From an uncultured Rubrobacteraceae bacterium (GTDB lineage Bacteria > Actinomycetota > Rubrobacteria > Rubrobacterales > Rubrobacteraceae), in the NCBI GenBank assembly GCA_902806065.1, contig CADCVE010000029.1, forward strand, positions 1 through 44,227: a stretch of 44,227 bases of DNA, read 5' to 3'. This document shows, piece by piece, positions 1 to 44,227 of this stretch. The notes under the pieces were generated by a model. The model made no database searches and was not told the DNA's origin. It saw nothing but the letters and a program-made list of their open reading frames with translations. Position 1 is the stretch's first letter, and the number at the start of each line of letters is the position of its first letter. The translations under genes were made by a program, and so were the position numbers.

Positions 1-47
1 CCGAGCCTCTAGATCCTCCGCCTTACTGGATCCGGTCCGGCCCACCC

Positions 48-1091
48 TCACCCCTTCTTCTTGCCCAGCATCTTCGCCCGGAGGCGCCCGATCTTGCCCA
101 GCAGCTTCCAGCTCCTCGAGCCCTGTATCTCCTGCATCTGGTGTTTGAGGTCCTGGTTCTTTTTCTGCAGTAGCTCGGTCCTTCGCTGCTCCTTGGAGAG
201 GCTGCTCTTCAAACTCTGGATCTGATGCTCAAGTTCCCAGGTCCTCCGGACCTGGATTGCCGTTTCGGTCTCTTCCCTTTCGAGGCTAGCCCCGAATATA
301 CGTGGCTGGCTCGATGTCCCGCGGTCGGCGGCCGTGTAGCCATCGAGCTCTCTCCACTGCTCTTCGATACGGTCGAGCACCCACTGCTCGGCGACGTGAT
401 CCTTCCTCTTCTCGATAAGCGCAACCTGCTCCTCGCTGAACGGTTCTTTCGCTCGCCGCTCACCCTCGAACTCGCGGGACATCTCCCGCCAGGCTTTGCG
501 TATAGAATCGTCGAATTCAAGGTCCAGGAATCGGGAAATCAGCGGGATGCAGTCCTCGTTTCTATAGAAGAAGTCGTGGTAGCTGACGATCAGAACTTTA
601 GGGTTCAGGCCGCTTTCTATAAACTCACGAGTGCTCCGCATCGTGCGGTTCCAGAACTCTACCCCCATCTCGAAACCGTTCTTACCCCCGAGCCATACGT
701 CCTCCGGGTTCTTCGACCTCGCATCGAAAGACTCAACGACCTCCTCGATGGGACGATACGTCAAGATGAAGCTCGCCCCGGGGTTGTTCAGGTAGATCGC
801 CGGGAGAAGCCTCGCGTAGCCCGGGTGCTTGTCACCGATCCACTTCAGCTTTGCCGGGTCCTTCCTTGCAAGAAGCTCCGCATGGTACTCCAGCGGTATG
901 TTCGTCTCCCCACTACGCTGCTGAGGCTCGTAGTCCAGAATCCTGTCGAAGGTAAAGAAGCTCGAGTCGATCTTCCGAGGGACGTACTTGTAGCGCTCCC
1001 TACACACCAGTATCTCCTGGTGTTGGTTCAGATAGTCGGCGAACGCCGTGGTCCCGCTCCTCGCAGGGCCTGAGACAAACAGGAGTTTCAT
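48..1091 (-). CDS. Sulfotransferase with C-terminal coiled coil and SRSW tail
   Basis: Likely transfers sulfate from PAPS to a sugar hydroxyl of the surface glycan, in the cytoplasm. The 5'-phosphosulfate loop GPARSGTT is at residues 8-15 and the 3'-phosphate motif, YRPIEEVVES, is at about 112-121. It is a close paralog of the gene at 8687-9733: both share RERYKYVP near residue 31 and the IGDK-P-GY segment. After the catalytic domain, residues about 270-324 are a heptad-rich coiled coil, and the protein ends in SRSWKLLGKIGRLRAK plus a lysine-rich end. The ATG is preceded by AAGGATG about nine bases upstream. A promoter lies at 1150-1179, and the gene diverges from the tandem pair at 1442 and 2864. 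The acceptor is unknown. The fold call is firm; the tail is shared with other genes in the window. Confidence 0.88.
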   Translation of the reverse strand: MKLLFVSGPARSGTTAFADYLNQHQEILVCRERYKYVPRKIDSSFFTFDRILDYEPQQRSGETNIPLEYHAELLARKDPAKLKWIGDKHPGYARLLPAIYLNNPGASFILTYRPIEEVVESFDARSKNPEDVWLGGKNGFEMGVEFWNRTMRSTREFIESGLNPKVLIVSYHDFFYRNEDCIPLISRFLDLEFDDSIRKAWREMSREFEGERRAKEPFSEEQVALIEKRKDHVAEQWVLDRIEEQWRELDGYTAADRGTSSQPRIFGASLEREETETAIQVRRTWELEHQIQSLKSSLSKEQRRTELLQKKNQDLKHQMQEIQGSRSWKLLGKIGRLRAKMLGKKKG

Positions 1092-1149
1092 AGCAATTCA
1101 TCCTTCGCAAGTAACTAGCTCGAGCTTGCTCACGCCTCTTACCGCTCGC

Positions 1150-1179
1150 AGTATACTCACCCAACTTCCGCTTTGTAAA
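1150..1179 (-). promoter_or_regulatory. Sigma-70-type promoter for the sulfotransferase at 48-1091
   Basis: On the minus strand, TTTACA (1174-1179) is followed by 18 bases and TATACT (1150-1155). This is a good match to the housekeeping consensus. The predicted start is about 50 bases upstream of the ATG at 1091, leaving room for the Shine-Dalgarno site. Confidence 0.6.
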
Positions 1180-1372
1180 GGCTGGCAACAATCTCCTCTC
1201 TACGGGCGAGAAGCGACCGATGGATCACTATGCAACGCCTCGTACTCGGGTCGTTGCGAAGGCGCGTAAGATCCTCCACGGCCTCGGGTTTTACGAGCGG
1301 TTCGTCTCCAAACGCCCCGTTAATGCGGTTCGGGTTCGTTCTCCACGGTACGATTGGTCGAGATCTCCGCTA

Positions 1373-1401
1373 TTGACGATCTGCCGGGATGCTTGTAGTC
1401 T
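1373..1401 (+). promoter_or_regulatory. Promoter of the first tandem sulfotransferase gene
   Basis: TTGACG (1373-1378), 17 bases, then TAGTCT (1396-1401). The same arrangement, with the shared string GATGCTTGTAG around the -10 box, occurs before the second tandem copy at 2791-2819. This supports both sites as real promoters and argues against a start upstream of 1442. Confidence 0.6.
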
Positions 1402-1441
1402 TTGTACAGTTAGGCGGAAAGCTCGTAGAAGGGGAGCGTTT

Positions 1442-2683
1442 ATGCCGATCTTCCGATTCAAAAAAGCCATTGATATTGCGCGAAACGCAAAGGTGTTCCT
1501 GGACCTTGAGAGCGGCATCGCGCGCGGCATGCCACCGAATGGCGGACCCCAAGCCGGGGACCCGAAGAACGCTGGCCGCCACATGAGAAGGCAAAAGAAG
1601 ATGATCAAGGGCAGAGACCAGGAGATCTCCCGGCTGAAGAGCGAACTGCGCGCCGCCAAGGAGAGGGCATATGCGGAATCCGGCGCCTCGCGCATCGCTC
1701 TAGCGGACGCTATGCAATACGAGGAGCAGGCCGAGGATCTAAGGAACGTCCGACAGCACATAAACGCGCAGAAGAACAGGCTCAAGAGCAAAGACCACGA
1801 ACTCTTCCAGCTGAAGAACGAGGCCCGCGACATCATGGAGCGGCTGGCGAGCCTCCAGGATGAGCCTCCGACCCCCCTTTCGAAGGAGCCGGAGGTGGGT
1901 ACGCTGCCCGACTTCCTCGTCATCGGGGCGCAAAAGTGCGGGACTACCACCCTCTACCACCACCTCACCCAACACCCCCACGTCGGGCGCGCCGCCACGA
2001 AGGAGTTGCACTACTTCGACAACTACTTCGACAAGAGCGTCGAGTGGTACCGGCGGTGCTTCCCGCCGCCCAAGTGGACAGACGGACGGAGGACCATTAC
2101 CGGGGAAGCCACGCCCAAGTACCTGAATCATCCGGCCGTGCCCGAGAGGGCGGCGGCGGTGGTCCCGCGGGCCAAGCTGATCGCGCTGCTCAGGAACCCG
2201 GTAGACAGGACTTATTCCAGCTTCCACCACTCGGCAAGGAACGGGCGGCGCGAGGACATGGGCTTCGAAGAAGCCGTGGAAGCGTCCCTAGGGTTCGCAG
2301 AAGCGGAGAAGACACAGCCGTTCGGCGAAGAAGACGATGCTCCCGTACGCAAGCACGATCTACTCGACATCAACGGCCTGATAAAGAGGAGCATCTACGT
2401 GGATCAGCTTCAGAGGTGGTCGAGATTCTTCAGCGACGAGCAGATGCTCGTGCTAAAGAGCGAGGACTTCTTCGAGCGCACGTCGGAGACGCTCGGACGC
2501 GTCTTGGACTTCCTTGGCCTGCCCGACTGGGAACCCGAAACGGAGTCCGAGACCTCGAGGGTCCGCAACAAGGGCACCTACAAGCAAGGGATGGCTCCGG
2601 CCACCAGACGACGGCTAGAGGAGTACTTCGAGCCTCACAACCAGAGGCTCTACGAGTATCTTGGCGTAGACTTCGGATGGTAG
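1442..2683 (+). CDS. Sulfotransferase with N-terminal tag and coiled coil (tandem copy 1)
   Basis: A 413-residue sulfotransferase of the heparan N-/O-sulfotransferase-like type. The PAPS loop GAQKCGTT is at 162-169 and the 3'-phosphate motif LRNPVDRTYS is at 250-259. The end, with GTYKQGM and a YFEPHNQRLYE-type tail, is typical of this subfamily. Residues 1-29 form the shared tag (MPIFRF... VKVFL-like ... GIARG), and about 50-140 is a charged coiled coil containing KMIKGRDQEISRLKSEL. The ATG at 1442 is chosen over an in-frame upstream ATG at 1220. It has AAGGGGAG just upstream, it lies downstream of the promoter at 1373-1401, and the next gene begins at the same motif. It is a tandem duplicate of 2864-4075. 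Confidence 0.88.
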   Translation: MPIFRFKKAIDIARNAKVFLDLESGIARGMPPNGGPQAGDPKNAGRHMRRQKKMIKGRDQEISRLKSELRAAKERAYAESGASRIALADAMQYEEQAEDLRNVRQHINAQKNRLKSKDHELFQLKNEARDIMERLASLQDEPPTPLSKEPEVGTLPDFLVIGAQKCGTTTLYHHLTQHPHVGRAATKELHYFDNYFDKSVEWYRRCFPPPKWTDGRRTITGEATPKYLNHPAVPERAAAVVPRAKLIALLRNPVDRTYSSFHHSARNGRREDMGFEEAVEASLGFAEAEKTQPFGEEDDAPVRKHDLLDINGLIKRSIYVDQLQRWSRFFSDEQMLVLKSEDFFERTSETLGRVLDFLGLPDWEPETESETSRVRNKGTYKQGMAPATRRRLEEYFEPHNQRLYEYLGVDFGW

Positions 2684-2790
2684 CCCGCCGGGCGGGATAG
2701 GACTCCTCTAGCAGCGGGACGCTCGTACTCTCATTCAACACCATCGTTTTGAAGTATAGGGCCGTCAGCCTTCGAAGGTGGCCCTCAATG

Positions 2791-2819
2791 TTGACGACGC
2801 GGGGAGATGCTTGTAGCCT
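2791..2819 (+). promoter_or_regulatory. Promoter of the second tandem sulfotransferase gene
   Basis: TTGACG (2791-2796), 17 bases, then TAGCCT (2814-2819). Spacing and sequence match the site at 1373-1401, so the regulatory region was duplicated with the gene. The two copies can therefore be transcribed independently. Confidence 0.6.
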
Positions 2820-2863
2820 CTGTACGGACCGTGGGACAGACGGGCCACAGAAAAGGAGCGTTC

Positions 2864-4075
2864 TTGCCGATCTTCAAATTTAGCAAAGCTTTGAGCATAG
2901 CACGGGGCGTAAAGGTGTTCCTGAACCTGGAGGGTGGTATCACGCGTGGTGCGCCAATGAATGTCGGGCGCGGCGGGCACCAGGCTAAGGATCTCAAGGG
3001 CGCCCGGCAGCGTACAAGCAAGCGGACGAGCAAGCTCAAGGACAGGGACCAGGAGATCTCCCGGCTGAAGGACGAACTGCGCGCCGTGGAGGAGCGGGTG
3101 GGTCCGCAGGGCGGCGTCTCGCATGATGCGTTGCCAAGCGCCGAGCAACGCATGGAACAGGCCGAGGACCTGAAAAACGCCCGACAGCACATAAGCAAGC
3201 AGAGAAAGCTGCTCAGGAGCAAAACTCGGGAGATCTTCCAGATAAAAAACGAGTTACGCGACGCCAGGGAGCGGCTGGAAAGCCTCCAGGATGCGCCTCC
3301 GACTTCCCTTTCGGAGGAGCCGGAGGTGGGTACGCTGCCCGACTTCCTCATCATCGGGGCGCGAAAGTGCGGGACCAGTACCCTCTACTACCACCTCACC
3401 CAGCACCCCCACGTCGAGCGCGCCGTGAGGAAGGAGTTGCACTTCTTCGATAACCACTTCGACAAGGGCGTCGAGTGGTACCGACAATGCTTCCCGCCAC
3501 CCAGGTGGGAGGACAGGCGCAGGACCATTGCCGGGGAAGCCACGCCCAAATACCTGTTCCACCCGGCCGTGCCCGAGAGGGCGGCGGCGGTGGTCCCGCA
3601 GGCCAAGCTGATCGCGCTGCTCAGGAACCCGGTAGACAGAGCTTACTCCCACTATCACGGCGAGGTAAGACACGGGCGCGAGAACCGGAGCTTTGAAGAA
3701 GCCGTGGAAGAGGAGAAAGTACGCCTATCCGGCGGGGAGAGCGCGGCTCCCGAGCACGAAGCCGCCCCTCCGCCCTTCGGTTACCTGGCCGGTAGTATAT
3801 ACGTAGATCAGCTCCAGAGGTGGTCGAGGTTCTTTAGCGACGAGCAGATGCTCGTGCTAAAGAGCGAGGACTTCTTCGAGCGCATGCCCGAGCAAATCGA
3901 GCGAATCCTGGCCTTCCTCGGCCTGCCGGCCTGGCAACCAGAGACCCTGGAGGTCCGCAATGAGGGTACCTACAGGCAGGAGATGGATCCGGCCACCAGA
4001 CGACGGCTAGAGGAGTACTTCGAGCCTCACAACCGGAGGCTCTACGAGCACCTAGGTGTGGACTTCGCATGGTAG
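2864..4075 (+). CDS. Sulfotransferase with N-terminal tag and coiled coil (tandem copy 2)
   Basis: A 403-residue paralog of the preceding gene. The PAPS loop GARKCGTS is at 165-172 and LRNPVDRAYS is at 253-262. The tag is LPIFKFSKAL followed by a helix ending GGITRG, residues 1-29. A coiled coil follows at about 50-140 with DQEISRLKDEL, as in copy 1. The start is a TTG at 2864 with AAAAGGAG seven bases upstream; an ATG at 2807 lies inside the promoter's -10 region and is rejected. The central acceptor-facing stretch (about residues 268-300) differs strongly from copy 1, while flanking blocks are nearly identical in DNA. The two copies probably have different acceptor positions, but this is inference. 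Confidence 0.87.
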   Translation: MPIFKFSKALSIARGVKVFLNLEGGITRGAPMNVGRGGHQAKDLKGARQRTSKRTSKLKDRDQEISRLKDELRAVEERVGPQGGVSHDALPSAEQRMEQAEDLKNARQHISKQRKLLRSKTREIFQIKNELRDARERLESLQDAPPTSLSEEPEVGTLPDFLIIGARKCGTSTLYYHLTQHPHVERAVRKELHFFDNHFDKGVEWYRQCFPPPRWEDRRRTIAGEATPKYLFHPAVPERAAAVVPQAKLIALLRNPVDRAYSHYHGEVRHGRENRSFEEAVEEEKVRLSGGESAAPEHEAAPPPFGYLAGSIYVDQLQRWSRFFSDEQMLVLKSEDFFERMPEQIERILAFLGLPAWQPETLEVRNEGTYRQEMDPATRRRLEEYFEPHNRRLYEHLGVDFAW

Positions 4076-4160
4076 CCTCGAAGTCTCGACTTATCGATCA
4101 GTGGGACAGGGAGCTACAGGAGATGAGGAGAAACAACACCGCAAGGAGCGATTTACACGC

Positions 4161-5465
4161 TTGAGGGGGGAGCATTACCAGGGAGCATCCGGCATCGAGC
4201 ACCGTACAACGCAGGTGGACGATAAGTACGATATCGTGTTCTTCTGGAAGTCGAACGATACCGGCATATACGGCAGAAGACAGGATATGCTCGTCAAGTA
4301 CCTGTCCCGGTCGCCGAGGGTCAACCGGATCGTCCATTTCGACCGCCCGATACCGCTCGGCTTCCTGTGGTCCCTCCTAAAGCTGGGCAAGGCCCGCAAG
4401 TTCGACCAATCAAACCCGATCTTCTTCCAGACCCTCTCAAGACTCCTGAAGCTGAAGAACTCCGAGAAGGTCAAGTACTACACGTTCGTGTACATTCTGG
4501 GGATCGGCCTCTTTGGCCGGCTCCTCGGATTATTTCTCCCGAAGAAGCGCCACTACACAAAGTACCTCAAACGTGTCCTGTCGAAGAACAGCATAGGAAA
4601 GCGAAGGACCATCTTCTGGGTCTGTCCGGGAAACTTCGACTTCCCACAGATTGTGGAAGCCTTCGATCCGGGGTTCGTAGTCGCCGATGTGATCGACGAC
4701 CAGAGAGCCTGGTTCGAGCCGGACTCCCCCCGGGCCGCGAAGCTGACCGGGAACTACGAAGAAATTTTAGGCACGAGCGACCTGGTTCTGGCGAACTGCG
4801 AGAGTGTGCGGCAGTCTATGCTCCCATACTCCGAAGACGTACACCTGATCCCGAACGCGAGCGAGCTACCGGACGTACACGAGACGCGCCAAGGGAAGCC
4901 CAAAGAGTTGAGGAAGATCGAGGGTCCTATCCTGGGCTACGTGGGGAACCTCTCCGTGCGTATCGACATCGACCTGCTCGAACACCTCGCCCGGAGCCGT
5001 CCCGACTGGAATGTCGTGCTGATCGGCTCCGTTCATCTTTCGAGAGACATCTTGAAGAGGCTGGACGTCTTCGAGAACGTCCACTTTCTGGGCGTCAAGC
5101 AGTACACCGACGCCCAACGCTACATCAGAAACTTCGACGTGGCCATCATCCCGCATCTGGACAATGAGATGACCCGTTCGATGAGCCCCTTGAAACTGTA
5201 CGTTTACTATTCCATGAACGTCCCCATTGTAACGACCGAGATCGAGAACCTCGCCGAGCTACGAGACCTGGTGTACGTAGCGCGAGACAAGAACGACTTT
5301 GTAGAGAAGGTCGAGTTGGCCCTGCAAAGGGGTAAAACCCCCGGGTCGGGCACGAAGCGCATGGACCTCCTTAGAGAGTACTCGTGGGAGACGAGGGTAG
5401 AGCAGATTTTGAGCCTGATCGACCAGGAATCCCGCGGGGCCTTCGCGGAACGTAACGTGGTTTAG
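4161..5465 (+). CDS. GT-B glycosyltransferase, TuaH-like
   Basis: Predicted cytoplasmic sugar transferase of the GT-B fold. The N-terminal half starts with YDIVFFWKSNDTGIYGRRQD. The C-terminal half carries the nucleotide-sugar domain GPILGYVGNLSVRIDIDLL, then VVLIGSVH and a SMSPLKLYVYYSMNVPIVTT stretch, as in teichuronic-acid TuaH-like enzymes. The start is uncertain: TTG at 4161 has AAGGAG twelve bases upstream, but in-frame GTG at 4101 and ATG at 4056 also exist, the latter overlapping the preceding gene. It follows the tandem sulfotransferases on the same strand and is probably cotranscribed with copy 2. The sugar and linkage cannot be read from sequence. Confidence 0.8.
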   Translation: MRGEHYQGASGIEHRTTQVDDKYDIVFFWKSNDTGIYGRRQDMLVKYLSRSPRVNRIVHFDRPIPLGFLWSLLKLGKARKFDQSNPIFFQTLSRLLKLKNSEKVKYYTFVYILGIGLFGRLLGLFLPKKRHYTKYLKRVLSKNSIGKRRTIFWVCPGNFDFPQIVEAFDPGFVVADVIDDQRAWFEPDSPRAAKLTGNYEEILGTSDLVLANCESVRQSMLPYSEDVHLIPNASELPDVHETRQGKPKELRKIEGPILGYVGNLSVRIDIDLLEHLARSRPDWNVVLIGSVHLSRDILKRLDVFENVHFLGVKQYTDAQRYIRNFDVAIIPHLDNEMTRSMSPLKLYVYYSMNVPIVTTEIENLAELRDLVYVARDKNDFVEKVELALQRGKTPGSGTKRMDLLREYSWETRVEQILSLIDQESRGAFAERNVV

Positions 5466-5560
5466 AGGAACTACAAAGCGAACGGCGCGTCTCGCAAGAC
5501 GCCCGGTACCTGGAACTCCGGCCTCTCGGCGAGGAATAGGGCTGCGGATTCCCGGAATAG

Positions 5561-6260
5561 GCGGATGTGAGCGGCAAGCCACGCCACGTCCGCGACAGCG
5601 CACGCCTTAGCGCAGCCGAAAAAGACGAGATAGACATCTGGTACCGCGATCGCCTAAGATCGATGATAGCCGTGGACGAGATAGTCGCTTCCATCGTCCG
5701 GGAGTTCGAAGCAACGGGGGAGCTCGACAACACTTACTGTTCTTTACTTCGGACAATGGCTGGATGCAGGGCGAGCACCGCATCGAGAAGTTCAAGAAAC
5801 ACCCCTAGAAGAATCGGCGAAGACTCCCCTCTTCGTCCGGGGTCCGGGGATCGCTCCTGGCTCGCGGATAGACCGGCTGGCACTTGACACCGACTACGCC
5901 CCGACCTTCGCGCAACTCGCGGGGCTCCCCTTCGAAGCCGATGGACGCTCGCTTGCGCCGCTCTTACACGGGGACAATCCGCCCTCCTGACGCACGCCCG
6001 TGCTCCTCGAAAGCCTCGACGTTGACGACCCCGACCCGCCGCCCGTCTACGAAGGCATACGCACCGAAGACCACAAATACGTCGAGTACGGTACGGAGGA
6101 CAAGGAACTCTACGATATGAACGCCGATCTCTACGAGCTAGAGAACCGGGCCCAAGCGGGTAGCCCGGACCCCGACACCGCCAGTCGGCTGCAAGAGCGG
6201 TTGAACGCGCTCAAGGACTGTAGCGGGCAGTCTTGCCGGGACGCCGAGGATGCCCCGTAG
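5561..6260 (+). pseudogene. Sulfatase remnant, C-terminal part, frameshifted
   Basis: Three reading frames together spell the C-terminal half of a type I (alkaline-phosphatase superfamily) sulfatase. The pieces are SGKPRHVRDSARLS, RLRSMIAVDEIV, then FFTSDNGWMQGEHRIEKF, then LFVRGPGIAPGSRIDRLALD, DYAPTFAQLAGLP, and finally YEGIRTEDHKYVEYG and LYDMNADLYELENRAQ. Lesions: a one-base loss near 5739 (NTY to FFTSDN), a second shift near 5804, and TGG to TGA at 5988-5990 where PPSWRT is expected. The catalytic N-terminal half with the formylglycine Cys/Ser is absent. It is a dead gene amid ten sulfotransferases, so the locus once carried a desulfating enzyme. Confidence 0.85.
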
Positions 6261-6350
6261 CGCTACGGCAATCCACCTTCAAGGACACGTAAGCCTCCGG
6301 GCATGTAGAACCGAGAGACAAAGCACTCTCTTGCCTCTCTCGACTCTTCG

Positions 6351-7247
6351 TTACCTCCCCAGTATCCTGACCCGGAGAAGGCCGAGCTTGGTAAGCAATC
6401 GCCAGCCCCTGGAGCTCTGTATGTCTTGCAGTTGCTGCTTTAGGCGCCGGTTCTCCTGCGCCAGGGCTTTGTTCTCTTGTCGCTCGATCTCCGCTTCTAC
6501 GCGAGCTTCTTCGACCAGCTCGACATAACGGGCCACGATCGGGGGCAGGTCGAGAACATCTAGGAACTCCGCGAGCTTTGCGTTCTGCTGTTTGAGACGC
6601 GAGGGGACTAGTATACCGAGCCCGTGGAAACCCGGAACCCGCATCACCTCTACCTCCTGCTTCATCTGCTCCAGGAAATCTTCGACGGCAGTGAGCACGC
6701 CGTTGCGCGGGTCGTTTTCGGAGGTCGCGTTGGGGAAGTTCGGGTTTAACCCGTCCTCTTCGACGAGATCAGAAGATCCCGGCCGCATCCCCTTCCTCTC
6801 GTACGGGTTACGGTATTCGTCCGGGATGCCGTCGGGGTCGTAGTAGCCGTCGCGGCGCCCGTAAGGCCAGCCGACGTCGTGCAGCATCACGAGAGGGAAA
6901 GGCTGGGACAAGGCCTTGCAGCGTTCCTCGATCAGCTTGAGCTCATGGAAGACCGTGTACCAGTTGTGGTCGCCGTCGATGAACACCGCGTCGAACCGGT
7001 CGATCTCCGGCAAGGCATCGAGGCTCGGAGCCTGGTGGAAGATCAGATGCTCCCCGTATTGTTCTTGCCAGGCGGCAACGTTGTACTTCGGCAGTGGGTC
7101 GATCACGTGTAGCCTCGCGCCGTGCCGCCGACAGAACTCCAGAAGCCTTCGGGTGTTGGGTCCGTAATCGGACCCTATCTCGACTATGCTCTCTGGTCGC
7201 AGCGCCTCGAGAACCGGACCGGTGATCGTGTCCCAAAAACGATACAT
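6351..7247 (-). CDS. SAM methyltransferase with C-terminal coiled coil and SRGW tail
   Basis: A class I SAM methyltransferase of the Methyltransf_24-like type. Motif I VEIGSDYG is at residues 22-29, an acidic second-strand end (HVID) follows, and FIDGDHNW is at 89-96. Later come HDVGWPYGRRDGYY and MRVPGFHGLGIL. Residues about 235-278 are a coiled coil, and the protein ends SRGWRLLTKLGLL plus a short basic end, the same tail as on the sulfotransferases at 48-1091 and 8687-9733. GGAG sits just upstream of the ATG. Presumably it O-methylates the same glycan, perhaps as a chain-end modification. The gene is transcribed with the minus-strand sulfotransferases upstream of it or from the 127-base gap before it. 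Confidence 0.85.
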   Translation of the reverse strand: MYRFWDTITGPVLEALRPESIVEIGSDYGPNTRRLLEFCRRHGARLHVIDPLPKYNVAAWQEQYGEHLIFHQAPSLDALPEIDRFDAVFIDGDHNWYTVFHELKLIEERCKALSQPFPLVMLHDVGWPYGRRDGYYDPDGIPDEYRNPYERKGMRPGSSDLVEEDGLNPNFPNATSENDPRNGVLTAVEDFLEQMKQEVEVMRVPGFHGLGILVPSRLKQQNAKLAEFLDVLDLPPIVARYVELVEEARVEAEIERQENKALAQENRRLKQQLQDIQSSRGWRLLTKLGLLRVRILGR

Positions 7248-7374
7248 ATCTCCTCACCTCCTCGCGGTTGAGATCAAAGCTCGACCCTCATACGCCGCTC
7301 CCGACCGTCTCTCGCGCGAACGTGTCCCAGGCTTGTCGGATACGTGCGAACGTCCATTATCTGGGCGAGCTACC

Positions 7375-8523
7375 CTACCAGTCATGGTTCTCTTCGTAGC
7401 CAAGCTCTACAAGCAGGTCGCCAGCGGCTACCTTGAAGTCCCGTTTGTCCTTCTCGGTGAAGGTGTTCTTCCAGTCGCCCGCTATGCCCTTCCTGAAGAA
7501 CGAGGCGGCCTCTTGGCCCCTTTTCCTGCCCTCCGACAGCTTCTCGAAGCTGGCCGCGTCCACGCACTGTCGCACGACCCGCTCACTCGCGTCGGCTCCG
7601 AGGAACTGCAGCAACCGTCCGATCTCCTCTTCAGGCCTCTCCAGAAGATCCTCGTACCTCACCTCCGCATAGTTTGCGCCGAGTAGGGCTGGGCCGTCTT
7701 TCGCGGCCTTGCTTACTTTATCGCTCCACTTCGCGGCGTGGTTCGTGAGCCATCCCTCCGGGAATATCCCTTCGCCCTTCTCCAGCAACGCCCGGGGGTC
7801 CTGACGATAAGCCTCGCGCTTGGCCAGTTGATCCGGATTAATCTTACCGCCACCGCCCTGGTCCTCGGCCTGGTTCCACTTGTGGTGCGTCTGAGAGACC
7901 GCCACGTCCCGGCCGTCCCTTACGATGTGGATAACCTTCGCCTCAGAGAATATCGTACCGATCTCTTCCACGATCTCCGCTTCGTGCAAGACCGTCTTGT
8001 CCCCCACCAGCTTTTTACCGCTCTTCAAAAGCTGCTGGGTAAGGAAGTACTCAACGGCCAGTCGCGTCAGGTTGGCCAGGTGCTGGTCCGCGTCGTCACG
8101 CTTGCTCCAGACCGACCTCTCTACCCAGTACCTCAGGTCCTCCGAGCTTGCTATGGCGTTGTAAAGAGAGGTCGGCGGGTAGCTCGCCCGCCTCTTTTTT
8201 AGTTGCTCTTGCCTCCACTCCCGGCCGAAGGGGCGGCCCTCACCCTGGCAGAGTATCTCGGGGTGAGAGTCGAGCAGCTTCATCAACCAGGTCGTCCCGG
8301 ATTTCTGATGGCCTACGATAAAGAACACCGGCGTGCTCTCTCGAGGAGAACGAGGCACGCGCGCGACTTCGCGCGTCGGATCCAACTCCCCGTCCTTGCC
8401 GGCCACCCGCCGCAGAGCCTGTTTACCCGAGGCCACGCGCGACCCGAAGCCCGCGCCCCGGCTAAAGAAGGTTCTCACCTTCTTCGCCACCTCGGAGGCT
8501 GTGCGGTTCTTGAAGACTGGCAC
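7375..8523 (-). CDS. Sulfotransferase with N-terminal tag
   Basis: A PAPS-dependent sulfotransferase of 382 residues. Loop GHQKSGTT is at 71-78 and VRDGRDVAVS is at 201-210, with KLVGDKT between them. Residues 1-22 carry the shared tag: MPVFKNRTASEVAKKVRTFF. The region 23-65 is basic and probably a flexible linker. The start is GTG at 8523 with GAGGAAGGA upstream. The catalytic domain is closest to that at 15635-16756, which lacks the tag, so tag and catalytic domain have recombined. It lies between the methyltransferase and the sulfotransferase at 8687, with 127- and 163-base gaps, so it may have its own promoter. Confidence 0.87.
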   Translation of the reverse strand: MPVFKNRTASEVAKKVRTFFSRGAGFGSRVASGKQALRRVAGKDGELDPTREVARVPRSPRESTPVFFIVGHQKSGTTWLMKLLDSHPEILCQGEGRPFGREWRQEQLKKRRASYPPTSLYNAIASSEDLRYWVERSVWSKRDDADQHLANLTRLAVEYFLTQQLLKSGKKLVGDKTVLHEAEIVEEIGTIFSEAKVIHIVRDGRDVAVSQTHHKWNQAEDQGGGGKINPDQLAKREAYRQDPRALLEKGEGIFPEGWLTNHAAKWSDKVSKAAKDGPALLGANYAEVRYEDLLERPEEEIGRLLQFLGADASERVVRQCVDAASFEKLSEGRKRGQEAASFFRKGIAGDWKNTFTEKDKRDFKVAAGDLLVELGYEENHDW

Positions 8524-8686
8524 TCAGCTATCCTTCCTCTCTACCACTACGCTCAACGACTGCGGAGTCCTGCGTGGAACAGGTTTGCACACCCGCGATC
8601 CGCACCATACTCTAGCAAAAGTACGGCCGTGAGTAGCATCGTCTAGCCTACCTGTCGAGCCCTCTCTGTTCGTCTGCTTACGCCCT

Positions 8687-9733
8687 TTACCGTTTCCCGA
8701 CCACCCGGGCTTTGACGGAGCCAAGCTTCTTCAGCAGCCTCCAGGTTCTGGAATCTTGCATGTCCCGCATCTGCCGTTCCAGGCTCCGCGTTTGGAGTGT
8801 CAACTGCTGGTTCTGCCTGATTAGCTGGCGGGCACGGCGCTGCGCGTCCGCCAGGTTGCTCTTCAGCTCTTCAACCCGCCGCTCGAGCTGTTGAGCTTCC
8901 GGGGTTCGAGCTTCGGCCAGTGCCGTCACGGGCGCCGCAGCGGGCTCGCGTCGCTCGTCGCGAGGCGTGAGGACGGTATCTTCTCCTCCCGTGAGGATCT
9001 CGGGCTCGCTCCATTGTCTTTCGATACGGTCCAGGATCCACGCCTCGGCGACGTGGTCCTTGTTCTTCTCGACGAACGCTGCCTGTTTCCTGCCTAGCGG
9101 CTCCTTGCGACGCCGTTCGCCCTCGAACTGGCGAGACATCTCCTTCCAGGCTTCGCGTACTGATTCGTCGATGTCGACATCCAGGAACCGGGAGATCAGC
9201 GGGATGCAAACTTCGTTCCGGTAGAAGAAGTCGTGGTAGCTGATGATCAGGACGTTCGGGTTCAGACCGCTCTCTATGAAGTCACGCGTCATCTCGAGGG
9301 CGAGGTTCCAGCGTTGGACCCCTTTCTCAAAGTCGAGATGGCCGGGCCAGAGATCCCCTTCGTCCCTCGCGCGCGCCTCGAACGACTCTGCGACCTCCTC
9401 AACGGGACGGTACAACACGATAAACCGCGCGCCGGGGTTGTACTCCCGCAGGCTCTCGTAGTGCCTGAAGTAACCCGGGTTCTTGTCGCCGATCCACCTC
9501 AGCCTCCCGGAGTCCTTCTTTTCAAGGAGTTCGACGTGATACTCCCTCGGTACGTTCGTCTCCCCTTCTCTGTAATCCAATATCCTATCGAAGCTCAGAT
9601 GATCTATCGTGACCTCCGTCGGGACGTACTTATATCTTTCTCTACAGACCAGCACTTCCGGATGTTGGTTGAGATATTCGGCGAACGCCGTGGTCCCGCT
9701 TCTCTGGCATCCCGCCACGAACAGGGGTTTCAA
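8687..9733 (-). CDS. Sulfotransferase with C-terminal coiled coil and SRTW tail
   Basis: Paralog of 48-1091. The PAPS loop GCQRSGTT is at 8-15 and LYRPVEEVAES is at 107-117, with RERYKYVP and IGDKNPGY conserved. The tail half contains a long coiled coil (about 265-325) with repeated Arg-Gln heptads, ending in SRTWRLLKKLGSVKAR and a basic end. The ATG at 9733 is 22 bases after the stop of the sulfotransferase at 9756-10799, so the two form an operon. The acceptor is unknown. The large number of charged heptads suggests that the tail dimerises or docks to a partner. Confidence 0.87.
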   Translation of the reverse strand: MKPLFVAGCQRSGTTAFAEYLNQHPEVLVCRERYKYVPTEVTIDHLSFDRILDYREGETNVPREYHVELLEKKDSGRLRWIGDKNPGYFRHYESLREYNPGARFIVLYRPVEEVAESFEARARDEGDLWPGHLDFEKGVQRWNLALEMTRDFIESGLNPNVLIISYHDFFYRNEVCIPLISRFLDVDIDESVREAWKEMSRQFEGERRRKEPLGRKQAAFVEKNKDHVAEAWILDRIERQWSEPEILTGGEDTVLTPRDERREPAAAPVTALAEARTPEAQQLERRVEELKSNLADAQRRARQLIRQNQQLTLQTRSLERQMRDMQDSRTWRLLKKLGSVKARVVGKR

Positions 9734-9755
9734 GACGTTCCTCCTTTCGGCGCGC

Positions 9756-10799
9756 TCATCCGCCTCGAGCTGGGTAGAACTCGTTGAGGAGAGGGGCGGT
9801 TATCCTCTCGACGATCTCTACCTGCTGCTCGGTCAAGTCCTCTCTCCAACCGCCGGGGCTGGCTTTGCGGTAGAATTTGCCCTCTCCCTTCTTATCCTCG
9901 GGGAGGTTCTCCCACGAGCGTCTCTCTACCACCCGGGCCAGCTCCTCCTGGTCGAAGGGCAACCGTAGCGTCGAGTAGATGTGCTCCATGACCCCCAGGG
10001 TGTAGGCCTTCAAGTCCTCGTACTTGACCAGCACCTTGTGCCCCTTATGGGCTTCGTAAGCCTGCCTGGCATTCCCCGCGAACTTCAGGTAATGGGTCGC
10101 CCGTTCCTCCACGAAGGCGTCCGGCTCCCTGTCAGCCAGGGCGGCGTTGTTCATGACCTTCGCGGCCCAGTTTCCCTCCTTTGCGGCGTCTAGGCCGGAG
10201 GCGACCACGTCCCTGGGGTCTCGGACCACGAAGATCATGCGGCTCTCCGGCAGAGCTTCCATAAGCAACGGAGCTCCTATGGAGCCGTTCGGTTCCTTGA
10301 CCACCAGGTACCCGTCTCGCTCCTCGTCGGAGAAGGTCGCGTTCGCCGCGTCCAAAACAAAAGACCGTATGGACCCCAACCAGACCTCTTTGTTGAGACC
10401 CAGAATGAAGTGCTTATCTTTGCTGTCTTCGTCTCTGGGCCGTTGATAGTAGTAGTGGCCGAAGAGCGCGCCCACGCGCGGCTCGCGCCACATAGCGTAC
10501 CTTTCGAGATCTGACATCATGGCAGCGAGCCAGGTGCTCCCCACCCTCGCGGTGCCGAAGATCCAGACGATGTTCTCCGGGTTTATGCCGCCCTCTCTCT
10601 GCGTCCCGGCGCCGTTCGCGAGAAGCTTTACCCTCAACCGGGCGATCTCCTGGTCTTTGCTCTCGATCATCCGGCGCTGCTCCTCCATCTGCTGCTCGGG
10701 CCCCAGTGGCGTCCCGCGCGTGATGCCGCCTTCCAGCTTCAAGAACGCTTTTACGTCCTGCGCCAACTCGAACATCGTGCTGGATCGAAAGACCGGCAA
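9756..10799 (-). CDS. Sulfotransferase with N-terminal tag and coiled coil
   Basis: A 347-residue sulfotransferase of the NIVWIFGTARVGSTW type. Loop GTARVGST is at 82-89 and VVRDPRDVVAS is at 191-201, with VVKEPNGSIGAPLLMEALP before it. The tag is residues 1-29: MPVFRSSTMFELAQDVKAF, then a helix ending GGITRG. Residues 40-60 hold RRMIESKDQEIARL, which matches the coiled coil of the unrelated-subfamily gene at 1442. The start is TTG at 10799 with GAGAGGG upstream. It is the first gene of a two-gene operon with 8687-9733. It is related to 17756-18871, 18926-19984 and 25221-26210. Confidence 0.87.
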   Translation of the reverse strand: MPVFRSSTMFELAQDVKAFLKLEGGITRGTPLGPEQQMEEQRRMIESKDQEIARLRVKLLANGAGTQREGGINPENIVWIFGTARVGSTWLAAMMSDLERYAMWREPRVGALFGHYYYQRPRDEDSKDKHFILGLNKEVWLGSIRSFVLDAANATFSDEERDGYLVVKEPNGSIGAPLLMEALPESRMIFVVRDPRDVVASGLDAAKEGNWAAKVMNNAALADREPDAFVEERATHYLKFAGNARQAYEAHKGHKVLVKYEDLKAYTLGVMEHIYSTLRLPFDQEELARVVERRSWENLPEDKKGEGKFYRKASPGGWREDLTEQQVEIVERITAPLLNEFYPARGG

Positions 10800-11001
10800 A
10801 CCGCACCCTCTCTAGACATTCGTTTTACGACTCGCAATATATCAAAAGGCCGGCAACCCGTACGCCCGGAAGCCGCGATTCCTCCCCCGCTGGCCACCCA
10901 CGCAGTATCGGCTACCGTGGATTACTTGTTGTAGCATGTGCTTGGCTGTCTTCCGCCTCGGGAGACGTAGCTTGGACAGAAAGATACCGAAGAAAAGTGT
11001 T

Positions 11002-11370
11002 CAAATACGCGTATAGGTTAGCTGCACCCCGTCTACGCCTGCCACGTAGTAGGGTTCGGTGGGCCACACGTGATCGAGGGTCTCCTAAAGAAGCAGCGAG
11101 TCGTTTCTTCGTAGTCGATGTGGGGTGTGCCGAAGAGCCTATAGAAGGCGCTCCAGTCACACTCGGTCAGACCGAGAGCTACGACGAGGGCTTGGGTTAT
11201 GGGGTACGCCGGGCGAAGGCGAAGAGGTGGCCGGAGAGGAGGGCCGGCGCTCTAAGGAAGGTGCGCTTCTGGCCGAAGGCGGGGCGGTGAGTCAAGAGCA
11301 GGCCCCGGAGCGCGTCAAGTAGCGGCGGTAGCACCGCCGTTGGCGGGATGGTCGAGAGGCTGACATGCTC
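11002..11370 (-). pseudogene. Transposase remnant, N-terminal part
   Basis: On the minus strand, three frames read on as one transposase start: SLSTIPPTAVLPPLLDALRG, LLLTHRPAFGQKRTFLR, FAFARRT. After a one-base shift come TQALVVALGLTECDWSAFYR and IDYEETTRCFF. After another shift come ETLDHVWPTEPYYVAGVDG and VQ. The VDG would hold the first catalytic Asp of a DDE transposase; everything after it is missing. It is recognised as an actinobacterial DDE-type transposase from remembered family features, so the exact IS family is not assigned. It fills most of the 750-base gap between 10799 and 11550. The segment 10816-11001 holds nothing else I can identify. Confidence 0.7.
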
Positions 11371-11472
11371 GGGCTGAGCTTGGCCTCCGTATTCGGCTTT
11401 CGGGTCTTGAGAACTTCCTCGAACCGTAGCGGAAGCCGGACTCCTTCGCAACGCTCCTAACGAAACAGCGAA

Positions 11473-11512
11473 CATCAAAGAACCGGAGCCTGAAAGCCCC
11501 GGTTCTTTGATG
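11473..11512 (-). terminator. Long hairpin, probable terminator of the calcium-repeat gene
   Basis: Two 17-base arms (11473-11489 and 11496-11512) pair with one mismatch around a six-base loop, CTGAAA. It begins 38 bases past the stop of the minus-strand gene at 11550. There is no long U-tract, so it may act as a Rho-independent-like or RNA-stabilising 3' end. Confidence 0.6.
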
Positions 11513-11549
11513 CTCGAACACAATCTGGTGGGGCTGCTAGCCCTTCTAG

Positions 11550-12257
11550 CTACCTTATGCGCTCGTCCTCACATCCCTTGAACGTGTCTTTGCGGTCGCC
11601 GATGCATATGTCATTGCCCCGACCGCCCTGGATAACGTCTCTACTGTCACCGTCCGCGCCGTTCAGGCGGTCACGGCCAGCTTGACCCTCGAGCGTATCC
11701 CTGTCCTGGGCGGCCTGGTCGTTCAGGCGGTCGTTACCGGCGCCGCCGAAGACCGAGTCGTTGCCTTCCTCGCCGTTAAGCCGGTCGTCGTCCTCGTTGC
11801 CTTCGATTGTGTCGACGCCCTCCCCGCCGAAGATTATGTCGATACCTTCCTGACCGTAGAGGAAATCGTCACCCGAGCCGCCGTAGATCGTATCTACGCC
11901 CTCGTTGCCCTCGATCGTGTCTTCGCCTCCCTCGCCGGAGATCGTGTCATCGCCCTCGTTGCCCTCGATCATGTCGTCGAACCCCCCGCCGAAGATGGTG
12001 TCGTCGCCCGCTTCGCCGAAGATAGTGTCTACGCCCTCGTTACCCTCGATGGTGTCTACACCCGCGCCGCCGAAGAGCGTGTCGTCGCCCGCTTCGCCGA
12101 AGAAGTTTTGGTCGAGCCTGTTCCCAAATATCGTATCGTCCTCGGGAGTACCGGGACAGTTGGTGACTTCGCAGCGGTAGGTTTCCGCCAGCGCGACGCT
12201 CGCGGCCAGCAAGACGAACACTACACTCATCATCGTGATTCTTACCACTCGCTTCAA
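11550..12257 (-). CDS. Secreted RTX-like calcium-binding repeat protein
   Basis: A 235-residue exported protein. The start is TTG at 12257, ten bases after GAAAGGAG; this yields a compact signal peptide, MKRVVRITMMSVVFVLLAAS, cleaved after VALA. The mature part is about 16 hemolysin-type nonapeptide-like units (GGAGVDTIE, GNEGVDTIF, GEAGDDTIF), residues 53-202, which known RTX folds use to bind Ca2+ in a beta-roll. Paired cysteines occur at 29 and 34 and at 217 and 229. No enzymatic domain or C-terminal type I secretion signal is seen; the signal peptide implies Sec export. It may bind the anionic surface glycan or calcium at the cell surface (inference). A hairpin terminator follows at 11473-11512. 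Confidence 0.83.
   Translation of the reverse strand: MKRVVRITMMSVVFVLLAASVALAETYRCEVTNCPGTPEDDTIFGNRLDQNFFGEAGDDTLFGGAGVDTIEGNEGVDTIFGEAGDDTIFGGGFDDMIEGNEGDDTISGEGGEDTIEGNEGVDTIYGGSGDDFLYGQEGIDIIFGGEGVDTIEGNEDDDRLNGEEGNDSVFGGAGNDRLNDQAAQDRDTLEGQAGRDRLNGADGDSRDVIQGGRGNDICIGDRKDTFKGCEDERIR
11652..12101 (-). repeat. Tandem nonapeptide-coding repeats (27-base period)
   Basis: In-gene repeats coding G-x-x-G-x-D-[TD]-[IL]-x units. The unit pair containing IEGNEG and IFGEAG recurs several times. Such repeats are prone to expansion and to recombination with the related gene at 13165. Confidence 0.75.
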
Positions 12258-12328
12258 GTCTTTGTTCTCCTTTCGTTGACGAGGTGAGAAAGAAAGGTAG
12301 CCCCCCCGTGTTGGAACTCTTCCCATTG

Positions 12329-12355
12329 TTTATAGCAGAACCTTAGATTAATCAA
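12329..12355 (-). promoter_or_regulatory. Possible promoter of the calcium-repeat gene
   Basis: On the minus strand, TTGATT (12350-12355) and TATAAA (12329-12334) are separated by 15 bases, a short spacer. They lie about 70 bases before the chosen TTG start in a local AT-rich stretch. This is a tentative call. Confidence 0.35.
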
Positions 12356-12557
12356 GGAATCTTGGGAAGCTTTGTTAAGAAGTGAAGGAGGCTTTACTAT
12401 ACGCAAACGCCCAAGTTACGCTCGTATCATCATTGACGCATCCAAGATGTTGCGGTCTAACAAATCTTCGCAGAGAGGTCTTGCGTCTAAGGGGGTGGGT
12501 TGCCTATAAGAAAAGTCGGAAGAGGGAGTAGGACGATGATTGGATACTCTATGCCGC

Positions 12558-12722
12558 ATGAGAAAGCTTTACCTGATAAATCTGTCCGAAGCCGAGTCGG
12601 ACTACCTCGAGGAGCATCCGCCAGACTCGAACACCGGTGGGCGTCGGCGGACTCGTCCTGTGCGCGGGAGTCCGAACGCTATATCTTGCGTAGTTCGTAG
12701 CGGCTGCGCCTGTCGCGCTTAG
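12558..12722 (+). pseudogene. Possible IS630-type transposase N-terminal remnant
   Basis: The frame opens MRKLYLINLSEAESDYLEE, which resembles the start of IS630-family transposases; the family continues with a helix-turn-helix. Here the similarity ends within about 20 residues and the frame stops after 54. The rest of 12360-13040 shows no convincing gene. This is a weak, memory-based match and could be chance. Confidence 0.35.
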
Positions 12723-13040
12723 ACGGAGTCCGGAAGAGGCTGCACGCCGCCCTTACACGGAGATGTGGTGGCGTGCCACGAACGCCCCGCCGCTTGTTGT
12801 CTCTAGGCGAAAACCTTTAACTCGTATACTACGAACCAACCAGCATGGTTGTGCTCCAGGGTCCGGAAAACGTGGATGCTCTTTGGGGAAAGCAAGAGAT
12901 CAGGGGAGAGTAACCACGAGACGATTGTCCGCTACAGCTGTCAGGCTAGTCTGGTTTCACTGGCGTTCGCGAACGTTCGGATGTGCGCGCGGCGTCGCTG
13001 GTCGACGCCGTTCGTAAACAAAGAAACTCGCGAAACGTCA

Positions 13041-13108
13041 CAGTCAGGATCCTCCTTTTGGACAGGGAAAGCCCTCCAAAAGGAGGATACGCATCCCGGT
13101 CCTGACTG
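13041..13108. repeat. Large two-part inverted repeat upstream of the frameshifted calcium-repeat gene
   Basis: The outer arms CAGTCAGGA (13041-13049) and TCCTGACTG (13100-13108) enclose the inner arms ATCCTCCTTTTGGA (13049-13062) and TCCAAAAGGAGGAT (13075-13088). All are perfectly paired, with a 12-base apical loop and an 11-base one-sided bulge. It ends 56 bases before the ATG at 13165. It could be a 5'-leader RNA structure, a terminator for upstream transcription, or a small mobile-element end. Confidence 0.6.
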
Positions 13109-13164
13109 GCTACGATGTACCTGAAGGCGTTGAAAAGAATACAGAGAAGTAGGGAGAGAAACAG

Positions 13165-13664
13165 ATGAAGCAATTTGGCAAGGTATTGTTGGTAGGAGCA
13201 CTGCTCCTCGCACTGTCGGCGGGAGTGGCGCTAGCGGCGCTGAAAACCGGCACCGACGGCGATGATCGGCTCGTCGGTACCAGGGGCGATGATGTGGGGC
13301 AGGATACCTTGATCGGTTTCGATGGCGGCGCGACGAGCTAGTCGGCAGAACCGCCGCCGATCAGGTGATCGGCGGTGATGGTCAAGACACGCTCTTGGGC
13401 AATGGCGGTAACGACACCCTGGACGGCGGTCAGGGCAAAGACGAGATCTTCACGGGCAGCGGCTTCGACCTCGTATACGCTGCCGACGACCAAGAGGATA
13501 TTATCGACTGCGGCGGCGAGGGCGGTTATAGGATCGAGTTCGACGCGGAGCTCGACACGCTCAACAACTGCCCCGACTCCGCCGCAGCCACCACTGCGAA
13601 CGATCAGCCCACGGCGGCCGCGGCGGAAGGCTCTACGAGAACGGTGGTGTTGTCCGAAAATTAG
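13165..13664 (+). pseudogene. Secreted calcium-repeat protein, frameshifted
   Basis: The ATG at 13165 follows GGGAGAG and encodes a clear signal peptide, MKQFGKVLLVGALLLALSAG, ending VALA. Then come RTX-like units (GTDGDDRLVG, TRGDDVG). The frame stops at TAG 13339-13341 just after DGG. Removing one base of shift near 13335 restores DELVGRTAADQVIGGDGQDT, LLGNGGNDTLDGGQGKDEI, then DLVYAADDQEDIIDCGGEGG and an end at 13664. This matches one intact protein of about 166 residues with a single missing base. It is either a recent pseudogene or a sequence error. The downstream GTG at 13365 has no ribosome site. The organisation and repeats resemble the secreted protein at 11550, which diverges from it. 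Confidence 0.78.
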
Positions 13665-13732
13665 ATTAGGACGGGAAGAAAAAGGGCGGGGGCGTCGTGC
13701 CCTCGCCCCTCCAAAGGAAAGGAGGCCGTGAA

Positions 13733-13993
13733 GTGAGACGCATCAGGTTGATCCTCGCGGTGGCCGCCATGATGGCGATATCTCTAGTAGGGTCCGCCCC
13801 CGCCATGGCGAGCCACGACCACGACAGCTGGTGGGATAGTTGCGGGTGGAGCTGGAGTTGGTGGTGGGGCTGGTTCATCGTCTGCGAGCCTGACTATGAT
13901 TCCTGGGGACCCATGGGGGACGACAGTACGGTGCTCGATTACAGCGATCACGCCGGCGACGAGGGAGACGACGATGTGGAGTTGTCCCTCTAG
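13733..13993 (+). CDS. Small secreted tryptophan-rich acidic protein
   Basis: An 86-residue protein of no family I recognise. The GTG start at 13733 has AAAGGAGG eight bases upstream and gives a good signal peptide, MRRIRLILAVAAMMAISLVG, cleaved after APAMA. The mature chain of about 60 residues begins SHDHDSWWDSCGWSWSWWWG. It has nine tryptophans and two cysteines, then a strongly acidic end (GDEGDDDVELSL). It lies 68 bases after the frameshifted calcium-repeat gene and is followed by a good terminator, so the two are probably one transcript. Trp clusters are common in carbohydrate contact surfaces, so a role in the extracellular glycan is possible, but this is only inference. Confidence 0.72.
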   Translation: MRRIRLILAVAAMMAISLVGSAPAMASHDHDSWWDSCGWSWSWWWGWFIVCEPDYDSWGPMGDDSTVLDYSDHAGDEGDDDVELSL

Positions 13994-14080
13994 CCGGCAG
14001 TTCAGGCTTCAAAGGAGGCGGCCGAGTAGTCGGCGTGAGTGGCCTGGTAGGCGTAGGCACAGTGGACAATCATAACCGAT

Positions 14081-14118
14081 GAGGGCCTGGCTCGCTCATC
14101 GATCCAGGCCCTCTTTAT
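14081..14118 (+). terminator. Rho-independent terminator after the Trp-rich gene
   Basis: GAGGGCCTGG (14081-14090) pairs with CCAGGCCCTC (14104-14113) around a 13-base loop and is followed by TTTAT. It closes the plus-strand unit starting at 13165. The remaining 14119-14270 holds no gene that I can see. Confidence 0.8.
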
Positions 14119-14270
14119 ACCCTTCTAGTGCCTTGCACGCGAATTAACAAATGACTACAAGACATGGCAACTTGTCCAGAGTAGAACTACCATGTATTGT
14201 GCATAGCCTCGACTTTTGGTGCGAAGTCGTTTGGGCCTTTGGGCGTTTGTGAAGTCTCGTACCCCCCCCG

Positions 14271-15638
14271 TCAGGCGCTCCTGGCCGTTCGTCCCTTCTG
14301 GATGAGCGTGTTGTAGAGCTTCTCTAGCTCGTCCACGTTTTCCCCAACGGTCTTTACCGGCCCAATGCCGGCACGCAGTCTCTCGATGAGTCCGGCCTCC
14401 TCGACCAGGCGCCTCAGTTGTCGTGCGAGGCTCTCCGTGTTCTCCAGCTCAAAGAGCAGCCCGTTCTCTTCGTGCTTCACGAACTCCGACATCCCCCCGA
14501 GGTCCGTGGCGACCACGGGCATCCCGGCGGCGAACGCCTCGAAGATAACGCCCGGCTGGTTCTCGTACCAGCGGGAGGGCACGACCAGAATGTCGAGCCC
14601 CGAGAGCACCTGCCCCACCCTCTCGCGCTGGAATGGACCAGCGAGGTTTATCCTCTGGTCGTCCCCGGCAAGCCTGCGTAGCTCCTCCACGAAAGTCTCG
14701 AACCTCTCCAGGTTCCCGTAGACGTCGAGCGTCACCTCCAGCTCCCGCGGCAGGCTCCTTACGGCCCGAACGAGCGTGTCGCAGCCCTTGTGTGGCGCGA
14801 GGGTGCCGATGAACCCCACCCGGAGCGGCGGCGGAAGACTCCGGTCGCGGGGGGGCTCTGGAATGTGCGAGGTATCTATGCCGTAGTAGGAGATCCCGAT
14901 CTTCTCCCCTTCTCCTATGCCGTTGGCGAGGAGCAAGTCCCGCATGAGGCTAGTGTAGGCTATGATGTGGTCCACCCGCTCCATCTGTTCCCTTATGTAC
15001 CGCGGGCGTTCCTTGAGGGCCCACACCTGGCGCAGCGGCAGGATCTTCTTTTTTAACAGGGTCTCGGAGAGCCTGCCCGCCACCCTTAGCGCCATGTTCG
15101 GCGTCATGTCCACCACGGCCTTCGTGCGGCTGCCGGGATAATGGCTCATTATGCAGCGGGGGCAGTGCGCGAGATCCGGCCCCTCGCACATAACCCCGTC
15201 GTGACGCCTGAGGCTGACGATGGGGCAGATCGTCCAGAAATCCGTGGCCGTATACAAGAGCGGCACGTCGAACTCCTTGAAGACCGGTATGACGCTCGTT
15301 GAGAGCCCCTGGAAGTGCTCGGCGTGGACGACGTCCGGCCGTATCTCCTGCATGTACTCGCGCGCGCGCCGGGCCATAACCTCGTTCTCGTAATCCAGGC
15401 GGTAGGGCCTCCTGAGTCCCTCCTTGGGGCGGCCCACCCGGCGCACCGGGACCCCCTCGAACTCGTAGTCCTGCACCTCCCCCGGCTCGATGCCGCTGCC
15501 GGGGATGCTCCGCTTCGGGGCCAGCACGAAGGTCTCGTGGCCCCTGGCCCTGAACTCCCGCGCCAGACCCAGCGTGACGATCTCCACGCCCGCGTAGTGC
15601 TCCGGGAAGAATTGGTGCGCGGCGAAGAGTATCCTCAA
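14271..15638 (-). CDS. Family 4 (GT-B) glycosyltransferase
   Basis: A retaining GT4 enzyme of 455 residues. The N-terminal acceptor domain begins MRILFAAHQFFPEHYAGVE. The donor domain begins at about residue 273 with RVGFIGTLAPHKGCDTL. The donor-phosphate Glu lies in QPGVIFEAFAAGMPVVATD (Glu at about 367). A Cys cluster (C151, C159, C162) follows DFWTICPI, as in several polysaccharide GT4 enzymes. Its ATG overlaps the stop of the sulfotransferase at 15635 by four bases (ATGA), so it is translationally coupled. It is the last gene of the minus-strand operon that starts at 19984. The sugar is not identifiable. Confidence 0.88.
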   Translation of the reverse strand: MRILFAAHQFFPEHYAGVEIVTLGLAREFRARGHETFVLAPKRSIPGSGIEPGEVQDYEFEGVPVRRVGRPKEGLRRPYRLDYENEVMARRAREYMQEIRPDVVHAEHFQGLSTSVIPVFKEFDVPLLYTATDFWTICPIVSLRRHDGVMCEGPDLAHCPRCIMSHYPGSRTKAVVDMTPNMALRVAGRLSETLLKKKILPLRQVWALKERPRYIREQMERVDHIIAYTSLMRDLLLANGIGEGEKIGISYYGIDTSHIPEPPRDRSLPPPLRVGFIGTLAPHKGCDTLVRAVRSLPRELEVTLDVYGNLERFETFVEELRRLAGDDQRINLAGPFQRERVGQVLSGLDILVVPSRWYENQPGVIFEAFAAGMPVVATDLGGMSEFVKHEENGLLFELENTESLARQLRRLVEEAGLIERLRAGIGPVKTVGENVDELEKLYNTLIQKGRTARSA

Positions 15639-16756
15639 ACTTCGTAACCCATCTCGATCAGCCGCTCCCCGGCTATCCCCTCGTAGATCTCCCGGTCCCG
15701 CTCTGTGAAGACGCCCCGCCAGTCTCCCGCGACACCCTTCCTAAAGAAAGAGCCGGAATCCTCTTCGCCCTGCCGGCGGTTGGACGCCCGCTTGAAACTG
15801 CTAGCCTGGATACAACGTTCGATGGTGCCATCGTCCGTACGCGCGCCCAGCAACCCGAGTATCCGCCGCAAGATGTCCGGAGTATCTCGCAGCAGGTCTT
15901 CGTACCGGATCTCCAGGTAACTCTCGCCGTAAAGGGCGGTCCCGTCCCGGTGCGCCTCGCCGATCCTGTCGCTCCACCGGCGGGCCAGCTGTACGAGGCG
16001 CTCCTCCGTAAAGATCGAGCGTCCGCTCGCCAGAAACCCCTCTTTGTCTCGCAGGTACACGTCCCTGATCTCGATCTCCTCGGGAGTCAGATCGAACACC
16101 CCTTCCGGCTGGCCCTTCGCCAGTCGCCACCAATGATGCATGGCCGAGACCGCGACGTCCCGGCCGTCTCGGACGATGTGGATCACGCGGGCGTCCGGGT
16201 AGATCTCGTGTATCTCACCCAGATTCCCGGTATGCTGGGGGCTCTTGTCTCCCACGATCTTTTTGCCCGTCCGGGCGACCTCTTTGGAGAGGAAGTAGTC
16301 TATGGAGAGCCGGGTGAGGTTGCGCAGATCCTCCTCGTAACCGTCGCTCCACTGGTTCCACGGAAGATCGTGCCACACTTTGAACTCCTCGGAGACCGCC
16401 AGAGCCCGCGTGAAGCTCGAGACCGGACCCGTGTAGACGGGTATCTCCTCCTGGTTGTAGTCCCGTCCGAAGAAGCTTCCCTCATGGCCGCAGGCTATCT
16501 CCGGGTGGGCGCTCAGGGTACGCCGCAGCCAGGAGGTCCCGGAGCGCATCTCGCCTGCCACAAAAAAGACCGTATCGTAGTCCCCCGGCCTCACCGGCCT
16601 CTTGGAACGCGCGAAGGACGCCGCCGCGGAGACCGACGACCGCACAGCCCTCGCAGCCAGCTTGTTGGACATCACAGCGCCTACCAGGCGGTCGAAGCGT
16701 TTGTTCCGTATTCGGTAGTCTCTGAGACGCTCCAGGGTGCGTTCGAGATTCATCAT
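15635..16756 (-). CDS. Sulfotransferase without the shared tag
   Basis: A 373-residue PAPS sulfotransferase. Loop GEMRSGTS is at 68-75 and VRDGRDVAVS is at 195-204, with KIVGDKSPQHTG between. Its catalytic domain is closest to that of 7375-8523. The N-terminus (MMNLERTLERLRDYRIRNKR) is different: a basic helical segment replacing the MPVF tag. A TATAAT lies six bases before the first ATG, so the transcript from that promoter would be leaderless. No Shine-Dalgarno site fits otherwise. The downstream GT4 gene overlaps by four bases. A second ATG immediately follows the first, so the start is uncertain by one codon. Confidence 0.87.
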   Translation of the reverse strand: MMNLERTLERLRDYRIRNKRFDRLVGAVMSNKLAARAVRSSVSAAASFARSKRPVRPGDYDTVFFVAGEMRSGTSWLRRTLSAHPEIACGHEGSFFGRDYNQEEIPVYTGPVSSFTRALAVSEEFKVWHDLPWNQWSDGYEEDLRNLTRLSIDYFLSKEVARTGKKIVGDKSPQHTGNLGEIHEIYPDARVIHIVRDGRDVAVSAMHHWWRLAKGQPEGVFDLTPEEIEIRDVYLRDKEGFLASGRSIFTEERLVQLARRWSDRIGEAHRDGTALYGESYLEIRYEDLLRDTPDILRRILGLLGARTDDGTIERCIQASSFKRASNRRQGEEDSGSFFRKGVAGDWRGVFTERDREIYEGIAGERLIEMGYEV

Positions 16757-16762
16757 CCCTAA

Positions 16763-16768
16763 ATTATA
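16763..16768 (-). promoter_or_regulatory. -10 box for a likely leaderless transcript
   Basis: A perfect TATAAT on the minus strand, followed by TTAGGG and then ATG. Transcription would begin at or within a base or two of the start codon. The -35 region lies in the 3' end of the GT2 gene and is not well conserved. Leaderless mRNAs are well known in actinobacteria. Confidence 0.5.
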
Positions 16769-16775
16769 TGAGCGA

Positions 16776-17759
16776 TTAGATGCCTTTGCTCAGAAAGCGG
16801 TGGAGCTTCTCAAAGACACGAGGACTCACGCGCGAGATCTCCGCGCTCCTGGCCCCCAGGTAAGCGCCCACCTGAGCCGGTACAGCGTACTTCACCGCAA
16901 GCAACACGAGCACCGGAGTCCCCTTGGCCGCCAACTCCTCGTCCTTGCGGAGCAGCCGGTAGAGGTGTATTGCGGAGCGGGGAATGGACAGGAGCAGGCG
17001 CCTCAGGTTCGGTACCAGCTCAAGCCCGAAGAGATCTAAGAGAACTCGCTGGTCCACGTAGTAGCGCCGCAAATCGTAGAGAGCGCCCCGCTCGTGGGAG
17101 TGAAACACGGCCGAGCGTGGCTCGTACACCGTGTTGTAGCCTGCCTCTACGACCCTCTTGCCCCACCGGATGTCCTCTCCGAAGCTCGTCTTCTCGAAGG
17201 GGATCTTCTCCCACACGGAGCGGCGCAGGCAAGAGCTTACGTTGTCGAAAGCGGCGAGCCGGCGGCGTTTCGCCGGGGACATCTCACGATACCGCTCCGG
17301 GCCACCGGCGAACTGCTCCCGACGTTCGAGCCCGGCGGTAGCCAGACTGTTCACCAGCACCCGGGTCAGGGCGGCAGAATTCGGGCGGGGGGCCTGCCGT
17401 CCGTAGACCCCCGCCACCAACTCGTCCTCCTCCAGGTTCTCAACCATCGCGGCCAGCCACCGTTCGTCGAGCGGTACAGCGTCCTGCACGGTAAGGGCCA
17501 CGTACTCCCCCCGAGCGAGCGAGATACCAAGGTTGCGCGTCGCACCGTGGTTGAATTCCTCTCTGGAGATCCGGTGGACGGTCGCCCCGTAGCGCCGGGC
17601 GAGATCTTCGGTGCCGTCCGTGGACCCGGAGTCGATCACGAGGATCTCGAGGTCGAAGTCACCTTCCTGCGCCTGGATCTTTTCGAGCAACTCCTCGAAG
17701 CCGGGGCCCGCGTCGAGCGTGGGGATAACGACCGAAACCCTGGTGGCGCCGGCCGTCAA
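16776..17759 (-). CDS. Family 2 glycosyltransferase, rhamnosyltransferase-like
   Basis: A GT-A fold inverting transferase of 327 residues. It starts VSVVIPTLDAG, with VIDSGSTDGT at 41-50 and FNHGATRNLGIS at 69-80. The metal-site variant LTVQDAVPLDERW is at about 89-101. The FNHG-TRN plus QDA-P combination is typical of bacterial rhamnosyltransferases. The TTG start at 17759 overlaps the stop of the upstream sulfotransferase (TTGA), so translation is coupled. A longer frame reaching 17915 runs into the upstream gene and is rejected. It fits with rmlA and rmlC at 27251-28731, which make the rhamnose donor. Confidence 0.85.
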   Translation of the reverse strand: MTAGATRVSVVIPTLDAGPGFEELLEKIQAQEGDFDLEILVIDSGSTDGTEDLARRYGATVHRISREEFNHGATRNLGISLARGEYVALTVQDAVPLDERWLAAMVENLEEDELVAGVYGRQAPRPNSAALTRVLVNSLATAGLERREQFAGGPERYREMSPAKRRRLAAFDNVSSCLRRSVWEKIPFEKTSFGEDIRWGKRVVEAGYNTVYEPRSAVFHSHERGALYDLRRYYVDQRVLLDLFGLELVPNLRRLLLSIPRSAIHLYRLLRKDEELAAKGTPVLVLLAVKYAVPAQVGAYLGARSAEISRVSPRVFEKLHRFLSKGI

Positions 17760-18871
17760 GGCGTGCCGTTTGGGTAGAACTCTTTGAGGAGTGGGGCGGT
17801 TATCTTCTCGACGGTCTCTATCTGTTCTGGGGTCAGATCCTCGCGCCACGAGCCCGGGCTCGCCTTGCGGTAGAACTTGCCCTCCCCCTTCTCCTCCTCC
17901 GGTATCCTCTCCCACGAGTGCTTCTCCACCGCCCGCCGCAACTCCTCGTCGTCCACCTCTATCTCCAGGGTGGAGTAGATGCGCCGCATCGTGCCAAGGG
18001 CGTCCGCTCGAAGGTCCTCGTAGCGCACCAGCACCTTGCGGCCCCGGTGGGCGTCGTAGGCTGTCTTGGTGCTCTCTATCGCTTGCAGGTAAGACTTGGC
18101 CCGCTTCCTTACGAAGGCTTTCGGGTTCTTCTCCGCGCGGGTCTCCGGGTTCAGTTCCCCCTTGTTTCTGTTCTCGTATTGCCAGCCCCCCTTGCGCTTC
18201 GCGTCTATGCTGGAGGCGGCGACGTCCCTGGGGTCGCGGACGAGCAGGATCATGCGGCTCTCCGGCAGCGCCTCCATCAGCAACGGCGCCCCCGCCGACC
18301 CGTTGGGCTCCTTGACCACCAGGTAGCTGTTGGAGCCGACCGCCTCCGGGAACCGGCCGGTCGCCTCGCTCAGGACGAAGGTGCGTATGGAGCCCATCCA
18401 GCTCTTTCTGTAGCCGTCCCCGAGGATGTAGTGCTTGCCGGCCTTACCTATGAGATGTTTGGCCCGATCGTAGTAGAGGTTGCCAAAGAGCGCCCCCACT
18501 AGCGGCTCGCGCCAGACGGCCTGTCCCTCTAGCTCCTCCATTATTTGCGAGAGCCAGGTGCTGCCCGTGCGCGCCGAACCGAAGATCCAGACGACATTTC
18601 CGGCCCTTATGCCACCGCTCTCCCCCCCCACACTCGGCCGCCGGGTCCTCGCCCCGAGCGTCCAGCCCTTCCTAGCTATGCGCAGCCCGACCTGCTTAAG
18701 CCTCCGCACACGATTCTCGCTCCGCCCGAACGCCTTCGAAACAGAAACACCCGAAGCCCCTGACGCAGGTTTCACCGCCACGCCGCGGAGATTCTGAATA
18801 ACGCTCGCCCTAGAAAATGCCTTTATGCCCCGCACTATTCTGAGGGCCGTGCGGCTCTCAAACACCGGCAT
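17756..18871 (-). CDS. Sulfotransferase with N-terminal tag
   Basis: A 371-residue sulfotransferase of the NVVWIFGSARTGSTW type. Loop GSARTGST is at 98-105 and LVRDPRDVAAS is at 210-220, with VVKEPNGSAGAPLLMEALP before it. The tag is MPVFESRTALRIVRGIKAF at 1-19, followed by a basic region to about 85. The ATG at 18871 has AGGAGG nine bases upstream; a longer frame to 18910 is rejected because the tag starts here. It lies 54 bases after the paralog at 18926 and is coupled to the GT2 gene. It ends with the same EKITAPLLKEFYP segment as its paralogs. Confidence 0.87.
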   Translation of the reverse strand: MPVFESRTALRIVRGIKAFSRASVIQNLRGVAVKPASGASGVSVSKAFGRSENRVRRLKQVGLRIARKGWTLGARTRRPSVGGESGGIRAGNVVWIFGSARTGSTWLSQIMEELEGQAVWREPLVGALFGNLYYDRAKHLIGKAGKHYILGDGYRKSWMGSIRTFVLSEATGRFPEAVGSNSYLVVKEPNGSAGAPLLMEALPESRMILLVRDPRDVAASSIDAKRKGGWQYENRNKGELNPETRAEKNPKAFVRKRAKSYLQAIESTKTAYDAHRGRKVLVRYEDLRADALGTMRRIYSTLEIEVDDEELRRAVEKHSWERIPEEEKGEGKFYRKASPGSWREDLTPEQIETVEKITAPLLKEFYPNGTP

Positions 18872-18925
18872 CTGTGGGTCCCTCCTATCGAAAACTGCAT
18901 GCGCACGCAATACGTCATTGTACCC

Positions 18926-19984
18926 TCAAGAAGGATAGAGTTCGCTCAGCAGGGGAGCGGTGATCTTCTCCACAGTCTTTATCTGCTCCGGGGTCAGGTC
19001 ATCACGCCATCCTCCGGGCGTCGCCTTACGGTAGAACTTGCCCTCTCCCTTCTCATCTTCGGGGATGTTCTCCCAGGAGTGCTTCTCTACTACCCGCCGC
19101 AGGGTCTCATCCGATACCGGTATCTCCAGGGACGAGTAGATTCGACGCATCGTACCGATAGCGTCCGCCCTGAGCTCTTCGTAGCGCACCAGGACCTTGC
19201 GGCCTTGGTGGGCATCGAAGGCTTTCTTGGCCTCCCCGACGTTCTTCACATACTTCCTGGAGCGCCCGCGGGCGCTTGGGCCGGAAGAGCCTTTCTTCTC
19301 CGGCCCGCCTTTCCAGCCGCCCTCCTTATGAGCGTCTATCCAGGAGGCCACGACGTCCCTGGGGTCGCGGACGAGCAGGATCATGCGGCTCTCCGGCATC
19401 GCCTCCATCAGCAACGGCGCCCCCGCCGAGCCTCCGGGTTCTTTGATCACCAGGAATCTGTTCGGATCTGCTGCCTCGGGGAATCGGGCTCCGGCCCCAT
19501 CCAAGACGAAGGACTTTATGGACCCCAGCCAAGTCTCCCTATACCGGGGTGACAGGATGAAGTGCTTACCTGTGCGCTCCTCGAGCCGCAGATGATTGGG
19601 GTCGAAGAGCGCACCCACCCAGGGCTCGAACCATACGGCATGGCCTTCGAGGTCCCCCATCATCCCCGAGAGCCAGGTGCTACCCGTGCGCCCGGCGCCA
19701 AAGATCCAGATGATGCTCTCCGGTCTTATGTCACCGGCTTCCGTCACCGATCCACGGCCCCTTTGTAGCTTCCGGCCTTGCCTTGCTATCAACCGCCCGG
19801 CCCGTTTGAGCTCCGAGGCCCGAGCGCCGATCTGCCTCGATACGCCGGATGCTACTAGCGCTGTAAATGCTTTTGGTCCGGGTCTTTGCTCCTGCTTTCC
19901 ACCACGAACGATGCCCGCCTCCAAGTTTAGAAATACCCTTATACCTCGCACTGTAACTACCGAACGATTCTTGAATACCGGCAC
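18926..19984 (-). CDS. Sulfotransferase with N-terminal tag, first gene of a five-gene operon
   Basis: A 352-residue sulfotransferase, paralog of 17756-18871. Loop GAGRTGST is at 96-103, and LLVRDPRDVVAS follows VIKEPGGSAGAPLLMEAMP. The tag starts VPVFKNRSVVTVRGIRVF and continues to GIVRG at residue 28. The start is GTG at 19984 with AGGAGG upstream; a longer frame to 20098 would cross the promoter at 20019-20047. It heads the run 19984 to 14271: sulfotransferase, sulfotransferase, GT2, sulfotransferase, GT4. These five presumably act on one repeat unit. Confidence 0.87.
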   Translation of the reverse strand: MPVFKNRSVVTVRGIRVFLNLEAGIVRGGKQEQRPGPKAFTALVASGVSRQIGARASELKRAGRLIARQGRKLQRGRGSVTEAGDIRPESIIWIFGAGRTGSTWLSGMMGDLEGHAVWFEPWVGALFDPNHLRLEERTGKHFILSPRYRETWLGSIKSFVLDGAGARFPEAADPNRFLVIKEPGGSAGAPLLMEAMPESRMILLVRDPRDVVASWIDAHKEGGWKGGPEKKGSSGPSARGRSRKYVKNVGEAKKAFDAHQGRKVLVRYEELRADAIGTMRRIYSSLEIPVSDETLRRVVEKHSWENIPEDEKGEGKFYRKATPGGWRDDLTPEQIKTVEKITAPLLSELYPS

Positions 19985-20018
19985 TCGAAGTTCCTCCTGT
20001 CTAACACACTCACCGCAT

Positions 20019-20047
20019 ATTATCCCAAAAGATCCAGGTCCTCTCAA
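20019..20047 (-). promoter_or_regulatory. Promoter of the five-gene sulfotransferase/glycosyltransferase operon
   Basis: On the minus strand, TTGAGA (20042-20047), 17 bases, then GATAAT (20019-20024). The predicted start is about 30 bases before the GTG at 19984, with AGGAGG between. Confidence 0.6.
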
Positions 20048-20160
20048 AACACCGTAGCCGTGACACCCCTGTACTTCGCCGGCACGTCCGGTATCCACTA
20101 ACCTAATACCCTTGTTGGCATGACGTGATGTCTACGGTATTGTTAACGGCTATGGCGTTG

Positions 20161-20190
20161 TTGCTGTAGACTATTGTGGGTCTATCTTAT
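20161..20190 (+). promoter_or_regulatory. Possible promoter and operator of the ABC exporter genes
   Basis: TTGCTG (20161-20166), 18 bases, then TCTTAT (20185-20190). The spacer is an inverted repeat, TAGAC (20167-20171), eight bases, GTCTA (20180-20184). An overlapping TTGTTG/TCTATC pair is also possible. No regulator gene is adjacent. Tentative. Confidence 0.35.
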
Positions 20191-20249
20191 CCGGGGCTCG
20201 CCTCATTCGGGGGCTCGGACTCGTAACAAGACTTAAATGAGGAGTCGGT

Positions 20250-21134
20250 TTGTCTTCCACTTACACGTCCGGCGTAGAGGAACCTACAAAGGGACCTATA
20301 TACACGTCCGGCGCGAAGGGACCTATAGAGGGGATTTCGAGCGCGCTGGCCGAGCTCTACCGCCGGAGATGGTTGGCGGTTTACTTCGCGCAGCGCGAGC
20401 TGTCTCGCAGTTACCGGAGCTCTTACCTGGGCATGTTGTGGGCTCTTCTGGGTCCCTTGCTCCAGATCGTGCTGCTCACGATAGTCTTCTCAGAGATAAT
20501 CGGGATCCGGTTCAGAGAAGTAACGGGCGACAGCACGCTGAACTTCGGCCTGTTTCTATACTGCGGGCTCATCCCCTTTCTAGCTTTCTCCGAGACGCTC
20601 AACAAAGCCTCGAACAGCGTTCGGAGCAACGCGGCCCTGGTGCAGAAGGTGGTATTTCCGCTGGAGATCCTCCCGCTGACCAGGGCGATTACGGTCCTGA
20701 TAAACATGGTATTCGGACTGGGAGTGCTCATACTCGTCGTCGTGCTGCTGGAGGGCCAGCTGCGTTGGACGATCCTCTTGATACCTCTGCTCGTGGCGCT
20801 GCAGTTGGTGTTCACCCTGGGCCTGAGCTACCTGTTCGCGGTCATCGGCACCTACCTGCCTGATACGAGAGAGACCCTGCGCTCGTTCGTGCGTGCGCTG
20901 TTTTTCATCACCCCGATCATCTGGCCGGCGGGTAGAGTGCCAGAGAACCTCAGCTTCCTGGTGGACTATAATCCGCTGGCGTTCCTGGTCGGCGCTTACC
21001 GGAGCCTGGTTTTGGAAGGCGAGTTCCCGGACCTGTCGGGGGCCCTCTACTTCTCCGTCTTTTCGATCGTGTTATTAGTCGTGGGGTTCGTTCTGTTCGT
21101 GCGGGTCAAGCAAAAGTTCGCGGATTTGATCTGA
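20250..21134 (+). CDS. Polysaccharide ABC exporter, permease (Wzm-like)
   Basis: An ABC-2 type permease of 294 residues in the cytoplasmic membrane. It would form, with the next gene, the exporter for the lipid-linked glycan. A family-typical interface segment, YFAQRELSRSYRSSYLGMLW, precedes about six hydrophobic spans. VQKVVFPLEILP and FFITPIIWPAG are hallmark loops of the Wzm/TagG group. The TTG start at 20250 has GAGGAG six bases upstream. The first 30 residues are unusual: an imperfect tandem duplication (TYTSG... then IYTSG...) from a 39-base DNA repeat at 20262-20333. Its stop overlaps the ATPase start by one base (TGATG). Confidence 0.92.
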   Translation: MSSTYTSGVEEPTKGPIYTSGAKGPIEGISSALAELYRRRWLAVYFAQRELSRSYRSSYLGMLWALLGPLLQIVLLTIVFSEIIGIRFREVTGDSTLNFGLFLYCGLIPFLAFSETLNKASNSVRSNAALVQKVVFPLEILPLTRAITVLINMVFGLGVLILVVVLLEGQLRWTILLIPLLVALQLVFTLGLSYLFAVIGTYLPDTRETLRSFVRALFFITPIIWPAGRVPENLSFLVDYNPLAFLVGAYRSLVLEGEFPDLSGALYFSVFSIVLLVVGFVLFVRVKQKFADLI

Positions 21135-22444
21135 TGCCCGTAGTCTCTTTAGAAGAGGTCTCCAAGAAGTACCGGATCTTCCCGAGCACACGTGCCCAGT
21201 TGAAGAGGGTCTTGAGCCTCGGTAAGAGCAAGGCCGAACACGAGTTCTGGGCCTTGAAGGACGTGAACATGGAGGTGGAACCGGGCACGGCCCTCGGCAT
21301 CCTGGGCCGCAACGGGGCCGGCAAGAGCACCCTCCTGAAGATAGTCTCCGGTGTTCTGCAACCCACATACGGCAAGGTCAGGGTAGACGGCCGCCTGGTG
21401 GCGCTGCTGCAGCTAGGAGCGGGCTTCAACGACGAGTTCACCGGCCGGGAGAACGTCACATTGAACGGCCTGATCCTGGGCATAGATCGCAAAGAGATGC
21501 TGAACCGGTTCGACGAGATAGCAGCCTTCGCGGACATCGGGGAGTTCATGGAACAGCCCCTGAAGACTTACTCCAGCGGCATGCGCGCCCGGCTCGGTTT
21601 CGCCGTCGCGGTAAATGTAAAGCCGGACATACTGCTTGTAGACGAAGCTCTCTCCACCGGAGACGCGGTCTTCAAAGCCAAGGGTATCCAAAAGATGCGC
21701 GATCTACGCGATTCCGGAGCCACTATCTTGTTCGTCTCCCACAGCGCGACCCAGGTGAAGAACTTCTGCACCGAAGCCACGCTACTGCACAAGGGCAGCC
21801 TCGTAGCCCGCGGCGAGACCAGCGAGGTTATAGACTACTATGAGGCCCTGGTCTCAAAATCCGCGACAAAACAGAACGGCCAGCCCGGCCCGGCCCAGCC
21901 ATCGAACTTCGATCTGGGGGACGACGAGGAAGAGGATCTGAAAACCCCGGACTCCAAGGCCTCCGCACTCGACATCAATAGCACGAGCCTGCGCCACGGC
22001 ACGGGAGAGGCAAAGATACAAAGCGTAGAGGTCCTCGACGAAAGCGGCAGGCCCGTAGACCCGGTGGATCCGGACTCCATGCTCACAATCCGGGCACACG
22101 TACAGTACACGCAGGCCGTAGACGATAGTGCCGTCGGCATCGTACTGCGCAATAGAGGGGGTTTGGACATCTTCTCGACCAGTACGGCTGTCGAGGGGAC
22201 TCCGATCGGGAGCAGGAATGCCGGCGAGCGCGTGATCGTGGACTTCTCCTTTCGGGTGCCGCTGAAGCACGGCCGCTATAGCGTGGCCGCCTTCGTCTCA
22301 CGCTCCGGAGCCAAAGTAGACCTGGATTGGGTCGGGGTGGCAGCGGTGTTCAAGATGTCCCGACCATCCGGTAGGGGCAATTTCGCGGGCCTGGTTGACC
22401 TACCCACGCAGGTTCGGCTCGAAGAGCCGGACAGAGCGCGGTAG
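21134..22444 (+). CDS. Polysaccharide ABC exporter, ATPase with C-terminal Wzt-type domain
   Basis: ATPase partner of the permease. Walker A GRNGAGKST is at 58-66, signature YSSGM at 146-150, and Walker B DILLVDEA at 165-172. H-loop VSHSA follows. After a linker (about 245-290) residues 290-425 are an immunoglobulin-like domain (GEAKIQSVEVLDESGRPVD onward) of the Wzt C-terminal type. In E. coli O9a, that domain is known to recognise the modified end of the glycan before export. Here the recognised end group could be methyl or sulfate (inference). The start overlaps the permease stop. Confidence 0.92.
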   Translation: MPVVSLEEVSKKYRIFPSTRAQLKRVLSLGKSKAEHEFWALKDVNMEVEPGTALGILGRNGAGKSTLLKIVSGVLQPTYGKVRVDGRLVALLQLGAGFNDEFTGRENVTLNGLILGIDRKEMLNRFDEIAAFADIGEFMEQPLKTYSSGMRARLGFAVAVNVKPDILLVDEALSTGDAVFKAKGIQKMRDLRDSGATILFVSHSATQVKNFCTEATLLHKGSLVARGETSEVIDYYEALVSKSATKQNGQPGPAQPSNFDLGDDEEEDLKTPDSKASALDINSTSLRHGTGEAKIQSVEVLDESGRPVDPVDPDSMLTIRAHVQYTQAVDDSAVGIVLRNRGGLDIFSTSTAVEGTPIGSRNAGERVIVDFSFRVPLKHGRYSVAAFVSRSGAKVDLDWVGVAAVFKMSRPSGRGNFAGLVDLPTQVRLEEPDRAR

Positions 22445-22466
22445 AATCGGAAGCCTCCCGCCCAGG

Positions 22467-23495
22467 ATGTCCTCCCCGGCGTTACCCCGCGTCACGGTCG
22501 TGATCCCAAACTGGAACGGCGAAAGGTTCCTGGATCTCTGCCTGACCTCGCTACGCTGCCAGTCGTTCAAGGACTTCGAGACGGTCCTGGTGGATAACGG
22601 CTCCACGGACACCTCGGTGAAATTCACCAAACGAAACTTCCCGGAGGTCCGGGTGGTCTCTCTAGACGATAACCGGGGCTTCAGTGTAGCGGTGAACGTG
22701 GGCATTCGGGCATCCGAGGCGGAGTACGTGGCGTTGCTGAACAACGACACGGAGGTGGACCCCGGCTGGCTCGAAGCGTTGACGCGCGCCGGGGAGTCGT
22801 ATTTGGAGGCGGGGCTGTTCGCAAGCAAGCTGGTGGACTTCCACGACCGCCGTGTGCTGGACGGCGCGGGTGACGCCCTCCGGCGGAGTGGACTGCCGTA
22901 CAGGATCGGGCACCAAGAGCTAGACCGCGGGCAGTTCGACGAGCCAGCCTTGGTGTTCAGCGCATGTGCGGCGGCGGCCTTGTACAGACGATCGCTCTTC
23001 GAGGAGATCGGGCCGTTCGACGAGGACTTCTTCGCCTACTGCGAGGACGGGGACGTGAGCTTTAGAGCCCAACTCGCTGGCTATCAGTGCGTGTACGTGC
23101 CGGAAGCCGTCGTCTACCACATGGGTAGCGCCTCGACCGGCGGCAAGCGGAGCCCGACCGCGACCCGGCTCGGCACCCAGAACAGCGTGAACCTGCTGAT
23201 AAAGAACCTGCCCGTAGCGCTCGTGTGGAGGTCCCTGCCCTCCCTCGTAGGCGGCCAACTCGCGCGCATACTGGCAACCTCGTTCTCAGGCTCCGGGCTT
23301 CGGGCGCACTTAGGTGGTCTGGCTGGAGCGTGGCATCTTCTGCCCCGGATGTTGGAGAAACGCAAGGGGATTCAGAGCCGGCGAAGAGTCTCCGACGACT
23401 ATGTCAGCCAGCTCCTGCAGTACTCTTCCCGCCAGGCCAAAGAGAGCAGACGGCGGCGTGTTCGGGACCGAATCCGGCTGCGCCTCAAACGGTGA
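22467..23495 (+). CDS. Family 2 glycosyltransferase
   Basis: A GT-A enzyme of 342 residues: VTVVIPNWNGERFLDLC, VDNGSTD at 42-48, DNRGFSVAVNVGI at about 68-80, and NNDTEVDPGW at 92-101. Later come FDEDFFAYCEDGDVSFRAQ and VYHMGSAST. This layout matches the rhamnosyltransferase-like GT2 group. The ATG at 22467 is chosen by homology of the start, although the ribosome site (GGAAG) is weak. A frame from 22395 overlaps the ATPase gene by about 50 bases. It is probably cotranscribed with the exporter. The C-terminus is basic (SRRRRVRDRIRLRLKR), possibly for membrane contact. Confidence 0.86.
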   Translation: MSSPALPRVTVVIPNWNGERFLDLCLTSLRCQSFKDFETVLVDNGSTDTSVKFTKRNFPEVRVVSLDDNRGFSVAVNVGIRASEAEYVALLNNDTEVDPGWLEALTRAGESYLEAGLFASKLVDFHDRRVLDGAGDALRRSGLPYRIGHQELDRGQFDEPALVFSACAAAALYRRSLFEEIGPFDEDFFAYCEDGDVSFRAQLAGYQCVYVPEAVVYHMGSASTGGKRSPTATRLGTQNSVNLLIKNLPVALVWRSLPSLVGGQLARILATSFSGSGLRAHLGGLAGAWHLLPRMLEKRKGIQSRRRVSDDYVSQLLQYSSRQAKESRRRRVRDRIRLRLKR

Positions 23496-23826
23496 GCCTC
23501 CTCACCGACAAAGCGCACCTCCCGATCCGCAAGTAGCCGGCATAGCCTCGGGTCTCCCAGTACGCGCACCTCTCTTGCCCCAGTCCTTTCGAGGGGCTTT
23601 CGTGAAGAGTCGGTTTCCAGCTCTCACGGAACGGACCCCTCCGACGGCGGTCGATTGTTTGGCGATGGACCTGAACGTCTTCTCGCCTGGATCTTCCCTC
23701 AGTTTCGTGTTTCCGGATTCTCATGCCACCAGACCCTGCCCGCCAGAGAATCTTTAGCCTTCATGACGAGGTCCTCCACCTTATCGGGCCAGTCCGGTTG
23801 CTGGCCCCGGAGGAGGCCGGCGGCCC
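23496..23826. other. Intergenic segment without a recognised intact gene
   Basis: No intact gene is apparent. On the minus strand, about 23700-23870 holds a frame reading RAAGLLRGQQPDWPDKVEDL. This could be a further, out-of-frame piece of the truncated phosphotransferase-like gene next to it. I see no terminator or repeat. Confidence 0.4.
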
Positions 23827-24666
23827 TCATGAGTATTCTTCTGCAAAGGCCCGCGCAGAGCGATCCGTGCACGCTCGTGGGAGAGGTCGTGGCGGAGCGG
23901 CATGACGGCGAGGCTGGACTCGCACCGTCAACCGCAAAGTGGCCCTCAGACTGGCCAGGTACCGAACCACCTCGACGTCCCACTCCTTGGCCTGCCAGTC
24001 TCCCGTCCCAAACCGGGCGAGTAACAGAGGCTCGCGTTCGGGTGGTGACCCCGCCATCAGTAGGGGGAGAGCCGGAAGCTGGTGGTCGTAGGGGAAGGCC
24101 TGCGCCAGCATATCGAGATCGGGTATGTAGGAGAATGGCTCGAAGATCGAGGAAACGTCAGAGACCTCTGATGCCGAGCTAGATCGCCGCAGCCTCTCCC
24201 AGATCCACCGGGATTTGTTCCCCGCCTGTATAACGCCGCTCACCCTCTGGCTCCACTCCTGTCCCGTGTCGGGCTCCCCGAGGCGCAGTGTGTACAGCAC
24301 AACGTAGTGGGTAGCGTGCCGGTAGCAGACGTGGGAAACTTCGCACTCCCGGACCCGGTAGGTCCCCTTATCGAGAGGCCGCAGGTGTCTTTGCAAGACC
24401 TCCCGCATCCGCTCGGGGTCTCGAGCATACTCGACGAGTTGAGCGAAGCCCGAGTCCTCTACCAGAGGCGGCTCGGCGCTCGCTGAGCCTCCCCGGTCTC
24501 GTGCCGGCCAATCTTGAGCCTGCGGAGCCCACATCTCCAGGGACTGCCGGCCTTGAGATCGCTCTGACCTCCGCACTCCGCCAAGGCGGACACGCGCCGC
24601 CGATGCCCTGTCCCTCAAAAATCGTATGAGTACACCGAGAACCCTTACACTTCGCTCCTTTAGCAC
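23827..24666 (-). pseudogene. Truncated phosphotransferase-like protein (N-terminal part)
   Basis: A 279-residue frame resembling the N-terminal region of actinobacterial APH-like phosphotransferases: YRVRECEVSHVCYRHATHYV, VVLYTLRLGEP, VSGVIQAG, FEPFSYIPDLDMLAQAFPYD, LPALPLLMAGSP, then EWDVEVVRYLASLRATLRL. Right where the kinase core should begin, the sequence turns into basic, Pro/Arg-rich residues and stops. No Brenner-type catalytic loop HGD-x-x-x-x-N is seen. I therefore call it truncated. The start is GTG at 24666, though an AAAGGAG lies just inside the frame. Homology is from memory, so an intact novel protein is possible. Some pathways cap glycans with phosphate, so the loss may have changed the polymer. 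Confidence 0.55.
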
Positions 24667-25189
24667 GACCGACTACCCCAGCCAGCGATCTTCTTATGAT
24701 CAAGGTCTACGACGGTTTACTTCGACCAAGTACCGAGACGCGACTACCGGCGGTGTGTCTACACCTTGCTCTCACCGCTATAGGTAGCCGTCTGTATCGC
24801 TCGCGCAAGACGTGCTGGTCAAGATCACAACCGACCTGAACTTGTCGTCAGACTCACCTCTTTAAGTGTCACTTTGCTAAGGGTCCCTTTGGCGCAGCTT
24901 TACCTTACGTCCGCTATTATTCTCGAAGGTCGTTGAATTGCTGTTAGACAGGCATTAGAAAGCTCTAATCTAGCGGACGACCGTTGCCGCCGCTGGACAC
25001 GCCTGCCGCTTATGCTGGCATGACCGTCGTCCTACAGCTAGTGGACCGAGCTACCTCTATCCGCTGGACGACCCCTGTTCGAGACTAAACTTCTTTGAGA
25101 TACTGTGGTGGACAAGGAAACAGCAGGGCTTAGGCAGCTCTGGCCCTCGTTTTTAGTACAGCAAGTACAATAGGAAGGTGCTAGATCTG
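24667..25189. other. Intergenic region upstream of a sulfotransferase
   Basis: About 520 bases, less GC-rich than the genes on either side, with no credible gene. A short inverted repeat, ATTAGA-AAGC-TCTAAT, lies near 24956. It probably holds the promoters of the divergent genes on either side, but no strong -35/-10 pair stands out. Confidence 0.4.
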
Positions 25190-25220
25190 ATGTCGCTTCA
25201 AGAACCGTACGGACTCTAAA

Positions 25221-26210
25221 TTGGCGCGGAGAGGGAAGGCGCTCCTGAACCGTGTAGGCTACACTGCTCGGGCTCTCGGAAAGCTGGGGAGACAGGAGCA
25301 GGAGATTGCCGCGTTGCGGGCGTTGCTGACCAGGAGAGAAGCTGGCGAGCGGGAGGCGGGCATCCGGCCGGAGGACGTAGTCTGGGTGTTTGGCTCCGGG
25401 CGAACCGGGAGCAGTTGGCTTACCTTTATGATGGGAGCGCTCTCCGACCATACCAGGTGGAACGAACCGCTGGTCGGGTATCTCTTCGGCCATCTCTACT
25501 ACGAGCGAGGCTGGACCCGCCAGGATGCCAAGCACTTCATCCTGAGCAGTGACTACGAGGAGGTCTGGCTTGGTGCGGTACGCGGGCTCGTCCTCGATGG
25601 AGGCGTCGCGAGGTTCCCCGAGAGAGCTGGTGGCGGGTATCTAGTGATCAAGGAACCGCATGGATCCATAGGTGCCCCGATTCTCATGAAAGCCCTGCCG
25701 GAGAGCCGTATGATCTTCCTGGTCCGCGACCCGAGGGACGTGGTCGCATCCTCTCTCGATGCTCACGGGCAAGGTAGCAGGCCCTCCGAGCGGCGCAGGA
25801 CGAAGCGCCCAGAGCTGTTCGAGAAGAGCACGAAGGCCGACCGGAAGCCGAACGCTTTTATAAGAGGCCAATCAACGACCTACTTGCAAGATTTCGAGTT
25901 CACCAGGCAGGCTTACGAAGCCCACAATGGGCGCAAGGTGTTAGTCAGGTACGAAGACCTCAGAACCGACACTTCAGCGACCATGAAGCACATCTACTCT
26001 ACCCTGAAGATGCCCGTGCAAGAGGATGAGTTGGTCAGGGTCGTAGAGAGGTTCTCGTGGGAGAACATCCCCGAAGATGAGAAGGGGCCAGGTACGATCC
26101 GCCGCAAGGCTACCCCCGGTGGATGGAGGGAGGACCTGACCCCCGAGCAAATAGAGATAGTAGAGAGAGAGACCGCCCCGATCCTCGACGAGTTCTATGC
26201 CGGCGGTTAA
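25221..26210 (+). CDS. Sulfotransferase with a frame-broken N-terminal tag
   Basis: A sulfotransferase of the VVWVFGSGRTGSSW type. Loop GSGRTGSS is at 58-65 of the TTG-25221 frame and LVRDPRDVVAS follows VIKEPHGSIGAPILMKALP. The expected tag is present but broken. An ATG at 25190, with AGGAAGG upstream, begins MSLQEPYGL and stops at 25219. The main frame upstream of 25221 reads FKNRTDSK at 25197-25220 behind a TGA. A two-base loss between the ATG and the TTC at 25197 explains both. Translation now may restart at TTG 25221, two bases after the stop, giving 329 residues. The catalytic part looks intact. Either function persists without the tag, or this is a fresh pseudogene or a sequence error. 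Confidence 0.8.
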   Translation: MARRGKALLNRVGYTARALGKLGRQEQEIAALRALLTRREAGEREAGIRPEDVVWVFGSGRTGSSWLTFMMGALSDHTRWNEPLVGYLFGHLYYERGWTRQDAKHFILSSDYEEVWLGAVRGLVLDGGVARFPERAGGGYLVIKEPHGSIGAPILMKALPESRMIFLVRDPRDVVASSLDAHGQGSRPSERRRTKRPELFEKSTKADRKPNAFIRGQSTTYLQDFEFTRQAYEAHNGRKVLVRYEDLRTDTSATMKHIYSTLKMPVQEDELVRVVERFSWENIPEDEKGPGTIRRKATPGGWREDLTPEQIEIVERETAPILDEFYAGG

Positions 26211-26252
26211 CGCCTCGTCCTCGAACGGTCACTCCCGGGCCCGCCTGTCCGG

Positions 26253-27107
26253 GTGAAGTTCTCGGTCGTCACGGTCAACTACGACTCCTGGCCTTACACT
26301 CTGCGCCTGATCGAATCGCTGTACGGGATCGGGTACGAGGACTTCGAGGTCATAGTGGTGGATAACGACCATCAGCCGGTCCCGGATCTTCCGTCACAGG
26401 TACGACTGATCTGCAACCCGAAGAACCCGGGCTTTGCCCGCTCCTGCAACGACGGTATCGCCGCCTCGGACGGCGACCTCATAATCCTCGCAAACCCGGA
26501 TACGCTCGTCGGCCCGGACTTCTTCAGCGAGCTCGACGACTTCTTCGAGCACGACCCGGCGGTCGGCATAGCGGGTCCACGGATAGTGGACGGCAACGGC
26601 GCCCTTCAGCTTTCGGCCCGCAAGGAATTGAACTTCGTCTCCGGTCTCCTGGGCCGTACCTCACTACTCACGAGGCTCTTCCCCAAGAACCTGCTCGTCA
26701 AGCGTCTCTTCCCGGCGGCGGACGACAGCCTCTCCAGCCCCACGAGGGTCGACTGGGTATCCGGAGCATGTATGGTCATCCGGCGGCGGACGCTACAGGA
26801 GATCGGGCCGATGGACGAGCGTTTCTTTATGTACTTCGAGGACGCCGACTTCTGCCGCAGGGCTCGCGCGGCGGGCTGGCTAGTCTACTACCTGCCACAG
26901 GTAGAAGTCCTCCATCATACCGGCGCGAGCAGCCGCGGGCGCCCCCTGGCTCGTCCCCGCTCTATCTGGAACCTTCACAAGAGCGCCTACCTCTACCACC
27001 GCAAGTACGGCCCCCACGGCCCACTCCAACTCTACAGCCTGCTCACCCTGCTAGGACTCTGTGCCAGGGCCCTGACCAGACTCGGCGCCTCCCTCGTTGA
27101 ACGGTAG
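26253..27107 (+). CDS. Family 2 glycosyltransferase, rhamnosyltransferase-like
   Basis: A 284-residue GT-A enzyme: MKFSVVTVNYDSWPYTLRLI, then VIVVDND, CNPKNPGFARSCNDGI, the metal site ILANPDTLVGPDF, and VDWVSGACMVIRR with FFMYFEDADFCRRARAAGW. This set is characteristic of WbbL-type rhamnosyltransferases. The GTG start at 26253 has little ribosome-site support, but it lies 42 bases after the sulfotransferase stop, suggesting cotranscription. It neighbours rmlA/rmlC, convergent from the other side. A rhamnose donor is likely but not proven. Confidence 0.86.
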   Translation: MKFSVVTVNYDSWPYTLRLIESLYGIGYEDFEVIVVDNDHQPVPDLPSQVRLICNPKNPGFARSCNDGIAASDGDLIILANPDTLVGPDFFSELDDFFEHDPAVGIAGPRIVDGNGALQLSARKELNFVSGLLGRTSLLTRLFPKNLLVKRLFPAADDSLSSPTRVDWVSGACMVIRRRTLQEIGPMDERFFMYFEDADFCRRARAAGWLVYYLPQVEVLHHTGASSRGRPLARPRSIWNLHKSAYLYHRKYGPHGPLQLYSLLTLLGLCARALTRLGASLVER

Positions 27108-27250
27108 AGCCAGAAAGCTACAGAGACTGGAAGCTACAAAGGCCTGCAAAAGCGGAGTACGGAAACCTTGATCCCTTGCACGAGTAACTCCTTGAAGGTT
27201 TTTAGCTGACGGCTGATGCCTGGCCGCTGATAGCTCCGCACGGAAATAGC

Positions 27251-27820
27251 TCAAGCCTTCTGGTCATCACTGTAAGAGGGCAGCCTTTCGACGGGCACCT
27301 CCGCGAGAGTCGGGGCAGCGTGGTCTTTTTCGGAGAGTGTTGGAGCATCTACGGGCCACTGTATGCCTATCTCCGGGTCGTTCCACAGGACGGCGGCTTC
27401 GGCGCGAGCGTTGTATTTGGCGGTGCATTTGTAGGCGAAGAGCGCCGAGTCGCTGGTGACCAGGAAGCCGTGGGCGAAGCCTTCGGGGACGTAGAACTGG
27501 CGCTTGTTCTTTGAGGAGAGGGTAACAGCCGTCCACTCTCCGAAGCTTGGTGAACCAACCCTGATATCTACGGCCACATCGTAGACTTCTCCCTGAAGCA
27601 CGTAGACGAGTTTGCCCTGCTGGTCGGGGTTCTGGAAATGCAGACCTCTCAGGACACCGCGCTGCGAGAATGAGAGGTTGTCCTGCACGAAGCGAGAAGG
27701 AAGACCCGCCTCCTTGTAGCGCTCGGCGTGCCAAGTCTCCATGAAGAAACCTCGCTCATCACCGAACACCTTCGGCTCGAAAACGAACACGCCAGGGAGC
27801 TTTGTCTCGAGGACGTTCAT
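27251..27820 (-). CDS. rmlC: dTDP-4-dehydrorhamnose 3,5-epimerase
   Basis: Converts dTDP-4-keto-6-deoxyglucose to its L-lyxo epimer in dTDP-L-rhamnose synthesis. At 189 residues it is the usual length. It has the conserved F-D-RG-F start ([12 protein letters not shown]), then [20 protein letters not shown] with the catalytic His at 61. The cupin strand [13 protein letters not shown] and the tyrosine pair in [10 protein letters not shown] follow. The ATG overlaps the rmlA stop by four bases (ATGA), so the two are coupled. RmlB and RmlD are not in the window. Confidence 0.94.
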
Positions 27821-28731
27821 CCGCTCCTCTTCATGGACGAGACCGGGACCTCACCGCCGGGCAGCTCTTCTTGCGCGATCTCCAAGAGGTAACGTCCATA
27901 GCTACTCTTCTTCATAGGTTCGGCCAGGCGCGCGAGGTCGTCGGCGTCTATGTAGCCCATGCGGTAGGAGATCTCCTCCGGGCACGAAACTTTCAGGCCC
28001 TGGCGCTGCTCGATAGTCTCGATAAAGTTTGTCGCCTGCTGCAAAGACTCGTGCGTACCCGTGTCCAGCCACGCCATCCCCCGTCCCAGGATCTCGACGG
28101 TGATTCGGCCTCGTCTCAGATATTCGATGTTGACGTCGGTTATCTCCAACTCCCCGCGCGCCGAAGGCTTCAGGTCCGCTGCTATGTCGAGCACCTGATT
28201 GTCATAAAAGTACAGCCCCGTGACCGCGTAGTGCGAGCGGGGCCTCTCGGGCTTCTCCTCGAACCCGACGACCCGGCCATCTCTCTCGAAACCCACCACC
28301 CCGTAGCGCTCTGGATCGCGGACGTAGTAGCCAAAGACCGTCGCTCCCTGCTCCCGGCTCGCAACCTCCCTCAAGGTGGAGCCGAAGCCGTGTCCGTAGA
28401 AGATGTTGTCGCCCAGGATCAGGGCGACCGGGCTGGACCCAACGAATTCTCGCCCGATGACAAACGCCTGCGCCAGCCCCTCGGGGCTCGGCTGTGCGGC
28501 GTACTCTAGCCGTACACCCCACCGGGAACCGTCACCGAGGAGTTGCTCGAAGCGTGGCAGATCCTCGGGCGTGGAGATGACCAGGATCTCGCGTATCCCC
28601 GACAGCATCAGAGTCGAGAGCGGATAGTAAACGAGCGGCTTGTCGTAGACGGGGAGAAGCTGCTTGCTGACTACATGGGTCAGCGGGTAGAGCCTGGAGC
28701 CAGACCCCCCAGCCAAGATGATACCTCTCAC
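27817..28731 (-). CDS. rmlA: Glucose-1-phosphate thymidylyltransferase
   Basis: First step of dTDP-rhamnose synthesis: glucose-1-phosphate plus dTTP gives dTDP-glucose. It starts [17 protein letters not shown], the nucleotide-binding signature, and contains [32 protein letters not shown] and [23 protein letters not shown] start at 28731 follows GATGAGG. The length of 304 is slightly above the usual 290, from a short C-terminal extension. It forms an operon with rmlC and diverges from the methyltransferase at 28886. Confidence 0.94.
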
Positions 28732-28836
28732 GAAACCTCATCTCTGTACTCGCTGCGCACCGTGTCAGTCAACCACACAAATGGTCTCCCTACCAGCGCA
28801 GACGTGCCGTCTGAGAAACGGGCGCATGATCCCTAC

Positions 28837-28842
28837 TATAAT
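28837..28842 (+). promoter_or_regulatory. -10 box upstream of the second methyltransferase
   Basis: TATAAT, 43 bases before the start codon, in the divergent gap between rmlA and the methyltransferase gene. No clear -35 hexamer accompanies it. Confidence 0.4.
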
Positions 28843-28885
28843 GCTACCCTCATCCGGACGACAAAGAGAGGACGAGTAGCTTACT

Positions 28886-29737
28886 TTGCCACGGATCATG
28901 CCCTACATAGTACGGCTGGTACCCCCGAGCATCAAGCCTGCAGTGCGCAGGGTATATCACCTACCTGCGGACATACTCGACTCCGTGCTAAGACGGCGGG
29001 ACCCTCTAACGCCGCCGAAGGGCAAGATATTCTTCGGCGGCGGGGACTTCGACAAGATCGGCAGAGAGTACTTCCGCTACTTCGTGAACCTAGGCGGCCT
29101 GAAGCCGCACGAGCGAGTCCTCGATGTCGGGTGCGGTATAGGCCGGATGGCCGTACCACTCACCCGCTACCTGAGTGCTGAAGGCTCCTACGAAGGCTTC
29201 GACGTGTTCCCAGAAGGCATACGCTGGTGCCGGGAGAATATCACCCCCAAATACCCGAACCTCCGCTTTCAGGTTGCGGATATCAAGAACAAGGAGTACA
29301 ACCCGTCCGGCAGGTTCGCGGCCTCCGAGTACACGTTCCCCTACGAAGACGCCTCCTTTGACTTCGTGCTCTTGACCTCGGTCTTTACACACCTGCTCCC
29401 GGAAGAGTTGGAGAAATACCTCTCGGAGATACGCCGGGTACTCGCGCCGAACGGCAGATGCCTCGCCTCCTTCTTCCTGCTGAACGATGATTCGCTCGGA
29501 GCGATACGCTCGGGAGCCAGCACCATAAGCTTCAGGCACGACTTCGGTGGGTACCGCGCAAAGGATGCGGATACGCCGGAGGCCGCCATCGCCTACCCGG
29601 AGGACTATGTCAGGAGCCTATACACAGAACGTGGCCTGAGCATCGCCGAGCCGATCCACTACGGGGCCTGGCCCGGCAGGAGGAGCTTCCTGAGCTACCA
29701 GGACATCGTAGTTGCCGTCAACAAAGGCTCCGCCTAG
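28886..29737 (+). CDS. SAM-dependent methyltransferase
   Basis: A class I methyltransferase of 283 residues. Motif I VLDVGCGIGRMAV is at 78-90, followed by YEGFDVFPEGIRWCREN, then FDFVLLTSVFTHLLPEELE and LSEIRRVLAPNGRCLASFF. This resembles small-molecule or sugar methyltransferases of surface-glycan loci. The start is TTG at 28886; an ATG at 28898 is an alternative. It lacks the coiled-coil tail of the methyltransferase at 6351. It lies between rhamnose genes and the large membrane protein and probably modifies a sugar of the same polymer. Confidence 0.84.
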   Translation: MPRIMPYIVRLVPPSIKPAVRRVYHLPADILDSVLRRRDPLTPPKGKIFFGGGDFDKIGREYFRYFVNLGGLKPHERVLDVGCGIGRMAVPLTRYLSAEGSYEGFDVFPEGIRWCRENITPKYPNLRFQVADIKNKEYNPSGRFAASEYTFPYEDASFDFVLLTSVFTHLLPEELEKYLSEIRRVLAPNGRCLASFFLLNDDSLGAIRSGASTISFRHDFGGYRAKDADTPEAAIAYPEDYVRSLYTERGLSIAEPIHYGAWPGRRSFLSYQDIVVAVNKGSA

Positions 29738-29790
29738 CAGCCTCCTCCGGTCACGATACGAGGCCGTTTTGTATACTCCGGCCACGACCA

Positions 29791-32700
29791 TTGAGAAACG
29801 ATAGACCCCGATCAGCGCGCCGCCACGCGCGAGGAGTAAAGATCCCGAACGAACCTACAGAGCAAAAGAACAACCTCAAGGACCGCAAGCAAGAGCATAG
29901 GACAGCTGGCATAGCCGGAAGCCTGCGTTCGCGGGCGGGCCTATTGCTGCTGCTTGGCCTGTTTTGTCTGGTAATCATTGGTCCCTTGCGGGGTGTTCTA
30001 GCGCCGCTGCCCGCGCTGCTCTTTCTGGCTAGCTTCGCGCTGTTTTTGATACCGGGCGCCGTACTATCCGGTTTGATCCCGGACAGAGAACTCTCCGGAG
30101 TCGCGAGGATACCCGTGGCGTTCGTGTTCAGCGTCGGCATCTTTGGACTCTCCGGTATACCTATGCTCCTGCTTCACCGGAGCACCAACGAGTACCTCGT
30201 CCTGTGCGCCGTGATCCTGGCCGCGTCCCTGGTCATACTGGCGATTAGAGCGTTCGACCAGGGAGAGCAAGCAGAGAACGAACCAGTCCATCCCCGGTCC
30301 TTTGGGGCTCGTCTGAGTGTTTACTGGTCCTGGCTTCCTTTTCTCGTCCTCGCTACCGCTCTGGCTTACGCATCGGTGACGAAGGCGCACGGGCTGGAGG
30401 AGGACGTCTGGGCTTACCTGGCGAACGTCCAAAACTTCTCCAACGCCGGGAGCCTGGCTCTCTACGACCCGTACTTCGGCGGTGAGATCCGGGGCTTCTC
30501 ACGCATGGTCATTAACGGCTGGCTGCTGGAGCAAGCCGCGATCTCCCGTATCTCCGGCATCGAGCCACCCGAGATGCTCTTCGGATACCTGACGCCGACG
30601 ATGGTGGTCCTCTCACTTCTCGCTACATACGTCCTCGCGAAGACCATCATCGGGAGCGAGACCGGGGCCGTCCTCACCGGCGGCCTCCTCGCGGTCCTCT
30701 TCCTGCTCTCCCTGACGACCCCAATAGCCGAATCTCTGCTGACGCCAGGCGGCGAGTTCATAAGCCGCGTCACGGAGGACAAGTACGTCGCCCGATTCGT
30801 CTTCGTACCGGTCGCGCTCGCCCTGGCGGTCCTGGCGCTGAAGAAGCGCCGGCTGCGCTACCTGTTGCTCTTCGCTTTCATATGTTTATCCGTTGCGGTC
30901 GTGCATCCTCTGGGGCTCGTCTTTATCGGGCTTCCGGTGGCGGGGCTCGGCCTGCTACACCTGATCTTCAACCTGCGCGACCGGTGGTCCTGGGCTTACG
31001 TTGGGGGGTTGGGACTCGCCGTGCTCGCCATTGGCGGGCCGCCGACTCTGTACCTCCTGGCTACGGGTAGTTCGTTGTTGCAGAGGATGGATTCGATGGC
31101 GCCTACGACGGCTAGCTCCCTGACGCAGGGGCTGAGTTACTACGACCAGATCCAGGCCGCCGGCGACTCGTACATCGTGGACCCGGTCTTCCTCCTGAAC
31201 CCCGCGGTGCTCGCCGCCTACGTGCTTGCCGCCCCATTCCTGGTACCTCGTGTCCAGAAGAGCCCGGCGGCCCAACTCCTGCTCGGGACGCTCCTGCTCG
31301 TCCCCGTCCTCTGCTTCGTACCCCCGATCGCCGGTTTTATAGGCGCGGTTATCGGCCCGTGGATACTCCCCCGCCTCGCCTGGCCCATCCCGCTCGCCAC
31401 CGTTCTCGTGCTCGGCTGGCTCCTTTGGGAGGGCCTGGAGTTCGTGAGATCTCGCCTGGAGAGAGGAGATTCCCAAACGGAGCATCTAGCAAGCCTCCTG
31501 CTCGCCCCGTTGCTCGTCTTCTGCGCGCTGTTGGCGGTGGCGCCGTCAGCTATAGCGCAGGTACGCACCGCGGACGAGTCAGGAGAGGTCCCCCCTGAAC
31601 AGGTCTCCTGCTCCGACCCGGTCTTCGCGTGGATGGATACCGACCTCCCCGCCTCCAGCACCGTGCTCGCACCCGAGGCGGAGAATAGTTGCATCATGGC
31701 CCACACCTCCTCCACTGACATACTCAACTACCGCAAGCAGAAGCCCGGCAGGAACGAGTTCAAAGTCATTTTGGAGCGCTTCTACGATGGACCGGCGCTA
31801 GATGCCGATACGATCCGGGCGCTCCAGTACTACGAGGTAGACTACGTGATACTCCCGAAGAACGACGAGTTGGGCGAGCAGATGAAGCACAGACCGGAGA
31901 GCTTCACGGCGCTGGCTCCCCCCGGCGACCGATACGCGCTCTACGAGGTAGACCTGTCGAACCTGGAGTCGGACGCCCTGATCCCCGCAAACGACCTGCT
32001 GGCCGAAGGGGACTTCGAAGCCGCCACCGACGCCTACGAGCAGGCACGGGAGACGGGAGGCGAGGACCAGACATTCCTCTCTAACCTCGGCCTCGGCCAG
32101 TCTTACGAGGGCCAGAGGCTCCCGGAGGAGGCCGTGCCCTATTTCGAGCAACTCACTTCCCTCGACCCCGAAGACGAGACTACTCACCTCCTCCTGGCAG
32201 ACGCCCAGGAAGCGGCTGGCGACCGGGACGAAGCCCGCGCCTCGCTGGAGAGGGCGCTCGAGTTCGCCCCAGATGACGTGCGACTACGTCTCAGGCTCGC
32301 GGAGCTTGCTACGGCGGCGGGGGACGAAGAGGCGGCCGTGCGGCAGTACCGGTCGCTTGTCGAGGCTTTCCCAAAGGCGCCGGAGTATCGAGCGCAGCTC
32401 GGGGGCGCCCTGCTGCTCGCCGGCGACGACGAGGCCGCCGATAGGCAGTTCGAGGAGGCGACCGACCTCGGTCCCGTCTCGGAGTCGATCCACGCTAGCG
32501 TGGGCGATGCTCTGCAGGCAGCGGGACGCCTCGAAGGCGCGGCCGCCAGATACGAACGCGCCGTCGAGTTGGACCCCAAAAACCAACTGTACGTCTACAA
32601 GCTCGGTGCGACTTACGCTAGGCTCTCGACCGGCGGCCGGAGCGAGGAGTATGCTGGGAGGGCGGAGCAGACGCTTGCGCGAGCCGCGGATCTACAGCCC

Positions 32701-32865
32701 GTACCGTCGTCCCCGGATCGGAGGGGGGCGGCCCTGCTCTCTTTGGGCGACCTGTACTACCAATGGGGCCGGGAGGAAGAGGCTATCACGGTCTATGAGC
32801 AGGTCCTGGAGGTAAACCCGGGCTCCGAACCAGCTCGGAGCAGGCTGGAGGAGCTGCAAAGTTAG
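29791..32865 (+). CDS. Large polytopic membrane protein with C-terminal TPR domain
   Basis: A 1024-residue protein. Residues about 45-600 contain roughly a dozen hydrophobic spans with an acidic loop, LEEDVWAYLANVQNFSNAG, early in the chain. This resembles GT-C glycosyltransferases or polymerases that use lipid-linked sugars. Residues 600-720 form a soluble segment. From about 730 to the end there are about seven TPR units (EEAVPYFEQLTSLDPED, EAAVRQYRSLVEAFP, EEAITVYEQVLEVNPG). A TTG start with no good ribosome site lies 13 bases after a TATACT box. It closes the polysaccharide island. The substrate is unknown and the enzyme class is an inference from topology. Confidence 0.75.
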   Translation: MRNDRPRSARRHARGVKIPNEPTEQKNNLKDRKQEHRTAGIAGSLRSRAGLLLLLGLFCLVIIGPLRGVLAPLPALLFLASFALFLIPGAVLSGLIPDRELSGVARIPVAFVFSVGIFGLSGIPMLLLHRSTNEYLVLCAVILAASLVILAIRAFDQGEQAENEPVHPRSFGARLSVYWSWLPFLVLATALAYASVTKAHGLEEDVWAYLANVQNFSNAGSLALYDPYFGGEIRGFSRMVINGWLLEQAAISRISGIEPPEMLFGYLTPTMVVLSLLATYVLAKTIIGSETGAVLTGGLLAVLFLLSLTTPIAESLLTPGGEFISRVTEDKYVARFVFVPVALALAVLALKKRRLRYLLLFAFICLSVAVVHPLGLVFIGLPVAGLGLLHLIFNLRDRWSWAYVGGLGLAVLAIGGPPTLYLLATGSSLLQRMDSMAPTTASSLTQGLSYYDQIQAAGDSYIVDPVFLLNPAVLAAYVLAAPFLVPRVQKSPAAQLLLGTLLLVPVLCFVPPIAGFIGAVIGPWILPRLAWPIPLATVLVLGWLLWEGLEFVRSRLERGDSQTEHLASLLLAPLLVFCALLAVAPSAIAQVRTADESGEVPPEQVSCSDPVFAWMDTDLPASSTVLAPEAENSCIMAHTSSTDILNYRKQKPGRNEFKVILERFYDGPALDADTIRALQYYEVDYVILPKNDELGEQMKHRPESFTALAPPGDRYALYEVDLSNLESDALIPANDLLAEGDFEAATDAYEQARETGGEDQTFLSNLGLGQSYEGQRLPEEAVPYFEQLTSLDPEDETTHLLLADAQEAAGDRDEARASLERALEFAPDDVRLRLRLAELATAAGDEEAAVRQYRSLVEAFPKAPEYRAQLGGALLLAGDDEAADRQFEEATDLGPVSESIHASVGDALQAAGRLEGAAARYERAVELDPKNQLYVYKLGATYARLSTGGRSEEYAGRAEQTLARAADLQPVPSSPDRRGAALLSLGDLYYQWGREEEAITVYEQVLEVNPGSEPARSRLEELQS

Positions 32866-32979
32866 TCCAGGCGGAGCCGGGGCGGAGCCAAACTCTCGGA
32901 GCTGTTTGCTAGACTCTTGAGGTAGGGCTCGGTGTCCCGGGCGCGTTGGTCGGCTCTGATGGGGGAAGGCGAGGTCTAG

Positions 32980-34065
32980 TTGGGCGTTCAGGCTCTAGGA
33001 GGCAGGCGGGGAGTAATTAGGAAGTACCGGGACTGGCTGCCCGAAATCCCCGAAGAGGCCATCGCTACTCTGGGCGAGGGCGACACTCCCCTCATCGAAG
33101 CCCCACGCCTCTCCGAAAAGTTAGGCGCCCGCCTCTACTTGAAGTTCGAGGGCATGAACCCGAGCGCCTCCTTCAAGGACCGTGGCATGACCGTTGCCCT
33201 GAGCCGCGCCATCGCCACCGGTAGCCGCGCCTGTGTGTGCGCCTCGACTGGGAACACCGCGGCGTCCGCGTCCGCCTACTCCGCGAGGGCCGGTATTACC
33301 TGCTTTGTCGTCGTACCGGTAGGCAAGATAGCTCTTGGTAAAGCTGTCCAGGTCCTCGCTCATGGCGCGAAGATAATCCAGATCGAAGGAAACTTCGACG
33401 CTGCCCTGAAGCTCTCTCAGAGGGTAGCCGAAGAACTCGGTAATGTCTCCCTCGTGAACTCCGTAAACCCGGATCGTATCGAAGGTCAGAAGACGGCCTC
33501 CTTTGAGGTCTGCGAGGCCCTGGGACGCCCACCTGACGCCCTCGCTCTGCCCGTGGGCAACGCCGGCAACATCACCGCCTACTGGAGAGGATTCAAGGAG
33601 TGGCGCGAGGCGGGGTACGCTGATACCGCGCCCAGGATGCTTGGCTTCCAGGCCGAGGGCGCTTCTCCGCTGGTCACCGGGCACGACTTCGAGAGCCCGG
33701 AGACGGTGGCGAGCGCCATACGCATCGGGGCGCCCGCGAGTAAGGAGGGGGCGCTTGCCGCCATGCGCGAGTCCGGCGGTTTGATAGAGAGCGTCACGGA
33801 CGAGGAGATTCTGGAGGCGCAGGCGATGCTCGCCCGGGAAGCAGGGGTGTTCTGCGAACCGGCCTCCGCCGCCGGCGTAGCGGGCTTGCTCAAGCTCGCG
33901 AGAGAAGGGCGGGCACCGGAGGGTCTGGTGGTAAGCGTGCTCACCGGTCATGGGCTCAAGGACCCGGACACTATCTTGAGCAGGACCAGCCTCCCCGAGC
34001 CGGTGCCGGCGACCTTCGAGGCATTGACCGGCGTTATGCAGCGGGTGGAGCCCGCGGCCGGATGA
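32980..34065 (+). CDS. thrC: Threonine synthase
   Basis: PLP enzyme converting O-phosphohomoserine to threonine. The PLP lysine is K66 in NPSASFKDRGM, ASTGNTAASASAY is the phosphate-contact region, and LPVGNAGNITAYW is the PLP-phosphate loop. At 361 residues it is the short class typical of actinobacteria. The TTG start at 32980 has GGGGAAGG and GAGG upstream. thrB follows 28 bases later, forming an operon. A homoserine dehydrogenase gene is not adjacent. It marks the return from the polysaccharide island to housekeeping genes. Confidence 0.95.
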   Translation: MGVQALGGRRGVIRKYRDWLPEIPEEAIATLGEGDTPLIEAPRLSEKLGARLYLKFEGMNPSASFKDRGMTVALSRAIATGSRACVCASTGNTAASASAYSARAGITCFVVVPVGKIALGKAVQVLAHGAKIIQIEGNFDAALKLSQRVAEELGNVSLVNSVNPDRIEGQKTASFEVCEALGRPPDALALPVGNAGNITAYWRGFKEWREAGYADTAPRMLGFQAEGASPLVTGHDFESPETVASAIRIGAPASKEGALAAMRESGGLIESVTDEEILEAQAMLAREAGVFCEPASAAGVAGLLKLAREGRAPEGLVVSVLTGHGLKDPDTILSRTSLPEPVPATFEALTGVMQRVEPAAG

Positions 34066-34093
34066 TCTATCCGATGATAGCCGGGACTTCACC

Positions 34094-35026
34094 GTGATCT
34101 GTGTCCGCGTACCGGCCACTTCGGCGAACCTCGGCCCCGGCTATGACGCGGTCGGCCTCGCCCTCTCCCTCTCCATGCGCATAAGCCTCGAACGCACCCC
34201 CGAACCGAAGGTGGAGGTCCACGGTACCGGCGCCGACCTCATCCCGTGTAGCACCGACCATCCCGCATACCGGGCAGCCCTATTCGTAGCCGAGATGGTC
34301 GGCGAGCACGACGCTCACTTCCATCTCATCCAGGAGAACGACATCCCCCCTGCCCGTGGCCTAGGCGGGAGCGCAGCCGCCCTCGTCGGAGGGGCCGTCG
34401 CCGCCAACGACCTGCTTGGTCGCTCCCTGGCCGCCCCTGCCCTCCTCGACCTCGTGTGCAGGCTGGATGGACACCCGGACAACGCCGCCCCCGCGCTACT
34501 AGGTGGCCTCGTTATCGGCACCCTCACGCCAGAAGGAATAAGCGCGGTCCGCCTCGAACCCAAGAACCTCAAGGCCATCGTCGCCGTCCCGGACTTCGCC
34601 GTCTCGACCAGCGCCGCCCGGCACGCCCTCCCGGACTCGGTGCCGCACAAAGACGCCGCCTTCAACGTCGGCCGGTCAGGGTTGCTGTTGGGCGCTCTGG
34701 CCACGGGCGAGTACCATCTGCTGCGGGTAGCGATGCAGGATCGCCTGCACCAGCCGTATCGCTCACACCTGATCCCCGGCCTCGAAGACGTTATAGAAGC
34801 GGCGCTCTCCAACGACGCCTACGGAGCCTGCCTCTCGGGATCCGGCCCAACCGTCCTCGCCTTCGCCCCGGAGGAACATGCCCAGAGAATAGCAACGGCG
34901 ATGCGCGCCGCCTTCGAACAGCACGGCGTATTGGCAAAAGCCTGGTCACTGGACGTAGACCTCGCGGGCGCCCGCGTCGAGCCACCTGGGGAGGTTCCGA
35001 CCCCGAGATCCTTACCCGTCCTCTAG
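34094..35026 (+). CDS. thrB: Homoserine kinase
   Basis: GHMP kinase making O-phosphohomoserine, the substrate of ThrC just upstream. It starts VRVPATSANLGPGYDAVGLA, as is usual for ThrB. The ATP loop PPARGLGGSAAALVGG is at 85-100 and the C-terminal GACLSGSGPTVLAF matches GHMP motif 3. GTG start, 310 residues. It is cotranscribed with thrC. No anomaly. Confidence 0.95.
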   Translation: MICVRVPATSANLGPGYDAVGLALSLSMRISLERTPEPKVEVHGTGADLIPCSTDHPAYRAALFVAEMVGEHDAHFHLIQENDIPPARGLGGSAAALVGGAVAANDLLGRSLAAPALLDLVCRLDGHPDNAAPALLGGLVIGTLTPEGISAVRLEPKNLKAIVAVPDFAVSTSAARHALPDSVPHKDAAFNVGRSGLLLGALATGEYHLLRVAMQDRLHQPYRSHLIPGLEDVIEAALSNDAYGACLSGSGPTVLAFAPEEHAQRIATAMRAAFEQHGVLAKAWSLDVDLAGARVEPPGEVPTPRSLPVL

Positions 35027-35162
35027 GGTCACCTTGCACTCGCTACCAGGAGCGGACGCACCTTCTAGCTTGTAGGATAATTTTGAGAGAACCTACGTTT
35101 TCCTTCGAGCGTACCAATAACACAGTAGCTGGCATAATAGGATATCTATTCTCGCGTTTATC

Positions 35163-35332
35163 ATGGTGTGGGTAGTTGTGTTGACGGTCGGAACCGCGAT
35201 GGCGGTCCCGGGCAACGGTAAGGGTAAAGGCAAGGAGAACGTTTCCATCTGTCACAAGGGCAGAAGACGATAACGGTTGGCAAGCCCGTGCTGAAGGCTC
35301 ATCTCAAGCACGGAGACACCGTGGGGCCGTAG
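35163..35332 (+). pseudogene. Small secreted HKGKKTITV-type protein, frameshifted
   Basis: From ATG 35163 the frame reads MVWVVVLTVGTAMAVPGNGK (end of a signal peptide), then ENVSICHKG, and stops at TAA 35271-35273. Shifting by one base after HKG gives KTITVGKPVLKAHLKHGDTV and GP before TAG at 35330. This is a small secreted domain I recognise, of the pattern ICHKGK-TITV...AHL-HGD. A single missing base explains the break, and the signal peptide start may also be incomplete. Stretches 35027-35162 and 35333-35528 show no other gene. Confidence 0.65.
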
Positions 35333-35528
35333 CCCGAGCTTGTTATGTAAGCGCCGGTGAGACTCTACTTCCCGCCGGGTCCTTCAGGATTCGGCTTTCT
35401 GTTGTCCTCAACACAGGTTTCGGGTGATCCGGGCTATACAATCCAGAGGTATATAAGCGTCTCGCGGGTTGACGCGGTCTCCCATGACCGCCGCGTTACG
35501 GAGAAACCGCATAGCGAGGAGGTATCTT

Positions 35529-36320
35529 TTGGAGCGTAAACGCAGTCGCCGCAACGGCCGCCTAGAACACAAGGAGTTTTACCGGGCGAGTTTGGTGGCC
35601 TTACTAGTGCTCGCGTCGCTGGTTTTTCTCGCCGCTTGTGGTGGAGAGACGGCGGGCGGAGGCGAGGGAGAGGCGGAGCCACCCGAGGAGGAGACGACAG
35701 CGTCTGAGGAGTCTGCGGGCGGGTCTACGACCGAGGAGACATCGAGCGAGGTCGCCATCACGCCGGCTGAGGCGACGGTCGGCCCGGACGAGAACTCGAA
35801 CATGCTGCCGGCGGGAGGGAGGGAGCCGGATCCGGATCGGCCCCCGCCGGAGAACCCGCCTGAGGGGGTGCGGACCTTCCCGGCGACTACCAACAATACC
35901 GTCGAAGGCCCTATCGAATATGATCGGGACCCTCCGACTAACGGCGATCACTCCCCAATGTGGCAAAACTGCGGCTTCTACCGGGAACCCGTCGAAAACG
36001 AGACCGCCGTGCATAGCATGGACCACGGTGCGGTCTGGATCGCCTACAGCCCGGACCTACCGCAGGATCAGATCGAGACCCTGCGCGGATTCGGCCAGGA
36101 GGAGTACGTGCTGGTTAGTCCTTACCCTGGCCTCTCCACGCCGGTGGTCGCCACCGCCTGGAGAAACCAGCTAGAGCTTGAAGGGGCCGACGACCCTCGC
36201 CTCAGGCAGTTCGTGGACCAGTTCCGAATCCTCGAGACGGCACCCCTCTCCGGAAACAAATGCTTTAACGGCAATGGAGAGCCCGAAGTGGCGCCTCCGA
36301 GCGCGCAGCAGGAGGCCTAG
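35529..36320 (+). CDS. DUF3105 lipoprotein
   Basis: A 263-residue predicted lipoprotein. The TTG start at 35529 has GAGGAGG upstream. A hydrophobic segment, SLVALLVLASLVFLAAC, ends in a lipobox with Cys37. An acidic Ser/Thr/Glu-rich linker follows to about 120. Then comes a DUF3105 domain: YDRDPPTNGDHSPMWQNCGF, ETAVHSMDHGAVWIAY, VLVSPYPGLSTPVVATAW. The His and Cys residues in it are the conserved ones of the family, whose function is not known. It probably sits on the outer face of the membrane. Confidence 0.88.
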   Translation: MERKRSRRNGRLEHKEFYRASLVALLVLASLVFLAACGGETAGGGEGEAEPPEEETTASEESAGGSTTEETSSEVAITPAEATVGPDENSNMLPAGGREPDPDRPPPENPPEGVRTFPATTNNTVEGPIEYDRDPPTNGDHSPMWQNCGFYREPVENETAVHSMDHGAVWIAYSPDLPQDQIETLRGFGQEEYVLVSPYPGLSTPVVATAWRNQLELEGADDPRLRQFVDQFRILETAPLSGNKCFNGNGEPEVAPPSAQQEA

Positions 36321-36467
36321 AACTACGCGGGACGCTCGGCCCTCGACCTTGCACGCTTACGGCTGGCGTCTGGCGACGAGCCTACGGTTGTGTTGCGTTT
36401 CTGAGGTGTGGGTTAAGATAGAGGCGCTATAAGAACGGACGCCAAGACCCCAAGGAGGCGCACGATC

Positions 36468-36977
36468 ATGGAGACAGGACGAGGCAGTGAGGGCATCCTC
36501 TCGGAGGAGTTGGCGGATAAGCGCGAGGAGATAACAGAGTTGCTCAAGAGCGCCTACTTCGCCGAGTTGGAGACCGTGATGAACTACGTCACAAACTCCA
36601 CCAACCCCGATGGCGTGCGTGCTCAGGAGATCAAGGAATCTCTGGAGGAGGACATCCAGGAAGAGCTAGGCCACGCCCAGCAGTTCGCCGCCAGGATCAA
36701 GGAACTCTACGGTGTGGTTCCCGGCTCGATGGACTTTCAGGCGGAGCAGACGTTGTTGCAGCCGCCCGATCAGCAGACGGACGTAGTGCATGTGATCAAA
36801 GGCGTCATCGACGCCGAAACAAAGGCGATAGAACTCTATGAAAAGATAGTGGAGGCTACCGAGGAGGTAGACCCGGTCACCAACGACATGGTAATAGCCA
36901 TCCTGCACGACGAGCAAGGTCACAGACGCCTCTTCGAAGGCTACCTAAAAGAGTACGCCGCCGAAGGTAAGGCGTAG
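36468..36977 (+). CDS. Ferritin-like diiron protein
   Basis: A 169-residue four-helix protein. Candidate metal ligands: E33 in SAYFAELETVMNY, E66 and H69 in EELGHAQQF, E117 in IDAETKAIELYE, and E149 and H152 in HDEQGHRRLFEG. These follow the bacterioferritin/Dps-like E-(EXXH)-E-(EXXH) pattern, so iron or peroxide handling is likely. Its start is preceded by AAGGAGG. A possible alternative-sigma promoter (GGTTGT at 36386, GGGTTA at 36410) precedes it; this is speculative. It is followed by a strong terminator. The rubredoxin gene converges on it. Confidence 0.85.
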   Translation: METGRGSEGILSEELADKREEITELLKSAYFAELETVMNYVTNSTNPDGVRAQEIKESLEEDIQEELGHAQQFAARIKELYGVVPGSMDFQAEQTLLQPPDQQTDVVHVIKGVIDAETKAIELYEKIVEATEEVDPVTNDMVIAILHDEQGHRRLFEGYLKEYAAEGKA

Positions 36978-36998
36978 AGTAAGGCGAGAATTGCCGCG

Positions 36999-37028
36999 AG
37001 CCCGGTCCTTTTATGGGCCGGGCTTTTT
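36999..37028 (+). terminator. Rho-independent terminator
   Basis: AGCCCGGTCC (36999-37008) pairs with GGGCCGGGCT (37015-37024), with one G-U pair, across the loop TTTTAT. It is followed by TTTTT. It ends the ferritin-like gene. Confidence 0.9.
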
Positions 37029-37060
37029 CTTGTCTAAGAATAGCGGTGTTCCCGGTCCCG

Positions 37061-37240
37061 TTACATGCCGGGGATAGGTACGCTCTCGAAGTCTTCTTTG
37101 GCAGCGCCGCAATCGGGACACTTCTCCGGGAGTTCGCCCTCGATACTGTAGCCGCAGACGGTGCAGGCCCAGTTCATAAGGTCTACCTCGCCTACCGCAT
37201 CCGGCTTCTCACCACCGGCGCCGCGTATTTCGTCGGTCAT
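37061..37240 (-). CDS. Rubredoxin-type iron protein
   Basis: A 59-residue electron carrier with two Cys knuckles, WACTVCGYSIEG and EKCPDCGAAKEDF, which bind one iron. The ATG at 37240 with GAGAGGAG upstream is preferred over an in-frame start at 37258. An N-terminal extension of about 20 residues precedes the fold. Its neighbour, a ferritin-like protein, often partners rubredoxin in peroxide defence, so a joint role is plausible though the two are convergent. Confidence 0.9.
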   Translation of the reverse strand: MTDEIRGAGGEKPDAVGEVDLMNWACTVCGYSIEGELPEKCPDCGAAKEDFESVPIPGM

Positions 37241-37367
37241 AGCAGGTCTCCTCTCCACACGGGGATAACGCGCTTATTATGGCACCGAATGCGTTGCCGG
37301 TTCCGTGTGGCCTCATGGTATGGTCCTGCTGTTCGATTGCCACGACTGATAAGAAGGGTAGGGCTTC

Positions 37368-38546
37368 TTGGATCTTCGTCTCCTGGTGCTGGCCTTGGGT
37401 ACCTTTGCGATTGGGACGGGCAGCTTCGTGTTCGCCGGGTTGCTCGGGTTCGTGGCCGATGATTTATCGGTCTCCGTTGCCAGTGCGGGGCAGTTGATCA
37501 CAGTATACGCTATTGTCTACGCCGTTAGCTCGCCGATCCTGGTAACGATCACCAGCGGGGTGGCGAGGAGACGGCTCCTGATCCTCTCCTTAACGGTCTT
37601 TGCCGCAGCGAACGTGGCCGCGGTGGTACTCCCCTCCTACGGGCCGCTGCTCGCCTCCAGGGTCGTCGCCGCGTTCGCCGCCGGGATCTTTACTCCAACG
37701 ACGGCAATCGTCGCCGCGAGTCTGGCCCCGCCGGAGAAGCGGGGACGCGCACTGGCAACCGTTACGGGCGGGCTGACGATCGCGTTCGCCTTCGGGATAC
37801 CTTTGGGCACCCTGGTCGGCGACTACTTCGGATGGCGCGCGGCCTTTGTGCTGGTGGGCGTCCTCGGGGCCGTCGCGCTAATCGGTATAGTCGCGCTCCT
37901 ACCGGAGATCGAGAATCCCCCGTCCGTGAGCCTCCGGGAACGCCTGGGAGTTGTGAAGCAACCCGCCGTCCTGGCCGCCTTGAGCCTCACTGCTATCGGG
38001 CTCGGGGCCGGGTTCGTGGTCTTCACGTATATAGGGCCGCTCATGGAAGAACTGACGGGTTTTGGAGGAAAAGGGACGAGCGTTATGCTCTTGCTCTTCG
38101 GGCTGGCCGGTGTCGCGGGGAATATCGTCGGAGGCTACGGTGCGGACCGCTGGAGATATGGTCGGAGCCTCGCGGTAATCTTCTTCGTTCTCACGCTATC
38201 CCTGCTCGCCTTCTCGTTACTCGCGCCGGTGGCGGGGACCTCTCTCGCAGCCGTCGGGGCGGGGATAGCACTGGTCACCTGGAGTGTAGCCGGGTGGGCG
38301 ATCACACCGTTTCAGCAATACCGCCTGATCGAACTGTCTCCCCGGCAAGGCAATATAGTTCTCTCCTTGAACGCCTCCGCCATCTACCTCGGCCAGGGTA
38401 TCGGCGCTGGCCTCGGAGCCCTCGCCATAAGCTACGGTTCTCTAAACTCCCTGGGATGGGTCGCCGCCCTCTATGCCGCCGCCGGTCTCATCGTGCTGCT
38501 CCTCAGCGCGCTCACAGGCGGTCCGGACGGGAAGAGTACGGCTTGA
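37368..38546 (+). CDS. MFS transporter, AraJ/YdhP-like
   Basis: A 392-residue major facilitator with 12 predicted spans. It has an early GFVADDLSVSVASAGQLIT segment, RVVAAFAAGIFTPTTAIVAA, and APPEKRGRALATVTGGLTIA of the DHA1 drug/sugar efflux group. The TTG start at 37368 follows AGAAGGGTAGGG. It converges with the polymerase gene; the stops are four bases apart. The substrate is not predictable. Confidence 0.88.
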   Translation: MDLRLLVLALGTFAIGTGSFVFAGLLGFVADDLSVSVASAGQLITVYAIVYAVSSPILVTITSGVARRRLLILSLTVFAAANVAAVVLPSYGPLLASRVVAAFAAGIFTPTTAIVAASLAPPEKRGRALATVTGGLTIAFAFGIPLGTLVGDYFGWRAAFVLVGVLGAVALIGIVALLPEIENPPSVSLRERLGVVKQPAVLAALSLTAIGLGAGFVVFTYIGPLMEELTGFGGKGTSVMLLLFGLAGVAGNIVGGYGADRWRYGRSLAVIFFVLTLSLLAFSLLAPVAGTSLAAVGAGIALVTWSVAGWAITPFQQYRLIELSPRQGNIVLSLNASAIYLGQGIGAGLGALAISYGSLNSLGWVAALYAAAGLIVLLLSALTGGPDGKSTA

Positions 38547-38550
38547 ACGT

Positions 38551-40299
38551 TTACTTGCGCCACTCTCGGGAGATGGCGACCTCTACCTCCGTCGGAACCT
38601 TTTTGAGAATCGCCGCGCCGGCCTCGTTCATCGCAAACTTCATCTTCTCGGCGACCTCGCCCGCGATGTCTTCTTTGCACTCGACGACAAACTCATCGTG
38701 GATGGAGTTGATGAGCCGGGCGTCGAGCCCCTCCAGATCGCGCCGGATATAGGCCAGGGCTACCTTGGCAATGTCTGCCGACGCCCCTTGAATTGGAAAG
38801 TTCATTGCCTCGCGCCGCATCGCGCCCTTGTCCTGCGAACCGAGCCCCGAGGTATCCCCAAACTTCCGCACCCGCCCGGAGAGCGTTCTTAGAGTGCGGG
38901 TCTTCATCGCCCGGTTGGCCGTGCTCTGTAAGAAACGCTGTACCTTGGGGTAGTTGGCGAAGTACTCGTCTATGAGCGTGCGCGCCCGCTCGTCGTCGGT
39001 GCCGAGCTGCGCAGAGAGGCTCCGCGCCCCCCGCCCGTACATGAGGCCGAAGTTGATCCGCTTTGCCGCCGAACGCTGCTCCTTCGTAACCTCGTCTCTG
39101 CCCACCCCGAACATTGAAGCAGCCGTTACCCGGTGCAGGTCCTCCCCCTCCCGAAAAGCCCGCACGAACGCCGGGTCATCCGAGACCTCCGCCAGTATCC
39201 GCAACTCTACCTGCGAATAATCCGCTATAACGAGCGTGTTACCTTGTTCTGCTACAAAGCAACTGCGAAACTCATCCTCGTGCGGTATCTGCTGGACGTT
39301 CGGGTTTGTACACGCCAGCCTCCCCGTAGGAACGCGGCATTGAAGGAAGTTGGCGTGGATGCGGCCGGTCTCCTTGTGGATGAAGCCCGGGTAGGGTTCG
39401 AGGTAGGTGCCGAGCTTCTTCTGCAGCTCGCGGTAATCCAGGAGCGCGCGGGCGGCCGGGTGATCTACCTTGAGGAGCGTCCAGACCTTTGTGTCAGAGA
39501 GTTCGATACCTAGAGTTCGGAAGGCGTCCATGATCTGCTTCGGGCTGTTGAGGTTCAGGCGTGGACCCAGACCCTCCAGGGGCAGGATGCCCTCAGGCTG
39601 GGGGAACTGCGCCTCCAGGGCCAGCGCCGCCTCGTCCCGCCGCTCGCGGACGGTCAGCTCCAGTTCCTTCCACTTTCCCACGTCGAGCTTGATGCCGGCC
39701 AACTCCATCTCCGCTATCGCCGCGACCGCCCGGAACTCTATCTTGGAGACTGCCCCGAGCTTCTCTTCTTCCAGGTCCTCCTGTAGGCGTTCGCGCAGGG
39801 GCAGGAGGACGGCGGCGTCTCTCGCGGCGTACTCGATCTGGGCCTCCGAGAGCTTCCCGGACCAGTCTTCCCGGCGCGCTGACTTGTCCAGTTCCACGTC
39901 CATATACCGGTTCGCGACCGCTTCTAGAGAGAAGGATGGTGTCTGATCCCCACCCGCCAGAAGCTGCGCGGCGAGCATCGTGTCGAAGATTGGGGAGAGG
40001 GAGATGCCATGCTCCGCCCGCAGAAAAGAGTAATCGAATTTCGAGTTGTGGAGAGCCTTTACCGGACCGCTCTCCAGCACCTCCTTGAGTGGCGAGAGGT
40101 CGCCGGTCTCAAAGACATCTACGACAAAAGTCTCGTCCGGGGTGGCGAGTTGTAGGAGGCGAACCCGACCGTCGCGGGGTGAGAGGGCCGTGGTCTCGGT
40201 ATCGACGCCTACCGCTTCGGCTACTTCGAGGATCTTTGCTATGCGGGCGAGATCCGCAAAGTCCTCGATAAGAGTGTGACTTGTCAGTCGTTCTTCCAC
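38551..40299 (-). CDS. Family A DNA polymerase with 3'-5' exonuclease, no 5'-nuclease
   Basis: A 582-residue Klenow-like enzyme. Exonuclease motifs DTET (33-36), NSKFDYS (85-91) and YAARDAA (157-163) are all present, so proofreading should be active. Polymerase motif A ADYSQVELR is at 359-367, motif B KRINFGLMYG at 413-422, and motif C HDEF at 534-537. The 5'-nuclease domain of full DNA polymerase I (about 900 residues) is absent and no frame upstream encodes it. Stand-alone forms of this type are known in actinobacteria and phages. Flanking genes are not phage-like. A repair role is likely; a second full polA may exist elsewhere. Confidence 0.93.
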   Translation of the reverse strand: MEERLTSHTLIEDFADLARIAKILEVAEAVGVDTETTALSPRDGRVRLLQLATPDETFVVDVFETGDLSPLKEVLESGPVKALHNSKFDYSFLRAEHGISLSPIFDTMLAAQLLAGGDQTPSFSLEAVANRYMDVELDKSARREDWSGKLSEAQIEYAARDAAVLLPLRERLQEDLEEEKLGAVSKIEFRAVAAIAEMELAGIKLDVGKWKELELTVRERRDEAALALEAQFPQPEGILPLEGLGPRLNLNSPKQIMDAFRTLGIELSDTKVWTLLKVDHPAARALLDYRELQKKLGTYLEPYPGFIHKETGRIHANFLQCRVPTGRLACTNPNVQQIPHEDEFRSCFVAEQGNTLVIADYSQVELRILAEVSDDPAFVRAFREGEDLHRVTAASMFGVGRDEVTKEQRSAAKRINFGLMYGRGARSLSAQLGTDDERARTLIDEYFANYPKVQRFLQSTANRAMKTRTLRTLSGRVRKFGDTSGLGSQDKGAMRREAMNFPIQGASADIAKVALAYIRRDLEGLDARLINSIHDEFVVECKEDIAGEVAEKMKFAMNEAGAAILKKVPTEVEVAISREWRK

Positions 40300-40375
40300 G
40301 CGACGATTCTAGCAGGAGGATATGGAATAAACGGGATCACAAAGGACAGTCGCTGGTAGGGTACACTCTATAGGC

Positions 40376-41485
40376 ATGGGAGGTTCTTTCAAGATAAGTC
40401 GGGCTTTCGGGATAGAGATCAAGGTCCACTGGACCTTTTTTCTGTTGCTGATCTTCTTCGCCTTTCTCGGCTTTCAAGAGTCGGGGAACGTGCTTGGCGG
40501 AGTTATAACCGCCACCGTGGTGGTAGCTCTGTTCGTTTGCGTTTTGCTGCACGAGTTCGGCCATGCGCTCGTGGCCCAGCGGCTCGGCATCGAGGTCCCG
40601 GACATAACCCTCCTGCCCATAGGCGGTCTCGCGCGCCTGAAAAACTTGCCCGAGAAACCCTGGGACGAAGTCAAGATAGCTATTGCTGGACCTCTGGTGA
40701 ACATAGTCCTCGCGCCGGTCTTCTTCATACTCGCTTACCTGCTCGGGGCCAACTTGCTCGCACCGCCCGACCTGCTCTCCGGGTTGGAATCTCTGGGCCA
40801 GGTGCTCGCGTACTTGGGCTACATAAATATCGCGCTAGCGCTATTCAACTTGCTGCCAGCCTTCCCCATGGATGGAGGGAGAGTGCTGCGCGGGCTCCTC
40901 GCGACGCGGTTTGGAGTGGTGCGGGCGACGGATATCTCCTCGTCAGTGGGGCAGTTCTTTGCGATTGCCTTCTTCCTCTTCGGGCTTCTTAGCGGCCAGA
41001 TCATCCTGGCCCTCATCGCCGTTTTTATCTTCTTCGGCGCCAGTGGCGAGGCCCAGATGGTACGCCAACGCGAGCTTATGCGCGGCCTCTCCGTCTCGGA
41101 TGTCATGGGCACCAAGCCCCGCACCGAGACCGTAACTCCCTACCACAACTTCGGGCAAGTCCTCGACTCCGTACTCCACGGCTACCAGGAGGACTTCCCC
41201 GTGGTAGACGAAGGTGGCAACCTCCTCGGCATCGTCACCCGCAACGAGATACTCGCCGCCGCCCACTCTCCGGACCGCTACGCCACCGTCCGCGACCTGA
41301 TGAAGACGGAAGTCCCAACTATCTCCCCCGACGCCGACCTCTTCACCGACGGCTACCGCATCCTGCAAGAGAGTGGCCTGCGCGCCCTCCCGGTTGTCCA
41401 GAACGGCGAGCTCGTCGGCATGCTCACCACGGACGACGTCGGCCAGGCGAGCCTCCTACGCGATCTCCGCAAGCAGCAATACTAG
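40376..41485 (+). CDS. Site-2-protease-type membrane metalloprotease with CBS pair
   Basis: A 369-residue intramembrane zinc protease. HEFGH is at 59-63 and NLLPAFPMDGGR at 158-169, giving two His and one Asp zinc ligand. Hydrophobic spans fill residues 20-225. Residues 241-365 are two CBS domains (SDVMGTKPRTETV; VRDLMKTEVPTISPDADLF), which in relatives sense adenine nucleotides. The TACACT box at 40362-40367 is eight bases before the ATG, so the transcript is likely leaderless. The next gene follows after nine bases. Confidence 0.92.
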   Translation: MGGSFKISRAFGIEIKVHWTFFLLLIFFAFLGFQESGNVLGGVITATVVVALFVCVLLHEFGHALVAQRLGIEVPDITLLPIGGLARLKNLPEKPWDEVKIAIAGPLVNIVLAPVFFILAYLLGANLLAPPDLLSGLESLGQVLAYLGYINIALALFNLLPAFPMDGGRVLRGLLATRFGVVRATDISSSVGQFFAIAFFLFGLLSGQIILALIAVFIFFGASGEAQMVRQRELMRGLSVSDVMGTKPRTETVTPYHNFGQVLDSVLHGYQEDFPVVDEGGNLLGIVTRNEILAAAHSPDRYATVRDLMKTEVPTISPDADLFTDGYRILQESGLRALPVVQNGELVGMLTTDDVGQASLLRDLRKQQY

Positions 41486-41494
41486 GTAGCGGCT

Positions 41495-42424
41495 TTGCGC
41501 ATAGCCTCACTCCTCCCGAGCGCCACCGAGATAGCCTATTTCGCCGGTGCCGGTGACGCCCTCGTCGGAGTAACCCACGAATGCGACCACCCGCCCGGCG
41601 TCGAGAAGCTGCCAAAGCTAACCAAGACCGCTATAGACCACCACAATCTCTCCAGTGCCGAGATAGACGCCGCCATCGGGCAACACCTCACCGACACGGG
41701 GAGCATCTACTCCCTCGACGTAAAGCTGCTCGAAGAGCTAAAGCCAGACCTTGTCCTGACGCAAGGTCTCTGCGACGTCTGCGCCGTCTCCCTGAACGTC
41801 GTCGAGCAGGCAGCGGCCGGACTCTCCAAAACACCTCGCGTCCTCTCCATGAACCCGACTACTCTGAACGAGGTGTTGGACGTGACCGTCGAGGTTGGCG
41901 ACGCCATTGGACGGGGCGCGGAGGTTCGCCGGGAGGTAGCTGCTCAGCGAGATCGTCTCGCTAGGGTGAAAGGAGCGGTCGCGGGGTTGCCCCGTCCGCG
42001 AGTAGGTTGCATCGAGTGGTTGGACCCTCCGTTCTCGGCCGGGCACTGGGTACCCGGGATGGTCCGGCTCGCTGGTGGCGAGGAACTCTTCGCGAAGGAA
42101 GGAGAGCCGTCGGGGCGCATCGCCTGGGATAAGGTCTATGAGGCTGCGCCGGAGGTGCTCATCCTCATGCCCTGCGGCTTCGACGCGGCACGGAGCATGC
42201 GGGAGGCTCGCACTCTGCCGGATCTTCCCGGTTGGAACGAACTCCCGGCGGTCAGGAATGGACGGGTGTGGGTCGTGGACGCGAACTCGTATTTCAGCCG
42301 TCCGGCGCCCCGGCTCGTGGATGGAGTGGAGACCCTGGCTCGCATCCTCCACCCGGAGATCTTTCCCGGCGCACCGGATACGACCAACGCTATCCAGCTA
42401 ACGCGGGCGAGGCTGAACAGATAG
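41495..42424 (+). CDS. Cobalamin-binding-type periplasmic-binding fold protein, no signal peptide
   Basis: A 309-residue BtuF-like fold: RIASLLPSATEIAYFAGAGD, THECDHPPG, LLEELKPDLVLTQGLCDVCA and VPGMVRLAGGEELF. The LCDVCA motif marks a cytosolic group often annotated as cobalamin-binding proteins. No signal peptide or lipobox is visible, so it is probably not an ABC receptor. The TTG start lies nine bases after the protease stop. Its precise role is unclear. Confidence 0.8.
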   Translation: MRIASLLPSATEIAYFAGAGDALVGVTHECDHPPGVEKLPKLTKTAIDHHNLSSAEIDAAIGQHLTDTGSIYSLDVKLLEELKPDLVLTQGLCDVCAVSLNVVEQAAAGLSKTPRVLSMNPTTLNEVLDVTVEVGDAIGRGAEVRREVAAQRDRLARVKGAVAGLPRPRVGCIEWLDPPFSAGHWVPGMVRLAGGEELFAKEGEPSGRIAWDKVYEAAPEVLILMPCGFDAARSMREARTLPDLPGWNELPAVRNGRVWVVDANSYFSRPAPRLVDGVETLARILHPEIFPGAPDTTNAIQLTRARLNR

Positions 42425-42484
42425 CTCCTCTCTATTCGCGCCCTCAAACCGGTTCCGTTACACTTCCTCAGCTATGAGGGTGTT

Positions 42485-43087
42485 GTGAGAGTGATCGTCG
42501 AAGAGGTGGAGGCGCTCGTCTCCCGAGCCGGAACACACCCGATCTGGGGCTACGGCCACTGCCTCAGGGTCTTTGCGCTTGCCAGTGAGCTAGCCGAGGC
42601 GGAGCGGATCGCCTATGACGCGGAGATACTGCGCCTCGCGGCTCTGCTGCACGACATAGGGCTGTACCGGGCCTACTCCCGGCGGGAGGGCGCGGATCAC
42701 GCCCGGCGCTCCGTGACAGTCGCCTCCCGAATGCTGCGCGACGGGGACTTCCCCCCGCACGCCACCCGCGTCGTCCTCGACGCCATAGAGCACCATCCGC
42801 CGGGCGCTTCTCCGGGCCGCTCAGCGGAGGCTGTCCTCCTCAAAGACGCCGTCGCCCTCGACTACCTCGGTACCGTAGGGCTCAGCAGGGTGCTCGCAAT
42901 GGTCGGCCTCGAAGAGTCTGTACCAGACCTTCCATCGGCCGTCCGGCACGCCATGAGCCTTCGTCACACCCTTCCGGACATGCTCCACCTCGAAGCCTCC
43001 CGCCACCTCGCCCAAACACGCGTTCTGGAGATGGACAACTTCTTTCACAACCTTGAAGACGCCACCTCGAACCTGAAGCTGCTCTAG
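42485..43087 (+). CDS. HD-domain phosphohydrolase
   Basis: A 200-residue HD protein with H25 (GHCLRVFAL), H56-D57 (LLHDIGLYRAY), H103-H104 (IEHHPPG) and D126 (DAVALDYLG) as metal ligands. It belongs to the small HD hydrolase group acting on nucleotides or related phosphates. The GTG start has GAGGGTG upstream. It lies 60 bases after the previous gene. Confidence 0.86.
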   Translation: MRVIVEEVEALVSRAGTHPIWGYGHCLRVFALASELAEAERIAYDAEILRLAALLHDIGLYRAYSRREGADHARRSVTVASRMLRDGDFPPHATRVVLDAIEHHPPGASPGRSAEAVLLKDAVALDYLGTVGLSRVLAMVGLEESVPDLPSAVRHAMSLRHTLPDMLHLEASRHLAQTRVLEMDNFFHNLEDATSNLKLL

Positions 43088-43173
43088 CTTCGAGCGTTGA
43101 TCAACTCTCAGCCTTCAGTGAAGATCAGGTTGATTCCTGTTGTAGGCGGAGCTGGCCGCTAAAGGCTGATTGC

Positions 43174-43395
43174 TTAGAGAGCCGTCCAGAGGAAATAAGC
43201 TCCGCCAGCGAGGCTGAGGAGCCCGATCAGGGTCATCCTGATGCCGGCGATGACGTGGATACCGCGCTCCGAGAAGGGGCCGATCCCACCGCCGCGATGC
43301 TCCCGGCCGCCGCGCAGGAGAGCGTAGAGGCCGAAAGAGAGTGCGACGAGCCCGGTGACAATGAGGAATAGGCCCGCGGCGAGAGAGAGTTGCAT
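43174..43395 (-). CDS. Small two-span membrane protein
   Basis: A 73-residue protein with two hydrophobic segments (AAGLFLIVTGLVALSFGLYA and TLIGLLSLAGGAYFLW). Between them is a Gly/Arg loop, RGGREHRGGG. I recognise no family. The ATG at 43395 has GGAGCC just upstream and lies 11 bases after the TPR gene's stop, so they are cotranscribed. Confidence 0.7.
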   Translation of the reverse strand: MQLSLAAGLFLIVTGLVALSFGLYALLRGGREHRGGGIGPFSERGIHVIAGIRMTLIGLLSLAGGAYFLWTAL

Positions 43396-43406
43396 GAGGC
43401 TCCGGG

Positions 43407-44227
43407 CTACCTCGTCCCGTCACCTGCGTTGCCCGGGGTGTTCATGCGGTCCAGGAGGGAGCGGAACTTGGGGTGGTTGCGCAGGGGCGCGAACTCCAGG
43501 GCTTGCTTGAAGTGGTCCACGTCCTGCTCACCGGCGGCTACGGCCTTTTCGATGAAGTCCAGAGAGGCCGCGAAGTCTCCGCGCCGGGCCCTTATGCTTG
43601 CGAGCGCCGAGAGGGCGGGGGAATAGCCGGGGTCCGCGGCGACGGCCCGCACGAGGAACTCTTCCGCCGTTTCGAGGTCATCGGTCGCGTAGTAGAGACT
43701 CGCATAGGAGTAGAGGGAGCGGGGGTTGCCGGGGTCTTGTTTTAGGGCCTCGACGAAGTGCTCCTCTGCTTGCTCGACCTCACCCCGGCGCTCGTGGTAC
43801 AGACCGATCTCCAGGTGCGCGTTCGGGTCTTCGGGGTCGAGGTTCAAGACTGTCCTGTATGCTTCGGCCGAGCCTTCTTCATCGCCAAGGGCGAGACGCG
43901 CCTCACCAAGGGTGTAGAGGTGGCGGATCTCATCCTGGCCCAGCGCCACTGCTTCCTCGGCCAGCGAGAGCGCCTCCTTCGGGTTCTTGTTCTCGTTGAG
44001 GAGGTAGGCGGCGAGCTCGTCCCGGATCTCCGGCGATCCCGGACACTCTTCGAGTCCTCGCCGGAAGGCCCTCTCTGCCTCCTCGGGATGACCGTTGCGG
44101 GCGTGGCAGATTCCGAGGTTCGCGTGGGCCTCCCACCACTCCGGAGCGTAGGTTATGACCCGCTCGTAGTCGGCTATCGCATCGGGGTAACGCCCGAGCA
44201 TATCTAGAGAGTTGGCCCGGAACGTAC
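43407..44227 (-). CDS. TPR protein, 5' end outside the window
   Basis: The reading frame stays open to the right edge: before the ATG at 44201 it reads TFRANSLD, which completes a TPR helix with MLGRYPDAIADYERV. The gene therefore starts beyond 44227. About seven TPR units follow (WWEAHANLGICHARNGHPEEA, EAYRTVLNLDPEDPNAHLEI, EEHFVEALKQDPGNPRSLYS). The C-terminal segment LEFAPLRNHPKFRSLLDRM is a common TPR-protein end. It is a protein-binding scaffold with unknown partner. Confidence 0.85.
   Translation of the reverse strand, partial: TFRANSLDMLGRYPDAIADYERVITYAPEWWEAHANLGICHARNGHPEEAERAFRRGLEECPGSPEIRDELAAYLLNENKNPKEALSLAEEAVALGQDEIRHLYTLGEARLALGDEEGSAEAYRTVLNLDPEDPNAHLEIGLYHERRGEVEQAEEHFVEALKQDPGNPRSLYSYASLYYATDDLETAEEFLVRAVAADPGYSPALSALASIRARRGDFAASLDFIEKAVAAGEQDVDHFKQALEFAPLRNHPKFRSLLDRMNTPGNAGDGTR

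What the first reader, a model, noticed from the sequence alone, without database searches (positions are those of the whole stretch)
48..9733. A shared C-terminal coiled-coil tail on two sulfotransferases and a methyltransferase
48-1091, 8687-9733 and 6351-7247 end in a coiled coil, then Q-[ML]-x-[DE]-[IM]-Q-x-SR-x-W-[KR]-LL-x-K-[LI]-G and a basic end. One of them is an unrelated enzyme fold, so the tail was acquired as a module. SR-x-W tails after coiled coils are known on some polysaccharide glycosyltransferases. No protein here carries both this tail and the N-terminal tag, so the two may be complementary partners.
Basis: partly seen in the sequence, partly recalled or inferred. Interest (0 to 1): 0.75.

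Follow-up and report, generated by a model that had tools for sequence, protein, structure and literature searches.

The report
Swappable docking tail on glycan enzymes
Two sulfate-adding enzymes and one unrelated methyl-adding enzyme in a bacterial surface-sugar gene cluster end in the same exchangeable tail, which also turns out to be present in the well-studied E. coli chain-capping protein WbdD and on many other bacterial sugar-building enzymes, suggesting a common, unnamed way of parking such enzymes where the sugar chain is built.

Summary
The three tails match far beyond chance, and the two folds are unrelated. The tail is a coiled coil, an SRxW[RK] joint and a basic amphipathic helix, set apart from the catalytic domain in the AlphaFold model of the first protein. 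No Pfam or NCBIfam family covers it. The methyltransferase is a chimera: its catalytic part is ~61% identical to fused orthologues in two related genomes, but its last 34 residues match the neighbouring sulfotransferase tail (53%), not those orthologues (17%). Across 39 related genomes the tail sits on sulfotransferases, glycosyltransferases and methyltransferases. The same joint ends the coiled coil of both E. coli WbdD chain terminators. O8 and O9a WbdD share detectable sequence only there, in the region published as binding membrane and polymerase. Sister forms (SRSWRLTxPLR) occur in many phyla. Best reading: a WbdD-like targeting module tethering soluble glycan-modifying enzymes to the inner membrane face beside an ABC-exported polysaccharide (window Wzt has a Wzt_C domain). 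Tail and N-terminal tag never share a protein, but direct pairing is unsupported; alternative anchors is likelier.

The parts
342..1091 (-). Sulfotransferase A, catalytic domain (residues 1-250)
   Evidence: PF13469 E=1.7e-15; AlphaFold; Foldseek to PAPS sulfotransferases
120..281 (-). Sulfotransferase A, coiled-coil helix of the tail (residues 271-324)
   Evidence: single helix after a pLDDT<50 linker at 252-274
51..119 (-). Sulfotransferase A, SRSWK joint and basic amphipathic helix (residues 325-347)
   Evidence: helix break at S325, second helix 326-345; net charge +9, muH 0.48
8753..8899 (-). Sulfotransferase B, coiled coil of the tail (about residues 279-327), 7 residues longer than in A in the aligned coil
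8690..8752 (-). Sulfotransferase B, SRTWR joint and basic helix (residues 328-348)
6552..7247 (-). Methyltransferase C, catalytic domain (residues 1-232)
   Evidence: PF13578 E=1.9e-14; about 61% identical to the N-terminal domain of fused orthologues in G011 and G012
6414..6542 (-). Methyltransferase C, coiled-coil helix (residues 236-278); first part orthologous, last part shared with sulfotransferase A
6354..6413 (-). Methyltransferase C, SRGWR joint and basic helix (residues 279-298)
20250..21134 (+). Wzm-like ABC-2 permease of the glycan exporter
   Evidence: PF01061 E=6e-11
21134..22444 (+). Wzt-like ATPase with C-terminal carbohydrate-binding domain Wzt_C (21989-22402)
   Evidence: PF14524 E=4.6e-27; located
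1442..1540 (+). N-terminal tag (comparison module) on sulfotransferase 1220-2683
2867..2962 (+). N-terminal tag on sulfotransferase 2807-4075
8434..8523 (-). N-terminal tag on sulfotransferase 7375-8523
10704..10796 (-). N-terminal tag on sulfotransferase 9756-10799
18779..18871 (-). N-terminal tag on sulfotransferase 17756-18910
19892..19984 (-). N-terminal tag on sulfotransferase 18926-20098

Best explanation
The tail is an exchangeable targeting module of the kind found at the C-terminal end of the WbdD coiled coil. A short coiled coil (about 43-54 residues, roughly 65-80 A) oligomerises the enzyme and holds its catalytic head away from an anchoring foot. The foot is the SRxW[RK] joint plus a 16-20 residue basic amphipathic helix, which lies on the inner face of the cytoplasmic membrane and/or binds the glycan polymerase-export complex. 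Two soluble sulfotransferases and a methyltransferase are thereby parked where the lipid-linked polysaccharide is extended and then exported by Wzm/Wzt, so that they can modify or cap the growing chain. Shown here: the module, its anatomy by sequence and prediction, its exchange between unrelated enzymes, its presence in both WbdDs, and the Wzt_C exporter. Inferred: membrane or polymerase binding, capping, and length measurement.
For: Shared tail beyond chance. Coil, break at S325, second helix, disordered linker to the catalytic domain. Conserved hydrophobic positions +5, +6, +9, +12, +16 and basic +4, +8, +13, +15 in 18 non-window tails, with S 18/18, W 16/18 and R/K at +4 18/18. Chimera: C catalytic domain 141/229 identical to G012 orthologue, tail 18/34 to A and 17% to orthologues. 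Those orthologues continue past an SRQWR joint into GT2 and GT1 modules, the terminator-coil-polymerase layout described for K. pneumoniae O7 ORF6 (PMC11231755). WbdD O9a has SRSWR at 592 and WbdD O8 at 308, each closing the coiled coil. The tail profile built without them scores 18.8 and 19.5 bits versus at most 8.0 and 10.8 in 2000 shuffles each. O8 and O9a WbdD match significantly only over this region (34% of 113 aa, E=3e-16). WbdD's C-terminal region associates with the membrane through an amphipathic helix and recruits WbdA (PMC3447403, PMC3482155, PMC6286764); coil length sets chain length (PMC5082667). WbdD coil residues 460-591 at about 1.5 A each give about 195 A, matching the published ~200 A and placing SRSWR at the membrane end. 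Wzt_C in 14 of 15 tail genomes versus 13 of 24 others, p=0.01.
Against: WbdD has about 110 residues after SRSWR, of which these tails keep only about 17-20, so the mapped WbdA-binding part may be missing. WbdD residues 1-600 include SRSWR yet are soluble (PMC3447403), so the joint alone does not anchor. Helix amphipathicity is moderate (shuffle fractions 0.04-0.15 for A, B, C). No PAE or oligomer modelling was available. The methyltransferase model is weak (3-sequence alignment, pLDDT 70). Homology to the WbdD motif rests on a short segment. Co-occurrence tests ignore phylogeny and use draft genomes.
Confidence: 0.62

Rival explanations
1. The tail is a protein-docking tag: tails from different enzymes assemble with each other or with one shared scaffold (for example a polymerase glycosyltransferase) into a multi-enzyme complex, without needing the membrane.
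For: S, R, W and R/K are more sharply conserved than a generic amphipathic helix needs. The tails of A, C and B resemble one another across enzyme types, as a shared partner would select. In WbdD the same region lies in the part that recruits WbdA (PMC3482155).
Against: In genome G012 several tails are dissimilar to each other, so a cluster-specific code is not general. The strong basic charge and amphipathic pattern are typical of membrane-surface helices.
Confidence: 0.22
2. Tail and N-terminal tag are complementary halves that bind each other and pair tail enzymes with tag enzymes.
For: Never on one protein in 24 tail ORFs and 38 tag ORFs; neighbouring genes in 13 of 22 cases; genome co-occurrence Fisher p=8e-4 with strict tag hits.
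Against: Genomes with good tags and no tail (G015, G021, G014) and with good tails and no good tag (G024, G032, G061), though several are drafts. Both are glycan-cluster modules, so proximity is expected. Tag plus coil plus enzyme is the mirror image of enzyme plus coil plus tail, which fits alternative anchors. Tails in other phyla were not checked for tags.
Confidence: 0.08
3. The tail only oligomerises the enzymes through the coiled coil; the SRxW end is a helix cap of no further function.
For: Clear coiled-coil helix; a 7-residue indel between A and B, one heptad.
Against: The most conserved residues lie after the coil and are kept in many phyla and on unrelated enzymes, also between enzyme domains.
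Confidence: 0.08

Closest known systems
E. coli O9a and O8 WbdD chain terminators, coil end and C-terminal region
   Same: Coiled coil closed by SRSWR; two terminators with no detectable catalytic-domain similarity share only this region; Wzm and Wzt beside them, as in the window, whose Wzt has Wzt_C; O8 WbdD is a methyltransferase-coil-SRxWR protein like window gene C.
   Different: Window tails end about 17-20 residues after the motif where WbdD has about 110 more; window coils are much shorter than O9a; the module is also on sulfotransferases; the host belongs to a different lineage (probably Rubrobacteraceae, by recollection, not tested).
K. pneumoniae O7 ORF6 and O12 WbbB terminator-coil-polymerase proteins (PMC11231755)
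   Same: The orthologues of gene C in G011 and G012 are methyltransferase-coil-SRQWR-GT2-GT1-GT1 proteins of this layout.
   Different: Window gene C stops at the joint with a sulfotransferase-type tail; ORF6 and WbbB sequences were not compared here.
Unnamed SRSWRLTxPLR tails on glycosyltransferases, methyltransferases and PIG-L deacetylases of many phyla
   Same: Same place at the end of a coiled coil, C-terminal or between enzyme domains; classic form also inside the window's own family (L159).
   Different: Window tails have LLxKLGxLKxR instead of LTxPLR; no Pfam, NCBIfam or found paper names either form.

Membership tests
WbdD-type C-terminal targeting module | sits at the end of a coiled coil that carries a catalytic head | tested here: met
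WbdD-type C-terminal targeting module | SRxWR joint | tested here: met
WbdD-type C-terminal targeting module | about 110-residue region after the joint, shared by O8 and O9a WbdD | tested here: not met
   window tails end 17-20 residues after the tryptophan
WbdD-type C-terminal targeting module | membrane association and polymerase recruitment | not testable with these tools
   published for WbdD only
ABC-transporter-dependent chain terminator | glycan exporter Wzm/Wzt with Wzt_C in the same cluster | tested here: met
ABC-transporter-dependent chain terminator | enzyme caps the non-reducing end of the chain | not testable with these tools
   inferred from architecture only
ABC-transporter-dependent chain terminator | catalytic domain homologous to WbdD methyltransferase | tested here: not met
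   blastp of C against O8 and O9a WbdD aligns convincingly only in the coil/joint region
Sulfotransfer_3 (PF13469) enzymes A and B | profile match over curated cut-off and PAPS-sulfotransferase fold | tested here: met
Methyltransf_24 (PF13578) enzyme C | profile match over curated cut-off and SAM methyltransferase fold | tested here: met

The most novel reading that the evidence does not exclude
The coil-SRxWR-amphipathic foot is a pan-bacterial, exchangeable address tag that assembles cytoplasmic glycan-building and glycan-decorating enzymes into one membrane complex, with WbdD as its only studied example, and enzymes gain or lose a place in the complex by swapping the tag, as the methyltransferase here did.
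Probability: 0.35. Interest if true: 0.8.

Novelty: new variant of a known kind. Interest (0 to 1): 0.62.

Why it matters
The C-terminal part of WbdD is described as structurally uncharacterised (PMC6286764). A motif shared by its coil end, by tails on glycan enzymes of many phyla, and by interchangeable tails on sulfotransferases and methyltransferases gives a concrete short sequence to mutate. It would make testable how soluble glycan enzymes are gathered at the membrane, and it offers a sequence tag for predicting which enzymes of a cluster belong to one assembly complex.

Tried and rejected
Back-translated search of genome contigs with the window tails found no confirmed relative; plasmid tblastn found none; PDB profile search gave only generic coiled coils, which fits that the solved WbdD fragments stop before the motif. 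Paper searches for SRSWRLT and SRSWR gave nothing relevant. Chance similarity of coiled coils was rejected by shuffles. The idea that the tail is an integral part of the catalytic domain was rejected for A by the model, with weaker support for C. A general rule that tails within one genome resemble each other was tested and not upheld. Enzyme-free tail ORFs in L082 and L086 look like frame breaks after a WbsX-like and a GT4-like gene (my reading of the upstream frames), not separate proteins. The key WbdD mapping papers (Clarke 2009, Liston 2015, Hagelueken 2015) are not held.
Full report
Observation. The three ORFs end exactly as described. The match of the methyltransferase tail to the sulfotransferase tails is far above 5000 shuffles and gives E=1e-9 by blastp, with no convincing similarity elsewhere in the proteins. 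The catalytic domains are Sulfotransfer_3 and Methyltransf_24, and the predicted folds match PAPS sulfotransferases and SAM O-methyltransferases. The two sulfotransferases are 55% identical paralogues, so the independent observation is one sulfotransferase tail and one methyltransferase tail. The genome has no further copy.

Anatomy. AlphaFold of sulfotransferase A gives a catalytic domain (1-250), a disordered linker (252-274), one long helix (271-324), a break exactly at S325 of SRSW, and a second helix (326-345). The methyltransferase model is weaker (three sequences, mean pLDDT 70) but shows one long C-terminal helix (236-296) after the catalytic domain. In 18 tails found by profile outside the window, S is invariant, W is kept in 16, R/K at +4 in 18. 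Hydrophobic residues sit at +5, +6, +9, +12, +16 and basic ones at +4, +8, +13, +15, which is an amphipathic helix with basic flanks. Net charge is +6 to +9 in the window tails. The coils of A and B differ by one 7-residue indel.

Module exchange. In 39 genomes of the family, 15 have the tail. It is on Sulfotransfer_3 and Sulfotransfer_2-Sulfotransfer_3 proteins, PF13704 and PF00535 glycosyltransferases, several methyltransferase families, and a methyltransferase-glycosyltransferase fusion. In one GT2-sulfotransferase fusion it lies between the two enzymes. The methyltransferase in the window is a chimera. Its residues 1-232 are 141/229 and 140/232 identical to the N-terminal domains of two 1340-1375 aa proteins in G012 and G011, and the start of its coil is orthologous too. 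Its last 34 residues are 18/34 identical to sulfotransferase A but only 17% identical to the coil-SRQWR joint of those orthologues. The orthologues run on into GT2 and two GT1 modules.

Wider distribution. A DNA pattern for SR[ST]WRLTxPLR hit 31 loci in one-per-species genomes from Proteobacteria, Acidobacteria, Firmicutes and Actinobacteria. All were in open frames, 17 within 20 residues of the C-terminus and the rest mostly between enzyme domains, nearly always after a coiled-coil-like stretch. Domains of 27 of them are glycosyltransferases, methyltransferases, PIG-L deacetylases and one sulfotransferase. This set was chosen by the motif, so it shows where the motif occurs, not how often. 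A pooled profile found tails in 23 of 296 genomes of the phylum, including intermediates and a classic SWRLTRPLR form in the window's own family.

WbdD. The O9a WbdD of E. coli HS reads ...NQQLRQEIEKIHRSRSWRMTKGYRYLG... with S at 592, and the O8 WbdD of E. coli IAI1 reads ...LHQQMADLHNSRSWRITQPLRW... with S at 308. The family tail profile, built without them, scores 18.8 and 19.5 bits; 2000 shuffles of each reach at most 8.0 and 10.8. The two WbdD proteins align significantly to each other only across this region (34% of 113 residues, E=3e-16), the same pattern as in the window: unrelated or very distant catalytic heads on a shared end. Published work places membrane association and WbdA recruitment in the C-terminal region and shows the coil to be a length ruler. 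Residues 460-591 as a coil give about 195 A, close to the published 200 A, so the joint lies at the membrane end (own arithmetic).

Context. The window encodes Wzm and a Wzt with a Wzt_C domain. Wzt_C is in 14 of 15 tail genomes and 13 of 24 others (p=0.01, not corrected for relatedness). In O9a the terminated chain is recognised by Wzt's carbohydrate-binding module. A methyltransferase-coil-SRxWR protein beside such an exporter resembles O8 WbdD in layout, so gene C is a candidate chain terminator; its catalytic domain is not a detectable WbdD homologue and this is inference.

The N-terminal tag. The tag (or a close variant) is on sulfotransferases, three methyltransferases and a pyruvyl transferase. 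Tail and tag never share a protein and are often neighbours, but either occurs in genomes where the other was not found. Tag proteins often run tag, coil, enzyme, which is the mirror image of enzyme, coil, tail (seen, not scored). Two alternative anchors explain mutual exclusion at least as well as a binding pair.

Limits. Membrane binding, oligomer state and capping are inferred. The window tails lack about 90 residues that WbdD has after the joint, and WbdD 1-600, which contains the joint, is soluble. An earlier count gave 14 of 22 tails with a tag gene within 5 kb; the correct count is 13.

Noticed in passing
48-20098 and 25221-26210: About ten sulfotransferase genes lie in one glycan cluster, suggesting a heavily sulfated exported surface polysaccharide.
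   Followed up: partly
L074:7397-10069, L075:12915-14804, L087:4803-6365, L089, L090: Fusions of GT2 with Sulfotransfer_3 and of Sulfotransfer_2 with Sulfotransfer_3, each with the tail inside or at the end.
   Followed up: partly
L150:3759-7886 and L075:7726-11739: Methyltransferase-coil-SRQWR-GT2-GT1-GT1 proteins orthologous to window gene C, a WbbB/ORF6-like terminator-polymerase layout.
   Followed up: yes
L085:5507-5890: A possible stand-alone 49-residue tail protein (MTEEWLLNLTQ...SRAWKLMEALHRIKVRVSGRKGSP) after a sugar epimerase gene; may be a frame break.
   Followed up: partly
L075:11911-12918 and L075:6717-7718: N-terminal tag (or a close variant) on a polysaccharide pyruvyl transferase and on a methyltransferase, so the tag is also a module shared between enzyme types.
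   Followed up: partly
L132:22967-25093 and L182:3757-5034: E. coli O9a and O8 WbdD share significant similarity only from the coil end to the C-terminal region; their methyltransferase domains do not align significantly by blastp.
   Followed up: yes
11550-12326: A secreted protein with glycine-aspartate RTX-like repeats beside the cluster; a similar gene (L150:721-2322) lies near the equivalent cluster of G011.
   Followed up: no
29791-32865: Membrane protein with a DUF6077/DUF6541 region followed by a TPR domain at the cluster edge.
   Followed up: no
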